A stretch of 64,000 bases of DNA from positions 5,084,001-5,148,000 of the forward strand of contig NZ_CP036426.1 of the NCBI RefSeq assembly GCF_007752535.1, written 5' to 3'. Within the stretch, counting starts at the first letter, position 1. Each line of letters opens with the position of its first letter. Origin of the DNA: Tautonia plasticadhaerens. Lineage in GTDB: Bacteria; Planctomycetota; Planctomycetia; Isosphaerales; Isosphaeraceae. Shown here one piece after another: positions 1 to 64,000 of the stretch. A program made the translations under genes and the position numbers. Under the pieces are notes generated by a model, which had not been told where the DNA came from, did not search any database, and was given only the letters and a program-made list of their open reading frames with translations.

Positions 1-839
1 CCCTGCCGGGCCGGACCCTGGCCGACCTGCTCTCCGGTGCCGAGGCTCCCGGCGCCCTCCGGGCCGAGGTCGATCGGGCTGCCGCCGAGGCGTCCGGGCC
101 GATCCCGATCGGCGAGCTGGCAACCTCCCCCGACCCGTACCGGCCCCACATGCTCGCCCCGGTCGATCGGCAGGACTGCTGGGGGGCCGGCTGCACCTAC
201 CGGCTCGACGACGAGTCCCTGGCCCGGATGAAGGCCGACCGGCCGCTCTACGCCGCCTCCTTCGAGGCCGACCGGCCGATGCTCTTCTACAAGGGGGCCG
301 CACCGGCCGCCTCGGGCCCCGGGGCGCCGATCCGATGCCGGGCCGGGTCGTCCCAGACGATCCCCGAGGCCGAGCTGGCCGTCCTGCTCGGCCCGACCGG
401 GGCGGTGATAGGCTTCTCCCTGGGCAACGACGTGACGGCACTGGACCTGGAGCGCCGCAACCCGCTCTACCAGCCCCAGGCGAAGGTCTTCGACGGCTCG
501 GCCGCCCTGGGGCCTTGGTGGGCGCTGGCCGACGCCGTCCCCGAGGCTCCGACGATGCCGATCTCCTGCCGGGTCGTCCGCGGTGGCGAATGCGTCCTGG
601 AGCAACGGATCGACCCCCGGCGGCTGGCGAGGCGGATCGACGATCTTTCCGGCTGGCTGTTCGAGTCGGCCGAGTTCCCGATCGGGGTCGTCCTGATGAC
701 CGGCGGCGGTGCCGCAGTCCCCGACGGTTTCGCCCTGGCGCCCGGCGACGAGGTCGTCATCACCCATCCCGTGCTGGGGGCCCTTCACAACCCCGTCGCC
801 CGGCCGGAGCGCCCGTCTTGGTCGAACCGTCGGGGATGA
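1..839 (+). CDS. Fumarylacetoacetate hydrolase (FAH) family protein, 5' end outside the window
   Basis: The frame starting at base 3 is open from the window edge to the TGA at 837-839, so the start codon lies upstream. The visible 279 residues contain a segment like the FAH fold entry (DRQDCWGAGCTY), then KVFDGSAALGPWW, which matches the conserved K-x-F-D-x-x-x-x-x-G-P-W signature, and a C-terminal GDEVVITHPVLGALHNPV typical of the family end. FAH-family enzymes are metal-dependent hydrolases, dehydratases or decarboxylases of ketoacids; variants close to this type act as 2-keto-3-deoxy-sugar-acid dehydratases. The substrate cannot be assigned from sequence alone. It is not obviously part of the glycan locus that begins 177 bases downstream. 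Confidence 0.8.
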   Translation, partial: LPGRTLADLLSGAEAPGALRAEVDRAAAEASGPIPIGELATSPDPYRPHMLAPVDRQDCWGAGCTYRLDDESLARMKADRPLYAASFEADRPMLFYKGAAPAASGPGAPIRCRAGSSQTIPEAELAVLLGPTGAVIGFSLGNDVTALDLERRNPLYQPQAKVFDGSAALGPWWALADAVPEAPTMPISCRVVRGGECVLEQRIDPRRLARRIDDLSGWLFESAEFPIGVVLMTGGGAAVPDGFALAPGDEVVITHPVLGALHNPVARPERPSWSNRRG

Positions 840-1016
840 CGAACCTTCACCACACTCCTTGAGGGGACCGCCTCGCCTCAGTAAACTTGTTGACAGCCTA
901 CGATCCAGTGCTCCCTCCCCGATCCGATCACCCACCGATGGGCTCCACATCGTCTCTCCGGCCTGCCTCTCCCCGGCTGTCCCCCTGAGCGACCGACCCG
1001 ACCACCCCCGAGTTGC

Positions 1017-1955
1017 ATGATCGACCACCTCGCGAAGCAACCGACCTTCGCCGGCGAGCAGCCGGCGACCCGAACCGATCCCGGCGGGCCGATCGCCCCG
1101 GAGTCGCCCCTGCCGGTCGTCGTCTACACCGCGCAGGCCAAGATCCGACACCCGGCCCACATGATCCGGGAGCTGGTCGATGACTTCGTGAAGGGTCGGG
1201 AGCTGGGCTGGCGGCTGTTCCTCCGCAACCTCCAGGGCCAGTACCGGCAGACGTTCCTGGGCTACGTCTGGGCCGTCCTCCCCCCCTTGATGACGACGCT
1301 GATCTGGGTCGTCCTGCAATCCTTCCGGGTGGTGAACTTCGAGGCGCCGGCCGGGGTCCCGTACGTCGTCTACGTCCTGACCGGGACGATCCTCTGGCAG
1401 TCATTCATCAAGGCCCTGGAGGCCCCCATCTCGTCGATCAACCAGGGGCGAGAGATGCTGGTCAAGCTGAACTTCCCGAGGGAGTCGCTGCTGATCGCGG
1501 GCCTGGCCCAGGTCCTCTTCAACTTCGTGATGCAGGTCATTCTCCTGGTCGTGGTGATGGCGGTCATGCGCGTCCCCGTCCCGCCGACCGCCCCGCTGTT
1601 CCTCCTGGGAACGGCGATGCTCATCGCGCTGGGGCTGGGCCTGGGCCTGGTCCTCGCCCCGGTCGGCCTCCTCTACCAGGATGTGCAGCGGGCGATCACG
1701 ACCTTCGCGCCGTTCCTGATGTACCTGACCCCGGTGCTCTACCAGCCGCCGCAGTCCGGGACGGCCCGGCTGCTCCTCTGGGCGAACCCGATGGCACCCA
1801 CGCTGAACGCCGCCAGGGACTGGTTGCTGATCGGCCCGACCCCGTACCTCGCCGGCTTCCTCGCCTACTCGGCGCTCGGGCTGATCCTGACGCTCGTCGG
1901 GGTCCTCGTCCTGCGGGCATCGATGCCCTTCCTGATCGAGCGGATGGGCTCGTGA
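1017..1955 (+). CDS. ABC-2 type polysaccharide export permease (Wzm-like)
   Basis: 312 residues. After about 60 polar N-terminal residues comes FLRNLQGQYRQTFLGYVWAV, the amphipathic entry helix found in Wzm/TagG permeases, followed by about six hydrophobic segments (roughly 80-100, 118-136, 160-184, 192-215, 228-245, 285-305). The length is slightly above the usual 260-290 because of the N-terminal tail. The family forms the inner-membrane channel that exports lipid-linked polysaccharide. It overlaps the ATPase gene that follows, so the two very likely form one transporter. The ATG at 1017 is the first in frame after a stop-rich leader. Confidence 0.93.
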   Translation: MIDHLAKQPTFAGEQPATRTDPGGPIAPESPLPVVVYTAQAKIRHPAHMIRELVDDFVKGRELGWRLFLRNLQGQYRQTFLGYVWAVLPPLMTTLIWVVLQSFRVVNFEAPAGVPYVVYVLTGTILWQSFIKALEAPISSINQGREMLVKLNFPRESLLIAGLAQVLFNFVMQVILLVVVMAVMRVPVPPTAPLFLLGTAMLIALGLGLGLVLAPVGLLYQDVQRAITTFAPFLMYLTPVLYQPPQSGTARLLLWANPMAPTLNAARDWLLIGPTPYLAGFLAYSALGLILTLVGVLVLRASMPFLIERMGS

Positions 1956-1966
1956 CCCAGACCCCC

Positions 1967-1971
1967 GGAGG
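1967..1971 (+). promoter_or_regulatory. Ribosome binding site deciding the start of the ATPase gene
   Basis: GGAGG lies 7 bases before the ATG at 1979. The frame could also begin at the GTG at 1952, whose last two bases overlap the permease stop, but that codon has no comparable Shine-Dalgarno motif and would add only nine Pro/Gly-rich residues. ATG 1979 is therefore preferred. Confidence 0.7.
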
Positions 1972-1978
1972 ACCCCCG

Positions 1979-3157
1979 ATGGCGACCGCCGAATCCCCCC
2001 TGATCGAGGTCGAGCACGTCTCGAAGGCCTTCTGCCGCGACCTCAAGCGTGCGCTCTGGTACGGGATGAAGGACATCACCGGCGAGCTGGTCGGCCAGCG
2101 ACGCGACCGCGAGACGCTGCGCCGGGACGAGTTCTGGGCCGTCAAGGATGTGTCGTTCCAGGTCCGCCGGGGGGAGTGCCTCGGGCTCATCGGCCGTAAC
2201 GGGGCGGGCAAGACCTCGCTGCTCAGGCTGCTCAACGGCCTGATCCGGCCCGACAGCGGCCAGATCACCATGCGGGGCCGGATCGGCGCCCTGATCGCCC
2301 TGGGGGCCGGATTCAACCCGGTCCTCACCGGGCGCGAGAACATCTACATCAACGGCTCGGTCCTCGGGCTCTCGAAGCGGGAGATCGACGCCAAGCTCGA
2401 CGAGATCGTCGAATTCGCCGAGGTCCGCGACTCGATCGACGCCCCCGTGCAGACCTACAGTTCGGGCATGAAGGTCCGCCTGGGCTTCTCGGTGGCCTCG
2501 TCCCTGCAGCCGGACGTGCTCCTCATCGACGAGGTCCTGGCCGTCGGGGACCAGTCGTTCCGGACGAAGTGCTACCAACGGATCGGCGAGGTGGTGAGCC
2601 GGGCGGCGGTCATCATCGTCAGCCACGACATGAACGCGATCCAGCGCCTCGGCGACCGCGTCGTCCTGATGCACCGCGGGAAGGTCGCCTACCTAGGCGA
2701 AGTCGTCGAGGGCGTCGAGCGTTACGAGAAACTCAATACGCAGGAAGTACAGTCTGAGCGGGCGATCCACGTCTTCGATCCGGACCTCACCGTCGATCGA
2801 GTCGCACTCTCCCGAGACGTGATCCGGACCGGGGAACCCGTCAGCCTCCTCATCGATTACACGAGCAGGCGACCGATCGAGGTCGGCCTCGTCGGCTCGA
2901 TTATGCGGGACAGCCGCGAGAATTTCGTGGCACAGTATCGATCCGACGCCCGCGCCGACAGCTACCGCATCGAGGCCGGTTCGCACCGGATGAGCGTCAA
3001 TTTGGGGCCGATCCCGCTGACCAGCGGGAGATACGTGCTGAACTGCGGCGTCTATCACGAAGATAAGAAACGCCTCCTCTTCTCCGCGATCGCACCGTGC
3101 GTCCTGGATGTCCAGTCGAACTTCGTCTCGACGGCGATCATCGAACTCGGCACGTGA
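1979..3157 (+). CDS. ABC transporter ATPase of polysaccharide export with C-terminal carbohydrate-binding domain (Wzt-like)
   Basis: 392 residues from the preferred ATG. The nucleotide-binding domain has Walker A (GRNGAGKTS), the short signature YSSGMKVRLGFS typical of Wzt/TagH rather than LSGGQ, and Walker B with the catalytic Glu (LLIDEVLAVGD). From about residue 260 to the end there is a beta-rich region matching the Wzt C-terminal domain, which in O-antigen systems binds the glycan end and selects cargo. Such a domain suggests export of a polymer with a modified, capped non-reducing end; the adjacent sulfotransferase and methyltransferase genes fit as capping enzymes (inference). It is translated together with the permease upstream. 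Confidence 0.93.
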   Translation: MATAESPLIEVEHVSKAFCRDLKRALWYGMKDITGELVGQRRDRETLRRDEFWAVKDVSFQVRRGECLGLIGRNGAGKTSLLRLLNGLIRPDSGQITMRGRIGALIALGAGFNPVLTGRENIYINGSVLGLSKREIDAKLDEIVEFAEVRDSIDAPVQTYSSGMKVRLGFSVASSLQPDVLLIDEVLAVGDQSFRTKCYQRIGEVVSRAAVIIVSHDMNAIQRLGDRVVLMHRGKVAYLGEVVEGVERYEKLNTQEVQSERAIHVFDPDLTVDRVALSRDVIRTGEPVSLLIDYTSRRPIEVGLVGSIMRDSRENFVAQYRSDARADSYRIEAGSHRMSVNLGPIPLTSGRYVLNCGVYHEDKKRLLFSAIAPCVLDVQSNFVSTAIIELGT

Positions 3158-3179
3158 AACCATCGGAGTTTGCGGACCG

Positions 3180-4120
3180 ATGCTCAATCGACTCATGAGA
3201 ATAGCCCGGCGGACCAATAGTCTCGCTCCATCCCCGGATCCCGAGATCGAGTCGGTGCCGGCGCCGCCGGGGCGCCCCCGGATCATCGTCGACAGCCTGC
3301 CGAAATCGGGCACCCACCTGCTCGGGAAGCTCGTCGCCGAATTAGGATTCGAAGACACAAGCATTGCCGTACTCGACAACAGCTACCTCGACTTTAAGAA
3401 GAAAGGAAACTGGCACCTCTGGGAGCCGATTCGGTCGGCCAACCTTGGCGACCAGATCGTAAATCCGGCCCGGATACACTGCGAGACCCGGAAGGCCCTC
3501 GGCTTGGTCGGCCCAGGCCAATTTTGCATCAGCCACCTGAGATGCAATGAATTAAATCAAGAATATATCAAACAAAATAATTTTCGCCATCTATTCATCA
3601 TTCGCGACCTCAGGGACAACATCTGCAGCATGACGGACCACCTCGTCAACCTCCGCGCGCACGATTACAGCCCGGACTGGTACTACTACCTGTCCTCCCT
3701 CGAGTCGGACGAGGATCGCCTCCTCGCGGTCATCGAAGGGAGGGACCGCTTCCTCCGGCCCTTCTCCTATCACCTGGATTACGGGGCCGGTTGGGTGGAC
3801 GACCCCGATACCCTCATCGTCCGGTTCGAGGACCTGATCGGCCCGAGCGGCGGGGGTGACGCCGACACCCAAGTGCGAGAGGTCGCGCGGATCTCGGAGT
3901 TCGTCGGGGGGACGCCCACGGAGCCCAAGGTCGAGGAGGTCGCAGCGAGCCTGTGGGGGGGGGGACTAGGACAATGAACCGCGGACAGCGCGGATCCTGG
4001 CGCATGAGGTTCTCCCCGAGAGTCGAGGAACGCTTCTGGGAAATCTACAGCCCCTATATGACGACGTTGGGCTATCCGTTGCGATCGCCAGAAGACGTTC
4101 TTGAGTCCCGGCTCCATTGA
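3180..4120 (+). pseudogene. Sulfotransferase with a frameshift at a G10 tract near the 3' end
   Basis: The ATG at 3180 opens a 265-codon frame with the PAPS 5'-phosphosulfate loop (VDSLPKSGTHLLGKL) and the 3'-phosphate motif (FIIRDLRDNICSM). The frame stops at 3977, soon after a run of ten G (3955-3964). Reading on in the -1 frame from the tract to the TGA at 4118-4120 gives NRGQRGSWRMRFSPRVEERF and then a leucine-glycine-tyrosine ending, which is the classic C-terminus of the sulfotransferase fold. The intact protein would be about 313 residues. One more G would restore it. This may be a real mutation, a slippage-controlled switch, or a base-calling error at a homopolymer. It presumably sulfates the exported glycan. 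Bases 3540-3600 are distinctly AT-rich against the surrounding sequence. Confidence 0.8.
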
Positions 4121-4167
4121 TTGGCCGGTCGGCCTCCCCTCCCTCTCCTACCGAGCTCCCTCGAATC

Positions 4168-4857
4168 ATGAAGAAACTCGCACGATCCATGTTCGCCCGG
4201 ATGGGCTACGAGGTCCGGAAGACTTCACGTGAGTCCAGGCCTCCCGCCCCGACCGCCTCCCCTCCGATGAGTCGGTACGCCCACCTGATCGAACTGTTCT
4301 CGAAGCGGGCGCCGCGCCGGATGATTGAGATCGGCGTCTGGCGGGGGGATCGCTCGGTTCAGTTCCTCAAGAAGGGGGTCAAGCTCAAGCGTTACGTCGG
4401 GTTCGACCTCTTCGATGACCTCTCGGAGGACATCGCCCAGCAGGAGAAGATGGGCTTTTGCAATATGAGCCGGCTCGAGGAGGTTGAGCCCCGCCTGCTG
4501 GGGGCCCGGCATGGCGACAGCCCGACGGTCGAACTGATGGCCGGGCCTACCGAACGGACCTTGCCCGAGTTCGCGGAAGCCAACGGCCCCGAGTTCGACT
4601 TCATCTACATCGACGGCGGCCACAGCCTCGAGACGATCCGCAACGACTGGACCTATTCCGAGAAGCTGCTCGCCCCGGACGGCCTCGTCGTCTTCGACGA
4701 CTATTACCCGAACGAGGCGGGCCGCGGGGCGAAGCCCTTGGTCGACGAATTGCTCCAGGACGACCGCTTCGAGATCCGATTCTTCCCGATGATCGAGGAC
4801 ATCATCGATAACCTCCAGATCACCATGGTCGCGGTCTCCCGGCGGGACGGCCGATGA
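4168..4857 (+). CDS. Class I SAM-dependent methyltransferase (Methyltransf_24 type)
   Basis: 229 residues from the ATG at 4168; an upstream in-frame ATG at 4117 would add a Pro/Ser-rich leader that looks non-coding. Visible motifs are the SAM-binding strand and loop (RMIEIGVWRGDRSV), the acidic strand after it (YVGFDLFDD), and DFIYIDGGHSLETIRNDW, the signature of the Methyltransf_24 group found in surface-polysaccharide clusters. The group O-methylates sugars or lipid-linked glycans. The N-terminal piece MKKLARSMFARMGYEVRK is typical of such genes in capsule loci. It follows the sulfotransferase by about 50 bases and may act as a chain-modifying or chain-capping enzyme, which is inference. 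Confidence 0.85.
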   Translation: MKKLARSMFARMGYEVRKTSRESRPPAPTASPPMSRYAHLIELFSKRAPRRMIEIGVWRGDRSVQFLKKGVKLKRYVGFDLFDDLSEDIAQQEKMGFCNMSRLEEVEPRLLGARHGDSPTVELMAGPTERTLPEFAEANGPEFDFIYIDGGHSLETIRNDWTYSEKLLAPDGLVVFDDYYPNEAGRGAKPLVDELLQDDRFEIRFFPMIEDIIDNLQITMVAVSRRDGR

Positions 4858-4918
4858 GCGCGGGCCCCTCCTGCGGATCGATGGCGGAGCCCATAGAGCC
4901 ACTCCCGGGCCATCAGAC

Positions 4919-6199
4919 ATGAACTCACCGGAGCGTATCACCCGGGACCTTCGCATCGTGATCTGCACGCGATTGCCGAAGGAAGGCTACTCTGGGGGCC
5001 GCTACCATGCGTGGGTCATGGGCGAGGTCCTGGCGGCGGCCGGTCACGAGGTCACTTTCTGGACCAACGCACGCCCGGCCTTTGCCGACGACTTCGCCGG
5101 CCAGCACCGACTCGGCTCGATTCGACTCTCCCTGACTCCCGACTTCGGCAACCCCCCCGTCGGGCCCTTCGACCTTGTCGTGGTCGTGCCGGATCTGTAT
5201 GGGGACCGGCTCGTAAGCCACGGGGCCCTCCTGCTGGCGCGGCGAGATGCCTCGAGGGTGGCCCTGCTGAATTTTGAGTCGCCGAACTGGTTCAACGCCC
5301 ATTCCCCGGAGCCGCGTGACCCGGCGTTATGGGACCCGGCCGTCGAGGTCGGTTGCTGGGCCGACCTGATCCTCTCCTTAACCGCCATCGGCAACGAGTT
5401 CGCTCGCGCCTACTACGTCGACGCGGCCCGTACCGCCCTCTTTCGGCACTGTTATCCGGCCATCAACTCCACCGTGGCCGACGCGGTGGGGGACATACCG
5501 AAGCGAGATCAGGTCATCTGCCTGACGCGATTTGTCCGCGGGGACTCGCACAAGGGGGCGGGCGAGCTTGTCCATGCCCTGGGGCCGGAGATGCGGGGCA
5601 TGACCTTCCTGCTCGTGGTCGGTCGGGGTGATGTCGATGAAGCAATCATGGGCCCCCTGAAAATCCGGGCAGAGGCCATCGGGGCTCGTATCGAACTGGC
5701 CTGGGGCCTGAACGACGCCGAGAAGTTCCGGCGCATCAAGCAGTCGAGGGCCATGCTCTTCCTGTCCTACTTCGAGGGCTTCGGCTATCCGCCGGTCGAG
5801 GCCCAGTATTGCGGGGTGCCCTGCGTCTCTTACGATCTGCCGGTTTTGCGGGAGGTCAGCGGCGACGCGCTGGTCTATGTGCCACCGGGCGCCCACGACG
5901 CCCTGCCTGGAGCACTGGCGGAAGCGTTTGCCTGGCCCGCCCAGCGTTGTGAAGCTCTGCGAGAGCGGATCGCCCACGTCGCTCGCCTCGAAGCCCTCGC
6001 CTCCCGCATCGACTCGATCGTGCGAGAGGTCGTCGACCTCCCGGGACCCCCTGCGGTGCGGTCGGCCCCGAGGGCGGCGGTCAGGTCGTGGCGCCGGAGG
6101 CCGAGGCCCGCTCGCCCCGCCTTGCGCGGCCTGGTCCGAAGGTTCAAGACCGGCCTCAGATCCACCTGGCATCGTCCGGCCGGGCAGGGCTCGGGATGA
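4919..6199 (+). CDS. GT4-family glycosyltransferase
   Basis: 426 residues. The N-terminal half has the acceptor-side Rossmann start LRIVICTRLPKEGYSGGRYH. The C-terminal half has the donor-binding GT-B signature around residue 286, SYFEGFGYPPVEAQYCGVP, whose two glutamates are seven residues apart as in retaining GT4 enzymes. The last 50 residues are rich in Arg and Pro and probably disordered. Genes with this EGFGYPP motif usually act on polysaccharide repeats. It is transcribed with its neighbours; the sugar donor is not predictable. The ATG at 4919 is the first start after the preceding stop and fits the fold. Confidence 0.88.
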   Translation: MNSPERITRDLRIVICTRLPKEGYSGGRYHAWVMGEVLAAAGHEVTFWTNARPAFADDFAGQHRLGSIRLSLTPDFGNPPVGPFDLVVVVPDLYGDRLVSHGALLLARRDASRVALLNFESPNWFNAHSPEPRDPALWDPAVEVGCWADLILSLTAIGNEFARAYYVDAARTALFRHCYPAINSTVADAVGDIPKRDQVICLTRFVRGDSHKGAGELVHALGPEMRGMTFLLVVGRGDVDEAIMGPLKIRAEAIGARIELAWGLNDAEKFRRIKQSRAMLFLSYFEGFGYPPVEAQYCGVPCVSYDLPVLREVSGDALVYVPPGAHDALPGALAEAFAWPAQRCEALRERIAHVARLEALASRIDSIVREVVDLPGPPAVRSAPRAAVRSWRRRPRPARPALRGLVRRFKTGLRSTWHRPAGQGSG

Positions 6200-6336
6200 G
6201 CCGGTGACGAACCCGACCCCCGGGCAAGCGATCCGAACGATTCCGAGTGAGTGGCCATGTCGGTTCCTTCGTCCGTCCGACCAAAGCGGACAAGATGCCC
6301 GCCGCCCTGGGGTCCGGGCCATTCGCTGCTCCGCGT

Positions 6337-7752
6337 TTACGACGACAGGCTGGCGATCTGGGTGTCGGACAATGCCCGACCGACCGCGAACACGTCGTAA
6401 ATCCGGCCGTCGAGGTGAGCGAAGCCGCCCGACTCGACCGGCCCGCCGACCCTCGCCGTCGCCCCGGTCAGGTCGGTGCCTGCGCCAATCGTCGCCGGAA
6501 GCCCGGAGGGTTGCCCGTTGATGAAGACCTGCAGCGCCGTCCCGTCCCGGCGGACCGCCACCACGGCGTCGGTCCCGGCGACCAGCGAGCCGGCAGACGA
6601 GGCCGAGGCGAGCGTGCCGCCGACCGGGCGATACGAGGCGACCACGTTGCCGCCAGGGGCGATGGCCAGCCGATTCGCCACGCCACCGGTGCCGTCGGAC
6701 TCGGTGTAGACGACCGCGGGGAGGGTCGTCGGCAGCGTGTCGAGCCGGATCCTGGCCAGGAGCGTGAACGCCTGGCGGTTCCCGACGATCACGGCCGGGT
6801 GGCCCAGACGGTCATCCACGCCGTCGAAGTCGAGGTAGCCGGTCGAGGTGTAGGTGGGACGCCTCGCGGCCGACGCCTCCTCGAACCGGACGACGGCAAC
6901 GCGGTTGTCCCAGACCCGGGCCGGGTCGAGGTCGTCGGCCGGGCCCTCGATGATGCCGTCGACCGAGGTGGCGGTCGTCGTGTCGGCCAGATGGTTGCCG
7001 CCGATCGAGTCGAACCGCGTGCCCGACCGCTCGTCCAGTTCGTAGAAGGCGGTCGCGGAGGCGGGCGCCTCGACCGCCGACCGGCCGGAGCCGCCGTTGT
7101 AGAGGTCGGCGATCAGGGCCGGGATGTCCAGGTCCGTCCCCTTGCAGACGACAAGCTGGTCGATCGCCCCGTTGTGGAAGCCGTCGTGGGTCGTCCCGTT
7201 GTAGGCCGCGCCGACGACGAACCGATTCGTGTCGTCCAGCGGCGTACCCGAGAAGGTGGCGGTGTTGGGCGTCGCGCCGTTGACCGAAATGCCCACGGCA
7301 TTTGCTGACTTGTCGTAGTAGGCCGCGACGAAGTACCAGACGCCGGTCGACGGTGCGCCAAAGGTGTTCGCGTCGACGACCTGGAAGCCTCCCGCGTTGT
7401 TGTCCAGGCGGAAGCGGAACCGATTCGTCGAGGAGTTGAAGAAGATGTGGTAATCGATCTTCGCGGACGAGATCGCGCTGTACTTCCGGAAGTAGTGCGG
7501 ATTTGCGCCGGCGAACGAGTCGTGGCGGACCCAGCAGGCGCAAAGGAAGTCGCCGGTACCGACCCGGAGCCCGGCGTCGGGCGCCTGGATCTGGAGGAAC
7601 TGGCCGCTGCTCAGGGCGAACTGGGCCGCGCCCCGGGCCTTGACTCCGGTCGTCGCATCGAGCCAGAGCAGGCGGTCGGGGGCGTCGGCCCGAGTGAACC
7701 GGTTTACGGGCCGGATTGGCCGGAAGATGTAGGCGGGGCGTCGCTGTCTCAT
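6337..7752 (-). CDS. LamG/concanavalin-like domain protein
   Basis: 471 residues from ATG 7752 (a TTG two codons upstream, at 7758, is nearer to the GAGG motif). Two jelly-roll lectin-like halves are visible, about residues 45-215 and 290-465, each with the LamG signature of a buried W or F strand followed by VGAAYNGTTHDGFHNGAIDQ or a similar return strand ending in a D-E-L/V-x-V-type segment. The N-terminus (RRPAYIFRPIRPVNRF) has no signal peptide and resembles short leaders seen on phage-type structural LamG proteins. It lies opposite to all neighbouring glycan genes. Role unknown: carbohydrate or surface binding is the family expectation, and a phage-remnant origin is possible. Confidence 0.75.
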   Translation of the reverse strand: MRQRRPAYIFRPIRPVNRFTRADAPDRLLWLDATTGVKARGAAQFALSSGQFLQIQAPDAGLRVGTGDFLCACWVRHDSFAGANPHYFRKYSAISSAKIDYHIFFNSSTNRFRFRLDNNAGGFQVVDANTFGAPSTGVWYFVAAYYDKSANAVGISVNGATPNTATFSGTPLDDTNRFVVGAAYNGTTHDGFHNGAIDQLVVCKGTDLDIPALIADLYNGGSGRSAVEAPASATAFYELDERSGTRFDSIGGNHLADTTTATSVDGIIEGPADDLDPARVWDNRVAVVRFEEASAARRPTYTSTGYLDFDGVDDRLGHPAVIVGNRQAFTLLARIRLDTLPTTLPAVVYTESDGTGGVANRLAIAPGGNVVASYRPVGGTLASASSAGSLVAGTDAVVAVRRDGTALQVFINGQPSGLPATIGAGTDLTGATARVGGPVESGGFAHLDGRIYDVFAVGRALSDTQIASLSS

Positions 7753-8384
7753 GGTCAATTATCCTCGGTTCGGGCGGGTGGCCTGGGGCCGGCTTGGAGA
7801 CCGGGTCGGGCCGCTGGCGCAGAACGGCGCAGCACTGCCTCCTGCCTCGCGGCGTCGTGATCAATCCGGCTCCGTTGCCGGCCACGCTCGCCCCCTCGTC
7901 GCTCCCGATTAACCTTACTATCGTGGCAACGGCGACCTTTAGTCACAAAATGTCGGATCGGCCGCGACTCCCCAGGATTGCTCCGTGGGCTGCCGCCCGG
8001 CGGGCGGCTCGGTCGAGGATCGCGAGGTGGGGGCCGGTCGGGGGGGGTACGCCCCGCCTCGGAGAGCTGCCCGAGCCACCTGGAGGGACCGATCGGATCC
8101 GGTGACGGGACCTCCGAAGTGGTCCGGCCCGACTGGCGAGGGGAGGGAGGGTTCGGGGGAGCCGCCCCTGAGCGGCCTCTCCCCGGGCGGGGCACGGACG
8201 GGCGTTCGGGACAATCCGGAGCCGGGCGAGCCGGGCGGCTTGCCCGGTCGAACGCGATACGTCCCCGGTACTCGTCGAACTTTGCCCCGATCCGTCCGGG
8301 GGCGGAGGCCGGGTCATGCCGGGTCGCTTCGAGCCGAGGCCGGGGACGGCCCTCCCGACGATCCTCGCCCCGGGCGATTCGGGG
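7753..8384 (-). other. Intergenic region between the LamG gene and gmhA
   Basis: Both flanking genes read leftward, so this holds the leader of the LamG gene. No frame here has convincing protein character. Bases about 7905-7960 are AT-rich relative to the rest and are the best place for a promoter. I see no repeat or RNA gene. Confidence 0.4.
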
Positions 8385-8987
8385 TCAGGCCCCCTGTCCC
8401 TCGGCGACGGGGCCGGAGATGCGGCGGTAGAGATCGCCGATGAGCCAGTGGAATGCGACCATGTGCAGCGACTCGACCGTGCCCATGTCGTCCAACGGGC
8501 AGTGCAGGCTGTGCTGGGCCAGCTGCCGCAGCGTGCCGCCGGAGTAGCCGGTGATGCCCAGGGTGGTCATGCCGGTGTCGTTGGCCCACTCCACCGCCCG
8601 CAGGACGTTGGGGCTGTTGCCCGAGCCGGAGATCGCCAGCAGCAGGTCGCCGGGCGCTCCGTAGGTCTTCAACTGCTCGATGAAGACGCGGTCGTACCCC
8701 TCGTCGTTGGCCCATGCCATGATCCCGGCGGTGTTGTCGGTCAGGCTGAGCACCCGCAGGCGACGCTGCGACTCGAAGTCGCGCAGGATGCCCTTGTTGA
8801 GATCCTCGCAGAGGTGCGAGGCGTTGGCCGCCGAGCCGCCGTTGCCGATGACGAAGACGGTACGGCCGTCGCGGTAGGCGGCCTCGATCAGGGCGGCAAG
8901 GTTCTCCAGCTGGGCGACGTCGATCCGCCGGATCTCCTCGCAGACGCGGTCGAGGTAGTCCCGGACGCCGAGGGTGGCAGCGAGCAT
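8385..8987 (-). CDS. gmhA: Phosphoheptose isomerase (sedoheptulose 7-phosphate isomerase)
   Basis: 200 residues from the ATG at 8987; an in-frame upstream ATG would add a Pro/Arg-rich leader. A single SIS domain is present: the sugar-phosphate loop VFVIGNGGSAANASHLCED, the second loop LLAISGSGNSPN, and a C-terminal segment with DDMGTVESLHMVAFHWL carrying the conserved acidic and His residues of GmhA. The enzyme converts sedoheptulose 7-phosphate to D-glycero-D-manno-heptose 7-phosphate, the first step to ADP-heptose. The next two steps (hldE, gmhB) are encoded at 32-34 kb on the other strand, so the pathway is split across the locus. Length is normal for the family (about 190-200). Confidence 0.9.
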   Translation of the reverse strand: MLAATLGVRDYLDRVCEEIRRIDVAQLENLAALIEAAYRDGRTVFVIGNGGSAANASHLCEDLNKGILRDFESQRRLRVLSLTDNTAGIMAWANDEGYDRVFIEQLKTYGAPGDLLLAISGSGNSPNVLRAVEWANDTGMTTLGITGYSGGTLRQLAQHSLHCPLDDMGTVESLHMVAFHWLIGDLYRRISGPVAEGQGA

Positions 8988-9117
8988 GGCGGGCGTTCCA
9001 CTTCGAGGTGGTTGGGGATGGCGGCCCGGCTCTTCGAGGCGTCGGGGACCCATCGGATGTTTCTACCATAATTCACGCGGGCCGGGGCGCCAATCGCGGC
9101 GGCGGGACGGGGGACCT

Positions 9118-9276
9118 TACGCAGAGCCGCAGAGTCACAGAGAAGAATGCAGAAGCGTGGAGCCGGATCGATTGGCTGGCCTGCGCCCCACCTCGGCCCT
9201 GCTCCATGATCTCCTGGTCGCCCCCTCGTCTCTTCCTCTTCAGTTCTTTGCGACTCCGCGACTCTGCGAGAGATCC
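9118..9276. repeat. Inverted repeat built on CGCAGAG motifs between divergent genes
   Basis: The left arm near 9118-9150 reads ACGCAGAGCCGCAGAGTCAC and the right arm near 9245-9276 is an imperfect reverse complement of it (CGACTCCGCGACTCTGCGAG). The arms are about 95 bases apart. Strings of CGCAGAG occur as dispersed intergenic repeats in several bacterial phyla. This unit lies in the 417-base gap between gmhA and the divergent gene at 9405, where promoters for both are expected. Confidence 0.5.
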
Positions 9277-9404
9277 CCTCCCCATTGCCGGAATCCGTTG
9301 GCGTACTCGGCTCCCCGGGTCGGTTGACCGGCTCGTCCGGCGTGTGCTACGTTCCTGCTGATTGTAGTGACCCGAGCCGAGCAACCGAGCCGAGGAGCCG
9401 GGCG

Positions 9405-10007
9405 ATGAACGACCCGGAAGTCGGTCCCCGAGAGCGTCGGGCGGTCCGCGCCCTGTTCGGCGTCGTCGTCCTTGGCCTGATCGCCCAGGGGGCGGTCTAC
9501 TTCGCGCTGGGGGAGGAGCCCTACCCCGGCATCTTCATGCCGAGCTTCCACGGGACCGGGGGTTACACCGACGCCGGGGTCAAGTCGTCGACCTACGACG
9601 TCGACCTGATCGCCGACGGCGAGGTGGTCCGGACCGTGCCGTTCGAGGAGCTGATGCGGCCGATCCACGCCCCGGTGCCGGGGATGTTCGCCGGGCCGTT
9701 CTTCTCGCCGCTGCCCGAGGGTCGGACGCTGCCCCAGCCGGAGTCCGAGCTGATCGGCGGGCTGCGCTACCGGCTGCTGCCGGGGCTCCGGGTCGGCATC
9801 CGCCGGCGCTGGACGGCCGGGAATCTCGAGTCGTTGCGGCGCTGGCTTACCGGCCGGGCCGAGGAGCTGGCGCCGCGCCGGGCCGTCGATTGGGTGGAGA
9901 TCCGCCGCAGCGAGTTGACGATCCGCCTGGTCGACGGCGAGATCCGCCGGGACTCCGAGCCGGGCGGGGTCCGGGCCTTCGACCTGCGGCCGGGAGACGC
10001 CCGATGA
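9405..10007 (+). CDS. Uncharacterised membrane-anchored protein
   Basis: 200 residues from the ATG at 9405, which follows GAGGAG by about eight bases. One N-terminal hydrophobic segment (about residues 15-36, ALFGVVVLGLIAQGAVYFAL) is followed by a soluble region presumably outside the membrane. No domain is recognised. The stop overlaps the start of the HTTM gene (ATGA at 10004-10007), so the two are co-translated and probably work as a pair. Confidence 0.75.
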   Translation: MNDPEVGPRERRAVRALFGVVVLGLIAQGAVYFALGEEPYPGIFMPSFHGTGGYTDAGVKSSTYDVDLIADGEVVRTVPFEELMRPIHAPVPGMFAGPFFSPLPEGRTLPQPESELIGGLRYRLLPGLRVGIRRRWTAGNLESLRRWLTGRAEELAPRRAVDWVEIRRSELTIRLVDGEIRRDSEPGGVRAFDLRPGDAR

Positions 10008-11068
10008 GCAGTCGGATCGACCGATGGATCTTCGGCGAGTACCCGGCCCGCGTGGCCGACCTGGCCTTCGTCCGGGTGCTGTATGCCGGCTACATGCTGC
10101 TGGTCGCCTTCCCCCGGGCCATGTGGGTGACCCGGGCGCCGGAGGCGTTCTACTCACCGCCCCCCGGGCCGATCGCCCTGCTGTCGACTTGGCCGCCGGC
10201 CTGGGTCATCGTCGGGCTTAACGGCCTGATGCTGGCGAGCCTGGTGGCCCTGCTCGTCGGCTATCGGACGCCGATCGCCTCGGCGGCCTCGGGCCTCTGT
10301 TTCATCGCGCTGAGCTGCTGGAATTTCGCCTCGGTGAAGATCGACCACGACATCCTGCTCGGCGTCACCCCGCTGGCCCTGGCCGCCTCGGGCTGGGGGA
10401 ACTGGTGGTCGATCGACGCCAGGAGGCTGGACCCCCGGCCGTCGCCGGTCGACCCGGCCCGCCCCTGGTGCCTGGCCCTGCTGGCGATGCTCATCGGCGT
10501 GGCGATGGCCACCGCCGGCTGGGCGAAGCTCTCGACCGGCTGGCTCGACCCGTCCTCGCATGCGACCTTCTCCTTCCTGACCCAGTACTATGTGAAGGGG
10601 CAGCTCGGCCCGCTGGGAGAGGAGGCGCTGAGGGTCGACGGGGCCTGGCTCCGGGAGTCGGCTGACTGGGCGGCGGTCCTGCTGGAGCTGGCCTTCCTGC
10701 CGGCCCTCCTCTGGAGGCCCGCCTTCCGCCTGGCCCTGGCGGTGGCGGCGGCCTTCCACCTGGGCAACGTGCTGCTCTTCAACATCCCCTTCGCCGACAA
10801 CGTGATCGCCTACGCCGCCTTCGTCTCCTGGTCCGAGGTGCTGCCGGCCCTGGCCCGGGACCGGCAGCCTTCCCGGGCTTCGCTTGCGGCCCTCGGCCTG
10901 GCGGGCCTCACGTGCGGCCTCGTCTCCTTGTCGAGCGGGCCGATCGTGCCGAGGCTCCCGGTCAAGCAGGTGGTCGTCGTCCTCGGCGCCGCGATCGCCC
11001 TGGGGTATGTTGCCCGCCCCTGCTGGCGACGAGTCTCCCCTACACCCTCCAGCCCCCTGGCCCCCTGA
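10004..11068 (+). CDS. HTTM-domain membrane protein (vitamin-K-dependent-carboxylase-like)
   Basis: 354 residues with roughly seven to nine hydrophobic helices. The order ADLAFVRVLYAGYMLLVAFP, then FIALSCWNFASVKIDHDILLG, then GWAKLSTGWLDP matches the HTTM domain family, whose best-known member is vertebrate gamma-glutamyl carboxylase. Bacterial HTTM proteins mostly have no assigned reaction. Translation is coupled to the upstream membrane protein by an ATGA overlap. A longer in-frame extension upstream is rejected because it is out-of-frame shadow of the preceding gene. A role in modifying an exported or membrane-bound product is inference only. Confidence 0.85.
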   Translation: MSSRIDRWIFGEYPARVADLAFVRVLYAGYMLLVAFPRAMWVTRAPEAFYSPPPGPIALLSTWPPAWVIVGLNGLMLASLVALLVGYRTPIASAASGLCFIALSCWNFASVKIDHDILLGVTPLALAASGWGNWWSIDARRLDPRPSPVDPARPWCLALLAMLIGVAMATAGWAKLSTGWLDPSSHATFSFLTQYYVKGQLGPLGEEALRVDGAWLRESADWAAVLLELAFLPALLWRPAFRLALAVAAAFHLGNVLLFNIPFADNVIAYAAFVSWSEVLPALARDRQPSRASLAALGLAGLTCGLVSLSSGPIVPRLPVKQVVVVLGAAIALGYVARPCWRRVSPTPSSPLAP

Positions 11069-11307
11069 ACCGATCCGGCCCGCTCCCCCGCCCCCTCGCT
11101 CTTGCCACCGAGGCAGCGGCCCATCCCGTATGTGCAAATCGGGGGCGGCGACGCTACACTATCTCTGGCCATCGGCTGCGATCCGACGGCTCGAAGCGAC
11201 GGCCGGGACGCCCTCGTCGAGGCCGGGCCCCCGATCGAGATCGGTCCGGAGGGCGAGGGCCCCCGGCCTGGATCGGCCCCACCGTCGAGTCGCCCCAGGA
11301 GATCCGC

Positions 11308-12000
11308 ATGACCCGTATCGCCATGATCCCGGCCCGCATGGGCAGCCAGCGACTCAAGCAGAAGAACCTGCGCGAGCTGGCCGGGGTGCCCCTGATCTCC
11401 CGGGCCATCCGCAAGTGCAAGGAGGCCGGCGTCTTCGACGAGATCTGGGTCAACTCCGAGCACCCCGACTTCGGCCCGATCGCCGAGTCCGAGGGGGTCG
11501 CCTTCCACCGCCGACCTCAGGACCTGGGCTCCCACGCGGCGACCAGCGAGCAGTACATCGACGAGTTCCTCCGGACCCATCCCTGCGACCAGCTGTTCCA
11601 GGTCCACAGCATCGCGCCGCTGCTGACGGCCGCCGAGGTCGCCGCCTTCGTGCGGTACATGGTCGATTCCGAGTACGACGTGGTACTCAGCTACATCCCC
11701 GAGCAGATCGAGTGCGCCCTGGACGGCCGCCCGGTGAATTTCACCTACGACGAGAAGACCAACTCGCAGGACCTCCGGCCGATCCAGCGGATTACCTGGA
11801 GCGTCACCGGCTGGCGACGATCGACGTACCTTGCTGCAGTCGACGCGGCCCGCTGCGCCACCTACGCCGGCAAGGTGGGGTATTATCCCGTCGATCACGT
11901 CTCCGGCCACGTAATCAAGACCGAGGACGACCTGAGGCTGGCCGAGGCCCTGCTGCCGCTCGTCGAAGGGGCCGATGCCCGATCCGGGGGCCTCACATGA
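11308..12000 (+). CDS. CMP-sugar synthetase (acylneuraminate/KDO cytidylyltransferase family)
   Basis: 230 residues from the ATG at 11308. The N-terminal nucleotide loop IPARMGSQRLKQKN is the canonical A-R-x-G-S-x-R-x-x-x-K-N motif of NeuA/KdsB enzymes, followed by ELAGVPLISRAI. These enzymes couple CTP to a nonulosonic acid or KDO to give the CMP donor. Typical KdsB proteins are about 245 and NeuA cores about 225 residues, so length does not settle the substrate. The following dehydrogenase and MptE-like genes suggest a nonulosonate-type or other acidic-sugar branch, which is inference. A 240-base gap precedes the gene. Confidence 0.88.
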   Translation: MTRIAMIPARMGSQRLKQKNLRELAGVPLISRAIRKCKEAGVFDEIWVNSEHPDFGPIAESEGVAFHRRPQDLGSHAATSEQYIDEFLRTHPCDQLFQVHSIAPLLTAAEVAAFVRYMVDSEYDVVLSYIPEQIECALDGRPVNFTYDEKTNSQDLRPIQRITWSVTGWRRSTYLAAVDAARCATYAGKVGYYPVDHVSGHVIKTEDDLRLAEALLPLVEGADARSGGLT

Positions 12001-12061
12001 AGGCGACGGGACCTCGCCGAGAGGATAAGACTGTGGGCGGCACCCAAGGAAATCCAGAGTG

Positions 12062-13111
12062 ATGGGAACCTATTCGAAGATACTCAAGTGGCCGTTCCGT
12101 GCGCTCGGCCTTCGCCGCCACCCCGCGCCGGTCGGCGCCGAGGAGCACTATGTCGAGATCGCCGAGGGTGAGTTCGCCGAGCCCGATCCCGGTTCCATGC
12201 ATGCTCCGGAGCCGCCGGCACTGCAGCCTATCCTGATCCCCGGGCTTTCCGCCCGGACCGGCTCGACCGTCGTCATGCAGCTCCTCGGCACCTCGCCCCA
12301 GATCGCCTTCGAGCGGCGATATCCCTTCGAGACCCGTCACCTGGGCTACCTGTGCCACTGGGCCCGGGCCCTGAAGTGGGTCCAGCATCCCACGAATTCG
12401 TGGAACTCATCGATCATCGGCCGTGATTTGAATCTCAAATGGATCCGCCCCTTCCCGGGCACCGACTCTCAACTGCTGCGGACGGAAGGCTCTTCTGAGC
12501 CGCTCTGGGCCCGAGTCCTCCGGGCCTCGTGGAAGGAATACTCTCAGCTTGTTACCGAGAACATGCGGAGGCTGACCGATTCGGATCTCCCGGTCCTTTA
12601 CTACGCCGAGAAATTGGAGAGCCCCACGGCGTTCGTGACGGCCCGACGGCTGTTTGGGGCTCGTGCGCTCCACACCCTTCGCGACCCTCGGGACGTCGTT
12701 GTCTCCATGATCGCCTTCAATCGCAAGAGGGGGGTGAACGATATGGGGCCGGTCGAGGGGGAATCGGTCGCCGCCTATGTCGTCCGACGGTCTCCCGACT
12801 GGAAGAAGCGACTCCAAACGATCATTGAGGTCCTCAACGCTCCCCCCAATCCGTTCGATTACGTGATCCGCTACGAGAACCTGATGGCCGACCCGGCGAC
12901 CGAGGCCCAGAGGCTCGGCGACTGGCTGGGGGTGGAGCTCGATCCCTCCGAAATCAGCTCGTCCAATCAGATCAAGAAAATTCACATGACAAGTCAAAGT
13001 TCGAGCGATTCGGTTGAGAGGTGGCGTTCCGAACTCGATCCCGATGCCAGGCAGGCGTTCGTGGACTGCCTCGCCGGCGAGCTCGAAGTCCTGGGCTACC
13101 GCGTCCGATGA
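12062..13111 (+). CDS. Sulfotransferase
   Basis: 349 residues from ATG 12062 (a GTG immediately before is also in frame). The PAPS-binding loop is at about residue 61 (LSARTGSTVVMQLLGTSPQI) and the 3'-phosphate motif at about 205 (LRDPRDVVVSMIAFNRKRG). The C-terminal third ends with RWRSELDPDARQAFVDCLAG and LGYRV, the usual sulfotransferase tail. It transfers sulfate from PAPS to a hydroxyl, here most plausibly on the exported glycan. Unlike the frameshifted relative at 3.2-4.1 kb this copy is intact. Confidence 0.88.
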   Translation: MGTYSKILKWPFRALGLRRHPAPVGAEEHYVEIAEGEFAEPDPGSMHAPEPPALQPILIPGLSARTGSTVVMQLLGTSPQIAFERRYPFETRHLGYLCHWARALKWVQHPTNSWNSSIIGRDLNLKWIRPFPGTDSQLLRTEGSSEPLWARVLRASWKEYSQLVTENMRRLTDSDLPVLYYAEKLESPTAFVTARRLFGARALHTLRDPRDVVVSMIAFNRKRGVNDMGPVEGESVAAYVVRRSPDWKKRLQTIIEVLNAPPNPFDYVIRYENLMADPATEAQRLGDWLGVELDPSEISSSNQIKKIHMTSQSSSDSVERWRSELDPDARQAFVDCLAGELEVLGYRVR

Positions 13112-13247
13112 CGGTCACATCCCGCCGGGGGATCGTGGTCGGCTCTATCCGGCCCGCTTCCGATCCCGCCCGGTAGCCCCCGGCCCTCCCTTCAGGCTCT
13201 CGGGGGGGCCCCCTACGTCTCGTCCCATCCCCATGCCGCAGTGAATC

Positions 13248-14249
13248 GTGTCGTTACCAATCGAGAACCTCGCCCCCATGCGTGATCCCGGCCCGCCCCC
13301 GAAGAGCCATCGCGTCCTCGTCACGAACCTGATCATGCAGCGCGACGCCCACCTGTTCGCCGGGGAGCTGGAGGAGGCCGGGGTCGAGCTGGAGATGTAC
13401 CCGGTCCGGCAGTTCCTCACCGAGGAGGAATTGCTGCCGATCCTGGGCGGGTTCGATGGGATGATTGCCGGCGACGACCGGCTGACGGCCCGCGTGCTCG
13501 AGGTGTCGCAGCCCCGGCTCCGGGTCATCAGCAAGTGGGGCGTCGGGCTCGACTCGATCGACCTGGAGGCGGCCCGACGCCTGGGGATCCGGGTCTTCAA
13601 CTCGCCGGGGGCCTTCGGGGTCGCGGTGGCCGAGGTCGCCCTGGCCTACATGCTCATGCTTTCCCGGCACGTCGGGCAGGTCGACCGGGCCATCCGGCGC
13701 GGCGAGTGGCCCAAGCCGGAGGGCGAGGGGCTGGCCGGGAAGACCCTGGGCCTGGTCGGCTTCGGCTCCATCGGCCAGGCCATCGCCCGCCGGGCCCTGG
13801 CCTTCGACATGACCGTCCTGGCCTCCGACGTGAAGGCCGCCGACCTGTCCCCCCTCGCGCCCGCCGGGGTCACGTTCGCCGGCCTGGACCGCGTCGTCGA
13901 GCAGGCCGATTCCCACTGCCTGGCCTGCAACCTGACCCCCGAGAACCATCACCTGATCGACGCGGCGACGCTCGCGCGGATGAAGCCGTCGTCGTACCTG
14001 ATCAACGTGGCCCGGGGCCCGCTCGTCGACGAGGCGGCCCTGGTCGAGGCGCTACTCGCCGGCCGGCTCGCCGGCGCGGCGCTGGACGTCTTCGAAACCG
14101 AGCCACTGCCGGTCGACAGCCCGCTCGCCCGGCTCGAGAACGTCGTGCTTGGCAGCCACAACGCGAACAACCTCAAGTCGGCCAACGACCACGTCAACCG
14201 GAACTCCATCGCGAACCTGCTGCAGGGGCTGGCCTCCGCCGGCCCCTGA
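13248..14249 (+). CDS. D-isomer-specific 2-hydroxyacid dehydrogenase
   Basis: 333 residues from the GTG at 13248; ATG 13278 is an equally possible start and would remove ten residues. The NAD-binding Rossmann loop is GLVGFGSIGQAIARRA (about residue 167). The catalytic triad is visible as Arg in NVARGP (about 252), Glu in DVFETEP (about 283) and His in SHNANN (about 303). The family oxidises or reduces 2-hydroxy acids; phosphoglycerate-dehydrogenase-like members in polysaccharide clusters often supply unusual acidic sugars or their precursors. It lies between the sulfotransferase and the MptE-like gene, so a glycan role is likely but the substrate is unknown. Confidence 0.85.
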   Translation: MSLPIENLAPMRDPGPPPKSHRVLVTNLIMQRDAHLFAGELEEAGVELEMYPVRQFLTEEELLPILGGFDGMIAGDDRLTARVLEVSQPRLRVISKWGVGLDSIDLEAARRLGIRVFNSPGAFGVAVAEVALAYMLMLSRHVGQVDRAIRRGEWPKPEGEGLAGKTLGLVGFGSIGQAIARRALAFDMTVLASDVKAADLSPLAPAGVTFAGLDRVVEQADSHCLACNLTPENHHLIDAATLARMKPSSYLINVARGPLVDEAALVEALLAGRLAGAALDVFETEPLPVDSPLARLENVVLGSHNANNLKSANDHVNRNSIANLLQGLASAGP

Positions 14250-14321
14250 TCGGGCGTGACCACCCCGCCGGGCCATCCCTCGAAACCGAACCGAATCGAA
14301 TCGAGCCGAGATCGACGCTGC

Positions 14322-15140
14322 ATGAACACCTTGACCAGTCCCTCGAGTCGACGGCTACGCGAGCTCCCGGGCGTCCGCCTCCTGAAGCGTCCTTATCGGT
14401 GGCTGAAGACCTACTCCTCGCCCGAGGGGGCCAACACCCGCAAGCTCATGGCGCTCCGGAACCGCCACCAGGGCCGCCGGGGCGTCATCCTCGGCAACGG
14501 GCCGAGCCTCCGGGTCGAGGATCTCGACCGCCTCGCTGGCGAGGTCACCTTCGCCTCGAACAAGATCTTCCTGGCCTTCCCCGAGACCTCGTGGCGGCCG
14601 ACGTACTACTCGGTCAGCGACATCCTCGTCGCCCAGAATAACCGCGAGGAGATCAACGACCTTCGCCTGACCAAGATCTTCGGGAGCTCGGTCCGGGGCG
14701 TCTTCCCAGATCGCGATGACATCCTCTGGCTCCGGGAGCGGAACGCGCCCGAGCAGCGGTTCTCCGAGGACTGCGCCGAGTGCGTCTACGGCGGCTTCTC
14801 GGTGGTCTACTACCAGCTCCAGCTCGCCTTCCACCTGGGCATCCGGGAAGTCTACCTGATCGGCATGGACTTCAACTTCTCGGTCCCCGCCGGCACCGGC
14901 CAGATGAGCGTCCACGGCGAGGTGCTCAAGTCGGAGGGCGAGGTCAACCACTTCCACCGCGACTATCGCAAGCCGGGTGAGACCTGGACGATGCCCAGGC
15001 TCGACAAGCAGCGGGAGGCGTTCTCCTGCGCAAGGGAGGCCTTCGAGCGACACGGCGGCGAGGTCTCCAATGCCTCGCGGTCCACCAAGCTCGAGGTCTT
15101 CCCGAAGGTGTCTTTCGACGCCCAATTCCCCGGGCCATGA
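14322..15140 (+). CDS. MptE-like / DUF115 family protein
   Basis: 272 residues from the ATG at 14322; an upstream in-frame ATG at 14256 would add 22 doubtful residues. The diagnostic loop GVILGNGPSLRVEDLDRL is followed by TFASNKIFLAFPETSWRPTY and later EVYLIGMDFNFSV, the order seen in the MptE-like family. Members include archaeal 6-hydroxymethylpterin diphosphokinase and, in bacteria, Maf-type proteins that handle activated nonulosonic acids and many genes of capsule clusters. With the CMP-sugar synthetase three genes upstream, transfer of a CMP-activated sugar is a reasonable hypothesis. The stop overlaps the next gene (ATGA at 15137). Confidence 0.8.
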   Translation: MNTLTSPSSRRLRELPGVRLLKRPYRWLKTYSSPEGANTRKLMALRNRHQGRRGVILGNGPSLRVEDLDRLAGEVTFASNKIFLAFPETSWRPTYYSVSDILVAQNNREEINDLRLTKIFGSSVRGVFPDRDDILWLRERNAPEQRFSEDCAECVYGGFSVVYYQLQLAFHLGIREVYLIGMDFNFSVPAGTGQMSVHGEVLKSEGEVNHFHRDYRKPGETWTMPRLDKQREAFSCAREAFERHGGEVSNASRSTKLEVFPKVSFDAQFPGP

Positions 15141-16252
15141 GGCCATCGTTGGTGGATAGGACATCGCTGCCGATGAATTCCTGCAAGGTGAGTGTCGTCG
15201 TCCCGATGTATAACGCCCAGCGTTACATCGGGACGTGCATCGAGTCCGTGCTCGCGCAGGACTTCTCGGCCTTCGAGTTGCTCGTGGTCGACGACGGATC
15301 GAGCGACCTCTCCGCCGAGGTCGTCGATCGCCATGCGCGACATGACGGACGGATCCGGCTGCTCCGGCATCCTGGAGGCGTCAACCTCGGTGTCAGCCGG
15401 TCCAGGAAGCTGGGGATCGCGGAGGCATCGGGAGAGTTTGTCGCCTTTCTCGACGCCGATGACGCGTTCGAGCCGACGAAGCTTGGGCGCCAGATCGCCT
15501 TGATGGAATCCCACCCCGACTGCGTGCTGTGTCACACCGGGATCCGCACCGTCGTCGACCTCCCGACAGACCAGGAGCTCGCGTCGCAGCTCGAGACCTA
15601 CTCGAAGCAAGTGGTCGCCTTCGTCAATGGGCTCTCAAGCGAGGTGACCGAGTATCGCTTCCTCGATCGTCCCCATGCCCTGCGGAGCAATCCCGTCTGC
15701 AACTCGAGCACGCTGGTCCACGCCCCGGCGCTTCGCGCCACCGCGGCGGCGACGAGGCAACTCTTCCAGTTCGAGGACTTCTCCCAGTGGGCCCTCCTGT
15801 CGGGCCGCGGCCCGTTCCTCTTCCTCCCCGACCCGCTGACCCGGTATCGGGTCCACGGGGCATCGTCGACCTCAAGCCTGCTCGCCGATCCACTCAAGAA
15901 GATTTATTCGCTGATCGAATGCCTGCTCGTCATCCTGGTCCACGCCGAGGACCCCCACCTGAGGGGCCTCGCCGAATCGGAGCTGCGCGACTCGCTCTCC
16001 CGGGCCATGGACCTCTACGCAGAGCGTCGACCCGAGGGGATCCCCGATGGGCGCGACGCGGCGTCCCATCCCCTGGGGGAGACCCCCTCGGACCTATGGG
16101 AGCATCGCGCGAGACACCTGCAGGCACGGTTGTCGGGGTTGGAGGCCGAGATGCATTCCATCTCTTCCCAACTCGAGGCAATAAGAGGATCCAAATATTA
16201 CAAAGCAATTTCAATTGTAAAAAAAGCGATGCGATCGGTGGGGATCCGCTGA
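15137..16252 (+). CDS. GT2-family glycosyltransferase with C-terminal coiled coil
   Basis: 371 residues if the overlapping ATG at 15137 is used; ATG 15173 gives a cleaner N-terminus (MNSCKVSVVVPMYNAQRYIG). GT-A features are VVDDGSSDLS near residue 50 and the DxD-like metal site FLDADDAFEP near 105. The last 50 residues (EHRARHLQARLSGLEAEMHS onward) look coiled-coil and are followed by a basic amphipathic end, which may tether the enzyme to the membrane or to partners. The 3' end is AT-rich. It is coupled to the MptE-like gene. Confidence 0.88.
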   Translation: MRPSLVDRTSLPMNSCKVSVVVPMYNAQRYIGTCIESVLAQDFSAFELLVVDDGSSDLSAEVVDRHARHDGRIRLLRHPGGVNLGVSRSRKLGIAEASGEFVAFLDADDAFEPTKLGRQIALMESHPDCVLCHTGIRTVVDLPTDQELASQLETYSKQVVAFVNGLSSEVTEYRFLDRPHALRSNPVCNSSTLVHAPALRATAAATRQLFQFEDFSQWALLSGRGPFLFLPDPLTRYRVHGASSTSSLLADPLKKIYSLIECLLVILVHAEDPHLRGLAESELRDSLSRAMDLYAERRPEGIPDGRDAASHPLGETPSDLWEHRARHLQARLSGLEAEMHSISSQLEAIRGSKYYKAISIVKKAMRSVGIR

Positions 16253-16548
16253 GTGCCGCACCGCGGCGCCGAGCCGGTTCCGTTCCCGGAGGTGAACGCG
16301 CCCGCCGCCTCGGCCTCCGGGCGCCGAGGTTCCCCGCCCATCGGGCGGCCCGCCGGGCCGATACGACGCAGTGACGGCGGCCGCCTTGTCCCGGGGGATC
16401 ACCGCGCTCAGCGCCGGGGGGCGCAAAGATTGCCCACGGATCGAGCGTCTCCATGGCCGTGTTGGGGTGGGTCCCAGGGGCGATGGCCATCGAATCTCGA
16501 GGGCGGTCTGACGTACGGCATAAGGTTCCAGGCGAGACGGGTGGTGTC

Positions 16549-17964
16549 ATGCCTCTTGAAGATGATCGGGAAACGATCCAGAGACCCCGAGATGATGCTC
16601 CATCCCGGCCGCGATCCGGCATGTCGCTGATCGGCCGTGAGGGCACGCGGGGGGGCGGCGGCATCAGGGTCCTCTTCATCGGGCACGAGGCCTCACGCAC
16701 CGGGGCCCCGATCCTGCTGCTCCACCTCTTGAGATGGCTCAGGGGAGGCGGCGACGTCCACTTCCGCGTCCTGCTCGGGAAGGGCGGCCCGATCGAGGGA
16801 GGCTATCGGGAACTGGCACCGACATGGGTCCTGGATCGGGGCCACTGGTCTCCGCACCGGTGGGTCGAACGGGTGCCGCTGCTTCGGGGCCTCGTGCGTC
16901 GGGCCCGTCGGAAGGTCGCCGAACCGTGGCGGATCCGGCGCCTGCAGCAGGCGATCCGCTCGTTCGACCCCGAGCTGATCTATGTCAACACGGCGGCGAC
17001 GTGGGCGACCCTCGCGGTCCTCGGGGAGCTCGATGCCCCGGTGATCCTCCACGTCCACGAACTGCAGGCCTGCATCCGGGATTATATCGGCCTCGCCGAC
17101 TTCGACCGGCTGAAGGCCAGGGCCGATCATTACATCGCCGTGGCCGAGGCGGTCAGGGCGAATCTCCGGGACAACCACGGCATCGCCCCGGATGACATCA
17201 GCTTGGTCCATGAGTTCATACCGGCCCAGGTCGAGCTCTCCGGCAGCCCCGGCGAGCGACGGGCTCGAATCTGCCGCGAGATCGGCCTGGATACCTCGGC
17301 CCAGTTCGTCGGGGCCACCGGTTCGCTCATCTGGAGGAAGGCCCCGGAACTGTTCCTCTTGGTCGCCCGCGAGGTTCATCGGCGCGATCCGAGTCGCCCG
17401 ATACACTTCCTGTGGCTCGGCGCCTCGCCCGACAGCTTGGAGGCGTTCCGCCTCCGCCACGACGCGGCCCAAGCGGGGATCGGCGACCGATTCCACCTTC
17501 TCGGCTCCCGCCCGAATCCGCTCGATTACATGGACCTGTTCGACGTCTTCGTGCTAACCTCCAGGGAAGATCCGTATCCCCTGGTAGTCCTCGAATCCGC
17601 CTCTCTGGGAAAGCCGATCCTCTGCTTCGCCGGGTCGGGCGGCGCCCCGGAGTTCGTGGAGGATGACTGCGGGTTCGTCGTTCCGTATCTGGACATCGGA
17701 GCGATGGCCGATCGCGTCGTCGACTTGCTCGATTCCGGCGACCTCCGCACCCGACTCGGCGAGGCCGGTCGGCGCAAGGCCATCGCCCGGCACAACCTCG
17801 ACGACGTCGGCCCTCGGGTCGTCGAGATCATCCGTCGCTTCCGGCGAACCGAGGAGAGCATGTCATTTGCCTGTCCAGGTCAGCGTCTTTCGGATCCGCG
17901 AACTGATGGGGCGGAGCCGTCGAGCCGGAGCCGCACGGCTCCGCAGGGCGGTCCGGGCCGGTGA
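16549..17964 (+). CDS. GT4-family glycosyltransferase
   Basis: 471 residues from ATG 16549; ATG 16621 would also keep the whole fold. The N-terminal domain begins RVLFIGHEASRTGAPILLLH, the SRTGAP loop being typical of a GT4 subgroup in capsule loci. The donor site is SREDPYPLVVLESASLGKPI near residue 339. The final 30 residues after RRTEESMS are low-complexity and may not be part of the domain. About 300 bases of apparently non-coding sequence precede it. Confidence 0.85.
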   Translation: MPLEDDRETIQRPRDDAPSRPRSGMSLIGREGTRGGGGIRVLFIGHEASRTGAPILLLHLLRWLRGGGDVHFRVLLGKGGPIEGGYRELAPTWVLDRGHWSPHRWVERVPLLRGLVRRARRKVAEPWRIRRLQQAIRSFDPELIYVNTAATWATLAVLGELDAPVILHVHELQACIRDYIGLADFDRLKARADHYIAVAEAVRANLRDNHGIAPDDISLVHEFIPAQVELSGSPGERRARICREIGLDTSAQFVGATGSLIWRKAPELFLLVAREVHRRDPSRPIHFLWLGASPDSLEAFRLRHDAAQAGIGDRFHLLGSRPNPLDYMDLFDVFVLTSREDPYPLVVLESASLGKPILCFAGSGGAPEFVEDDCGFVVPYLDIGAMADRVVDLLDSGDLRTRLGEAGRRKAIARHNLDDVGPRVVEIIRRFRRTEESMSFACPGQRLSDPRTDGAEPSSRSRTAPQGGPGR

Positions 17965-18209
17965 CGCTGCGCCGCTCAAGGGGTTGTCCCGAGCCGCTGA
18001 GATGGCCTGCAGACCCACGGCGGCCCTCGGCCGGGCCATCCGTCGGACACACGGCAGACCTGGGGCTGGCCCGAGAGGTCGGCCTCGCCGCCCGGAGGCA
18101 CGTCGCCACGTTTTGGAGCCTGGACACTGTCATCGACCGGCTGGAAGGCCACCTCCTGACCACGGCGCACGACCGGCAGCCTCGACCAGCACCCACCTCG
18201 AAGAGTTAG
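17961..18209 (+). pseudogene. Possible remnant of a glycosyltransferase C-terminus
   Basis: The frame from 17961 encodes 82 residues whose second half (LGLAREVGLAARRHVATFWS and then LDTVIDRLEGHLL) resembles the last helices of GT4 enzymes, where a motif like ARRHVAERFS-x-D-x-x-x-D-x-L-E-x-x-L closes the domain. The first half shows nothing recognisable. No catalytic part remains, so if real this is debris from a deleted glycosyltransferase gene between two intact ones. It could also be chance. Confidence 0.3.
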
Positions 18210-18213
18210 CGAC

Positions 18214-19248
18214 ATGAGCCCCGCCCGAGACCCGTCCGCCGTGCCACCGATCGAGCCGGTCTCCGAGGGGCTCGACCGCCCGTTCTGGTCGGTGATGATG
18301 CCGGCCTACAACGCCGGCGACTACCTGGAGCAGTCGCTGCGATCGGTCCTCGACCAGGATCCCGGGCCCCATCGCATGCAGATCGCCGTGGTCGACGATG
18401 CGTCGGCGGGTGTCGACCGCGCCGAGGCGATCGTGCGACGGCTGGCGCCGGCTCGCGTCGAGTTCCACCGCGCCGCCGAGAACCTCGGCCTGGCCGGCAA
18501 CTGGAACCGCTGCATCGGCCTGGCACGGGGCCACTGGGTCCATCTCCTGCACCAGGACGACTGGATCTTGCCCGGCTTCTACGAGCAACTCGGCCGGGCC
18601 GAGGCCGAGGCCCCCGGGGTCGGCGCCGCCTTCTGCCGCCAGTTCTTCGCCGACCGTGACGGCCACTGGACCGCCCTCTCCCACCTGGAGGGGCGCGCCG
18701 CCGGAGTCCTGGAGTCGTTGCTGGTGCGACTGAGCTCGTTCCAGCCGATCCAGTGCCCCTCGATCGTCGTGCGGCGGTCTACGTACGAGGCGCTGGGCGG
18801 TTTCCAGGGCGACCTGCGGTACAATCTCGACTGGGAGATGTGGTGCCGGATCGCCTCCCGCTACCCGGTCTGGTACGAGCCCAGCCCACTCGCCTGCTAC
18901 CGCCAGCACGAGGGGAGCGAGACGGCCGCACTGATGGAGGCTGGCGCCGTGGTGCCGGATATCCGCCGGGCCATCTCGATCGTCAGGCCTTACATGCCGA
19001 CCGAGCTCCATCCATCGATCGGCCTCGGGAAGCTGGACTGGGTCCGCCATGTGATGCTTCGAGAGGCCGACCGGGCCCTGACGCGGGGCGATTACCGCTC
19101 GGGGCTGCGTCACCTCCGCCAGGCCGTCGCGTGCGATCCCTCGGGCCGATGGAGGCACGACATCTGGTCTCGCCGCCGCTGGGCGCTCAAGCTGATCGTC
19201 AGGCAGTCACTGGGCCTCGACCGTCCCCGGGCCGCTCCCGGACCGTGA
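18214..19248 (+). CDS. GT2-family glycosyltransferase
   Basis: 344 residues. The GT-A core is clear: WSVMMPAYNAGDYLEQSLRS, VVDDASAGVD near residue 59, the N-L-G-L-A-G-N-W-N-R loop, and HLLHQDDWILPGFYEQL carrying the metal-binding DD near 112. A downstream DWEMWCRIASRYPVWYEP segment is the acceptor-side motif of this subgroup. It most likely adds one sugar of the repeat unit at the cytoplasmic membrane face. The ATG at 18214 is five bases after the end of the preceding remnant. Confidence 0.88.
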   Translation: MSPARDPSAVPPIEPVSEGLDRPFWSVMMPAYNAGDYLEQSLRSVLDQDPGPHRMQIAVVDDASAGVDRAEAIVRRLAPARVEFHRAAENLGLAGNWNRCIGLARGHWVHLLHQDDWILPGFYEQLGRAEAEAPGVGAAFCRQFFADRDGHWTALSHLEGRAAGVLESLLVRLSSFQPIQCPSIVVRRSTYEALGGFQGDLRYNLDWEMWCRIASRYPVWYEPSPLACYRQHEGSETAALMEAGAVVPDIRRAISIVRPYMPTELHPSIGLGKLDWVRHVMLREADRALTRGDYRSGLRHLRQAVACDPSGRWRHDIWSRRRWALKLIVRQSLGLDRPRAAPGP

Positions 19249-19303
19249 TCGAGCAGGCGTCGTAACGACGAGGTTGTGAACAGGAGCCCCCCCGAGGAAC
19301 ACC

Positions 19304-20299
19304 ATGCCCGCTGTCTCCGTCGTCATGCCGGCCTACAACGCCGAGCGGTACCTGGCCGAGGCCGTCGAGAGCATCCTCGAGCAGACGTTCGAGGACTTCG
19401 AGATGATCGTCCTCGATGACGGTTCGACCGACGGCACCCTGGCGATCCTGGATCGCTACGCCGCCGCCGACGGCCGCGTCCGCGTGATCAGCCGGCCGAA
19501 CACGGGCATCGTCGGCGCCCTCAACGAGATGGTGGCGCACTCCCGGGGCGAGCTGCTGGCCCGCATGGACTCCGACGACGTCGCCCGGCCGGACCGCCTG
19601 GAGCGGCAGGTCGCCTACATGCGGGCGCGCCCGGAGTGCGTCTGCGTCGGCAGCTGGGTCGTCTTCATCGACTCCAAGGGGCGGCCGATCTCGCTCGGCC
19701 ACGTCGACCCCGATGACGACGAGGCCCTGCAGGACGAGGCCCTCTCCGGCAGTTGCCCGCTGTGCCACCCCAGCGTCATGATGCGTGCAGACGTGGTGCG
19801 GGCCGTCGGCGGCTACTGCGAGAGCTTCTCGACGGCTCAGGACATCGACCTGTTCCTGAAGTTGGGCGATCGGGGCCGGCTGGGCAACATCCAGGAGCCG
19901 TTGCTGAAGTACCGGCTGCATGCGCAGTCGGTCAGCGAGCGCCGGCAGCGACTCCAGTTGCAGAACTTCCGCCGCGCCTCCGACGACGCCTGTGCCCGCC
20001 GAGGCCTGACTCCCCGGTTCGTCCCGCGGGCGCCGTGGCGTCCGGTCGACCGGGACTCGCTCCTGGGCTTCTATACCTGGTGCGGCTGGTCGGGGTTCAT
20101 GCAGGGGGACCGGCGGATGGCCCTCGAGTACGGCCTGGAGGCTGTCCGGCTGATCCCCTGGCGGCCGGCCGGCTGGCGGCTGCTAGCCTGCGCCCTGCTG
20201 AAGAAGCCGCTGCCAGGCCCCATCCCGACGCCGCCCTGGCGCCCCGCCCCGGTCCCGAACCCGGATCCGACCCCGGTCTCGCCCCCCATGCCGGGTTGA
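19304..20299 (+). CDS. GT2-family glycosyltransferase
   Basis: 331 residues. Standard GT2 motifs: VSVVMPAYNAERYLAEAVES, LDDGSTDGT near residue 37, ARMDSDDVARPDRLERQ near 88 (metal site), and CPLCHPSVMMRADVVRAVGG. The C-terminus is a Pro-rich tail of about 25 residues. It is the last recognisable gene of the first glycan block; a broken IS4 element follows within 170 bases, so genes beyond it may have been lost or displaced. Confidence 0.88.
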   Translation: MPAVSVVMPAYNAERYLAEAVESILEQTFEDFEMIVLDDGSTDGTLAILDRYAAADGRVRVISRPNTGIVGALNEMVAHSRGELLARMDSDDVARPDRLERQVAYMRARPECVCVGSWVVFIDSKGRPISLGHVDPDDDEALQDEALSGSCPLCHPSVMMRADVVRAVGGYCESFSTAQDIDLFLKLGDRGRLGNIQEPLLKYRLHAQSVSERRQRLQLQNFRRASDDACARRGLTPRFVPRAPWRPVDRDSLLGFYTWCGWSGFMQGDRRMALEYGLEAVRLIPWRPAGWRLLACALLKKPLPGPIPTPPWRPAPVPNPDPTPVSPPMPG

Positions 20300-20469
20300 T
20301 CGCGATCCCGCCCGGATCGGCCCGATGGACACACTGCCAACCAGGATGCCCCGGCCACCCGCCGCCATCCTGACGACATGGGTAAGCCCGAATGGCGCCA
20401 GGATAACGCAACCCCTTCACCCGGCTTGATGTATCTCCGCTGTCGGCTCGGCCCTGCTCATATGCCTTC

Positions 20470-21940
20470 TCGCAGGTCCGGAGCCCGCGGGCGATCTGCC
20501 GCCGGGCCGCCCACCTCTGGACCTTAAGCCAAGCGTACGGCTTCGGCCGCCGCTTCACCGCCCGCGGCTCGTAGCGGTCCGGCCGGTCGCCCACCCACTT
20601 CAGCGCGATCAGCCCAGCAGCAGCGGCAGGTCCGCCGCGATCTGCGCCGGGTCGTCCAGGTGGCCCGCTTCGAATGCCCCCACCATATGCAGTGCCCCCT
20701 TGAAGCTCAGCCGCCGCGGTTCCATCCCCCCGGCCCGCGCCGCCTCGGCCATCAGCTCCCGAATCAGGTTGTAGGCCAGCATGCGGGCCGCCAACTCCTT
20801 GCGCACCAGGGCCGGGCTCCAGGGCCGCAACATCTCCATTTGCATCACTGTCTTCAACAAGCGTGTATTCATTTCGACCAGCCACCGCGCCGAGTACTGC
20901 GAGGCCCGCCCGATCGCCGCGTCGCGGCCCGCGACCGGGGCGTCGCACATCAGGACCCACTCCAGCGGCTCGACGCCCTCGGGCGGGTGCTCCTCCCAGA
21001 CCCGCACCGCCGTGCAGGTCAGCCGCTCCGTGGCGTCGGCGGCCCGGCCCAGCCGCCGCGGGGCGACCAGCGCCACCGGGGTGACGCTGACCGACAGCGT
21101 CGCCGACCGCGCGGCCCGGCCCGGTCGCGACCGCAACTGGAGGACGAACTGGCCGAGGGCCGCCGAGGCGGCGACCTGGCGGCGCAGCGAGCCGTCGGGC
21201 CGGCCGGTCGCCGGGTCCATCACGATACGGTCGCGCGCCGCGGGCACGACGAAGCCGTGTCGGGCCCGCTGGCAGCTGCGGAGGAACTCGTCGATGTCCG
21301 CCTCGCGGTCGCAGACCCGCACCCAGCGGACCGCGGCCTCCTCGGGGGCCGGGCCGACCCGCTCGGTGGCCCGCTCCCAGGACTTAGGCGGGTCGGTCGG
21401 CTTGCGGGCCGGCGGCCGACGGCGGGTCGTGCCGGCCGGCAAGGGTGCTCGGACGTCGGACTGCTGGTCGGCCAGGCCGAGGACCTCCAGGGCGGGCCGC
21501 CGGCCGTGCGCGTCGGGGCGGACCTGCCCCGGCCAACGGGCCGCCAGGACGGTGTGCAGGTGGAATCCCGTCTGGCCCCGCCCGGAGTAGCCGACCGTAC
21601 CCAGGCCGGGGACCGGCCGGCGGCCGGGGTAGGAGATGACGGTCGTGTCCTCGATCAGCAGGGAGGTCCCCCGCTGTCGAAGGGCCTCGGCCACGAGCCC
21701 GCGGTGCCCGGCCTGGAGGCGCTCGGGGGTGGCGTCGGCGTGGTCGAACAGGTGGTAGGCCGCCTTGATGTCGTAGCGGTCCTCGAACGGAGCCGGGATG
21801 CTGCGACCGGGCCGGTCGGCCCAGGCCCCGGCGATCCGGACGACCCTGCGGACGCGGCGGACATCGGCGAGGTCGGCCCCCGCGAAGTGGGCCGAGGCCC
21901 AACGGGTCGGCTCAGGTTCGGGGGGAATCGGCCGCTCCAT
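20470..21940 (-). mobile_element. IS4-family (Tn5-like) transposase, C-terminal tail out of frame
   Basis: The main frame 20609-21940 encodes 443 residues. The N-terminal region is the Tn5-type DNA-binding domain (FAGADLADVRRVRRVVRIAG). The catalytic triad is complete: Asp in LLIEDTTVIS, Asp in VCDREADIDEFL, and Glu within the spacing Y-2-R-3-E-6-K (YSARWLVEMNTRLLK). The frame stops after ADLPLLLG. In another frame, bases 20608 down to about 20470 encode VGDRPDRYEPRAVKRRPKPY, the basic tail expected for this group, so a one-base shift at about 20612 has cut the protein short. Terminal repeats were not identified. The element abuts an IS3 remnant at about 22030. Confidence 0.8.
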
Positions 21941-22032
21941 CGCCGGGCCTCCTCACCAAGGGGACGAGAGCGCGGAGGAGAAGCTTCGACCATGCTACCA
22001 AGATTTGGGGAATGACAAGCGGCAGTGCCCAC

Positions 22033-22314
22033 ATGAGCGATGACTTCCGCCGGGAGCTGGAGTCCCTCGGCATGGCCAGCTCGCCGAGCTTCGTGCGGGA
22101 GCCGCAGGGGGACGGCCGCGCCGAGCGGTTCATCCGCACGCCCGAGGAGCAGCTGTTGTGGATACGGGCCTTCGCCACGGTCGCCGAGCTGTCCGAGGCG
22201 TTGCGGGAGTTCAAGCACACCTACGACGAGCGGTGGTTGATCGGCCGCCATGGCCATCGGCCGCCGAGTCAGGTGCGACGAGACCTCGCCGCTGGCCTGC
22301 CAGCAGCGGCGTGA
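22033..22314 (+). pseudogene. 3' fragment of an IS3-family transposase (orfB)
   Basis: The frame gives SDDFRRELESLGMASSPSFV, then ERFIRTPEEQLLWIR and ends with RHGHRPPSQVRRD. These match, in order, the last 95 residues of the IS3 orfB whose larger part is at 57902-58693. The start of the integrase core, including the first two catalytic Asp residues, is missing. The final catalytic Glu region is present but altered (EPQGDGRAERF). The downstream sequence to about 22355 still matches the IS3 right end seen after 61397. The IS4 element next to it presumably caused the truncation. Confidence 0.85.
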
Positions 22315-22466
22315 GTACCATCAAGACCCCGTCCAGACAACTCAAAGGCGAAACAGATCGAACCACTCCTCACACCATCCCACTGATGTCGGAGAAACGT
22401 CGCCGAAGGCAGGTTGGGTGGGGGGGCGACCGCTCCCGAAAATCAGTCGTCGGCCGACAAGGGGCA

Positions 22467-24314
22467 TCAGGCCGCCAGCGAGCGCGTCTGCCGGCTGAAG
22501 GTCTCGGCGTAACGGCCTCCGAGGCTGATTAGGTCGTCGTGGGAGCCCTGCTCGACGACCCGGCCCCCTTCGAGGATGAGGATCCGATCGGCCCGGCGGA
22601 AGGAAGCGACCTTGTGCGAGACGATCAGCGTGGTCCGGCCGGGCCGAGCCTCCGCGAGGGCGACCTGGACGCGGGCCTCCGTCTCGGCGTCGAGGGCGCT
22701 GGTGCAGTCGTCCAGCAGGAGCACCGACGGGTCGGCCACGACGGCCCGAGCCAGCGCCAGCCGCTGACGCTGGCCCCCCGAGAGGGAAAGGCCTCGCTCT
22801 CCGACCGGGGTATCCAGGCCGAGCGGCATCGCGTCGATCGTCGCGGCGAGGTCGGCCACCTCGAGGGCCCGACGCATCCGAGACTCGGACGCCTCGGGGC
22901 AGGCGTACAGGAGGTTCGAACGGATCGTCCCCTCGAACAGCATCGCCCGCTGCGGCACTAGGGCAAACCTGCGGCGGAGGTCGCCGAGCCGGAGGTCGCG
23001 GACGTCCGTGCCATCGACGAGGAGGGCACCACAACCTTCGGTCAGGTCGTAGAGCCGGAGGATCAGGGCGAGCAGCGTGCTCTTTCCGGAGCCGGAGGCG
23101 CCGAGGATGCTGACCGTCTCCCCCGGCCGGATCTCCAGGTTCAGTCCGTCGATCGCCGCCGGGGAGTCGGGGGCGTAGCAGAAGCGGACGTCCCGGAAGC
23201 AGATCGCCCCGAAGGTCGCATCGAGGGGCAGGGCGCCGGGGCGATCGGCGATCGGCTCGGGCTCGTCGAAGACCTCGAAAAGTCGTTCGATGGAGATGCG
23301 GGTGGCTGTCGCCGAGGCCGAGAACTGGGTGAGCCGGACGATCGGCCCGTAGAGCTGGCCGATCAACGCATAGAACGCCATCAACTGGCCGAAGCTCAGG
23401 TCGCCTCGCCCGACGAGGAGGGCCCCGTAGCCGACGACCAGGACCGTGCCAAGGCCGCTGATGAGCGTCGCCAGCGCCCCGAGGGACGCGGCGGCCCTCG
23501 AGTTCTGCCAGCTCATGCTGCGATGGGCGTCGATCCGCTCGTCCAGGGCCGACAGCTCGGCCTCTTCCTTAGCAAACGACTTGACGATCCGGACGGCCGA
23601 CACGCGCTCGCTCAGCAACGCGTAGAGGACGGCGATCTGCGACCGGATCTCGCTCGATAGCCGGCGGATCCGCCTGGAGAACGCCCGGTGGTTCAGGGCG
23701 TACAGCGGCACAACCACCAGCGCCACCAGGGCCAGCCGCCATTCGAGCCAGGCGAGCACGACGGCGATGCCGGCGGCCAGGATCAGGTCGTTGATGAGCT
23801 GGAGCGAGCCGCTGTTGATGAACGTCAGGACCGAGCCGACGTCGCTGGTGACGCGAGCCATCAGCTTGCCCGTCTGCTGGGCGTCGAAGTAGGCCATAGG
23901 CAGGCGGAGGAGCTTGCGATTCAGGCCGCCTCGCAGGGCGACGACGACCTCCTGGGCGATCCGGCCCATCATCGCCGAGACCCGCCAGGCGAGCAGCGCC
24001 CGGGCGATGATGCAGGCGGCCGACACGCTCAGCCCGGCCAGGATCACCCGGGTCGCCTCGTCCGACTCAGCGATGCCGGCCGGCCCGCCTCGGGCTGCCA
24101 GGCCGACGAGGCGGTCGAGCACCCGGCCCTGGATCGGCGCGATCGGGAGCAGGAGAAGCGATTGCGCCAGCAGGCCGATGGCCCCCAGGGAGAGCTGGAC
24201 ACGGTACGGTCGCAGGAATTCGGCCTCCAGGCGTTCGAGGGGAGAGGCGGCCGGGAGGGGTGTCGTGGGCATCGTGGGGGCGACCTCACCAGGATTCGTC
24301 TCAGGCTCGGACAT
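22467..24314 (-). CDS. ABC exporter half-transporter, permease fused to ATPase, with non-canonical Walker B
   Basis: 615 residues: an N-terminal type I exporter membrane domain (about 40-330) and a nucleotide-binding domain with Walker A GASGSGKST (about 404), canonical signature LSGGQRQRLALARAV and Walker B VLLLDDCTSALD. The residue after the Walker B Asp is Asp rather than the catalytic Glu. The start overlaps the end of the neighbouring exporter gene by 14 bases, so the two halves are made together. The motif pattern predicts that this subunit supplies the degenerate ATP site of a heterodimer. Substrate unknown: lipid-linked glycans, lipids or drugs are exported by relatives. Confidence 0.92.
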   Translation of the reverse strand: MSEPETNPGEVAPTMPTTPLPAASPLERLEAEFLRPYRVQLSLGAIGLLAQSLLLLPIAPIQGRVLDRLVGLAARGGPAGIAESDEATRVILAGLSVSAACIIARALLAWRVSAMMGRIAQEVVVALRGGLNRKLLRLPMAYFDAQQTGKLMARVTSDVGSVLTFINSGSLQLINDLILAAGIAVVLAWLEWRLALVALVVVPLYALNHRAFSRRIRRLSSEIRSQIAVLYALLSERVSAVRIVKSFAKEEAELSALDERIDAHRSMSWQNSRAAASLGALATLISGLGTVLVVGYGALLVGRGDLSFGQLMAFYALIGQLYGPIVRLTQFSASATATRISIERLFEVFDEPEPIADRPGALPLDATFGAICFRDVRFCYAPDSPAAIDGLNLEIRPGETVSILGASGSGKSTLLALILRLYDLTEGCGALLVDGTDVRDLRLGDLRRRFALVPQRAMLFEGTIRSNLLYACPEASESRMRRALEVADLAATIDAMPLGLDTPVGERGLSLSGGQRQRLALARAVVADPSVLLLDDCTSALDAETEARVQVALAEARPGRTTLIVSHKVASFRRADRILILEGGRVVEQGSHDDLISLGGRYAETFSRQTRSLAA

Positions 24315-26187
24315 CGGCCGGGATGGGATCGGGCAGGGGGATCGAGAGGGGCCCGGCCTCCCTGGCCAAGGTGGACGCCGGGACGCCCGGCGTCCCGGCG
24401 ATCGCCCGAGCCGGTTCGATCCGGGCGGGAGCCGGGCCGAAGCCCGACATCGCGGGGGCCTCGGGCAGCCCGAACTGTCGGGCGCAAAGGCGACGGTAGA
24501 GGCCGTTGGGCTCTGTGATCAGCCGGTCGTGGGTCCCCTTCTGGACGACCAGGCCGCCTTCCATGACGACGATCAGGTCGGCGTCGACGATCGTCGTCAG
24601 GCGGTGCGCGACGATGAACGCGGTGCGGCCACGCAGCAGGTTGGCCAACGCTTCCTGGATCGCAGACTCGCTAGCCGTGTCGAGCGAGCTGGTCGCCTCG
24701 TCGAGCACGACGATCGCCGGGTCGACGCAGAGCGCCCTGGCGATCGCCAGCCGCTGCCGCTGGCCCTGGCTCAGGGGGCGTCCCCCCTCGCCGACGAGCG
24801 TCTCGTAACCTTCGGGCAACTCCATGGCGAAGTCGTGGACCAGAGCGGCCCGGGCGGCGGCCTCAACCTGAGCGTCGGTCGCCCCAGGGTTCCCATAGCG
24901 GATGTTCTCGGCCAGAGAGGCCCGGAAGACCACCGGGTCCTGGAGCACCACGCCGATCTGACGGCGCAAGTCGTCGGTGGCGACGTGCCGGATGGGCGTG
25001 CCGTCGAGGCGGATCTCGCCCCAGGTCGGGTCGTAGAATCGCATCAACAGGTTCAAAAGCGTGCTTTTGCCGCAGCCGGTCGGTCCCACCAGGGCGACCT
25101 TCGTGCCGGGCTCGACGCGGAGCCTCACGTCCCAGACGACCGGCCGGCCCGGGGCGTAGCCGAAGCCGACGCGATCGAACTCGACCCGCCCGGAGACCCG
25201 CCCGAGAGCGATCGGCTCGGCCGGCTCGACGATGTCGGGCCGGAGGTCGAGGATCTCTCCCAGGCGATCGACGCTGGCGCCGGCCTGCTCGAAGACATAG
25301 GCCAGGTCCGCGAGCCGGCCGATCGGGCCGAAGAGCATCCCCGCGAGGGTCGAGGCGGCCACCACGCCGCCGGGCGTCATCCGGCCGTGCAGCACCTCGA
25401 ACGCCCCCGCGGCGAAGACCGACGCCGTGCCCAGGGCGCTGATGGCCCCGCTGAGGTTGGCGAACGCGGCCCCGAGGCGCGCCTCCCGGACTCGGGGCCC
25501 ATGGGCGTCGCCGAGCATGGTGGCGAAGTCCTCCTCCTCGGCCTGCTCCCGGGCGTGGACCTTGATCACCTGCACGCCGTCGATCCGCTCCTTCAGGTGT
25601 CCGAAGATCCGGTCCATCTTCGATCGGATCGCGGTGCTGTTCGCTCGGATCCTCGGGAGGAACGCGCGGTAGGCCAGCAGGTACAACGGCACGAATGTCA
25701 GGGCCACCAGGGCCAGCCAACCGTTCTGCCAGAGCAGGACGGCGCCGATGGCGGCGGTCGTGCCCAGGTCGGTGAGGACCGTCACGGTCTGGCCTGAGAT
25801 GAAGCCCTGGATCGCGCCGACGTCGTCCATCATCCGAGAGATGATCGCCCCGGTCGGGGTGCGGTCATAGTACGTCAGGCCGAGCCGCTGGAGCCGCTCG
25901 TAGATGCCATGCCGGAGGTCCCGGACGACGTCCAGCCCGACCCGGCCGACGATCAGCGCGTTCGCCAGGTTCAACCCCGCCTGGGCCGCAAAGACGAGGA
26001 GCAGGGCTCCCGAGAGGAGGGGCAGCTCCCGCCAGTCTTCCCCGATCACGACCCGATCGACCAGCTCCCTGACCAGGAGCGGCACGGCCAGGGTCAGCAG
26101 GCAGGCCGTCACGGTCAGGCCGAGCGCGAGGGCCACACGCACCCGATACGGGGCAAGCCAGCAGCGGATTCGTCTCGCAGTGCTCAC
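24301..26187 (-). CDS. ABC exporter half-transporter, permease fused to ATPase, with variant signature motif
   Basis: 628 residues from the GTG at 26187. Six membrane helices span roughly 15-300, followed by the ATPase domain with Walker A GPTGCGKST (about 366), Walker B with catalytic Glu (IVVLDEATSSLD) and the signature LSQGQRQRLAIARAL, where the usual LSGGQ reads LSQGQ. In a dimer with the next gene product, this variant signature faces the altered Walker B of the partner, giving one weak site and one full site. About 50 C-terminal residues after the domain are Pro/Ala-rich. It is the first gene of the pair. Confidence 0.92.
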   Translation of the reverse strand: MSTARRIRCWLAPYRVRVALALGLTVTACLLTLAVPLLVRELVDRVVIGEDWRELPLLSGALLLVFAAQAGLNLANALIVGRVGLDVVRDLRHGIYERLQRLGLTYYDRTPTGAIISRMMDDVGAIQGFISGQTVTVLTDLGTTAAIGAVLLWQNGWLALVALTFVPLYLLAYRAFLPRIRANSTAIRSKMDRIFGHLKERIDGVQVIKVHAREQAEEEDFATMLGDAHGPRVREARLGAAFANLSGAISALGTASVFAAGAFEVLHGRMTPGGVVAASTLAGMLFGPIGRLADLAYVFEQAGASVDRLGEILDLRPDIVEPAEPIALGRVSGRVEFDRVGFGYAPGRPVVWDVRLRVEPGTKVALVGPTGCGKSTLLNLLMRFYDPTWGEIRLDGTPIRHVATDDLRRQIGVVLQDPVVFRASLAENIRYGNPGATDAQVEAAARAALVHDFAMELPEGYETLVGEGGRPLSQGQRQRLAIARALCVDPAIVVLDEATSSLDTASESAIQEALANLLRGRTAFIVAHRLTTIVDADLIVVMEGGLVVQKGTHDRLITEPNGLYRRLCARQFGLPEAPAMSGFGPAPARIEPARAIAGTPGVPASTLAREAGPLSIPLPDPIPADVRA

Positions 26188-26555
26188 GCCAGGACTATCC
26201 GTGTCGAGTTCAACGACGAACGATCATCAGGCCGCGACTCGCCTTCGTGCCGCGTCTTTTCCATGAGAAATTTACTCTATCTGAGTTCTTACGGCCTGCC
26301 AAGGCGGTTCGCAACTGCCTCCCGAAATTCCGCTCGACCTCCGGATGCGATCGCCGAGGACGCAGGCTTCGTTGGCGTCGGACGCCATCGAAAGCCCTTC
26401 TCATGGAGAAATCATCTGCCCCGGCCGTGCCCCGGGGACCCGCTTCGCCGAGGGGAGTCTTGCAGTGGGAGTCCGCCGGTCGCGAGGCTTTGGTCCGAGG
26501 GGCCGACGACGATCGAGGAGGTCGTCTCGGGACCGTGGTGGACCCGCGATGTGGA
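26188..26555 (-). other. Intergenic region upstream of the ABC exporter pair
   Basis: Both neighbours read leftward. Bases about 26262-26290 are AT-rich (ATGAGAAATTTACTCTATCT) in an otherwise GC-rich stretch and probably hold the promoter of the exporter genes. No open frame here resembles a protein. Confidence 0.4.
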
Positions 26556-27413
26556 TCAGCGTCCGAGCGCGAGCAGGGCCCGCTCGACCTCGGGGGGGAT
26601 CGGGCGGCGGCGGCGGATGACCCAGGGGAGCCCCGAGAGGGCGTCTCGCAACGCGGCTCGAGCATCCGGATCCCGGTAGCCGGCCGCGGCGAGGCGGGCG
26701 GTGCCATGCATCGCGGACCAGAGCGGCCGTCGGAGCCAGGCCGACCAGAGCGCGTTGCGGTACTGGACGCGGCGTCGCCCCGGCCTCGGGCCGGAGGCCA
26801 CCGGGTGGTGGTGCGCGACGACGTCGTCGCAATAGCAGAGGCCCCACCCGGATGCCGCCAGGTCGATCGCGAGCAGCTCCTCCTCACCACCGACCCCGAA
26901 GCGGGCCTCGAAGCCGCCGACCTCCAGGAACGCGGACCGGCGGACGACCGCGCCGCATGCGAGGAATCCGAGGACCGGAGAGCCCGGCAGGCCTTCGTGG
27001 CGCGGCAACGGGCTGGAGGCCATTTCCAGGCAGGTCGGGTCGATCCGGCCCGATGGCTCGACGAGCACGCGGGCCGCGACCAGGGCGAGCGTCGGGTGGT
27101 CGTCGAGGCGATCGGCCGCGATCCTCAACGCTCCCGACGCCCACCAGGAGTCGTCGTCGCTGAATGCGACGTAGGCCGAGTCGGCCTCCCGCACGCCCAC
27201 GTTGCGGGCCGCGGCGCCGAGATTCCTCCCGAGCGCGACCAGCCGGACCTCGGGGTACGCGTCCCGAACGAGATCGGCCGTCCCGTCCCGGGAGCCGTTG
27301 TCGACCAGGATGACGCGAGGAGACTCCGGGAGGGCCCGCAGCCAGTCGAGCGTCGCCCCGAGCCGTCCCCGCCGATCACGGGTCGCGATCACGACCGAGA
27401 TCCGAGGATCCAT
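26556..27413 (-). CDS. GT2-family glycosyltransferase
   Basis: 285 residues starting at ATG 27413 (MDPRISVVIATRDRRGRLGA); a longer in-frame start at 27482 adds a basic stretch that does not belong to the fold. GT-A motifs are VILVDNGSRDGTADLV, GRNLGAAARNVGV and AFSDDDSWWASGAL with the DDD metal site. A VGGEEELLAIDLAASGW segment is characteristic of rhamnosyl- and similar transferases of this subgroup. It is transcribed in the same direction as the ABC exporters and may serve the same product. Confidence 0.87.
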   Translation of the reverse strand: MDPRISVVIATRDRRGRLGATLDWLRALPESPRVILVDNGSRDGTADLVRDAYPEVRLVALGRNLGAAARNVGVREADSAYVAFSDDDSWWASGALRIAADRLDDHPTLALVAARVLVEPSGRIDPTCLEMASSPLPRHEGLPGSPVLGFLACGAVVRRSAFLEVGGFEARFGVGGEEELLAIDLAASGWGLCYCDDVVAHHHPVASGPRPGRRRVQYRNALWSAWLRRPLWSAMHGTARLAAAGYRDPDARAALRDALSGLPWVIRRRRPIPPEVERALLALGR

Positions 27414-27783
27414 CTCCGCTGGTCTCTCTCGTGCCACTGCGCCTCGATGCCGATTCCTTCGCACCCATTCTGCAGGGTGCATGCCAAACGCCGACGACCA
27501 TGCCGATTCTTCCGAGAATCATGCGCCGTCGTTCGGCGGGATGGCCCTGGATTCGGGGCGAGGCGACTTCGGATGTCTTCTCTGCCATGCAGGAATGAGA
27601 ATTGCTGGCAAGACGCCCCGTTCCCCGGGTCATCCGGGACGCCTGGCCCTGGCCCGCCATGGCGGGCCAGAGCGTGTGGAGGTCCACCGGCAACTAAAAA
27701 ATTCGGCAATGTTTTCACATTCTCAATTAAAAGAGTATTCGTGTGATTTCGGCGTCGCGGGCCGCCCGGCCACGAACGGCCTC
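27414..27783. promoter_or_regulatory. Divergent intergenic region with AT-rich core and a perfect palindrome
   Basis: This gap separates the leftward GT2 gene from the rightward heptose operon, so promoters for both are expected. Bases about 27690-27745 are strongly AT-rich (AACTAAAAAATTCGGCAATG and TTCTCAATTAAAAGAGTATT). At 27649-27670 there is a perfect 22-base palindrome with arms CTGGCCCGCCA, suited to bind a dimeric regulator or to form a hairpin. No -35/-10 pair can be fixed with confidence. Confidence 0.45.
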
Positions 27784-28926
27784 ATGGCGTCGATCCCCGG
27801 GCCATCCTCTCCAGGTCCACGGGTCGACGGGCCTCGGGACCATTCAGGATTGGAGTGCCGCCTGCTCGGGCCGTCGTCGGGGCCGGGGAGGCCGCGGCGC
27901 GTGGCCATCTTCCGGGCGCTTCAGCTGGGCGACATGCTCTGCGCCGTCCCGGCCTTGCGGGCGTTCCGGGCGGCGCTGCCCGATGCCGAGCTGGTCCTGA
28001 TCGGCCTCCCCTGGGCGAAATCCTTCGCCTCCCGGTTCCGCCGGTATCTCGACGGTTTCCGCGAGTTCCCCGGCTTCCCGGGGCTGCCCGAGCGTGCCCC
28101 GGAGGTCGGCCGCATCCCCGGGTTCTTCTCCGAGTTGCAGGCCGAGCGGTTCGACCTGGCGGTCCAGATGCACGGCAGCGGGCTGCTGACCAACCCCCTG
28201 GTGGAGCGGATCGGCGCCGGACGGTGCGCGGGTTTCTTCCGGCTTGGCGGACGCTGCCCCGACCCGGAGACGTTCATGCCCTGGCCGGAGGAGGGACTGG
28301 AGGTCCGCCGCCTGCTCCGGCTCCCGGAATATCTCGGGGCGCCTCCCCGGGGCGAGGAGCTGGAATTCCCCCTGGACGAGTCTGATGCGCGGTCGCTCCG
28401 CGAGGCGCTCGGGGAAGAGGAACTGGGGCCGATGCGCTATTGCTGCATTCATGCGGGAGCGAGCGTCCCCGGGCGCTGCTGGCCGCCCGGGCGCTTCGCC
28501 GCCGTGGCCGAAACCCTGTCTCGGTGCGGCCTGAAGGTTGTGCTGACCGGGACCGCGTCCGAGGCCGATCGAGCCCGGGCGGTGGCCCGCGGGTTGCGGG
28601 GGCCGTTTCTCGACATGACCGGGCGGACCGGCCTCGGCGCGCTGGGGGCCCTGCTGAGCGGGGCCAGGCTGCTGATCTGCAACGACACGGGCGTGTCCCA
28701 CGTCGCGGCGGCCCTCCGCGTGCCGAGCGTCGTCCTCTCGACCGGGGACAACCCGAGCCGCTGGGCCCCCGCCGACTCCCGGCTCCACCGCGTCCTCTGC
28801 CCCGCACCTGACGTGCATCCGGGCGCAGTGATCGCCGAGGCCGAGGATCTCCTGCGGCTCGGGCGGGTCGGCCCCGGCCGCCGAAGTCCCGGGACGCTCC
28901 AACCATTCACGATCGCAGGCGAATGA
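27784..28926 (+). CDS. GT9-family glycosyltransferase (heptosyltransferase-like)
   Basis: 380 residues from ATG 27784; the conserved fold only begins at RRVAIFRALQLGDMLCAVPA, so a GTG at 27901 is a possible alternative start. GT9 hallmarks are the N-terminal LGD loop, the donor-side HAGASVPGRCWPPGRFAAVA, and ARLLICNDTGVSHVAAALRV, which is the ADP-heptose-binding end motif. These enzymes move heptose from an ADP donor onto lipid A core or other glycans. It opens a + strand operon whose later genes make ADP-heptose. The stop overlaps the next start (ATGA). Confidence 0.9.
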   Translation: MASIPGPSSPGPRVDGPRDHSGLECRLLGPSSGPGRPRRVAIFRALQLGDMLCAVPALRAFRAALPDAELVLIGLPWAKSFASRFRRYLDGFREFPGFPGLPERAPEVGRIPGFFSELQAERFDLAVQMHGSGLLTNPLVERIGAGRCAGFFRLGGRCPDPETFMPWPEEGLEVRRLLRLPEYLGAPPRGEELEFPLDESDARSLREALGEEELGPMRYCCIHAGASVPGRCWPPGRFAAVAETLSRCGLKVVLTGTASEADRARAVARGLRGPFLDMTGRTGLGALGALLSGARLLICNDTGVSHVAAALRVPSVVLSTGDNPSRWAPADSRLHRVLCPAPDVHPGAVIAEAEDLLRLGRVGPGRRSPGTLQPFTIAGE

Positions 28927-29942
28927 GGATCGACATGAAGCCACTCCGGGTCCTGACGTGGCACGTCCACGGCAACTACCTGCTCTACCTGTCGCGGGCG
29001 GATGTCGAGTTCTATCTGCCGGTCCGGCCCGGCGGGCGAGACGGCTACGGGGGGCGAGGGCCGACCTTTCCGTTTCCCGACCGCGTCCGAGACGTGCCGG
29101 CCGAGGCGGTCCGCGAGCTGGAGTTCGACTGCGTGCTGTACCAGTCGCGCCGGAACTTCGAGGTCGATCGTCACGAGATCCTGAGCGATCGCCAGATGCG
29201 ACTGCCGCGGATTTACCTGGAGCACGACCCTCCCCGGGCGCACCCGACCGACACGAGACACTGGTCGGACGACCCCAACGGCCTGCTCGTCCACGTCACG
29301 CCCTTCAACGACCTGATGTGGGACGACGGCCGGACGCCGAGCCGGGTCATCGAGCACGGAGTCTTCGTGCCCGACGGGGTCCGGTACACCGGGGAGATCG
29401 ACCGCGGGATCGTTGTGGTCAACCACCTCCTGCGTCGCGGTCGGCTGCTGGGGGCCGACGTCTTCTCCCGGGCCCGAGCCCACATCCCGCTCGACCTGGT
29501 CGGGATGGACGCCGAGTCGCTGGGCGGGCTGGGCGAGGTGCGGCCGCCGGACCTGGCGGCCTTCGAGGCCCGATACCGCTTCTTCTTCAACCCGATCCGG
29601 TGGACCAGCCTCGGCCTGGCGATCATCGAGGCGATGATGATCGGCCTGCCGATCGTCGGCCTGGCGACCACCGAGCTGGCATCGGTCGTCGAGAACGGCG
29701 TCTCGGGCCACGTCGACACCGATCTCGATCGCCTGATCGTGCAGATGCGACGCCTCCTCGACGACCCGGACGAGGCCCGAAGGCTCGGCGAGGGGGCCCG
29801 GCGGACCGCCCGGGAGCGGTTCGGCATCGATCGCTTCGCACGGGACTGGGAGCGGGCCTTCGCCGACGTCACCGGGAGGCCGGCATCGGGCCGGGACCGG
29901 CATCGGCCCGCGTCGGCGCTCGCCTCGGGAGGTGTGCGATGA
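28923..29942 (+). CDS. GT4-like glycosyltransferase
   Basis: 339 residues, ATG 28923 within an ATGA overlap; ATG 28935 is an alternative. The N-terminus RVLTWHVHGNYLLYLSRADV is unusual for GT-B enzymes. The C-terminal half is clearer: RFFFNPIRWTSLGLAIIEAM and GLPIVGLATTELASVVENGV, where Glu in IIEAM is the donor-site residue. This is the short GT4 type found next to sugar-nucleotide genes in several phyla. The last 25 residues are low-complexity. It is coupled to genes on both sides. Confidence 0.8.
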   Translation: MRIDMKPLRVLTWHVHGNYLLYLSRADVEFYLPVRPGGRDGYGGRGPTFPFPDRVRDVPAEAVRELEFDCVLYQSRRNFEVDRHEILSDRQMRLPRIYLEHDPPRAHPTDTRHWSDDPNGLLVHVTPFNDLMWDDGRTPSRVIEHGVFVPDGVRYTGEIDRGIVVVNHLLRRGRLLGADVFSRARAHIPLDLVGMDAESLGGLGEVRPPDLAAFEARYRFFFNPIRWTSLGLAIIEAMMIGLPIVGLATTELASVVENGVSGHVDTDLDRLIVQMRRLLDDPDEARRLGEGARRTARERFGIDRFARDWERAFADVTGRPASGRDRHRPASALASGGVR

Positions 29943-31261
29943 GGCGGATCGCCCTGATCAGCGACCACGCGTCTCCCCTGGCGACGCTCGGCGGCGTCGA
30001 TGGCGGCGGCCAGAACGTCTACGTCGGCCAGCTTGCGCGGCACCTTGTCGCGCGAGGCGACCGCGTGGACATCTTCACCCGGCGCGACGCTGGCAACTTG
30101 CCCGACATCGTCCCCTGGGGCGAGGGGGGCCGCGTGATCCACGTCCCCGCCGGGCCGGCCGGCCGGGTGCGGAAGGAGGAGCTTCTGCCCTACATGGGCG
30201 AGTTCATCGAATTCGTCCTCCGGCACTGCCGGCGCCGTCCGTACGATCTCGTCCACGCGAACTTCTTCCTGTCGGCGCTGGTCGCGGCCGAGGTGAAGCG
30301 CGTGGTCGAGACGCCGTTCGTCGTCACCTTCCACGCGCTGGGCCGGGTCCGTCGGTTGCACCAGGGTGGGGCGGACGCCTTCCCCGAAGAGCGGCTCGCG
30401 ATCGAGGACCGCGCCGTCCGCGAGGCCGACCGCATTATCGCCGAGTGCCCCCAGGACGAGGACGACCTGCACATCCTCTACGGTGCCGACCCGGCCCGGA
30501 TCCGGACGGTCCCCTGCGGCTTCGACCCCGACGAGTTCCGGCCGCTCTCCAAGCCGCTGGCCCGGGCGATGCTCGGCCTCGACGGCCACGGGCCGATCCT
30601 GCTGCAGCTCGGCCGCATGGTCCCGCGCAAGGGGGTGGATAACGTCATCCGGGGCCTGGCCCTCCTCCGGAACGGCTCCGGGATCCCCGCCCGACTGCTG
30701 ATCGTCGGCGGGGAGTCGAGCACCCCCGACCCGCGGCTCACGCCCGAGATCGGCCGGCTGATGGCGATCGCCGAACGGGAGGGGGTGGCCGACGCCGTGA
30801 CCTTCGTCGGGAGCCGCGGCCGAGACGCCCTGAACGCCTACTACAGCGCCGCCGATGTCTTCATCACGACCCCGTGGTACGAGCCCTTCGGCATCACGCC
30901 GCTGGAGGCGATGGCCTGCGGCACGCCGGTCGTCGGCTCGGCGGTCGGGGGGATCAGGTCGACGGTCCAGGACGGCCGGACCGGGTACCTCGTCCCGCCG
31001 GAGGACCCGCCGGCGCTGGCCGCCCGGCTCGCCGACCTGCTGGGCGACCCGGAGCGGCTCCGGGCCTTCGGCCGCCGAGCCGTGCACGTCGCCCGATCCC
31101 GCTACACCTGGGCTCGGGTCGCCGAGTCCGTCTCCGCCGTTTACGAGGAGTTGATTCCCTCGCACTACTCGGGCTGCGCCCGAGCATGGGCGAACCGATC
31201 GACGTCGTCCGCCCGGCCGGCGTTCCGACCCGAGACGCCCGGGATCCGCCCGTCTTCCTGA
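29939..31261 (+). CDS. GT4-family glycosyltransferase
   Basis: 440 residues; the start at 29939 is set by the ATGA overlap and by RRIALISDHASPLATLGGVD, a typical beginning with the GG loop. The acceptor half carries GGGQNVYVGQLARHLVARGD. The donor half carries LLQLGRMVPRKGVDNVIRGL and WYEPFGITPLEAMACGTPVV, the E-x7-E motif of retaining GT4 enzymes close to sucrose-synthase-like and MshA-like proteins. A Ser/Arg/Pro-rich tail of about 40 residues follows. It is the third gene of the operon. Confidence 0.9.
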   Translation: MRRIALISDHASPLATLGGVDGGGQNVYVGQLARHLVARGDRVDIFTRRDAGNLPDIVPWGEGGRVIHVPAGPAGRVRKEELLPYMGEFIEFVLRHCRRRPYDLVHANFFLSALVAAEVKRVVETPFVVTFHALGRVRRLHQGGADAFPEERLAIEDRAVREADRIIAECPQDEDDLHILYGADPARIRTVPCGFDPDEFRPLSKPLARAMLGLDGHGPILLQLGRMVPRKGVDNVIRGLALLRNGSGIPARLLIVGGESSTPDPRLTPEIGRLMAIAEREGVADAVTFVGSRGRDALNAYYSAADVFITTPWYEPFGITPLEAMACGTPVVGSAVGGIRSTVQDGRTGYLVPPEDPPALAARLADLLGDPERLRAFGRRAVHVARSRYTWARVAESVSAVYEELIPSHYSGCARAWANRSTSSARPAFRPETPGIRPSS

Positions 31262-31280
31262 CCCCCTTGAGGAGCTTCCC

Positions 31281-32006
31281 GTGAGCAGTCTTGAGTCGAA
31301 GGTCGCAATGGTCACCGGCGGCGGCCAGGGCCTCGGCGAGGCGATCTGCCGGTCGCTCGCCCGGGCCGGTGCGACCGTCGTGTCGGCCGACGTCCGCGAG
31401 GAACGTGCCCGGGCCGTCGCCGACGCGATCCGGGCCGAGGGCGGCCAGGCCTCGGCGGTCCGGCTCGACGTCGCGTCGGAGGAGCAGGCGACCGAGGCGA
31501 TCCGCCGGATCGTCGCCGAGCGCGGCCGCCTCGACGTGCTCGTCAACAACGCCGGAGTCGACCTAACGGTCTCCGTCGAGGATCTGTCGGTCGCCGACTG
31601 GGGCCGCATCCTCGGGGTGAACCTGAGCGGCCCGTTCATCATGTCCAAGCATGCGATGAAGGAGATGAGGTCCCAGGGCGGCGGGCATATCGTCAACATC
31701 GTCTCCACCGCGGCCAAGCGGGCCTGGCCGAACGCGGCGGCCTACCACGCCAGCAAGTGGGGCCTGCTCGGGCTGAGCCATGCCCTGCACGCCGAGGCCC
31801 GGCCGCATGGCGTCAAGGTCACGGCCGTGGTGGCCGGCGGGATGCGGACGCCTTTCCTGCTCGACCGGTTCCCCGACCTCGACCCCGGGGTGCTCCAGGA
31901 CCCGGCCAACGTCGCCGAGACGGTCCGGTTCGTGCTGACCCAGCCCGACGAGACGGTCATCCCGGAAGTGATGGTCATCCCCATGCGAGAGACTTCCTGG
32001 CCATGA
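31281..32006 (+). CDS. Short-chain dehydrogenase/reductase (SDR)
   Basis: 241 residues from a GTG. Classical SDR: nucleotide loop TGGGQGLGEAICRSLARAGA, LVNNAGVDLTV, catalytic Ser in NIVSTAAKRAW and Tyr-Lys in AAYHASKWGLLG. The C-terminus is short, as in small SDRs. It lies directly upstream of gmhB with an ATGA overlap. It is not a heptose epimerase of the HldD type, which is larger and has an extended-SDR fold; a role in tailoring a sugar nucleotide or lipid carrier is inference. Confidence 0.88.
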   Translation: MSSLESKVAMVTGGGQGLGEAICRSLARAGATVVSADVREERARAVADAIRAEGGQASAVRLDVASEEQATEAIRRIVAERGRLDVLVNNAGVDLTVSVEDLSVADWGRILGVNLSGPFIMSKHAMKEMRSQGGGHIVNIVSTAAKRAWPNAAAYHASKWGLLGLSHALHAEARPHGVKVTAVVAGGMRTPFLLDRFPDLDPGVLQDPANVAETVRFVLTQPDETVIPEVMVIPMRETSWP

Positions 32007-32620
32007 TTCGACCCACTGCCCCGGGAGACCGGGCGGTCTTCCTCGACAAGGACGGGACCTTGATCGACGACGTCCCCTACAACGTCGACCCGGCGCTGAT
32101 CCGGCTGGCTGCGGGCGCGCCGGAGGGGCTGCGATCCCTGCACGAGGCCGGCTTCAGGCTGATCGTCGTCTCGAACCAGTCGGGCGTGGCTCGGGGGCTT
32201 TTCCCAGAGGGCGCGCTCGGGCCGGTCCGGGCCAGGGTCGAGGAACTGCTGGCCGAGGCCGGCGTGACGCTCTCCGGCTTCTCCTACTGCCCGCACCACC
32301 CCGGCGGATCGGTCCCCGGGTATGCCGAGCGGTGCGATTGCCGGAAGCCCCGGCCGGGCATGCTCCTGGAGGCGGCTCGGGCGATGGGGATCGACCTCGG
32401 GCGGTCCTGGCTCGTGGGAGACATCCTGGACGACGTCGAGGCCGGCCGCCTCGCCGGCTGCAGGACCGTCCTGATCGACAACGGCAACGAGACCGAATGG
32501 GACCTGACTCCCGGCCGACAGCCGCACCACCGGGCCGCCGACCTGTCCGAGGCCGCCCGGGTCATCCTCGGCGACGATCTCGGGCCAATACGCACCAGAC
32601 CTCCTGAGGACCTCCCATGA
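32003..32620 (+). CDS. gmhB: D-glycero-D-manno-heptose 1,7-bisphosphate 7-phosphatase
   Basis: 205 residues, start at ATG 32003 by the ATGA overlap. HAD motif I is AVFLDKDGTLIDD, motif II is in VVSNQSGVARG, and motif III/IV is in CRKPRPGM and WLVGDILDDVEAG. The zinc loop of GmhB is present as CPHHPGGSVPGYAERCDC (Cys-x-His then Cys-x-Cys). This protein removes the 7-phosphate of heptose 1,7-bisphosphate between the two HldE reactions. It overlaps hldE by four bases, so both are made together. Whether it prefers the alpha or beta anomer cannot be read from the sequence; pairing with HldE favours the beta (ADP) route. Confidence 0.92.
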   Translation: MIRPTAPGDRAVFLDKDGTLIDDVPYNVDPALIRLAAGAPEGLRSLHEAGFRLIVVSNQSGVARGLFPEGALGPVRARVEELLAEAGVTLSGFSYCPHHPGGSVPGYAERCDCRKPRPGMLLEAARAMGIDLGRSWLVGDILDDVEAGRLAGCRTVLIDNGNETEWDLTPGRQPHHRAADLSEAARVILGDDLGPIRTRPPEDLP

Positions 32621-34164
32621 GCCTCCCCCTCTCCGAACTCATCGACAGGTTCCGCGGGCTCGAGATCCTCGTTATCGGCGAGGCGATGCTCGACTCCTAC
32701 CTCGAGGGGACGACCGGGCGCCTCTGCCGGGAGGCCCCCGTGCCGATCGTCGCCCTGGACGGCCGCCACGACGCCCCCGGAGGCGCGGCAAACACCGCCG
32801 TCAACTCCGCCGCCCTCGGGGCCCGGGTCCGGTTCCTCTCGGTCGTCGGCGACGACTGCGAGGGGGACCTGCTGCTGCGGTCGCTCGCCGGGCTCGGGAT
32901 CGACACGGCCGATGTCCTCGTCGAAGCGGGCCGTCGAACGCTGGCCAAGCACCGGGTCGTCGCCGCGTCGCAACTGCTCGTCCGGTTCGACCAAGGGGAC
33001 ACTGGCCCGCTCGACTCGGAGACCGAGCGGGCGCTGATCGATCGGCTGATCGACCTGTTCCCGAGCTGTGATGCCGTCATCATCTCGGACTACGGCTATG
33101 GCGTCCTCGCCCCGGCCGTTGTCGAGACCCTGACGGCGCTCCAGCGGCGATCGCCCCGCGTCCTGGTGGTGGACTCGAAGAATCTCGCCTCCTATCGCGA
33201 GGTCGGCCCGACCGCGGTCAAGCCGAACTACGAGGAGGCCGTTCAGCTGCTCGGGGGGTGGCGAGGCGGCGGTAGTTCCCGGGTCGAGGCGATCTCCGAT
33301 CGGGGAGAATCCCTCCTCGACCAGACCGGCGCCCGGATGGCCGCGGTGACGCTTGACGCCGAGGGGGCAATCGTGATCGATCGCGGCCGGCCCCCTTACC
33401 GGACCTACGCGAAGCCGGCGAGGCACTCGCAGGCCGCCGGGGCGGGGGACACGTTCCTCGCCGCCCTCGGCCTCGCCCTGGCCGCCGGGGCGGAGACCCC
33501 CGCCGCCGCCGACCTGGCCTCGGCCGCCGGCGCAGTCGTGGTGGCGAGGGAGGGCACGGTCTCCTGCTCCGCACGGGATCTCCGCGACCAGCTCGCCGTC
33601 GAGGCCAAGCCGGCGACCGATGCCTCGGCGCTGGCGGCCCGTCTCGACGAACATCGGCGCCTCGGGCGCCGGATCGTCTTCACCAACGGCTGCTTCGACA
33701 TCCTGCACCGCGGCCACGTCTCCTACCTGAGCCGGGCCAAGGCGCTGGGGGACGTGCTGGTCGTCGGCGTCAACTCCGACGACAGCATCCGAAGGCTCAA
33801 GGGGCCCAGCCGGCCGATCAACGCGCTGGAGGACCGTGTGCAACTGCTCGCTGCCCTGAGCTGCGTCGACCACATCGTCCCCTTCGGCGAGGACACGCCG
33901 GGCGACCTCATCCTGAGGGTCCGGCCCGACGTCTTCGTCAAGGGAGGCGACTACACCCGGGAACGGCTCCCCGAGGCCGCGATCGTGGAGGGATACGGGG
34001 GAGAGGTCCAGATCCTGCCCTTCGTCGCCGACCATTCCACGACCGACATCATCGAGCGCATCCGGGCGGTGTATGGCCTGGCCGGCAAGGGCGTGCACTC
34101 CCCCCGCTTCGACGAGTTCGCCCCGGCCGACGGGGTCGCCGACGTCCGGGGAGGGTTCGCATGA
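32617..34164 (+). CDS. hldE: Bifunctional heptose 7-phosphate kinase / heptose 1-phosphate adenylyltransferase
   Basis: 515 residues, slightly longer than the usual 475. The N-terminal PfkB-type kinase (about 1-330) has the opening VIGEAMLDSYLEGTTGRLC, the substrate loop GGAANTAVNSAALGA and the anion hole AAGAGDTFLAAL. The C-terminal nucleotidyltransferase begins near residue 354 with VFTNGCFDILHRGHVSYLSR, carrying the HxGH-type motif, and continues with GVNSDDSIRRLKGPSRPIN. The two halves phosphorylate C1 and then load ADP. An extra 25-residue tail follows the catalytic part. It is coupled to gmhB upstream and to a GT9 gene downstream. Confidence 0.95.
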   Translation: MSLPLSELIDRFRGLEILVIGEAMLDSYLEGTTGRLCREAPVPIVALDGRHDAPGGAANTAVNSAALGARVRFLSVVGDDCEGDLLLRSLAGLGIDTADVLVEAGRRTLAKHRVVAASQLLVRFDQGDTGPLDSETERALIDRLIDLFPSCDAVIISDYGYGVLAPAVVETLTALQRRSPRVLVVDSKNLASYREVGPTAVKPNYEEAVQLLGGWRGGGSSRVEAISDRGESLLDQTGARMAAVTLDAEGAIVIDRGRPPYRTYAKPARHSQAAGAGDTFLAALGLALAAGAETPAAADLASAAGAVVVAREGTVSCSARDLRDQLAVEAKPATDASALAARLDEHRRLGRRIVFTNGCFDILHRGHVSYLSRAKALGDVLVVGVNSDDSIRRLKGPSRPINALEDRVQLLAALSCVDHIVPFGEDTPGDLILRVRPDVFVKGGDYTRERLPEAAIVEGYGGEVQILPFVADHSTTDIIERIRAVYGLAGKGVHSPRFDEFAPADGVADVRGGFA

Positions 34165-35303
34165 GCCGGGAGGCCGTCTGGGAGCAGGCCAGGCACGTGC
34201 TGTGCGTCCGGCTCGACGCCCTCGGCGACGTGCTGATGACGACCCCCGCGCTGCGGGCCCTCAGGGAATCAGCCCCGGGGCGGCGGATCACTCTTTTGAC
34301 CTCTCCCTCGGGGGCGGCGCCCGGCCCGATGCTGCCCGAGGTCGACGAGTACATGATTTATGAGTCTCCCTGGATGAAGTCCTCGCCGCCGGGCGCGGAC
34401 GGCCGGGCCGATCGGGAGATGATCGAACGGCTTCGCCTTCGGCGGTTCGACGCGGCCGTGATCTTCACCGTCTTCAGCCAGAACCCGCTGCCGGCAGCCC
34501 TGATGTGCCACCTGGCCGACATCCCACTCCGGCTGGCCTACTGCCGGGAGAACCCCTACCACCTGCTCACCGACCGGGTCGCCGAACCGGAGCCCGAGCA
34601 GTTCGTCCGCCACGAGGTCCGGCGCCAGCTCGACCTCGTCGCGTCGGTCGGCTCGAGGCCGTCCCATGAACGGCTCTCGCTCCGGGTGCCCGACGACGCC
34701 CGGTGCAGGGTTGCCGGGCTCCTGGCTCGCCTAGGGTTCGGCGACGGCGGGCCCTGGATCGTCATCCACCCAGGGGCCACGGCCCCCTCGCGTCGTTACC
34801 CTCCGGAGGGTTTCGCCGAGGCGGCCCGGAGCCTGGCGCGGGACCACGGCCTTCGGGTCGTCTTCACCGGGAGCGGCCCTGAGGGGGAACTGGTCAAGTC
34901 GATCCGATCGGCGATGGGAGTGCCCTCCGGCTCGCTCGTCGGCGAGCTGGGCCTGGCGGAGCTGGCCGCCCTGATCGAGCGGGCCCCGCTGCTGATAGCC
35001 AACAACACCGGGCCGGTCCATGTTGCCGCGGCGGTCGGGACACCCGTGGTGGACCTGTATGCCCTGACGAACCTCCAGCACACCCCCTGGGCCGTGCCAA
35101 GCAGGGTGCTCAACCGAGCGGTCCCGTGCGGGCCCTGCTACAAGAGCATCTGCCCCGAGGGGCACCACGATTGCCTTCGGCTCGTCTCGCCCGGCGAGGT
35201 GGTCCGGGCCGCGCTCGAACTGCTGGGAGAGCCCGCCGCTCGGCGGCCGCCGGCCCCTCGCCACGATCTTCGGAGGTTCGCCCATGTACACGCTCGGGAT
35301 TAA
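34161..35303 (+). CDS. GT9-family heptosyltransferase
   Basis: 380 residues. Clear GT9 motifs: VLCVRLDALGDVLMTTPALR at the N-terminus, WIVIHPGATAPSRRYPPEGF and VVFTGSGPEGELVKSI in the donor domain, then LLIANNTGPVHVAAAVGTPV with the ADP-heptose contact residues. Its position right after hldE strongly suggests that it uses ADP-heptose. Start by ATGA overlap with hldE; its 3' end overlaps the next gene by 20 bases. Confidence 0.93.
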   Translation: MSREAVWEQARHVLCVRLDALGDVLMTTPALRALRESAPGRRITLLTSPSGAAPGPMLPEVDEYMIYESPWMKSSPPGADGRADREMIERLRLRRFDAAVIFTVFSQNPLPAALMCHLADIPLRLAYCRENPYHLLTDRVAEPEPEQFVRHEVRRQLDLVASVGSRPSHERLSLRVPDDARCRVAGLLARLGFGDGGPWIVIHPGATAPSRRYPPEGFAEAARSLARDHGLRVVFTGSGPEGELVKSIRSAMGVPSGSLVGELGLAELAALIERAPLLIANNTGPVHVAAAVGTPVVDLYALTNLQHTPWAVPSRVLNRAVPCGPCYKSICPEGHHDCLRLVSPGEVVRAALELLGEPAARRPPAPRHDLRRFAHVHARD

Positions 35304-37017
35304 TGCCGCCTACCACGACCCGGCCGCATGCCTCGTCGACGATGGCCGGGTGGTCGCCGCGGCGGAGGACGAGCGCTTCACCCACGTCAAGCACGGCAAG
35401 CGGCCCGTCCCTTTCTCGACCTGGGAGCTGCCCTTCCACGCGATCGAATATTGCCTGAGAGAGGCGGGGATCACCCTGGCCGACGTCGACCACGTCGCCT
35501 ACTCGTACGACCCGTACTTGCTGCTGGGCCGCCGGCGAAACGACGCGACGATCTCCCTGCCCATGGAGCCGAGCGCCCACCCCACCCCCGAGGAGTGGGA
35601 GGCGGCCTGGGATCCCCTGTTCCTCTCGTCGATCGTCAACGCCCCCCGGCAGCTACTCGACGGCGTCCCACACCACTTGAAGGACCGATTCCGGGACGCC
35701 CGCTCCCGAGGGCGGTTCCGCTGGCACTTCGTGGCGCACCACCTGGCGCACGCGGCCAGTGCCTTCCACGCCTCCCCGTTCGATCGCGCGGCCGTGCTCA
35801 CCCTCGACGGCCGGGGAGAGCGGGCCACGACCGGCTACGCCGTCGGCCGGGGGGCCGAGCTGGAGTGGCTCGGGCAGGTTCACATGCCCCACTCGCTCGG
35901 CATCCTCTACGAGGAGTTGACCGAGTACCTCGGCTTCCTGCGCTCGTCGGACGAATACAAGGTGATGGCCCTGGCCTCCTTCGGCTCCCCCGCGTTCGCC
36001 CCGGAATTCCGGGAGATGATCAGGCTCGGCGAAGACGGCCAGTACACGATCGAGCCTCCCCGGCTGGCCGAGCGATTCGGCCCGGTCCGACAACGCGGCG
36101 GCCCCCTGGAGCAGCGGCATTACGACCTCGCGCACTCGCTCCAGGTCGTGCTCGAGGACACGGTGATCGAGCTGGCCCGATGGCTGCACGGGGCCTCGGG
36201 CTGCGACGACCTGTGCATGGCCGGAGGGGTCGCCCTGAACTGCGTGATGAACGCCCGGCTCCGGGACCGGGGGCCGTTCCGGCACATCTGGATCCAGCCG
36301 GCGGCCGGAGACGCCGGCACGGCCCTCGGCGCCGCGCTCTGGGTTGACGTCCGAGAGCGGCCGGGGAGTGACCGCCGATGGGTGATGGAACACGCCTTCC
36401 TCGGCCCGAGCTTCGAGGACGACGAGATCGAGGGCTTCCTCCGCTGGTCGAAGCTCCCGTATCGTCGCCTGGGCGACGTCCCCGGGGAGGTCGCCGACAT
36501 CCTGGAGCGGGATCGCGTCATCGGCTGGTACCAGGGGCGCATGGAATTCGGCCCCCGGGCGCTCGGGGCGAGGTCGATCCTCGCCTCGCCGATCCACGCG
36601 GAGATGCAGGCGAAGCTCAACGAGATCAAGGACCGCGAGGATTTCCGGCCCGTGGCCCCGGTCGTGCTGGAGGAGGAGGCGAGCGCCTGGTTCGCCGGCG
36701 CCGGCGTCTCGCCCTTCATGCTCTTCGTCCACGACGTCCGGCCCGAGAAGGCCGACCGGATCCCGGCGGTCCGCCACGTCGACGGCACGGCCCGAATCCA
36801 GACGATCAACCAATCGCAGAATCCCATCTATTACGACCTATTGAAGGCATTCCAGGCCAGGACCGGGGTCCCCGTGCTGATCAACACCTCGTTCAACACC
36901 AGGGGAGAGCCGATCGTCTGCTCGCCCCGCGACGCGGTGGAGAGCTTCTGGACCTCGCCCCTGGACGCCCTGGTGATCGGCCCGTTCCTGCTCGAGAAGC
37001 CCGAGGCCCGGCAATGA
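35284..37017 (+). CDS. O-carbamoyltransferase (NodU/TobZ/CmcH family)
   Basis: 577 residues, normal for the family. The N-terminal ATPase-like domain begins YTLGINAAYHDPAACLVDDG and holds the metal His residues in HHLAHAASAFHASPF and LTLDGRGERATTGYA. The C-terminal half is the YrdC-like carbamoyl-adenylate domain with GRMEFGPRALGARSILASPI and TSFNTRGEPIVCSPRDAV. The enzyme makes carbamoyl-AMP from carbamoyl phosphate and ATP and passes the carbamoyl group to a sugar hydroxyl. Next to two heptosyltransferases, carbamoylation of a heptose or neighbouring sugar is the natural hypothesis. A GGAGG motif precedes the ATG at 35284, within the preceding gene. Confidence 0.93.
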   Translation: MYTLGINAAYHDPAACLVDDGRVVAAAEDERFTHVKHGKRPVPFSTWELPFHAIEYCLREAGITLADVDHVAYSYDPYLLLGRRRNDATISLPMEPSAHPTPEEWEAAWDPLFLSSIVNAPRQLLDGVPHHLKDRFRDARSRGRFRWHFVAHHLAHAASAFHASPFDRAAVLTLDGRGERATTGYAVGRGAELEWLGQVHMPHSLGILYEELTEYLGFLRSSDEYKVMALASFGSPAFAPEFREMIRLGEDGQYTIEPPRLAERFGPVRQRGGPLEQRHYDLAHSLQVVLEDTVIELARWLHGASGCDDLCMAGGVALNCVMNARLRDRGPFRHIWIQPAAGDAGTALGAALWVDVRERPGSDRRWVMEHAFLGPSFEDDEIEGFLRWSKLPYRRLGDVPGEVADILERDRVIGWYQGRMEFGPRALGARSILASPIHAEMQAKLNEIKDREDFRPVAPVVLEEEASAWFAGAGVSPFMLFVHDVRPEKADRIPAVRHVDGTARIQTINQSQNPIYYDLLKAFQARTGVPVLINTSFNTRGEPIVCSPRDAVESFWTSPLDALVIGPFLLEKPEARQ

Positions 37018-37391
37018 CCTTCCGAGAGACGTTGGACGCCCACCTCAACGCCATCCGCCGTCGGGATGCCGAGGCCCTGATGGCCACCCTGCCGGCGCCC
37101 GGTGCGTCGATCGTCCTGATCACGGCCGAGGGGTCGCTGGTCCGATCGGTGGAGGAGTTCGAGGGGATGCACCGGGGCTGGTTCTCCTCGACGACGTGGA
37201 CGCTGGGGGCCGAGCCCGTCGAGCTGTTCGAGTCGGCCGATCTCGGAGTCGCCGTGCTGAGGCTGGACTACCGAGACGAGCCCCCCGAGGGTCCACTCGT
37301 CCGGCAGTCCAGCTACCTGACGCTCGTCTTCGCCCGGCGAGACGGCCGCTGGGCGATGGTCCAGGACCAGAACACGCCAATCCGGCCGTGA
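37014..37391 (+). CDS. NTF2-like (SnoaL/DUF4440-type) small protein
   Basis: 125 residues from ATG 37014, overlapping the preceding stop (ATGA). The layout of an N-terminal helix pair (RETLDAHLNAIRRRDAEALM), then strands ending SSYLTLVFARRDGRWAMVQD and QNTP, fits the NTF2-like cone fold. Members can be enzymes or small-molecule-binding accessory proteins, so no reaction is assigned. Position between the carbamoyltransferase and a GT2 gene makes a role in the same pathway likely. Confidence 0.75.
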   Translation: MTFRETLDAHLNAIRRRDAEALMATLPAPGASIVLITAEGSLVRSVEEFEGMHRGWFSSTTWTLGAEPVELFESADLGVAVLRLDYRDEPPEGPLVRQSSYLTLVFARRDGRWAMVQDQNTPIRP

Positions 37392-37412
37392 TCTCCCGGG
37401 GGGAATCCGCCC

Positions 37413-38375
37413 ATGCTCGCCTCGGTCGTCGTCCCCACCTACCATCGGCCTGAGCTGCTCGGACGCTGCCTCGACGCGCTGGCGACCCAGGATCTCGACC
37501 CGAAGATCTTCGAGGTGCTCGTGGTCGACGACGCGGCGAGCCCGGAGACAAGGAGGCAGGTCGAGGCCGTCGCCGCCGCGGCCCGACCGGCGATCCGCTA
37601 CCTCGCCGTGACCGGCCGACACGGGCCGGCCGCGGCCCGCAACGCCGGCTGGCGGGCGGCCCGCGGCGAGGTCCTTGCGTTCACTGACGACGACTGCATC
37701 CCCGTCCGGGGCTGGCTGGCGGCGGGCCTCTCAGCCATCGAGGGGGGTGCCTCGGCGGCCTGCGGGCGGGTCGTCATGCCGCTCCCCGACGTGCCGACGG
37801 ACTACCAGCGCAACGCCGCCGGGCTGGCCTCAGCGGAGTTCGTCACGGCCAACTGCTTCTGCCGTCGAGACGCCCTGGAGTCCGTCGGCGGCCTTGACGA
37901 GCGGTTCTCCGCCGCCTGGCGAGAGGACAGCGACCTCCATTTCGCCCTGCTCCGGGCGGGCCTCTCCATCGTTCGAGCCCCGGATGCAATCGTCGTCCAC
38001 CCGGTCCGCCCCGCGCCCTGGGGCATCAGCCTCCGCCAGCAGCGAAAGACCCTGTTTGATGCGCTGCTCTATCGGAAATTCCCCGATCTGTACCGGCGAA
38101 GGATTCGGCCGGTCCCGCCCTGGGACTATTACGCCATCGCGGCCTCGATCGGCCTCGGGGCGGTTGCCGCCGGCCTCGGCCACCCTCGCGTGGCCCTCGC
38201 CGCCGCGGCCCTCTGGGCTCTGCTAACCGGCCGGTTCTGCGCCCGACGCCTGCGAGGGAATTCGCTCGAGTTGCGGCACGTCGCCGAGATGATCATCACC
38301 TCGGCCCTGATCCCCCCGCTGTCGGTCTTCTGGCGGCTCTACGGGTCTTGGAAGTTCCGCGTTCTGTTCCTCTGA
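37413..38375 (+). CDS. GT2-family glycosyltransferase with C-terminal membrane segments
   Basis: 320 residues. GT-A motifs: SVVVPTYHRPELLGRCLDAL, VLVVDDAASPETRR, GPAAARNAGWRAARGEVLAF and FTDDDCIPVRGWL (metal site). FCRRDALESVGGLDERFSAA and WREDSDLHFAL are the acceptor-side motifs. From about residue 235, YYAIAASIGLGAVAAGLGHP and the following hydrophobic stretch suggest two membrane-inserted segments, unusual for soluble GT2 enzymes but common where the acceptor is lipid-linked. It starts 21 bases after the NTF2-like gene. Confidence 0.88.
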   Translation: MLASVVVPTYHRPELLGRCLDALATQDLDPKIFEVLVVDDAASPETRRQVEAVAAAARPAIRYLAVTGRHGPAAARNAGWRAARGEVLAFTDDDCIPVRGWLAAGLSAIEGGASAACGRVVMPLPDVPTDYQRNAAGLASAEFVTANCFCRRDALESVGGLDERFSAAWREDSDLHFALLRAGLSIVRAPDAIVVHPVRPAPWGISLRQQRKTLFDALLYRKFPDLYRRRIRPVPPWDYYAIAASIGLGAVAAGLGHPRVALAAAALWALLTGRFCARRLRGNSLELRHVAEMIITSALIPPLSVFWRLYGSWKFRVLFL

Positions 38376-38400
38376 CGGCCTAACAAAGGGGCACCCCCCG

Positions 38401-39399
38401 ATGCGACTCCCGAGGTTCTTGCAGGTCGAACCGGTTGGACAGTGCAACCTGCGCTGCCGGATGTGTCCGATCCAGTTCCGACGGGATGGGCCCCCGCACG
38501 GGCCGCCGGCCTTCATGGACTTCGACCTCTTCGCCCGGCTGCTCGACCAGTTCGCCGACCTCGAAGAGCTCCAGCTCCAGGGGCTTGGCGAGCCGATGAT
38601 GCACCCGAGGTTCTTCGACATGATCTCCCTGGCATCGGGGCGAGGGATCAAGGTCAGCACGAACACGAATCTGACGCTCCTGACCGCGAGCAGGGCCGAG
38701 CGGTGCGTGACCAGCGGCCTAGCCGAGCTGCACGCCTCGATCGACGGGGCGACCGCCGAGACCTACGAGCGCATCCGCGTCCGAGCCCGCTTCGACCGCA
38801 TCGTCCGGAACCTTGCGGGGCTCGTCAAAGCGAGGGAGCGCCTCGCAAGCGCCACGCCCCGCATCCGGATGGTCGTCGTGGCGATGCGGCAGAACCTGCC
38901 CGAGTTCCCCGACCTCGTCCGGCTGGCGCACCGGCTGGGGATCGATTCGGTCTTCGTCCAGCACCTCTGCCATGACTTCGGCGAGTCGAGCCTGCCGCCC
39001 CACTACCGCCCGATGCGCGACTTCGTCGAGGGCGAGACGCTGGTGAATGAAGACCAGGACCGCGTTGCCCGCTACTTCGGCGAGGCGCGGGACCTTGCCC
39101 GAGAACTGGAGGTGGACCTCCGCCTGCCCGCGACCCAGCCGAAACCCCATCCCCCCGGCACCCCAGGCCCGAAGCGGTGCGACTGGCCGTGGCGAGGGGC
39201 TTACGTCAGCTATCAGGGGCTCTCAATGCCCTGCTGCATGGTCTCGACCCCCGACCGGATCAACCTGGGAGACATGGCCGCAGAAGGCGCCGGGAAGGTC
39301 TGGAGTGGCGAGCCGTACCAGTCCTTCCGCGAGGCGTTGTCGTCCGAGTCCCCGCCCGAAGTCTGCCGCTCCTGCGCGATCTATTCTGGCACCTTCTGA
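38401..39399 (+). CDS. Radical SAM/SPASM-domain enzyme
   Basis: 332 residues. The 4Fe-4S ligating motif CNLRCRMC (residues 15-22) gives the C-x3-C-x2-C pattern; ELQLQGLGEPMMHPRFFDMI is the GGE-like SAM-contact strand, and STNTNLTLLTASRAERCVTS continues the barrel. The C-terminal cysteines in KRCDWPWRGAYVSYQGLSMP, MPCCMVST and EVCRSCAIYSGTF form the SPASM auxiliary-cluster pattern. Members modify peptides, sugars or aminoglycosides. It closes the operon, 25 bases after the GT2 gene; in this setting dehydrogenation or epimerisation of a sugar is plausible but not shown. Confidence 0.88.
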   Translation: MRLPRFLQVEPVGQCNLRCRMCPIQFRRDGPPHGPPAFMDFDLFARLLDQFADLEELQLQGLGEPMMHPRFFDMISLASGRGIKVSTNTNLTLLTASRAERCVTSGLAELHASIDGATAETYERIRVRARFDRIVRNLAGLVKARERLASATPRIRMVVVAMRQNLPEFPDLVRLAHRLGIDSVFVQHLCHDFGESSLPPHYRPMRDFVEGETLVNEDQDRVARYFGEARDLARELEVDLRLPATQPKPHPPGTPGPKRCDWPWRGAYVSYQGLSMPCCMVSTPDRINLGDMAAEGAGKVWSGEPYQSFREALSSESPPEVCRSCAIYSGTF

Positions 39400-39604
39400 A
39401 TCCGACCGTTGCAGCGTGCGCGAGCCGACAACCTCGGTCAACTAGAGGGTTGATCTCGTGTCTCGCGACCATCGTTCGAGGACGACCCCTCCATGACCTA
39501 ACCACCCGAAGCCCGGCCGCTCCATGGCGCCTGCGCCATCACCTACTTCATCGCGAACAAGGGTACAAAATTTCTACAATAAAAATTATTAGTTTAATGC
39601 GAGT

Positions 39605-41011
39605 GTGTGACCTCCGAATGATGTGAATATCGGCACAAATGACCGCCTCAGGCGGCCACCGGCAAGCCGTCCCCATCGATCCGCTGCCAGAACTGCGACC
39701 CGCGGCCCGCCGTGTACGTCAGGCAACGGACGCTCAGCACCGCCGCCGCTCCCGCCTCCTTCCAGCGCATCCCCGAGCCGCACCGCCGCTGCTTCACCAG
39801 CACCTTGCACGCCGCCTCCGTCACCCCGCTGCCGATCGGCAGCTCCTGCTCCACCAGCTCGGCGTAGTTCAGCCGGCCTCCCTTGACCTGGTTGCGCAGG
39901 TAGGTCTGCGCCTTCTCCACCGCCTCCGGCAGTCGTCTCTTGCCCAGGGCAGCCCCACGAGTCTGCAGCTCCTCGATCAACGCCCCGGCCGCCCCCGGCT
40001 CGTGCTTCAGCCGGTGGCACCAGGCGTCGACCCACGGGCGTAGGCCCGACCCGTCGGAGGCGAACGACGCCTCGGCAGCCGCCCAGACGTATTGCGTCAC
40101 GTGGTAGAAGTCCACGACCTTCACGTCGGTGACCAGCTCCAGGTAGGTCCAGTTCTCCTTGGCACCGTCGGCCAGCCCCACATATCGTGCCCGGGGGCAC
40201 GCCGCCTTGGCCCGGTCGATCTCCCGATCGAACCGCTGCTGGAAAGTCAGCTTGCCGTACTCGGGCGTCGCCGCCGTGTAGACCGTGTGCAGCCGCTCGC
40301 CCTGCTTGTTGTAGAAGCCCAGCGTGCCGACCATCGCCTCACGCCGGGTCTCCTTGCCCATGAGCATGCAGGTGCCGCCCAGGCCGACGGTGACGGTGGC
40401 CACCGGCTCGTCGAAGGCGGGCAGCTGGTACTCCCAGTCGGCCTCGCGGGCCAGGGCCACCGCGGCCACCGCGTCGGCGACATTCCGCACGAAGGAGCGG
40501 GCGACCTGACGGCCGTGGTTCTCGGCCAGGTCGGCGATCACCCGGGCCGAGCCGAACTCGGCGTACTTGTGGGCGAGCTTCTTGGCGAAGCGCGGGGTGG
40601 AGCTGACGACGATGCGGGCGTCGCGGTCGAGGAGGCAGAAGGTCTTGCCGCCGCGCGAGGGCTGATAGACGTGGCGGCGGACGGTGGCCACGCCGTAGGG
40701 GGTCTGGTAGTCCTTCGGCAGCCGGCCCTTTCTGGTGAGCTTCCGGCCGTCGACGGTGATGGACTTGCCGTCGGTGTCGAAGCGGCCGAAGGCCTCGGCG
40801 GTGGCGACGACGCCGGCCTGGTTGAGGGCCCGCTGGATGACGTCCTCGGCCTCGAGCATCGAGCCGCTGTAGGGGACCTGGACCTGGATGGTAAAGCCGG
40901 TCTCGGTGCGGGAGACGGTCCGGGCGCTCATGGGGCGGACTCCGAGGGTGCGGGTAAGCCCGCACGATAACCGGCCGATCCGGCACGCTCTACATCATTC
41001 CGAGGTCACAC
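39605..41011 (-). mobile_element. ISKra4-family insertion sequence with matching terminal repeats
   Basis: The ends are GTGTGACCTCCGAATGATGT (39605-39624) and the reverse complement of bases 40992-41011, identical at 19 of 20 positions. One transposase gene fills the interior. No exact target duplication could be fixed. The sequence just outside the left end (about 39560-39604) is strikingly AT-rich, perhaps the preferred target. It marks the left edge of the 22-kb mobile-element island. Confidence 0.88.
39648..40931 (-). CDS. ISKra4-family transposase
   Basis: 427 residues, apparently intact. After an N-terminal region with VIQRALNQAGVVATAEAFGR come a zinc-free central part with LADGAKENWTYLELVTDVKV (second catalytic Asp region: VVDFYHVTQYVW) and the family-specific end IGSGVTEAACKVLVKQRRCG followed by SGMRWKEAGAAAVLSVRCLT, which carries the last catalytic Glu. 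The start ATG lies about 60 bases inside the right terminal repeat. Confidence 0.9.
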   Translation of the reverse strand: MSARTVSRTETGFTIQVQVPYSGSMLEAEDVIQRALNQAGVVATAEAFGRFDTDGKSITVDGRKLTRKGRLPKDYQTPYGVATVRRHVYQPSRGGKTFCLLDRDARIVVSSTPRFAKKLAHKYAEFGSARVIADLAENHGRQVARSFVRNVADAVAAVALAREADWEYQLPAFDEPVATVTVGLGGTCMLMGKETRREAMVGTLGFYNKQGERLHTVYTAATPEYGKLTFQQRFDREIDRAKAACPRARYVGLADGAKENWTYLELVTDVKVVDFYHVTQYVWAAAEASFASDGSGLRPWVDAWCHRLKHEPGAAGALIEELQTRGAALGKRRLPEAVEKAQTYLRNQVKGGRLNYAELVEQELPIGSGVTEAACKVLVKQRRCGSGMRWKEAGAAAVLSVRCLTYTAGRGSQFWQRIDGDGLPVAA

Positions 41012-42003
41012 CCTAATACTGCTCCGTTAGCTCATGCGGACGGTCGATCGGCTCGGTTCGTATAGCGGGTATGAATCGAACCTACACCCCGGAATTGCCT
41101 CCCGACGTCCTCGACCGCCTCGACGCCTACGCCGAGCGCTTCCGCCCCGCCTTCAATCGCCCCCGGCAAGCCTCCCGGTGCGGCGTCTACCTCCACGGCC
41201 TGCTCGCCGACGGCGAACGCAAGAACATCGAGCCGATGGCCCATCGGCTGGCACGCCGGCTCGACTTCGACGTCGTCAACCCCGATCAGGCCCTGCAGCA
41301 GTTCGTCAACCAGGCCGCCTGGGACGAGCAGGTTGTCCGGCGACGCTACCGCGGCGTCATGGCCGAGACCTTCGCCAATCCCTGCGGCCTGTTCGTCATC
41401 GGCGACACCAGCTTCCCCGAGCAGGGGCGGCACTCCGTCGGGGTGCAGCGGCAGTACTGCGGCGCGTTGGGCAAGCGGGCCAACTGCCAGGTGGCCCCCT
41501 CGGTCCACTACGTCGTCCCGAAGGGCCACTGCCCGGTGGCGATGCGACTGTACCTGCCCGAATCATGGCTGGGCGACCCGAGTCGGCTCGACAAGGTCGG
41601 TGTCCCCGGGGCCGAGCGTCGCCCGCTGAGCAAGGGCCAGATCGCGTTGGAGTTGCTCGACCGGGTGCGTGCGGAGGGGTGGCCGGGCCGGGTCGTCGTC
41701 GCCGATGCCGGCTACGGCGTGTCGCAGGACTTCCGCGACGGCCTGGAGCGGCGGGAGCTGCATTACATCGTCGGGGTCGCCGAGGAGATGGTGGCCTTCA
41801 CCGAGGAGCCGCGATGGGTCGTGCCCCCCTGGAGCGGGCGGGGCCGGCGCCCTACGCGCCCGCGCCTGGCCGACGACACGCCCCGGCCGGTGAGCCTGAA
41901 GGAGCTGGCCGCGCGGACGCCCTTGCGGGAGGTGACCTGGCGTGAGGGGACCAAGGGGAAGCTCTCGGGTCGGTTCGCCTGGCTGCGGGTCCGGCCCGCT
42001 CTG

Positions 42004-43763
42004 GGATCCTGCTGGCGAATCCGAGATCGACCAGCGGGTGGGGCTTACGCTACGTCCCAGGGGAATCCCACCCGGACGGAGCCCGCACATGTCGCTTCAC
42101 CCACGGCCGATCGGATCGGTGCCCGAGGAGGCCGCCCGCGTCGCGCACGCCGCCTTCCCCGGTGGCAACACCTACATTGCCCTGCGCGATGAGCTGGGCA
42201 CGATCTTCCGAGACGACGACTTCGCCGACCCGTACCCGAGCCGCGGCCGCCCCGCTGAGTCCCCCTGGCGGCTGGCCCTCGTGACCGTCTTCCAGTTCGC
42301 CGAGGGGCTGTCCGACCGCCGCGCCGCCGACGCGGTGCGCGGGCGGATCGACTGGAAGTACGCCCTCGGCCTGGGGCTCGACGACCCCGGCTTCGACGCC
42401 TCGGTCCTCTGCGAGTTCCGGGCGCGGCTCGTCGCCGGCTCGGCCGAGGGGCGGCTGCTCGACGCGCTCCTCGATCTCTGCCGCGGGCGCGGCTGGCTGA
42501 AGACCCGCGGCCGCCAGCGCACCGACGCGACGCACGTCCTGGCCCGCGTCCGCAACCTCGACCGGCTCGAGTGCGTCGTCGAGACGATGCGCCACGTCCT
42601 GAACAGCCTGGCAGCGGCGGACCCAGAGTGGCTCCGCCGTCAGGCCCGGGCGGAGTGGGTCGAGCGCTACGGCCGGCGAGCCGAGGAGTCCCGGCTCCCG
42701 GACTCCGAGGAGGGCCGCCGCGCCCTCGCCCGGGAGGTCGGCAAGGACGGCCACGCCCTGCTGGCGGCGGCCTACGACGCCGGCGCCCCGCCCTCGGTCG
42801 CGCGATCGCCGGCGGTCGAGACGCTGCGCCGGGTCTGGGTCCAGCACTTCCTGGTCGAGGCCGGCGGGCTGCGTTGGCGGGCCGAGGGTGACGGCATCCC
42901 GCCCTCCGCCGCGTCGATCAACTCGCCTCACGACTCCGAGGCCCGGTACGGCAAGAAGCGGTCGACGATCTGGGTGGGCTACAAGGCCCACCTGACCGAG
43001 ACGTGCGACGACGAGTCGCCCCACCTGGTCGTCCAGGTGACGACCGCGCCGGCGCCGGCGGCCGACGGCGATGCCCTGGCCGGGATCTACGAGCAGCTGG
43101 GCCGGAAGGATTCGCTGCCGGGCAAGCACCTAGCGGACACCGGCTACATCGACGCCGAGCTGCTGGTCAGCAGCCGCCGCGACCACGGCGTGGAGCTGAT
43201 CGGGCCGACGCGGCCGGACTACGGCTGGCAGGCCCTGGCCGGCGGCGGCTTCACGGCGTCGGACTTCGCCATCGACTGGGAGGGCAGCCGGGCCACCTGC
43301 CCGGAGGGGCGCGTCAGCTCGGGGTGGACGCCGGCCGTGGAGCGGGACCACACCGAGGTCGTGCACATCAAGTTCTCGAGGAAGGACTGCAAGCCCTGCC
43401 CCGCCCGAGAGCGGTGCACGGGGGCGGCGAGGCGGTCGCTGACGATCCGGGCCCGCGAGCCGTTCGAGGCGCTGAGGGCGGCCCGCGCGCGGGAGGAGAC
43501 GGAGGAGTACCGGGCCGACTACGCCCACCGCGCGGGGATTGAAGGGACGATCTCGCAAGCGGTCCGGGTCGCCGGGCTGCGGCGATCGCGCTACGCGGGT
43601 CGGGCGAAGACGCACCTCCAGCACCTGGCGACGGCGGCCGCGATCGACATCTTGCGCGTCGTCGACTGGCTCGCGGAGGCACCTCGAGAAGCGACCAGGA
43701 CGTGCGCCTTCGTCCGGCTGATCACCGCGGCCGTCCCGGCCTGACATTTCGCCAGCAGGATCC
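42004..43763 (+). mobile_element. IS1182-family insertion sequence with 16-bp inverted ends and 4-bp target duplication
   Basis: The ends GGATCCTGCTGGCGAA (42004-42019) and its exact reverse complement (43748-43763) are perfect 16-base inverted repeats. The flanks show TCTG at 42000-42003 and again at 43764-43767. Excision in silico with one TCTG kept restores the interrupted IS701 reading frame. This is a recent, structurally complete insertion. Confidence 0.97.
42089..43744 (+). CDS. IS1182-family transposase
   Basis: 551 residues from the ATG at 42089, uninterrupted. The N-terminal part has DPYPSRGRPAESPWRLALVT and VFQFAEGLSDRRAADAVRGR typical of the family. The catalytic core contains RTDATHVLARVRNLDRLECV (first Asp), YGKKRSTIWVGYKAHLTETC with HLADTGYIDAELLVSSRRDH (second Asp), and a zinc-finger-like CKPCPARERC before RAGIEGTISQAVRVAGLRRS (last Glu). 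It occupies nearly all of the element. Confidence 0.95.
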   Translation: MSLHPRPIGSVPEEAARVAHAAFPGGNTYIALRDELGTIFRDDDFADPYPSRGRPAESPWRLALVTVFQFAEGLSDRRAADAVRGRIDWKYALGLGLDDPGFDASVLCEFRARLVAGSAEGRLLDALLDLCRGRGWLKTRGRQRTDATHVLARVRNLDRLECVVETMRHVLNSLAAADPEWLRRQARAEWVERYGRRAEESRLPDSEEGRRALAREVGKDGHALLAAAYDAGAPPSVARSPAVETLRRVWVQHFLVEAGGLRWRAEGDGIPPSAASINSPHDSEARYGKKRSTIWVGYKAHLTETCDDESPHLVVQVTTAPAPAADGDALAGIYEQLGRKDSLPGKHLADTGYIDAELLVSSRRDHGVELIGPTRPDYGWQALAGGGFTASDFAIDWEGSRATCPEGRVSSGWTPAVERDHTEVVHIKFSRKDCKPCPARERCTGAARRSLTIRAREPFEALRAARAREETEEYRADYAHRAGIEGTISQAVRVAGLRRSRYAGRAKTHLQHLATAAAIDILRVVDWLAEAPREATRTCAFVRLITAAVPA

Positions 43764-44284
43764 TCTGGGCTGGCAGACCGGCGACTGCGCCTTTGCCGAG
43801 CCGATCTGGCTGCTGATCGAGGAGCGGGCCGACGGCAAGCTGAAGTACGCCTTCAGCGACCTGCCGGCGGACACGAGCCGGCTGCGGGCCGTGCGGCAGT
43901 GGAAGAGCCGCTGGGCGATCGATGAGTGCTTCGCGATCGCCAAGGGGGACTGCGGCCTGGATCATTACGAGGTGCGGTCGTGGATCGGTTAGCATCGGCA
44001 CGTGACGCTCTCGCTGTTCGCCCATGCCGTCCTGACGGCGATCCGGTCGCGGGCGGCCGGCCCGCGGCGAAGGCCGTCAAGGGGGGGCCTCGGCTGATCC
44101 CGCTGACGGTGCCGGGGGTACGACGGCTGCTGCTGAGGCTCGCCTGGGAGCGGCTGTCGCCGGCGGAGAGCACCCTGGCCTGGTCGGAGTGGCGACGCGA
44201 GCATCAGGCGACGGCCCGGCGATGCCATTGGAAGAAGCGGGCGGCGAAGCCGCCGTAACAAGTACGACTGTAGGACTAAGTGGT

Positions 44285-45701
44285 TCATCCGGCAAGTCGT
44301 CTGATACCGGGGACGGCCGCGATGCCCGGCCGGCGGCGCGGCCGGTGTCGCCGTCGGCGGCCCCAGACGAACGGATGCCGATGCCCGTTCCAGTAGGCCG
44401 TCGCCTCCTCGGCTGCCCGGCAGACTTCCTCCCAGGTCTCGAACCGACGCCCCTTCAGCGCCAGGCTCCGCGGGACCTCCCACCAGGGTCCGATCAGGTT
44501 CAGGTACGCCGCGTACACCGGCCGGGAGACGAGCCCCCACCGCGGGTGAGCCGACGCGAACGGCAGCACATCGGTGGCCCGATGCGCCTGCAGGTTGCCC
44601 ACGATCGCATAGACGCGTCCCGCCTCCGCCGGGACCCATCCGTCGACCCGGGCGAGGAAGTCGGCCCGGCTCGCCGCACTCCGGCTCGGGTACGGGCGGG
44701 TCATCGCCTCGCCGGTGGCCGGGCGGAACGCGCCGAAGATGTACCCCTCGCCGCGGCGGCCGTAGTCGACCTCCTGCCGGGCTCGTTCGGCCGCTCGGGC
44801 TTGTCCTTCGGCCCCCGCCCGGGGTTCGGCCCGGACGAGTCGCTGGCCCGGGAAGCTCTTGGCGCTCTCCGGCCCCATCTCGTCGGGGCAGACGACGACG
44901 GAGCCCGGCGGCGGCGGCGTGTGGAGCCGTTCGATGATCCCCGTTTTTCGGCGAAGGCGGGATCGACCCGCTCGCCGAACCAGGCCCCCTGATGGCGCCA
45001 ACGCAGGCCCTCGGCCAGGAGGAGCTCGTCGATGCGGCTGCGCCGGATCGGGATGCCCCTCTGCTCGTTGAGGTAGGCTTGCAGGCGATCGGGCGCCCGG
45101 CACGCGAGAGGCAGGCCCAGGCTCCTCGGGTCGGTCGACGCCGCGGCGATCACCTCGGCGCGTCGCTCGGCCGTATAGGGGATCCGATAGCAACGGAGCA
45201 AAAACCAACGAACTTGACTCGGAGCACCGGATTCGCCGAGTGGAAGCTTCTCGAAACCCGTCTCCGGCCACCTGATTCGAGAAGTCCCATTCGAGAGCGG
45301 TTATCGAGAACGCAGGATCCTGGGAACCAGCGGTTCCCCGCGGAAGTCCTTGCGACCTTTCGAAATCGGTCGTTTGCGAGAGCCGACCGCCCGGAAGATC
45401 GTTGGTTTTTGCTCCGTTGCTATCGGATCCCCGTATAGGTCGGTGGGCGCCCGGCCCGGGGCTGGTCCTCCAACCCGTGGAGCCCGCGGTCATCGAAGCG
45501 ATGGCTCCAGGTGTAGACCGTCGGCCGGGAGACGCCCAGGCCCTCGGCGACCTGGCTGGGTCGCCTTGCGTCGGCGATGGCCAGGAGGATCCGGGCCCGC
45601 TCGACGAGGCGGGCCTGGGCGGTCCGAGAGGACGCAAGCTGTTGGAGGGCCTGACGTCCCTCGGGGGTCAGTTCGCGGGGCGTGACTTGGGTGAGGGTCA
45701 T
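44285..45701 (-). pseudogene. IS630-family transposase, interrupted and catalytically altered
   Basis: The N-terminal helix-turn-helix part (MTLTQVTPRELTPEGRQALQ to AGRPPTYT) ends where the MITE is inserted. Beyond it, TAERRAEVIAAASTDPRSLG continues the same protein. A further one-base frame change near 44940 separates DPAFAEKRG from IIERLHTPPPPGSVVVCPDE. Of the DDE acids, the first Asp (VCPDEMGPE) remains, but the usual IVDN reads IVGN and the usual N-x-I-E reads NLIG. The gene therefore lacks two of three catalytic residues in addition to its breaks. Confidence 0.88.
45178..45432. repeat. 255-bp MITE with 34-bp perfect inverted ends and 5-bp target duplication
   Basis: The ends begin GGGGATCCGATAGCAACGGA; the arms 45178-45211 and 45399-45432 are exact reverse complements over 34 bases. 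GTATA occurs at 45173-45177 and 45433-45437. Removing the element and one GTATA restores the IS630 frame (GRPPTYTAERRAE), which proves the boundaries. The 187-base interior has no open frame of interest but has several TTCGAGA-like words that could fold. It needs a transposase in trans; no gene in the window has these ends. Confidence 0.95.
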
Positions 45702-45799
45702 GGGTGCACCTCCCTTCGCGCGAAGGCCACACCCCTCCTACGTCAGACCGCGGGCGTCAGTCCTCTTGCCGGATGCACCACTTAGTACTACTCCGTTAG

Positions 45800-46120
45800 T
45801 ATCTGGGGTGGCGAATCGGTGAGCCCCCGACAGTAGGGGCAATCATGCCGGCAGATCGGGGCCAGCAGCCGCTGCAACGCCCGCCGGATCGACGGCAGCG
45901 TGATCACCGGACCTCGGCGCCCCCCTCTTTGCCCGGCCGGGATCGCTCCCGACGGGCTCGTCGCTGTTCCGATGCCAGGAAGCCGTAGGCCAGCATCACC
46001 AGGCAGGCGTGGTGGTGGAAGCCCCGCCAGGAGCGGCCCTCGAAGTGATCCAGGCCCAACTCCTCCTTCATCTGCTGGTAGCCCTGCTCGATGTTCCAGC
46101 CATAATGCCCTCCAAGAGCG
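45800..46120 (-). pseudogene. 3' fragment of a second IS701-family transposase
   Basis: Reading leftward from about 46115, the sequence encodes [20 protein letters not shown], then [20 protein letters not shown] and [20 protein letters not shown], the family C-terminus. A stop and frame change follow near 45900, after which [17 protein letters not shown] continues in another frame. The catalytic Asp region is absent because the fragment is cut at about 46120 by the adjoining recombinase element. The outer end TACTACTCCGTTAG (45786-45799) matches the left end of the other IS701 copy. Confidence 0.8.
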
Positions 46121-46125
46121 CGATG

Positions 46126-46158
46126 GGGCGGCCCGGCTCGCCCTGAGCCGGGCCGCCC
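46126..46158 (-). terminator. Strong hairpin after the intact recombinase gene
   Basis: Perfect 14-base stem GGGCGGCCCGGCTC with a 5-base loop, beginning six bases after the recombinase stop codon. No T-run follows on the - strand, so it may act as a mRNA-stabilising or partial terminator structure, or as part of the element end. Confidence 0.6.
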
Positions 46159-46163
46159 TCACT

Positions 46164-48281
46164 CTACCGTCCCGGGCGCGGCCTCGGTCTGGTCAGTTCG
46201 GCAAGCCGCCCCTTGTTCGCCCACGTCCGCGGCAGCCGGCGGAGCTCGCGCAGCCGCCGCAGCTCGGACCCGTCGGCCCAGATCACGTGGTGGCCCTGGG
46301 CGTCGCGATGCGCCGTCAACCACCCGACCCGCACCCATCGCCGCACCGTGTCTCGCGACACCCCCAGCCGACGCGCCAGCGACGACGGCCGGTATTCGTC
46401 GCGGCCGAGGCCGGCCGGGCTGCCGAAGGGCGTGCGGGCCAGCCCCAGGTGCCAGAGCAGCCGTTGCACCATCCCCCGCGTGAACCGCTCGGCCCGCTTC
46501 GGGGGACGGAACCCCTCGACGTTGAGCCGCTCGGCCATCGCCGCCGGGCTGAGCCGCTCGGCGCGCCATCCCCGCAGTCGCTCGACCAGTCGGGGGTAGT
46601 CGGCCAGGAGGTCGTACCGCTTCACCGGCCGGGACATGGCGTGCGACTCGGTCATGCCGCCGGACCAGTGGAGCGTCACATCGACCCGCTCGCTCGCCTT
46701 GTCCACGGTGACGGACACGTGGTCAATCAGGAGTCGGGCGATCCGCTGCCGCTCGGCGGGCGTCGTCGTCGTCGCCTGCCACACCGCCGGCAAGTCGCCG
46801 GCCAGCGACCGGATCGTCCGCTCGTCGTCCGGTGAGAGCCGACCGGGGGCCGACCCCCGCCACCGCTCGTGCTCGTCCTCGAGGCGCCGCTGCGCCCTCA
46901 ACGCCTCCTCCCAGCGCCGCTCCAACTCGCGGCCGACCAGGCGATTCTCCGGCTCGCAGGCCTGGTACTGCCGGGCCGCGCGGTCGGCCTCGCAGCCGGC
47001 GCGTTCGAGGCGGAGCCGCCAGTGCCGGGCCAGCTCGGACCGCTCGCGCTCGACCTCGGCCACCGCCGCCAAGCTCGCCTCCAGCGCCGCCGGCTCCACC
47101 GCCGCCAGGACCCGGCCGGCGACCAGCCCGTCGAGCGCCGGCCCGGAGAGGCTCTGGCAGATCGGCTCGGCGTGGTCGGCCGCCCCGCGGGCACAGGTGT
47201 AGCTGTACCGGCCCGTCGCCCCCGAGTACCGCACGAGCATCCGCCGGCCGCACCGCCCGCACCGCAGGAGTCCGGCCAGCAGCGAGGCCCCCTGCCGCGG
47301 CGCGCCGGGGCGGTCCCGGCGGGCCCGGTTGGCCTCCAGCCGCTCCTGGTTGTCACAGAACCGCTCCCAGGTGATGTAGGCCGGCAGCCGGTCGCGGATC
47401 AGCACCAGGCACTCCTCCGGGCGGCGGACCAGCTTGCCGGTGTCGGGCCGCCCGGGCCGCTTGCGCCGCGGGTCGACCTCCCGGTGGCCGAACCGGTAGG
47501 CACCGGCGTAGGCCGGGTGGTGCAGGACGTTCGACAGCGTCGGGCGGTTCGGCCGCCGCCACTCCAACCCGCCGCGGTTGGGGCCGTGGCGGGGTCGGAT
47601 CGGGATGCGGACCCCGTGGTGGACCAGGTAGCGGAGCAGGCCGTGCAGGGTACCCTCGCGGTCGAACCGGTCGAAGATCAGCCGCACGGTCGCCTGGACC
47701 TGCTCGTCGGGGTCGATCGCCCACTCGCCCGAGGCGAGGCGTACGTAGCCCAGCGGCGGGGAGCCCATCGGCTCGCCCCGGCGGGCCTTGTTGAGCCGGC
47801 CCTGGCACATCCGCTCCTTGATGACATGAAGTTCTGCCTCGTTCAACATGCCGTGCAGGCCCAGCAGGAGCCTGTCGTTGTGGTCGGCCGGGTCGTAGAC
47901 GGCGTCGGCGTCGGCCAGGAGCACGCGGAAGCGGGCGCAGAGCTCGAGCAGCTGGTGCCAGTCGCGGTTGGACCGGGCCAGCCGGCTCATCTCCAGGCCG
48001 AGGATCAGCCCGACGTTGTCGAGCGCCACCTCGGCCAGCAGCCGCTGGAACCCGGGCCGGCCCTCGATCGACTGGCCGCTCTTGCCCAGGTCGTCGTCGA
48101 TCGTGGTGACGCGGTCCCGTGGCCACCCGAGGGCGACGGCGCGGTCGGCCAGGGCGTACTGCCGGTCGGTGGACTCGCGGTGGTCGAGCACCTGCTGGGG
48201 TGTGGATTGGCGGACGTAGACGAAGGCCGCCCGGTCGAGATGCCAGGGCCGGAGCTTGGGCGAGCGGGTTGCGTCACTCAT
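46164..48281 (-). CDS. Large serine recombinase with zinc ribbon and C-terminal helix-turn-helix, intact
   Basis: 705 residues. The resolvase catalytic domain (about 18-165) has the nucleophile Ser in FVYVRQSTPQQVLDHRES, then VEMSRLARS-like LEMSRLARSNRDWHQLLELC. The recombinase domain (about 190-300) has PLGYVRLASGEWAIDPDEQV and NVLHHPAYAGAYRFGHREVD. A zinc ribbon follows (CGRCGRRMLVRYSG, then CARG and ICQS), then a long charged coiled coil and, unusually, a C-terminal MerR-like helix-turn-helix (RRLGVSRDTVRRWVRVGWLT). It is the only undamaged copy of four in the window. It overlaps its companion gene by eight bases, implying coupled expression. Confidence 0.95.
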   Translation of the reverse strand: MSDATRSPKLRPWHLDRAAFVYVRQSTPQQVLDHRESTDRQYALADRAVALGWPRDRVTTIDDDLGKSGQSIEGRPGFQRLLAEVALDNVGLILGLEMSRLARSNRDWHQLLELCARFRVLLADADAVYDPADHNDRLLLGLHGMLNEAELHVIKERMCQGRLNKARRGEPMGSPPLGYVRLASGEWAIDPDEQVQATVRLIFDRFDREGTLHGLLRYLVHHGVRIPIRPRHGPNRGGLEWRRPNRPTLSNVLHHPAYAGAYRFGHREVDPRRKRPGRPDTGKLVRRPEECLVLIRDRLPAYITWERFCDNQERLEANRARRDRPGAPRQGASLLAGLLRCGRCGRRMLVRYSGATGRYSYTCARGAADHAEPICQSLSGPALDGLVAGRVLAAVEPAALEASLAAVAEVERERSELARHWRLRLERAGCEADRAARQYQACEPENRLVGRELERRWEEALRAQRRLEDEHERWRGSAPGRLSPDDERTIRSLAGDLPAVWQATTTTPAERQRIARLLIDHVSVTVDKASERVDVTLHWSGGMTESHAMSRPVKRYDLLADYPRLVERLRGWRAERLSPAAMAERLNVEGFRPPKRAERFTRGMVQRLLWHLGLARTPFGSPAGLGRDEYRPSSLARRLGVSRDTVRRWVRVGWLTAHRDAQGHHVIWADGSELRRLRELRRLPRTWANKGRLAELTRPRPRPGR

Positions 48282-48573
48282 GGCCGGCCTCCTCGCTTCG
48301 GGTGGCCGCCAGGAGCCTGGCGAGGAGTTGGCCGAGCAGGTCGCGGAGCTGTCGCTGCCGGTCGGCCGGCAGGCGGGCCCAGATCGTCGGTGCGACCGTC
48401 GGCGGTGGGCAGGGCGCCGTCGTCAGGCGCGGGGGGGAGCGTTGTGACGGGGGGCGACGGACATGCGATGTCTCCCGATGCCGAGGTCAGGTGATGTCGG
48501 CACCACGCCGCCAGCTCAAGCAGCGCGGCGGCGCTGATCGTAACCGCCGCCGGGGGTGCTGCACCACCGGTCG
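48274..48573 (-). CDS. Companion gene of recombinase 1, two frames joined at a C7 tract
   Basis: In one frame the - strand encodes AALLELAAWCRHHLTSASGD and then runs into seven C (complement of 48431-48437). In the +1 frame after the tract it encodes TIWARLPADRQRQLRDLLGQ and ends with GHE and TGA at 48276-48274, eight bases inside the recombinase gene. The same two blocks, in the same frame relation, occur before recombinases 2 and 4. The second block has no ATG, GTG or TTG of its own. Function unknown; the W-x2-L-P-x3-R pattern with leucine heptads suggests a small helical protein. The start of the first block is not resolved. Confidence 0.55.
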
Positions 48574-48579
48574 CTTGAG

Positions 48580-48991
48580 GTGCAGTCTGCTTGGCACGTC
48601 TCCGCCTGCCAGCGTCGGCGGTACAGGGCCCCCAGGTCTCTGTCCAGATACCGCCCCGCATCCGCCAGAGTCGTGACGACGACCAGCTCGAGCACCCGCT
48701 TGGCCCGATCCCGGACCCGCACGAGCAGTTCCCGGACGGCGAGCCGGGCCGGCATCGCGTCATACTCGGCGCGGCTCAACCAGCTGGGGACGTACACCGA
48801 TTTGGTCCAGGTGACTCGCCGGGCCGGAACTCGTCGAAGAGCCCCCGCAGCAGGGCCTGCTCGCCGGTCTACTTGCCCTGATACGGCCCCATGGCGGCCT
48901 GGAGTACAGTGCCGACGGCCAGGCTGAAGACGATCTGCAGCCGGGCGATCGGGAAGCCCATGCCGGGCGCCTGGCTGTCGAGCTGGGGTTT
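48580..48991 (-). pseudogene. IS4-family transposase fragment
   Basis: Reading leftward: GFPIARLQIVFSLAVGTVLQ, AAMGPYQGK, then a TAG at 48871-48869 where Gln is expected, then TGEQALLRGLFDEFRPGE. After a deletion comes VYVPSWLSRAEYDAMPARLA and DLGALYRRRWQAE. These are the middle parts of an IS4 transposase different from the copy at 20.5 kb. The 5' side is cut by the ISAzo13 element, the 3' side by recombinase element 1 exactly where the R-W-x-A-E-x5-L-K motif should follow. Confidence 0.78.
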
Positions 48992-50301
48992 AGGCGTCTC
49001 GCCAAATTAGATTGTCCTTTCCGCCTCATCGGTTGCTACGATCGTCCTCGTGGGGAACCCCGTGACGCAGACCATCGAGGCGAAGTACACCACCCTCCGG
49101 CCCCTCCTCGATGAGCGGGCTCGTCGCCTCTGGGCCGCCGTGGAGGCCCGAGCCCTCGGGCGGGGCGGCATCATCCGGGTCGCCGAGGCCACGGGCCTCT
49201 CACGGGGCACCATCCTGGCGGGGCTGCGGGAACTCGACACCCCGGCCCCGCCGGACGAGGGGCGTCCCCCGACCGGGCGGTTACGCCGCCTGGGGGGCGG
49301 ACGGAAGCTGCTGGTCGATCACGACCCGGACCTGCTGCGTGACCTCGAAGCCCTGGTCGATCCGGTGACCCGAGGCGACCCGATGTCCCCGCTGCGGTGG
49401 ACCTGCAAGAGTGCGGCCAAGCTGGCCGAGGGGCTCCGGACCCGGGGGCATGCCGTCGGCGAGCGGACGGTCAACCGGTTGTTGCACGACCTGGGCTATA
49501 GCCTCCAGGGCGGCCGCAAGACGATCGAGGGCAAGGGCCACCCCGACCGGGATGCCCAGTTCCGGCACATCAACCGGCGGGTCAAGGCGTTCCAGCGGCA
49601 GGGGCAGCCGGTCGTCTCGGTCGACGCCAAGGAGAAGGAGCTGGTGGGCCGCTATCGCAACGACGGGCGGGAGTGGCAGGCCGAGGGCGAGCCCCAGGAG
49701 GTGAAGGTCCACGACTTCATCGACAAGGACCTGGGCAAGGCGATCCCCTACGGCATCGACGACTTGGCGGCCGACGTCGGATGGGTCAGCGTCGGGGTCG
49801 ATCACGACACGGCCGAGTTCGCCGTGGAGTCGCTCCGGCGATGGTGGCGGGACATGAGGAGCCGGGCCTACCCGCAGGCGGGGCGGCTGCTGATCACGGC
49901 CGATGGCGGCAGCTCGAACGGGAGCCGATGCCGGCTGTGGAAGTCGGGGTTGCAGCGGCTGGCCGACGAGATCGGGCGGGACATCTCGGTGTGCCACTTC
50001 CCGCCGGGGACGAGCAAGTGGGACGAGATCGAGCACCGGATGTCCTGCCACATCACGGAGAACTGGCGGGGCAGGCCGCTGGTGAGCCGGGAGGTCGTGG
50101 TCAACCTGATCGGGTGCACGACGACGAAGACGGGCTTGGAGATCGAAGCCGAGTTGGATGGGGGTAGCGACCCGACCGGTCGAGAGGTCACGGACCAGCA
50201 GATGGAGGGGCTATCCATCAAGCGGGAGAGATTCCACGGCGAGTGGAACTACACCATCCGGCCCAGGCAGTAAACGGACAATCTATTTTGGCGAGACGCC
50301 T
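48992..50301 (+). mobile_element. ISAzo13-family insertion sequence with 26-bp inverted ends
   Basis: The ends start AGGCGTCTCGCCAAATTAGA (48992) and match the reverse complement of 50276-50301 at 25 of 26 positions. One transposase gene lies between. The flanks do not show a clear direct repeat. It has truncated the IS4 fragment on its left. Confidence 0.9.
49050..50273 (+). CDS. ISAzo13-family transposase
   Basis: 407 residues from the GTG at 49050 (GTG 49062 is an alternative), uninterrupted. Family features: an N-terminal helix-turn-helix (GGIIRVAEATGLSRGTILAG), then RWTCKSAAKLAEGLRTRGHA, PVVSVDAKEKELVGRYRNDG (first Asp), LLITADGGSSNGSRCRLWKS (second Asp) and TSKWDEIEHRMSCHITENWR (last Glu). 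The stop codon lies immediately before the right terminal repeat. The gene looks functional. Confidence 0.93.
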   Translation: MGNPVTQTIEAKYTTLRPLLDERARRLWAAVEARALGRGGIIRVAEATGLSRGTILAGLRELDTPAPPDEGRPPTGRLRRLGGGRKLLVDHDPDLLRDLEALVDPVTRGDPMSPLRWTCKSAAKLAEGLRTRGHAVGERTVNRLLHDLGYSLQGGRKTIEGKGHPDRDAQFRHINRRVKAFQRQGQPVVSVDAKEKELVGRYRNDGREWQAEGEPQEVKVHDFIDKDLGKAIPYGIDDLAADVGWVSVGVDHDTAEFAVESLRRWWRDMRSRAYPQAGRLLITADGGSSNGSRCRLWKSGLQRLADEIGRDISVCHFPPGTSKWDEIEHRMSCHITENWRGRPLVSREVVVNLIGCTTTKTGLEIEAELDGGSDPTGREVTDQQMEGLSIKRERFHGEWNYTIRPRQ

Positions 50302-50745
50302 TCTATGAAGGTGCCGACGTCAAGCCTCAAGACCGATCTCTCCACGCACCTCAGCCCGTGACGGACCGTGATCGCTGCCGGCCCCGCCCTTCGTCCCGGC
50401 GACCGGCCTCCTCCCGATCCTTCGACCTCGACCGCCCTCCCCGTCCCGATCTCCTGGTCCCAATCCCGGACCTCAAGCGACCTCTCGGCGGGTGGCTGGC
50501 GTCGCGACGTGCGGCAGATTGCCGGCACGACCTTCTCTCCGTGCCCGGCGGCCTCGGCCTCCGGGGCACCCATTACTACGTTCGTCGCCGACGACTCCCA
50601 GCCGGTGAGCGGGGCGATCCCCTCTAACCCACGGCCCCCTCACCGGGGGCCCGGCGTCTGTCCCGGTCGCCCCGCCCGCCGACGGCCGCTCACTGGCTCG
50701 CGCTCAGGCCCTCAGATTTGATCGTGTGAGAGGGTCAGCATAATT
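50302..50745. other. Region between ISAzo13 and IS110 without a gene
   Basis: About 440 bases with no frame resembling a known protein. The last 40 bases before the tandem repeat (TCAGATTTGATCGTGTGAG and on) are less GC-rich and may include the IS110 right end. Confidence 0.4.
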
Positions 50746-50796
50746 CTCGCCCTCGCCCTCGCCCTCGCCCTCGCCCTCGCCCTCGCCCTCGCCCTC
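50746..50796. repeat. Tandem hexamer repeat (CTCGCC, about 8.5 copies)
   Basis: Bases 50746-50796 are uninterrupted copies of CTCGCC. The tract reaches the stop codon of the IS110 transposase gene on the - strand, so it occupies the 3' non-coding end of the element. Such simple repeats change copy number by slippage. Confidence 0.95.
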
Positions 50797-51976
50797 AGCC
50801 CGTACCCGCCGGCAGCCGGCCGTTGAGCTTCTTCCTCCAGGGCACCATCTCCGCCCCCTCCGGCGCCTCGCCGAACTCCAGGTACTTCCAGAACGCCACC
50901 AACAGCTTGCGCGCCAGGGCCACGATCCCCACCTTCCGCGCCCGCGCGTTGCCCGAGCCGAACCGCTCGTGATACCACCGGCTCAGCGCGCTCCGCGGCT
51001 GGTACTGGAGCCACATCCAGGCCAGTTCCACCAGCATCCACCGCACCCGCCGGTTGCCCGCCTTGCTGATGCCCTGCTCGCGGTGCGACGAGCCGCTCTG
51101 GTACGGCGTCGGCACCAGGCCCACCAGGCTGGCCAACTCGCGGCGGTTCTTGATCCGACGCCACCCGAAGATCTCCTGCACCAGCAGCCAGGCCCCCACC
51201 GGACCGACCCCCTTGAGGTCCATCAGCCGGCGGACCTGCTCGACGTGCGGCGCCGCGTCGTCGCGGACGGCCCGCCGCTGGGCGTTCTCGCGGTCGCGGA
51301 CCTGGGCGTCGACGAGCTTCCATCGCTCGAACTCGCGGAGCAGCCGCGCCGCCGTGTGCTCGGGCACCGGGCGGCCGTCCCACTGCCGCAGGGCGGCCAG
51401 CCGCTCGGGCAGGCGGCCGTCGACGACGAACGCCAGGCCGAGGTGGGCCAGCAGCCCCTTGATCCGGTTGGAGTGCTCGGTCCGCTCGGCCTTCAGGGCC
51501 ATCAGCTCGCGCTGCGGGGCGCGGCGGTCCTCGTCCTCGGGCGCGGGGACGTTCACCACGGCCCACAGCCCGCGCTCGCCGCCGTGGTGCCGCTGGAGCA
51601 TGGCCAGCAGCTTGACGACGTCCAGGCCGTCGCTCTTGGCGCGGCGGGCGCGGCGGTTGACCTCGATGCTGGCCGGGTCGACGACGAGGTTCTCGTGGCC
51701 GTGGTGGATCAGGTAGCGATGCAGCCAGAAGCCATCGCGGCCGGCCTCGAAGACCGAGCGGACCGGCGCGTCGTCGGGCAGGCCGAGGCGTCGGCGGGCC
51801 CGGGCGATCTCACGCCGGAGGGCGTCGGTGTCGCGGGCCGGGATGGTGACCTGACGCGGGGCGCGGGCCGGTGCGTCGGCGAAGGCGAGCTTCCAGGTGG
51901 TCCAGCCCAGCTCGAAGGCCAGGTAGAGCGTCGGGGTGGAGGCCGTGCTATGATCGCGGTCGTGGGTCGCTGGCAT
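50795..51976 (-). CDS. IS110-family transposase (DEDD recombinase)
   Basis: 393 residues from ATG 51976; a longer frame upstream to 52030 is less likely. The N-terminal RuvC-like domain begins LYLAFELGWTTWKLAFADAP with an acidic residue at the first catalytic position, then VFEAGRDGFWLHRYLIHHGH and RRAKSDGLDVVKLLAMLQRH (D-x2-D pair). The C-terminal Tnp domain has MDLKGVGPVGAWLLVQEIFG and QSGSSHREQGISKAGNRRVR with the Ser nucleophile region. The gene is intact. IS110 elements insert without terminal repeats, guided by an element-encoded bridge RNA. Confidence 0.92.
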   Translation of the reverse strand: MPATHDRDHSTASTPTLYLAFELGWTTWKLAFADAPARAPRQVTIPARDTDALRREIARARRRLGLPDDAPVRSVFEAGRDGFWLHRYLIHHGHENLVVDPASIEVNRRARRAKSDGLDVVKLLAMLQRHHGGERGLWAVVNVPAPEDEDRRAPQRELMALKAERTEHSNRIKGLLAHLGLAFVVDGRLPERLAALRQWDGRPVPEHTAARLLREFERWKLVDAQVRDRENAQRRAVRDDAAPHVEQVRRLMDLKGVGPVGAWLLVQEIFGWRRIKNRRELASLVGLVPTPYQSGSSHREQGISKAGNRRVRWMLVELAWMWLQYQPRSALSRWYHERFGSGNARARKVGIVALARKLLVAFWKYLEFGEAPEGAEMVPWRKKLNGRLPAGTG

Positions 51977-52179
51977 GGTAAAGACTCCGTATCCGAGGGA
52001 CCTGCTAACCCCCCTCCTGGAGCTTGCCATGTCGGCGGCTCACAGCAACTCGCCCGGCTCGCTCCGGGCATAGTATCTAACCCTTCGCCTGCCATACGGG
52101 GGGAAGTCCCTCTCCGAGTTGCGCTGAGTGGGTCGCCATAGGTTCCTGGACGACCGTGAGGGCGTGACCTACGGTTGCG
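51977..52179 (-). ncRNA. Candidate bridge-RNA region of the IS110 element
   Basis: About 200 non-coding bases precede the IS110 transposase on its own strand and end where an IS630 fragment begins. In the IS110 group the bridge RNA is encoded in the left end, upstream of the transposase. I see no other reason for this spacer, but I could not fold it or align guide loops to flanks, so this is a location hypothesis only. Confidence 0.3.
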
Positions 52180-52767
52180 ATGCTCCCCCTCGGAGTCGCG
52201 ACCATGGCCCTCCTCAGGCTGACCGACGCCGAGCGCGGCCACCTTCGCGGCCTGGCGAAGCGGTCCGATGACCGCCGCGTCATCCACCGGGCCTTGGCCC
52301 TGCTGGACCTCGACTCCGGCTCGGCCCCCGAGGCCGTGGCCGCCCGCCTCGGCGTCGGCCGCTCCACCGTCTACGGCTGGGTCGCACGCTACCGGTCCGA
52401 GCGCCGGGCGGCCCCGTCGCTGGCCGACCGGCCGCGTGCCGGGCGCCCTCCCACCACCGGGCGGGCCGCCGCCGCGCTGGCCGAGGCGGCGCTGGCCTCC
52501 GACCCCCGCGCCGCCGGCTACCGCCACACCACCTGGGCGGTCCCCCTGCTGGTCGCCCACCTCAAGCGGCCGGCCGGCCGCGAGGCCAGCGGCACGACCA
52601 TACGCCGCGCCCTGCACGGGCCGGGCTACCGCTGGAACCGGCCCCGCTTCGTCCGTTCGCGCCGCTCGCCGACCTGGCGGCAGGCAAAGGGGGGCTGAGG
52701 CTCGGGCTGGCCGGGCGCACGCGCGCCGTCGTCCTGTTCTCCGACGCCACGATCCTCATCGAGACGC
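52180..52767 (+). pseudogene. 5' part of an IS630-family transposase with a -1 slip site
   Basis: From ATG 52180 or, more likely, ATG 52204 the frame encodes ALLRLTDAERGHLRGLAKRS, a winged-helix part (RLGVGRSTVYGWVARYRSER) and RRSPTWRQAKGG, then stops at 52698. In the -1 frame after A3G6 (52686-52694) it continues GLRLGLAGRTRAVVLFSDAT with the first catalytic Asp. Two-frame organisation with such a slip site is normal for this IS type. The gene ends abruptly at 52767, where an IS3 element begins, so two catalytic acids are missing. Confidence 0.82.
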
Positions 52768-52963
52768 TGACCTGCCCCCCTGAAACGAGTCCGCCTGCGA
52801 TGCGACAATCGCAGGCGATTTTTCTGAGGGGAGCGGTACAATGACCAAGCGGCAGCGACACACCCCCGAGCAGATCATCGCCAAGCTCCGCGAGGCGGAG
52901 GTGCTCATCGCCCAGGGCAAGGGCGTCGACCAGGCGGCCAAGCAGGTCGGCGTCACGGAAGAG
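52768..52963 (+). pseudogene. Left end and orfA start of an IS3-family element (IS407-like)
   Basis: TGACCTGCCCCCCTGAAA at 52768 is a typical IS3-type end. The ATG at 52841 opens orfA: MTKRQRHTPEQIIAKLREAE, then QAAKQVGVTEE. The expected Y-Y-R-W-R continuation is missing; recombinase gene sequence begins after GGAAGAG (52957-52963). No other part of this IS3 copy occurs in the window. Confidence 0.82.
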
Positions 52964-52986
52964 ACGCCATCGGACTGCACCCCTCG

Positions 52987-54649
52987 TCAAGCTTCTGCAT
53001 CGCACGTCGACGGCCCATGCTCCACCTCCCTGACGCTCATGCGCCTGCGGATCGCCCCGAGGTCCGGGCGGCCGCCCAGCCCCGTGATCACCAGCCTCCC
53101 GTGCCCACCTTCCCCGATTCGGCGGGCGGAGACTACCCCGCGCCGCGCCCAGCTGTAGACCGTTCCGGGCGGCACACCGAGCCGCTTCGCCAGGTCCGGC
53201 ACCAGCCATTCGCCCCGTCGGACGCCCGCGGCGTCGGGACGCTCCCGGGCCAGGCCGTATCGCCTCACCAGTCGCGCCACGGTCGCCGCCGTGATGCGCC
53301 CGCCGGCGGCCGCTCGCAGCCCCTCGGCGTCGAGCCGCTCGGCGACCCGCGTCGCCGACAGGCCCTCGCCCCTGAGCTCCACGACCCGGCGGCGCAACCG
53401 CTCGCCGTCCGCCAATTGCTCGAGGCGGGCCACCGGCCGCCGCAGGCGGGCCCGCGTCTCGCTGCCACCGACCCAGCGGTTTCGCGCCTCGCACCACTCC
53501 GTCCGGCCCTCGACGGTGACGGTCACCTCCTCGATCACCTGGCGGAGGACCTCCTTGCGGTCGGCGTCGGTCGTGCTCGGCATCGACCAGAGGGACGGCA
53601 AATCGGCCGCCAGGCGACGGATCTCGGCCTGCTCCCCGGCGCTCAACGCCCGCGGCTGCTGGCGCAGGGATCGCTCGTGCTCGTCCGATAGCTCCCGCAG
53701 CGCCGCCAGCTTCTCCTCCCAGGCCGCCTCCAGCGTCCGCGCCACCAGGCGGTTCTCCGGCTCCACTGCGTCGTACTGCCTCCGGGCGCGGTCGGCCTCG
53801 AAGCGCGCCCGCTCCAGCCGCCGGCGCCACTGCCCCTCGGCCTGCTCGATCTGCCCCTGCAGGTCAGCCGCGACGCGAAGGCTGACCTCCAGGGCCGAGG
53901 GGGTCAGGGCCAGCAGCGCCAGGCGGACGACCTCGTCGTCCAGGGCCCGCGCCGCCAGGCCCTGGCATCGCCCCGCCCCGTAGTTGACCCGGGCCGCCTC
54001 GCAATAGTAGCGGGGCCGGCTCGCCTTGCCGGCGTAGCGGGTCATCATCCGCGCCCCGCACCGCCCGCAGACGACCAGGCCTGTCAGCAGGGCCCGGCCG
54101 CGTCGGGTCGTTCCCCGTGCTTCGCGCTGCGACCGGTTCGCGGCCAGGCGGGCGACGTTGGCCTCGTACGCCTCCCAGCCGATGTAGGCCGGGTAGCGGT
54201 CGCGGATCAGCACCTGCCACTGGTCGCGCGGCAGCCTCTGCGGCCGCCCTCGCCGGGGCCGCCCCCGCGCCTGGAAGCTCCGACCGTAGACGTAGGCCCC
54301 GGCGTACATCGGGTGGACCAGCATGTTGCGCAGCGTCGCCGCGCTGGGACGCCGCCACTGCAGCCGGCCCTTGTCGGGCCCGCTGTCGGCCCGGACGGGA
54401 ACCAGCAGGCCCCGCCCGGCGACCCAGTTGAGCAGGCCGCTGGCCGAGCCGATCCGCTCGAACTGGTCGAAGACCAGCCGGACGAAGGACCGCACCTGCT
54501 CGTCGGGGTCGAGCTCGGCCCCGCCGTCGGCCGAGCGGACATAGCCGATGGGGACCTTGCTGACCAGCTCGCCGCGGCGGGCCTTCTGCAACGCGCCCTG
54601 CCGCATCCGCTGGCGGAGGATGTGCAGCTCGGCCTCGCTCATGGTCCCC
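52987..54649 (-). pseudogene. Recombinase 2, 3' part (zinc ribbon to C-terminus), split by recombinase element 3
   Basis: This part starts at GTMSEAELHILRQRMRQGAL, the long helix that follows the catalytic domain, and continues through PIGYVRSADGGAELDPDEQV, the zinc ribbon CGRCGARMMTRYAGKASRPR with YYCEAARVNYGAGRCQ, the coiled coil, and a C-terminal helix-turn-helix (KRLGVPPGTVYSWARRGVVS). The 5' part lies at 56981-57430, where the protein stops at LLLGLK. Joining the two gives LLLGLKGTMSEAEL, the family sequence. An ATG at 54672 exists by chance in the inserted element and probably does not make a functional protein. Confidence 0.92.
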
Positions 54650-54678
54650 AAGGGCTCCATGAGATAAGGCACGGGGAA

Positions 54679-56546
54679 TTACACATCGCCCTCCGACCGC
54701 TTCGCCGCCGACCTCCCCCAGCCGCGGCTCCGGGCGACATATCCAACCGAGTACATGTCGAACTCCAGTCCCTTCGCCGTCCGATAGCCCTCCGCCTTCA
54801 GCATCCCTGCGATGCTCTCATAGCTATGTGCGGGCAAGAGCGAGCGAATCCGCTCGACCGCGGCCGTCGGCGTCCGCGGCGCCCACGCCCCGACCGCCGG
54901 CCGCGGCGCCCTGACCTTCGTCCGCGCCCCGGTGTGCCACTCCACCTCGATCCGGATCTGGCCCGCCACGGTCACTCCGTCCAGATACACACGATGGACC
55001 AGGAATCGCAACAGCTCCTTCCGGTCCTCCATCCCGGTCGTCGCCGCGTGCCAGACCCCGCCGAGGTCGGCGGCCATCTCGCGCACCCGCCGCCGCTCGG
55101 CCGCCCCCAGCGGGCTGGCCGAGCGGCGGTCCAGCTCCTCGGCCTCCCGCTTCAGTCGCTCGCGATCGCGCAGCGCCTCCTCCCAGCGCACCTCCAGCTC
55201 GGCCGCGACCAACCGGTTGGCCGGATCGGTCGCCTCGTACCGCCGGCGGGCGATCTCGACCTCGTAGTCGGCCCGCTGGATCTGCATCCCCCGCTGCCTG
55301 CGGGCCTCGGCGCGCTCGGCCTCGTAAGCGTCCAGGGCCCGCAGCGCCACGTCCACCTGGGCCGGGGTGACCGCCGCCAGGAACAGTTCGGACACGGCGG
55401 CGTCGACCGGGGCCGAGCTCATCATCTGGCACGTCGGCCCGCCCTGGACATATCCAGCCACGCACCCGTATCCCGGCGCCCGCTTCTCCTTCGTCGAGTA
55501 GTAGAACACGCTCATCCGCGCCCCGCATCGGCCGCACCGGGCAATCCCCTGGAGTAGCGTGTGGCCGCGGCGCGGGGCCCCGCGGGTGCCGGCTCGGAAC
55601 CAGTTGTCCCGGAGCGTCTGCTGGTTCCCCACGAACTGGTCCCACGTGATGTAGGCGGGGTACACGTCCCGCACGCACACCGGCCAGTCGTCCAGCGGCC
55701 GGGTCGTCGTCTTCGCCTTCCCGGTCGCCGGGGAGCGGTCGTACGGGTCGTGCTCCTTCTGCCCACACGCGTACGTTCCTGCATATGCTGGGTTGTGCAG
55801 AATCCTCATGATGGCCCCGAAGGTCGGCGCCTTCCACAGGATCTCGCCGTGACCCGGGCCACCCCAGGTCTGGGCCGGGATCTGGAGCTTTCCTGACGCA
55901 GCCGGGCCACCACCCGGCGGGCCACCCGCAGCTCGGCGAACAGCTCGAAGAGGTACTGGACTCGGGCCTGGACCTGGCGGTCGGGGTGCTTGACCACGGC
56001 ACCGGACTCGGTCCGGACGTACCCGACCGGCAGGGGCTTGGCCAGCTCACCGCGGCGGGCCTTGCTCCACCGCCCGTCGTGCAGCCGGCACCGGATGGTC
56101 ATCAGCTCCGCCTCGCCCAAGGTCCCCTTCACGCCGAGGAGGAGCCTGTCGTTGGGGTCCCGCGGGTCGTAGACGGCCGACTCGTCGGCCAGCAGCGTCT
56201 TGGTGATGCCGCAGGTCTCGACCAGGCGGTGCCAGTCGACCGACGAGCGGGCCAGCCGGGACGCCTCCAGGGCCAGGACCAGCCCGACCTGCCCGGCCCC
56301 GATCTCGGCGAGCAGGCGCTTGAACCCGTCGCGGTGGTCGGAGCGGGCCGCGGACCGCCCCTGGTCCTCGTCGATCGTCTGCACGGCCGCGGCCGGCCAG
56401 CCCAGCGCCCCGGCCCGGGCCGCCAGGGCGTACTGGCGGACGGTGCTCTCGCGGTTGCCTCGGACCTGGTGCGGGGTCGACTGGCGGACGTAGACGACCG
56501 CCTGGCGGCGGAGGTGGTCGGTGCGGATCTTGGTGTCGCTCGGCAT
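54679..56546 (-). pseudogene. Recombinase 3, full length but with a one-base frameshift
   Basis: The 5' part from ATG 56546 encodes VVYVRQSTPHQVRGNRESTV (nucleophile Ser), LALEASRLARSSVDWHRLVE and PVGYVRTESGAVVKHPDRQV, then leaves the family sequence after VVARLRQ. Reading one base back from about 55892 restores GKLQIPAQTWGGPGHGEIL, then MRILHNPAYAGTYACGQKEH, the zinc ribbon (CGRCGARM, GCVAGYVQGGPTCQ), a coiled coil and a C-terminus without an evident MerR-like helix-turn-helix (ends AKRSEGDV). A single deleted base explains both open frames. A GAGGAGGAC motif precedes the ATG. Confidence 0.9.
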
Positions 56547-56700
56547 CACCCGTCCTCCTCGCTGTCGTGGGTGCGGACGGCCCGGAGCACGAGGCGGGAC
56601 AGCCTCAGGCCGAAGCGCTCGCGGTCGTCGGCCGGGAGCAGGGCCCAGAACCCGTCGGTCGTTACGCCGGCGGCCGGCGGCGCGTCGATCGGGTGATCCG
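56546..56700 (-). CDS. Companion block of recombinase 3
   Basis: The block APPAAGVTTDGFWALLPADD continues RERFGLRLSRLVLRAVR and ends at a TGA overlapping the recombinase ATG (TGATG). It aligns with the second block of the other companion genes (W-x2-L-L/R-P-x3-R). Upstream it overlaps the end of the DUF5372-like gene in a different frame. No clear start codon lies near its beginning, so the 5' limit given is arbitrary. Confidence 0.5.
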
Positions 56701-56976
56701 GAGTCGCTGGCACAGCCGGGCCATCGGCGGCAGGGCAAGTGCCAGGAGCAGCGGGCGGCCGTGGGACGGCGGGAAGGCGTTGGCGGCCAGGTCGGTCCAG
56801 GAGGCCGGTGCGGCCGACCGCCGGCCGTCGGGCAGTTGCAGGACGAGCCATGGGACATCCTCCCTCCAGAAGTAGTCCGTCACGGTGGCGAACAAGTCGC
56901 CGACGTCACGCCGGCGCTCCTCGAGGATACCGACCCGCATCTCACGAATGTGGAACGACTGTGGGGTATGTTGCAC
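56662..56976 (-). CDS. DUF5372-like small protein
   Basis: 104 residues from a GTG at 56976, only five bases inside the element end. The part YFWREDVPWLVLQLPDGRRS followed by AAPASWTDLAANAF and ARLCQRL matches the P-x-S-W-T-D core and helical end of DUF5372 proteins, which in planctomycetes and other phyla occur beside such recombinases. Here it replaces the first companion block found in the other elements. Function unknown. Confidence 0.6.
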   Translation of the reverse strand: MQHTPQSFHIREMRVGILEERRRDVGDLFATVTDYFWREDVPWLVLQLPDGRRSAAPASWTDLAANAFPPSHGRPLLLALALPPMARLCQRLRITRSTRRRPPA

Positions 56977-56980
56977 GGCT

Positions 56981-57430
56981 CTTGAGCCCCAGCAGCAGGC
57001 GGTCGTTGTACGAGGTCGGGTCGTACAGGCCGTCGAGGTCGCAGATCAGCGTGCCGAACAGGGCGCACAGCTCCAGCAGCTGATACCAGTCCTTGCAGCT
57101 GCGCGCCAGCCGCGACATCTCGACGCCAAGGATCAGCCCGACCCGGTCCAGCGCCACCTCGCCGAGCAGCCGCTGGAAGCCGGGTCGGCGGTCGGCCGAG
57201 GCGCCCGAGAGGCCGAGGTCGTCGTCGATGACCGTGACCTGGGCCCGCGGCCAGCCCAGGTCGGTGGCCCGCTCGACCAGGCCGTACTGCAGCTGCGTGG
57301 ACTCGCGATGCCGCAGGAACTGTCGGGCGGTCGATTGCCGTACGTAGACGATCGCCAGCCGCTCGCGGTGCCGATCGGTGACCTTGTGGCCGAAGGCCGG
57401 CGCGGCGCGCTCAGCGTCCGGTTGGCTCAT
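56981..57430 (-). pseudogene. Recombinase 2, 5' part (catalytic domain)
   Basis: 150 codons from ATG 57430: AIVYVRQSTARQFLRHREST with the nucleophile Ser, VTVIDDDLGLSGASADRRPG, LGVEMSRLARSCKDWYQLLE and YNDRLLLGLK, where recombinase element 3 begins. Beyond it the frame runs 12 residues into the element and stops. A freely translated catalytic domain of this size could still be made, but it lacks the DNA-binding parts. Confidence 0.92.
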
Positions 57431-57700
57431 GGCCGGCCCTCCGTCCCGGCGCGGCCAGCCGGCGTTCGATCAGGGCGCTGAGCGAGGCGACCAGGCGGCG
57501 CCGGCGCGGAGCCGGGAGCCGCTCCCAGAGGCCGACCGGCGGGGCGGCGCTCAGGCGTACCGGGGGCGGGGGGGCACAGCGGAGGTGGATCGGCTTGCAG
57601 CTCGTGGTGGCATGACGGTCCTCTCTCGGTCGAGTCGTGGCGCCGAGCGATCCATCGGCTCAGGCTCAGAAGGGCATCGGTGGCGATTATCGCCGGGCCC
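57411..57700 (-). CDS. Companion gene of recombinase 2, two frames joined at a C7 tract
   Basis: The first block reads ATDALLSLSRWIARRHDSTE and goes on to PPPLCPPAPG across seven C (complement of 57568-57574). In the +1 frame the second block reads GLWERLPAPRRRRLVASLSA and continues LIERRLAAPGRRAGHE, ending at TGA 57413-57411 inside the recombinase gene. Block order, C7 position and frame relation are the same as in elements 1 and 4. The start codon is not resolved. Confidence 0.55.
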
Positions 57701-57707
57701 TCTGCTG

Positions 57708-57956
57708 ATGGAAGAGGTATGTCAGGAGGGGCAGTCTGCTGAGGTCGCTGCCGCCACGCTCTCCTCCTGGCGTGAGGGCTTCCTCGACGGCGGCACGGCG
57801 GCCCTGAAGAGCCGACCGACCGACGACCGGGACGAGGTGATCCCCCGGCTGCAGGCCAAGGTCGGCCAGCTGACGATGGACAACGAGCTGCTCGACGTGA
57901 AGTGCCAGCGGATGGAGAGCGGCCGCCCTTTTGCGTCGAGGAGGCGGAGCACCTGA
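57708..57956 (+). pseudogene. orfA fragment of an IS3-family element (IS150/IS2-like)
   Basis: From ATG 57708 the frame encodes MEEVCQEGQSAEVAAATLSS, WREGFLDGGTAALKSRPTDD and LQAKVGQLTMDNELLDVKCQ, the helical leucine-zipper half of orfA. The first 30 or so residues of a normal orfA are missing, cut by recombinase element 2. It ends at TGA 57954-57956, overlapping orfB in the -1 frame, with CCTTTTG at about 57928 as the likely slip site. Confidence 0.8.
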
Positions 57957-58693
57957 GCCGCTCCGCCTCCCCGGTCACCGGCCGGCCCTATGGCATGCAG
58001 CGGGTCTGCCGCATCTTCGGCCTCGCCCGCTCGACGGCCTACTACCTCAAGGCACGTGAGGCGGTCGCACCCGAGCAGCGGCCCGTACCCCGCAAGCGGG
58101 GGCCGGTCGGGGCGGGCACCGACGAGGAGCTGGTCGGCCACATCCGCCGGGTGCTGGCCGAGAGCCCGTTCACCGGCGAGGGCTACCGCAAGGTCTGGGC
58201 GAGGCTCCGCCATCAGGGCATCCGTACGGCCTCCGAGCGGGTCCGGCGGCTGATGCGGGAGCATCACCTCCAGGCCCCCCGCCGGGGCGGCCATGCCCAC
58301 GGCCCGAAGGCCCACGACGGCACGATCACCGCCGAGGAGCCGGATCAGATGTGGGGCACCGACATGACCACCACCGTCCCCACCGGCGAGGGCACCGCCC
58401 ACGCCTTCGTGGCGGTCGATCACTGCACCTGCGAATGCGTCGGCCTGCACGCCGCCAAGGGCGGCGACCGGTTCGAGGCGTTGGAGCCGCTGCGGCAAGG
58501 CGTGAGGGAGCACTTCGGCGGCTTCGGGGCGGATGTCGCCTGCGGGCTGACCGTCCGGCACGATCACGGGAGCAACTACCTCAGCGACGACTTCCCGCGG
58601 GAGCTGGCGTTCCTGGGGATGGCCAGCTCGCCGAGCTTCGTGCGAGAGCCCGAGGGCAACGGCTGTGCCGAGCGGTTCATCCGCACGCTGAAG
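57902..58693 (+). pseudogene. IS3-family transposase orfB, 5' part, split by recombinase element 4
   Basis: The frame carries MQRVCRIFGLARSTAYYLKA, ESPFTGEGYRKVWARLRHQG and the integrase core: first Asp in MWGTDMTTTVPTGEGTAHAF, second in TVRHDHGSNYLSDDFPREL, Glu in REPEGNGCAERFIRTLK. It loses homology immediately after this last codon, at 58694. The missing end (EQLLRIRTFATVAELVEALG and on) is found at 61230-61397, 2.5 kb away, beyond a recombinase element. The three catalytic acids are present, but the protein lacks its last 55 residues. Confidence 0.9.
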
Positions 58694-58739
58694 ACAGACC
58701 CGACAGCAACCCGCACTCTGCACACCCGTAGTCGAACCG

Positions 58740-59028
58740 GATACAACGAGCGCAGCAACCGTCTGCCCCTGGGCTCTGCTGGACCTGGCCCGCTGGTGCC
58801 AGGCTCGGCTCGCTTCCCTCGGAGGAGCCGCACCATGCCTCGACGCCCATCCGCCATCGCGCCCCCCCGCGCCTGAAGCCGCCTCGTCCCGTTCTCCAGG
58901 CACCTCGCTGGGACGACCTCCTGCCGGTTCAACGCCGGGAACTGCTCCGGCTGCTCGGCCGGATGCTGACCGAGCGACTCGACCGCGACGGCGCATGCGC
59001 CGGGGAGGTGGCTCGTGATCGGCGGTGA
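58740..59028 (+). CDS. Companion gene of recombinase 4, two frames joined at a C7 tract
   Basis: The first block (frame of base 58770) reads WALLDLARWCQARLASLGGA and reaches seven C at 58862-58868. In the +1 frame the second block reads RLKPPRPVLQAPRWDDLLPV and QRRELLRLLGRMLTERLDRD, ending at TGA 59026-59028. The recombinase GTG at 59015 lies inside this end, a 14-base overlap. A third frame offers ATG 58835 with a 13-codon frame ending just after the tract. The true start is not resolved. Confidence 0.55.
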
Positions 59029-61213
59029 TCCTCCGGCCATCCCCGGCCCGTTCTCACACAAGATCCGGCCCGGGCACCAGGATCGACTGGCCGTCGTCTA
59101 CGTCCGCCAGTCGTCCCCGCATCAGGTGGCCGAGAACCGCGAGTCGGCCGACTTGCAGTACCAGCTCCGTCGCCGGGCGATGGAGCTCGGCTGGTCGGGC
59201 TCCCGGGTGCTGGTCATCGACGATGATCAGGGCTGCAGCGGCCTGTCCATCGACAACCGCCCCGGGTCCCAGCGGCTGCTGGCCGAGGTGTCGCTCGGCC
59301 ACGTCGGGATCGTCTTCGGCCGGGAGATGAGCCGCCTGGCCCGCTCCAACCGTGACTGGCACCAGCTGCTCGAATTGTGTGCGTTGTTCGGTGTGTTGCC
59401 GGCCGATGCCGACGGGGTCTACGACCCGCGCGACGTCAACGACAGGCTCCTGCTGGGCTTGAAGGGGACCCTCTCGGAGGCGGAGACCCACGTGCTGCGG
59501 ACGCGGCTGCACCAGGGCAAGCTGAACAAGGCCCGCCGGGGCGAGCTGTTCACCTGCGTCCCGATCGGCTACGTCCGCTCGGCCGACGGCGGGATCGCCC
59601 TGGACCCGGACGAGCAGGTCCGGTCCGTCGTCGCGATGGTCTTCGCCCCGTTCGCCGAGCTCGGATCCATTCCCGAGGTCCAGGCCCACCTGGCCGCCCA
59701 TGAGATCCGCATCGGCATTCGGGCCTACCGCGGCCCGCAGCGTGGTCAGCTGGTGTGGAGGCCGTCCCGGCGGAGCACCCTCTACGCGATGCTCCGGCAC
59801 CCGGCGTACGCCGGCGCCTACGTCTATGGGCGGCACGCCTGTGACCCGCCGCTGCGGGCCGCCGGCCGGTCGAAGTCGGGACGCCGGACGACGAGCCCGG
59901 AGGAGAGGGTGTGCCTGCTGAAGGGCCGCATCCCGGCGTACATCACCTGGGAGCAGTTCGAGGCCAACGGCAGGCAGCTGCGGGAGAACGACCGTGGTCG
60001 CGGGGCCTCGCGGGTGTCCAGCGGCCGTGGGCCGACGCTGCTCAACGGCCTGGTCCGGTGCGGCCGGTGTGGTCGTCCGATGTCCGCCCGCAACGCGCGG
60101 CCGACGGTCAACCCCCGGTACGTCTGCGACGCCCGGAAGCTGGAGTACGGCGGGCCGCTCCGCCAGAGCACGGCCGCGGCGGCGATCGACCGTCTGATCG
60201 AGGGGTTGGTGCTGCGTGCCGTGGAGCCGGCGGCGCTGGAGCTGAGCCTGCGGGCGGCCGAGCGGGTCGAGCAGGATCGCGAGCGCCTGCACCGGCACTG
60301 GCGGCAGCGGCTGGAGCGGGCTGAGTACGAGGCGAGTCGGGCGCGGCGGCAGTACGACGCCGTCGACCCCGAGAACCGGCTGGTCGCCCGGGAGCTGGAA
60401 CGGCAGTGGGAGCAGAAGCTGGCCGCGCGTCAGCGGCTGGAGGAGGACTATGCCCGGTTCCGGCACGAGCAGCCGCGGCACCTGACCGCGGCGGACCGGG
60501 AGCGGATCCGGGCGTTGGCGGCCGATGGGCCGGCGTTGTGGCGGGCGTCCACGACGCCGATGGCCGACCGCCGGGCGATCGTTCGGCAGTTGGTCGAGCA
60601 GGTGGTAGTGGCGCGCCGCGGGGAGACGGAGGTGATCGAAGTGGTGGTCCGCTGGCTGGGCGGATCGGAGAGCCGCCATGAGGTCCATCAGGGGCTGCGC
60701 CGGTACGATGGTCTCGGGGACTATCCTCGGCTGAAGGGTCGGGTGACGGAGCTGCGCGGTGCCGGCCGGACCGGCGAGCAGATCGCGGAGACGCTGAAAC
60801 AGGAGGGCTATCGCACGCCGAGGGGCGGTACGTTCACCGGCCATCGCGTTCGGCGATTGTTCATGAAACTCGGACTGACCGGGATGCCAGCCGGGGTGCG
60901 TGGCCCCGGTGACCTGCCGGGCTCAGGCGAGTGGTGGCTGCCGGAGTTGGCCGCCGAGCTGGGGGTACGACCGATCGTGGTGCATCGGTGGCGGTGGTCG
61001 GGGTGGCTGCACGGCCGCCAATTGCCGGGGGTCAACGGGCGCTGGATCGTGTGGGCCGACCGATCGGAGCTGCGGCGGCTACGCCGGCTCCGGGTTCACG
61101 AGCTCAGGACTCGAGGGCGAAAAGCCCCGTCGGAATTGACCACGCCGAAGGGGCTCCGGGCCGCGGAGTCACGATCGGCGCGGTCGAGAACGCGTACACG
61201 GAGTGCTACCTGA
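59015..61213 (+). CDS. Large serine recombinase 4, open but with an altered zinc ribbon
   Basis: 732 residues from GTG 59015. Catalytic domain: LAVVYVRQSSPHQVAENRES (nucleophile Ser), FGREMSRLARSNRDWHQLLE. Recombinase domain: PIGYVRSADGGIALDPDEQV and AMLRHPAYAGAYVYGRHACD. The zinc ribbon has CGRCGRPM and YVCDARKLEYGGPLRQS, where Arg stands at the position of the fourth Cys kept in the other copies. The coiled coil and the C-terminal helix-turn-helix (AELGVRPIVVHRWRWSGWLH) are intact. The last 30 residues overlap a hairpin and are probably beyond the functional domain. Confidence 0.92.
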   Translation: MIGGDPPAIPGPFSHKIRPGHQDRLAVVYVRQSSPHQVAENRESADLQYQLRRRAMELGWSGSRVLVIDDDQGCSGLSIDNRPGSQRLLAEVSLGHVGIVFGREMSRLARSNRDWHQLLELCALFGVLPADADGVYDPRDVNDRLLLGLKGTLSEAETHVLRTRLHQGKLNKARRGELFTCVPIGYVRSADGGIALDPDEQVRSVVAMVFAPFAELGSIPEVQAHLAAHEIRIGIRAYRGPQRGQLVWRPSRRSTLYAMLRHPAYAGAYVYGRHACDPPLRAAGRSKSGRRTTSPEERVCLLKGRIPAYITWEQFEANGRQLRENDRGRGASRVSSGRGPTLLNGLVRCGRCGRPMSARNARPTVNPRYVCDARKLEYGGPLRQSTAAAAIDRLIEGLVLRAVEPAALELSLRAAERVEQDRERLHRHWRQRLERAEYEASRARRQYDAVDPENRLVARELERQWEQKLAARQRLEEDYARFRHEQPRHLTAADRERIRALAADGPALWRASTTPMADRRAIVRQLVEQVVVARRGETEVIEVVVRWLGGSESRHEVHQGLRRYDGLGDYPRLKGRVTELRGAGRTGEQIAETLKQEGYRTPRGGTFTGHRVRRLFMKLGLTGMPAGVRGPGDLPGSGEWWLPELAAELGVRPIVVHRWRWSGWLHGRQLPGVNGRWIVWADRSELRRLRRLRVHELRTRGRKAPSELTTPKGLRAAESRSARSRTRTRSAT
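61123..61155 (+). terminator. Hairpin near the 3' end of recombinase gene 4
   Basis: AGCCCCGTCGG (61123-61133) pairs with CCGAAGGGGCT (61145-61155) with one mismatch and an 11-base loop. It lies inside the open frame and has no T-run. By position it corresponds to the hairpin after recombinase 1. Confidence 0.4.
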
Positions 61214-61229
61214 TGTCCGGACGCTCAAG

Positions 61230-61437
61230 GAGCAACTCCTTCGGATCCGCACCTTCGCCACGGTGGCCGAGTTGGTCGAGGCGTTGGGCGAGTTCAAGCG
61301 ACGGTACAACGAGCGATGGCGGATCGGTCGCCACGGCCACAGGCCACCGAGTCAGGTCCGCAGGGACCTCGGCGGTAGAGTCCCAGCGGCGGCGTGAGTA
61401 CGATCGAGTTCCCGTCCAGAGAACCCAGGGCGATACA
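61230..61437 (+). pseudogene. 3' part of the split IS3 transposase and its right end
   Basis: In frame from GAG 61230: EQLLRIRTFATVAELVEALG, EFKRRYNERWRIGRHGHRPP, SQVRRDLGGRVPAAA and stop at 61397. This continues the orfB that ends at 58693. The 40 bases after the stop match those after the other IS3 fragment at 22314, so they are the IS right end (GGCGATACAATC near 61437). Confidence 0.88.
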
Positions 61438-61440
61438 ATC

Positions 61441-62213
61441 ATTGAGTTGTGATAGGCCGCTCCTGAAACCAAGCTGATCTATTCTGTAGCGGCTGTCTAA
61501 CTCTGCTGGGCATGCACCGGGATGACTGTCGTCTCGACCGATCTCCTCGCCATTCCAGCAGGCGGCGATGACAGGCAGGCGGCGCTCGGATGGCGGCCGA
61601 AGGTGTTGCGGCGACCGGGCGAACGTCCCGGACACCTGCTCAAAGAGGGGTCCGAATTAGACGCCTCTTGCTTGCTCGCAGTATAGATTGCTGCTAGATT
61701 ATGTCCGGAACGGTGGCAGGGTGGGTGTTCGATGTCGTACCCCCCGAGGGTTCCTTTGGCGTTGGCGATCCATCCCGAAGATCACCCGTCCTGCAATTGT
61801 TCGGCGGGGAGGCCCCCATACCGAGCGGGGTGAGTCGTCCCGGCAGGGGCGGCGTCTCATTGTCTGGAGCGCTTCGTCGCCACGCCACCGAATCGGCAAG
61901 ACTCCCGATCAACTCCTTGAAGTTGGCACGTCGGCGAAGGAGGATAGCGACCCTGAACAGGCAACCTGTTTATTCGCTGCGTGTTTGAGAATTACGCACT
62001 GGAGCGGTTGGCTCTCCTCGTCGCCATGCGTCGCGATGGAATGCCGCGGGCCGTTCCGCAGCCCGGCCAGAGCGACGCGGAGCGTGGGGACGACAGTCCA
62101 ACGGCGACACTCTTCTTGTTATTTCTGCGTGCTAGAGTGATTTCGGAAAGTCGGGGCGAGCTCGGTCTGGCCGCCTAGGTTTCACCGAGCCGCGGCCTGT
62201 GAGGCTGGCGGAA
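61441..62213. other. Non-coding or decayed region after the mobile-element island
   Basis: About 770 bases. Frames 61688-62140 and 61701-61988 are open but show no family features and overlap each other in different frames; base composition is less GC-rich than coding neighbours. I see no transposase remnant. The last 60 bases (from about 62130) probably hold the promoter of the next gene. Confidence 0.45.
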
Positions 62214-63719
62214 ATGGTCAAAGAGATGAAGGGATGGGGCTCCATTGGGGAGAGATACACCTTCGGCTCATTCCAGACGGCCGAGGACGCCCTCATCAGC
62301 GGCGTGCGATGCACGGTGGCCTCGGGCGTCGTATACCTGGGCCCAGTACCCCCGGCAACCGGGATGCGCGGGTGGCAGGGGGACGGCCAGGATCTCCTGC
62401 ATTTCCTCATGCCCCTCGGCGATGACCCGATGGAGCCGAGCCACCAGTCGCTCGGAGCCCTGGCCCGCGTCCTGAGGGAGCGGGCCGAGTCGGCGGCAAG
62501 GGGCGAGGCCAACCTGGTCCCGGGCGACGAGGACCAGCGGAGGCTCGACTGGGCTGTCGACCGGCTGGTCGAGATCGCGCAGCGGATGAGGGACGCCGGG
62601 ACCTGGCTCGGCCAAGTTCACCTCGATAATGTACTGATCGTCGAGCCGGGCGGCTTCGGCAAACCGGAGATCATCTTGACCGACTGGGGATTCGCCTTCC
62701 AGCAGTCGCTCAGCTTCCGGCCGGACGGTGACGCCCCGCAATGGGTCCGCGCCTCCCCCTGGGCCATCCTGTGGGACGCGACGCCCGAGGAGATGAACCA
62801 GATCGCGTTGGAAGGGGGACGCCCGCCGGACGACCGCACCGATAGCCGCACCCTGGCGAGGCTGCTGGCCTGCCTGCTGGTCGGCCGAGAGGCGGTCGAG
62901 TCTTGGTTCGAGCCGGGGGGGCGGCACCCCGGTCGGGGGACGCCCTTCGCCGGCCTCCCCGAGGGGCGTGTCCGCACCTCAGCCGGGATCTGGCCCGTCC
63001 TGAAGAAGGCCCTGGAGGGCCGTTCGGGCCTGGACGAGCTGGGCGCCGGGATCAGGGCCAACCCGCCGAGCGGCCACTTCGTGGACCTCGTCGAGGCCAG
63101 TCGTCGGGAGGTTGAGGAAGAGCGCCATCGACAGCGCCTCCGCCGCCGACGGCTGTCCATGCAGCTCGGGGTCGGCATCCCCCTGCTGCTGGCCTCCGCC
63201 GCCGGAGGGTTCCTGGCCCTGAAGGCGAGCGGGCTCTTCGATCCGGAGCCGCCCTCCCACCCGCTCTGCCCGACGTGCCCCGGTTCCAGCCCGCTGACCG
63301 GAGCCCTCGAGCAGTTCGCCGAGGCAAGGGGACGGGCCGAGGAAGTCGTGCAGGCCGAGCAGGGGGACCTGGCACGGGCCGTCGGGGCGATCGCTCCCGC
63401 TCGGGACGGTCAGCTCGACGCGCTGGCTGAGCTTCATCGAGTGGCGATCGCCGACGGCCGCACTCCGACCGAGGCCGAGCGCGGGTGCCTGGCCAAGGTC
63501 TCCCGGGGGACGACGGACGACCTGCGCCGCGACTATGATCGCCTGTTCCGCCGGCTCGACGGACTCTCCGACGACCCCCGGACGGAATGCGAGCTCATCG
63601 ACAAGCTCATCTCCCAGGTCGAGGTGGTCGGTCAATTCGACCCAGAATTGGCGTCGGCCGATTGGGTCGCTCAACTCAAGGAGACGCGACGATGGAACTG
63701 CGGAGATCCCGAGCCCTGA
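62214..63719 (+). CDS. Membrane protein with degenerate protein-kinase-like domain
   Basis: 501 residues from ATG 62214 (a GTG at 62199 is also in frame). Around residue 135 the segment GQVHLDNVLIVEPGGFGKPE and then IILTDWGFAF resembles a kinase catalytic loop plus DFG motif, here H-L-D-N and D-W-G, but the expected H-R-D-x-K-x-x-N pattern and a clear ATP-binding Lys are absent. One membrane segment lies at about 318-335 (LGVGIPLLLASAAGGFLALK), followed by a helical region of about 150 residues. The architecture of a cytoplasmic kinase-like half, one membrane helix and an outer helical half is common for planctomycete Ser/Thr kinases; this member may be a pseudokinase. Its end overlaps the next gene by 28 bases. 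Confidence 0.65.
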   Translation: MVKEMKGWGSIGERYTFGSFQTAEDALISGVRCTVASGVVYLGPVPPATGMRGWQGDGQDLLHFLMPLGDDPMEPSHQSLGALARVLRERAESAARGEANLVPGDEDQRRLDWAVDRLVEIAQRMRDAGTWLGQVHLDNVLIVEPGGFGKPEIILTDWGFAFQQSLSFRPDGDAPQWVRASPWAILWDATPEEMNQIALEGGRPPDDRTDSRTLARLLACLLVGREAVESWFEPGGRHPGRGTPFAGLPEGRVRTSAGIWPVLKKALEGRSGLDELGAGIRANPPSGHFVDLVEASRREVEEERHRQRLRRRRLSMQLGVGIPLLLASAAGGFLALKASGLFDPEPPSHPLCPTCPGSSPLTGALEQFAEARGRAEEVVQAEQGDLARAVGAIAPARDGQLDALAELHRVAIADGRTPTEAERGCLAKVSRGTTDDLRRDYDRLFRRLDGLSDDPRTECELIDKLISQVEVVGQFDPELASADWVAQLKETRRWNCGDPEP

Positions 63720-64000
63720 TCGCGCTCGTCGTTGCGGCCGGGGTGTGCCCGGCCGCGCCGGGGCAGGAACCGGAGCCGGAACCGAAGGCGGCCGAGTCCG
63801 CGGGCGACGGGGGCTCGCCGGGGGTCCGGGCCGTGGTCCGGGACGACCCGGGACAAGCCGAGGCCCCGCGACCGTCGAACCTCTATATGGTCGTCCGGAC
63901 CGAGTCGTTCCAGGACTCCCGCGAGCTCGAGGACAAGATCCGGCTGGCAGCCGAGGCGATCGGCGACACTCAGGCGCGGCCCGAAGCGCGGCCGATCTCG
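63692..64000 (+). CDS. Start of a secreted protein of unknown function (3' end outside the window)
   Basis: ATG 63692 is preceded by GGAG about eight bases upstream and the frame stays open to the window end (103 codons). The N-terminus MELRRSRALIALVVAAGVCP followed by AAPGQEPEPEPK is a good signal peptide with cleavage near Ala-Pro-Gly. The mature part is charged and Ala/Glu-rich with NLYMVVRTESFQDSRELEDK. It overlaps the kinase-like gene and is probably co-expressed, perhaps as its extracytoplasmic partner (inference). Confidence 0.7.
   Translation, partial: MELRRSRALIALVVAAGVCPAAPGQEPEPEPKAAESAGDGGSPGVRAVVRDDPGQAEAPRPSNLYMVVRTESFQDSRELEDKIRLAAEAIGDTQARPEARPIS

Follow-up and report, generated by a model that had tools for sequence, protein, structure and literature searches.

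A probably laterally distributed gene cassette in Tautonia plasticadhaerens with a predicted role in synthesis of a carbamoylated heptose oligosaccharide

Introduction

Which product is specified by an operon that combines enzymes of ADP-heptose synthesis, heptosyltransferase-type glycosyltransferases, a carbamoyltransferase, and a radical SAM enzyme? Such an operon is encountered at positions 27784-39399 of the window, i.e., the whole 64,000-nucleotide stretch of Tautonia plasticadhaerens DNA that was analysed here. This paper describes the operon, its occurrence in other bacteria, and the products that it might specify. On the best reading of the sequences, it represents the planctomycete form of a wider, horizontally spread cassette. 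Our preferred interpretation, held with slightly better than even confidence, is that this cassette directs synthesis of an LPS-independent, O-carbamoylated heptose oligosaccharide, which would leave the cell through MsbA-like ABC proteins encoded divergently from the operon. The constancy of a seven-gene core over five phyla, with carbamoyltransferase identities of 59-81%, points to a specific and useful product, and makes the cassette a clear case for asking about heptose use outside LPS. Moreover, culturable carriers exist that to our knowledge are harmless, including Mucilaginibacter, Dyadobacter, Chitinophaga, and Isosphaeraceae.

Results

Architecture of the operon

Frame analysis of the + strand revealed eleven open frames with stop positions that match the earlier description. 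The first three encode a heptosyltransferase-type glycosyltransferase (GT9a, 27784-28926; PF01075, 2e-27), a group 1 glycosyltransferase (GT4a, 28923-29942; PF13692/PF00534), and a glycosyltransferase resembling MshA and sucrose-phosphate synthase (GT4b, 29939-31261; PF00534, 3.5e-38). These are followed by a classical short-chain dehydrogenase (SDR, 31281-32006; PF00106, 2.3e-56), a GmhB-like HAD-IIIA phosphatase (HAD, 32003-32620; NF006506, 138.7 bits, under the cut-off of 178), a heptose-7-P kinase plus heptose-1-P adenylyltransferase (HldE, 32617-34164; NF008454, 1.5e-115, and solved relatives), and a heptosyltransferase II-type enzyme (GT9b, 34161-35303; PF01075, 2.6e-28; TIGR02195, 128.2 bits versus a cut-off of 134.6). 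The remaining genes encode a NodU/TobZ-type O-carbamoyltransferase (CAR, 35284-37017; PF16861 and PF02543, aligned to 7xb6, 9s2t, and TobZ), a small SnoaL-like protein (37014-37391; PF13474), a GT2 glycosyltransferase that is the usual neighbour of CAR (37413-38375; PF00535), and a radical SAM/SPASM enzyme (38401-39399; PF04055, PF13186). At six junctions the neighbouring frames share a 4-base ATGA overlap (at 28923, 29939, 32003, 32617, 34161, and 37014), GT9b and CAR overlap by 20 bases (35284-35303), and the three remaining junctions are gaps of 19, 21, and 25 bases. The tightly packed eleven-gene operon of the original prediction was thereby borne out in all its frames, overlaps, and gaps.

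The sole uncertain point is the start of GT9a, which may be GTG 27901 instead of ATG 27784. The gene caller selects the former, GGGGAGG ends 9 bases ahead of it, and alignment of the 27784 reading with six relatives showed that only the start Met is invariant before residue 39. Promoters are presumed, from the layout, to lie in the intergenic region at 27483-27783, and a scan of 27400-39700 detected no sigma-70-type site.

Upstream, on the - strand, lie a divergent GT2 gene (upGT2, 26556-27482; PF00535) and two genes for MsbA-like exporter halves, ABC1 (24301-26187) and ABC2 (22467-24314), both with PF00664 and PF00005; the unit probably takes in these three genes beyond the eleven described earlier. 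For example, upGT2 has a divergent counterpart (67%) at the same place in locus L071, where ABC1-ABC2 relatives (67% and 54%) are found directly 3' of the radical SAM gene. A partial upGT2 match precedes the L126 operon, and relatives (43-48%) occur in 7 of 10 Burkholderiales loci. Linkage of the ABC genes was seen in just two of the six host-family loci with visible flanks, and ABC1 shares 34-38% identity with Burkholderiales proteins, which in our judgement is close to what two arbitrary MsbA-like proteins would share. Other glycan genes, comprising an ABC-2/Wzt-like pair, a sulfotransferase, and further glycosyltransferases, are present at 1-20 kb of the window.

Conservation of a seven-gene core

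CAR, GT2, GT9a, GT9b, HAD, GT4a, and GT4b were all present in 53 of the 65 loci that have at least 8 kb on each side (15 of 80 loci with shorter flanks were dropped), and this recurring core spans Planctomycetota, Bacteroidota, Pseudomonadota, Verrucomicrobiota, and Chloroflexota. Locus gene maps were made with a codon-based caller that overlooks certain genes, such as GT2 of L025, and tblastn was used alongside. By a crude rule, CAR and GT2 were adjacent in 66 of 78 loci (2 of 80 dropped); among the 12 misses, tblastn or the gene map placed GT2 directly after CAR in seven, GT9a lies between the two in four, and only L081 is without GT2. Pairwise distances of nine partner genes tracked those of CAR (r 0.76-0.93, by a quick method on related rows, with 43 of 92 CAR rows, all Bacteroidota, left out to thin the tree).

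An assembly of unrelated sugar genes that are adjacent by chance and have no joint product might be suggested by the coming and going of SDR, HldE, SnoaL, and radical SAM genes between lineages, and by the 12 of 65 loci that lack one or more core genes. Such an explanation is contradicted by the conservation itself, as well as by the ATGA coupling and the identical presence of CAR and the radical SAM gene in 45 genomes; we regard it as extremely improbable and, because loci with all seven core genes are found in five phyla, as effectively excluded. Conservation does not extend to the exact gene set that had been proposed as a unit, which proved rare: among mapped loci, all eleven gene types were found in the window and L126 only, and L126 was the only other locus with a match to the SnoaL-like gene among its called genes. 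In loci of planctomycete family f46, GT9a, GT4a, and GT4b were not seen within the 20 kb read.

A CAR ortholog was absent from all three congeners and transposases flank the operon on both sides, so that the operon was either acquired by the window genome or lost in its congeners. An MFS gene was seen in 20 Bacteroidota loci. Some Burkholderiales cassettes lie among genes for Mn-catalase, hemerythrin, BON-domain proteins, phasin, and Zn-alcohol dehydrogenase. The Zn-alcohol dehydrogenase, BON, and sigma-54 genes near the cassette suggested the low-oxygen-activated (lxa) locus of B. cenocepacia; as the main text of PMC6127331 does not contain the word 'carbamoyl', this is taken as a resemblance only.

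The radical SAM gene as a lineage-specific addition

The contrary case named in the original prediction, close relatives in which CAR and the radical SAM gene are absent or located elsewhere, does not arise in the host family: at the cut-offs used, both genes co-occur in the same 8 of 45 genomes and none of the 45 has one alone (p 4.6e-9, uncorrected for kinship). In one genome (G428) CAR has moved to another contig and is yet retained, with the remaining cassette, including the radical SAM gene, kept. Outside this family the picture differs: the radical SAM gene was absent from all 56 Bacteroidota loci, all four Burkholderiales loci, and the one Verrucomicrobiota locus, and it was not found in six Burkholderiales plasmid loci or in the f46 loci, and is therefore considered a lineage add-on. 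Thus, the predicted union of heptose supply, heptosyltransferase-type enzymes, and carbamoylation holds, given the conserved core and the detection of HldE, either intact or split into two halves, in all 25 of the 25 cassette genomes, whereas the radical SAM enzyme as a fixed member does not.

The radical SAM enzyme has an invariant CxxxCxxC motif and invariant Cys 190, 260, 278, and 279 in 13 aligned rows, and CNLRC(R/Q)MC was found in 12 of 12. No named equivalog (e.g., BlsE, DesII, W cofactor maturase) scored over its curated cut-off within the top 25 of 35 families, the best being TIGR04311 with 133 of 400 bits.

Heptose supply and the relation to LPS

Several operon proteins score under the NCBIfam cut-offs for named heptose enzymes. 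In the window HldE, the adenylyltransferase domain exceeds its cut-off, and the kinase domain and the whole protein fall below theirs; H, not R, precedes STT, at a position that varies in other orthologs. Since the window genome has a second HldE beside HldD, outside the window and approximately 120 kb from the operon, the operon HldE looks dedicated. In LPS-making carriers, HldE is expected regardless of the cassette. Within the class of genome G398, 7 of 10 CAR carriers and 10 of 37 others have a full-length HldE frame, a weak difference (p 0.017, one-sided) because the 490-aa limit was chosen after the list had been viewed; 3 of the 10 carriers are without such a frame.

HldD is absent from the operon, the SDR being of the classical and not the HldD-type extended kind: HldD was not among its best 25 of 224 NCBIfam families, and the solved relatives listed are classical SDRs. 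Of 22 cassette genomes, 8 have an HldD that exceeds the cut-off; because HldD is missing from the operon and, at that cut-off, from the other 14 carriers, D-glycero-D-manno-heptose is the predicted product sugar. GmhA was not detected over cut-off in the window genome (best 107.7 versus 209.45 bits).

The earliest reading was a role in modifying or lengthening the LPS inner core, like that of WapO and the core genes in Pseudomonas. The GT9 enzymes are indeed related to LPS heptosyltransferases, LpxC was found in 18 of 22 cassette genomes including that of the window, and WapO carbamoylates a core heptose according to PMC8005017. LpxC was not found in G396, G397, G398, and G399, all MAGs. This reading is weakened by the latter three, Chloroflexota/Thermomicrobiota in which GmhA, HAD, HldE, and GT9 genes are encoded together, beside cassette-type glycosyltransferase genes (in two of these MAGs the cassette contigs are shorter than 30 kb and GmhA-HldE is on another contig). 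CAR orthologs (72-77%) occur in 10 of 47 genomes of the G398 class, LpxC having been tested in G398 alone among the ten. Moreover, the window genome keeps its separate HldE-HldD pair, and the window operon has no heptose kinase or WaaA family among its domain matches. Since some carriers of the cassette yielded no LpxC, its product is probably not LPS core, and we consider a core role for the cassette unlikely; an LPS role in the diderm carriers would still be compatible with the presence of LpxC in 18 of 22.

The carbamoyltransferase and the type of product

CAR contains both Carbam_trans_N and Carbam_trans_C (PF02543, 208.9 bits; PF16861, 240.9 bits). In an alignment of 92 rows, from which the duplicate loci L127 and L129-L132 were left out, 194 positions are at least 97% conserved. 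These include H152, H156, D343, R419, and G423-R425, which align to the HxxxH and C-terminal GPRALG regions of 3ver/TobZ and which we take to have metal and phosphate roles. A comparison with 392 planctomycete genomes placed five at 68% CAR identity or more, and the other places among the matches listed reach at most 52%, a split because of which CAR is considered a distinct subfamily. Among phages, remote relatives were found (at most 36% in the five matches listed of 144 records).

Those solved relatives of CAR that have a specific name act in antibiotic synthesis (the novobiocin enzyme, TobZ, and GdmN), whereas the top one, 7xb6, is labelled just Carbamoyltransferase. This would fit a secreted small molecule, i.e., a natural product built as a heptose oligosaccharide and resembling antibiotics that carry carbamoyl groups or heptose, as would the exporter-type ABC genes nearby, the MFS gene of the Bacteroidota loci, the lack of any sugar polymerase or flippase among the operon families, and the character of GT4b, since the MshA and sucrose-phosphate-synthase families act on soluble acceptors. 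GT4b scored 279.6 of 462.5 bits against the MshA model, with Tll1590 (6kih) and 3c48 as best solved relatives; with regard to a possible phosphorylated acceptor like that of MshA, comparison by hand of four phosphate-binding residues of MshA found two that fit (K79, R152) and two that do not (F109, A133). On the other hand, retention of the core over phyla is in our judgement untypical of antibiotic clusters, no resistance gene was seen in the operon, and the five to six glycosyltransferases form a large set for a small molecule. This reading is given a low probability, similar to that of the LPS core.

A repeat-unit capsule or exopolysaccharide would account for the numerous glycosyltransferases and for the other glycan genes at 1-20 kb of the window. 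Against it, none of the 14 genes matched Wzx, Wzy, an initiating phosphoglycosyltransferase, or a family for polymer export, and none of these is annotated within five Burkholderiales plasmid cassettes, the gene tables of which are incomplete. Such a polymer is less probable still than either a core modification or a secreted antibiotic-like compound.

Discussion

The favoured LPS-independent oligosaccharide could be assembled as follows. HldE and the GmhB-like phosphatase, together with a GmhA-type isomerase encoded elsewhere, would supply ADP-D-glycero-D-manno-heptose, as judged from their families. Glycosyltransferases of the GT9 (two), GT4 (two), and GT2 (one or two) families may then build a short heptose-containing oligosaccharide, of which a sugar might be altered in some lineages by the SDR and the radical SAM/SPASM enzyme. 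CAR, of which the family is known, would place a carbamoyl group on this putative acceptor, and the divergently encoded MsbA-like ABC half-transporter pair may export the product. The structure of the product, its acceptor, and the order of its sugars are predictions from gene sequence throughout.

More tentatively, and with less than even confidence, a single carbamoylated D-glycero-D-manno-heptose oligosaccharide may be common to diderms and to bacteria that lack LPS, in five or more phyla, all of which would make it with a laterally shared cassette. It would be distinct from LPS, either part of the envelope or secreted, with a role in surviving stress that the neighbours of some Burkholderiales cassettes suggest, and to it the radical SAM enzyme might add a modification in several planctomycetes, Chloroflexota/Thermomicrobiota, and a Methylococcaceae member.

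No description of the cassette was recognised among the matches listed in the open literature, a coverage that leaves out most subscription journals. PMC3966863 concerns aspartate carbamoyltransferase and has no bearing on the cassette, PMC7326052 concerns ornithine carbamoyltransferase and names a novobiocin-type enzyme in one table row without context, and PMC3742511 names a carbamoyltransferase whose neighbours, an MFS gene, a hypothetical gene, and a tannase, make up a different set.

The closest known system is that of WapO (PA5005), a carbamoyltransferase thought to modify HepII of the Pseudomonas LPS core, in a region that also includes genes for putative Hep transferases and for PIG-L (PMC8005017). 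Carbamoylated heptose itself is thus already known, and this part of the glycan that the original prediction called unusual is not new. Like the WapO locus, as far as described there, the cassette pairs a carbamoyltransferase with heptosyltransferase-type genes; the WapO locus belongs to an LPS core with heptose kinases, whereas the cassette has LpxC-less carriers, includes HldE in some lineages, and lacks HldD. ADP-heptose is also made for a non-LPS product in septacidin/spicamycin biosynthesis of Streptomyces, according to PMC10948575 and PMC11461863, which describe nucleoside antibiotics, in contrast to the multi-glycosyltransferase set with GT9 enzymes and CAR seen here. CAR shares both domains and the aligned motifs with TobZ, GdmN, and decarbamoylnovobiocin carbamoyltransferase, and stands apart as a subfamily from NodU/TobZ-type enzymes by its score against the NodU model (194 bits, cut-off 1000) as well as by its distance from the other planctomycete matches listed. 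Finally, D-glycero-D-manno-heptose is found in a monoderm glycan, the S-layer glycans of Aneurinibacillus, where it is provided by a GDP-heptose route, whereas the HldE family of the cassette points to the ADP route.

Operon structure and divergent neighbors

The analysis established the eleven-gene operon, its conservation, and the coupling of its O-carbamoyltransferase gene (CAR) with its radical SAM gene within the host family. In 27784-39399 all eleven frames are open with the ends noted earlier, and their junctions comprise six ATGA overlaps, one 20-base overlap, and gaps of 19, 21, and 25 bases, which agrees with the original prediction of an eleven-gene set with mostly ATGA overlaps; the first gene may alternatively start at 27901. 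Domain searches assigned the products, in order, to GT9, GT4, GT4, classical SDR, GmhB-like HAD, HldE, GT9, NodU/TobZ-type carbamoyltransferase (CAR), SnoaL-like, GT2, and radical SAM/SPASM families. The GC fraction of the operon is 0.710, versus 0.702 for the window, and a sigma-70-type promoter search of 27400-39700 returned none (0.4 expected).

Upstream and divergent, 22467-27482 encodes one GT2 and two MsbA-like ABC exporter halves (ABC1, ABC2). In the Isosphaeraceae locus L071 the same divergent GT2 is present, and ABC1-ABC2 immediately follow the radical SAM gene (67, 67, and 54% identity to the window for GT2, ABC1, and ABC2, respectively), and L126 contains an upstream partial match to the divergent GT2. 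Of the six Isosphaeraceae loci with visible flanks, two (the window and L071) show linkage to such ABC genes and four (L126, L128, L129, and L134) do not. Within the stretch examined per locus, divergent-GT2 and ABC1 relatives were found in 7 and 8, respectively, of ten Burkholderiales loci (L025, L044, L051, L060, L121-L125, and L133). Because of this recurrence in L071, L126, and Burkholderiales, we think that the unit comprises 14 genes on two strands, the ABC part being less certain; the ABC proteins would export the product. Near the cassette of Cupriavidus plantarum (L051:614-3379), an MsbA-like exporter is fused to a C-terminal response-regulator receiver domain, which would be an odd link between export and phosphorelay.

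The unit is flanked by an IS4-type transposase on the left (20609-21940) and an ISKra4-type transposase on the right (39648-40931). Transposases and serine recombinases run through 39648-61213 (ISKra4, IS701, IS1182, ISAZ013, and IS110 types, and two large resolvases), and window positions 1-20300 form a further glycan region, encoding an ABC-2 permease with Wzt-like ATPase, a sulfotransferase, an HTTM protein, CTP_transf_3 and MptE-like proteins, several glycosyltransferases, and a GmhA-like SIS protein.

Conservation in Isosphaeraceae and other Planctomycetota

CAR orthologs (E<=1e-170) occur in 8 of 45 Isosphaeraceae genomes, namely the own genome and seven others at 80-81% identity, and in none of the three congeners. 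These eight genomes, and no others of the 45, also encode an ortholog of the radical SAM enzyme (at least 74% identity; E<=1e-60); Fisher's p for the two genes is 4.6e-9, without correction for kinship. GT4b was found in seven of the 45; the one CAR genome lacking it is an assembly in 1190 contigs, 83% complete. All 11 gene types are present in L126, with SnoaL following the radical SAM gene, and smaller sets with radical SAM occur in L128, L004/L129, L071/L131, and L006/L132; L002/L127 is a 3-kb contig, uninformative for gene content. In genome G428, CAR stands alone on contig L130, and another contig (L134) carries GT9a, GT4a, GT4b, HAD, GT9b, GT2, and radical SAM together without it; CAR is thus displaced yet kept, and the rest of the operon has closed up.

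In a sample of 392 planctomycete genomes, CAR relatives (E<=1e-100) were detected in 140; among the matches listed, those at 68% or more came from the own genome and four genomes of another planctomycete family (f46), and the remainder were at 52% or less. The f46 loci contain SDR, HAD, GT9b, CAR, and GT2; the 20 kb examined showed no GT9a, GT4a, GT4b, or radical SAM, and two f46 genomes searched at E<=1e-25 had no radical SAM relative. In Pirellulales, the radical SAM gene is present in L003 and L005 and absent from L007, a metagenome-assembled genome (MAG).

Spread beyond the phylum

A scan of genome contigs yielded 174 relatives, from which 80 loci were kept (CAR identity 59-81%), distributed over Planctomycetota, Bacteroidota, Pseudomonadota, Verrucomicrobiota, Chloroflexota, and Thermomicrobiota. 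Among the 65 loci with at least 8 kb on either side of CAR, the complete core (CAR with GT2, GT9a, GT9b, HAD, GT4a, and GT4b) was found in 53 and was incomplete in 12; complete cores numbered 45/56 in Bacteroidota, 4/4 in Pseudomonadota, 2/2 in Planctomycetota, 1/1 in Verrucomicrobiota, and 1/2 in Chloroflexota/Thermomicrobiota. At the score limits used, the 56 Bacteroidota loci included HldE in 12 and neither SDR nor radical SAM in any. Of 25 carrier genomes, 12 have radical SAM orthologs of 58% or more, four Bacteroidota have 33-36% matches, Caldimonas G410 has a 48% relative unlinked to the cassette, and eight have no match at E<=1e-25. The predicted combination of heptose, carbamoyl, and radical SAM functions is real; its radical SAM part is lineage-bound.

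At least nine records represent plasmid-borne CAR copies (67-70%) from Caballeronia, Paraburkholderia, Cupriavidus, and Burkholderia. Annotated neighbors of at least one of five such copies include genes for Mn-catalase, hemerythrin, BON-domain and phasin proteins, Zn-alcohol dehydrogenase, PIG-L deacetylase, and UDP-glucuronate decarboxylase, as well as ABC genes. Across L121-L125 and Bacteroidota loci, several cassettes are surrounded by genes for stress response and sensing (Mn-catalase, hemerythrin, BON, phasin, Zn-ADH, CheB/CheR, and PAS kinases). A quick-method CAR tree (49 rows) follows mostly phylum, with f46 apart from other planctomycetes and the window grouping with Isosphaeraceae. 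Pairwise distances of nine partner genes track those of CAR (r 0.76-0.93; descriptive, the rows being related).

Enzymes, heptose supply and relation to LPS

CAR residues 11-572 align with 7xb6; TobZ and the novobiocin enzyme align piecewise, and the solved relatives also include GdmN. Within CAR, 194 positions are kept at 97% or more in 92 rows. In the radical SAM enzyme, CxxxCxxC and Cys 190, 260, 278, and 279 are invariant in 13/13 aligned rows, and none of the best-matching families listed exceeded its curated cut-off. Its best solved relative is cytosylglucuronate decarboxylase (44 bits), itself an enzyme acting on a sugar, a hint that the radical SAM enzyme may do likewise. The nearest solved relatives of GT4b are Tll1590, which we take to be a sucrose-phosphate synthase, and 3c48, presumably MshA.

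HldE, whole or as two split halves, is present in all 25 cassette genomes tested, the G410 match being interrupted by two stops. HldD exceeded its cut-off in 8 of 22 cassette genomes; GmhA-like matches occurred in 22/22, five of them over the cut-off, and the best match in the own genome (window 8385-9053) scored 107.7 bits against a cut-off of 209.45. Another HldE (G000:C1:4988965) lies next to HldD (4987912) in the own genome, both outside the window, so that the operon copy looks dedicated. The sugar donor is probably ADP-D-glycero-D-manno-heptose. In the nucleotidyltransferase motif of HldE orthologs the residue before STT varies, being H in the window and R in 9/19 by a simple pattern; according to PMC11461863, such variation may indicate that CTP or UTP can also serve.

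LpxC was found in 18 of 22 cassette genomes, including the own, and not in Sphaerobacter sp. G397, Chloroflexi G398, Thermomicrobiales G399, and one Pirellulales MAG. These carriers weigh most, because HldE is expected anyway in LPS makers. GmhA, HAD, HldE, and GT9 genes lie together in G397, G398, and G399; in G398 they share one row with GT4a, GT4b, SDR, CAR, GT2, and radical SAM on a 210-kb contig, and in G397 and G399 they adjoin GT4 genes, with CAR, GT2, and radical SAM on a different contig. CAR orthologs at 72-77% occur in 10 of 47 genomes of the G398 class (of these ten, LpxC was checked in G398 alone), and the contig bearing that of G488 spans several million bases; this speaks against binning error.

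The product, probably something other than LPS core, would be a carbamoylated DD-heptose oligosaccharide, on which the radical SAM and SDR enzymes would perform tailoring steps. No published description of the cassette was recognized in the available portions of the open-access literature among the matches listed. Carbamoylated heptose and WapO have been reported from Pseudomonas (PMC8005017), and the use of ADP-heptose for septacidin and for heptosylated autotransporters has likewise been described (PMC10948575, PMC11461863). Carbamoyl-heptose is known chemistry, here in a setting that looks new and LPS-independent.
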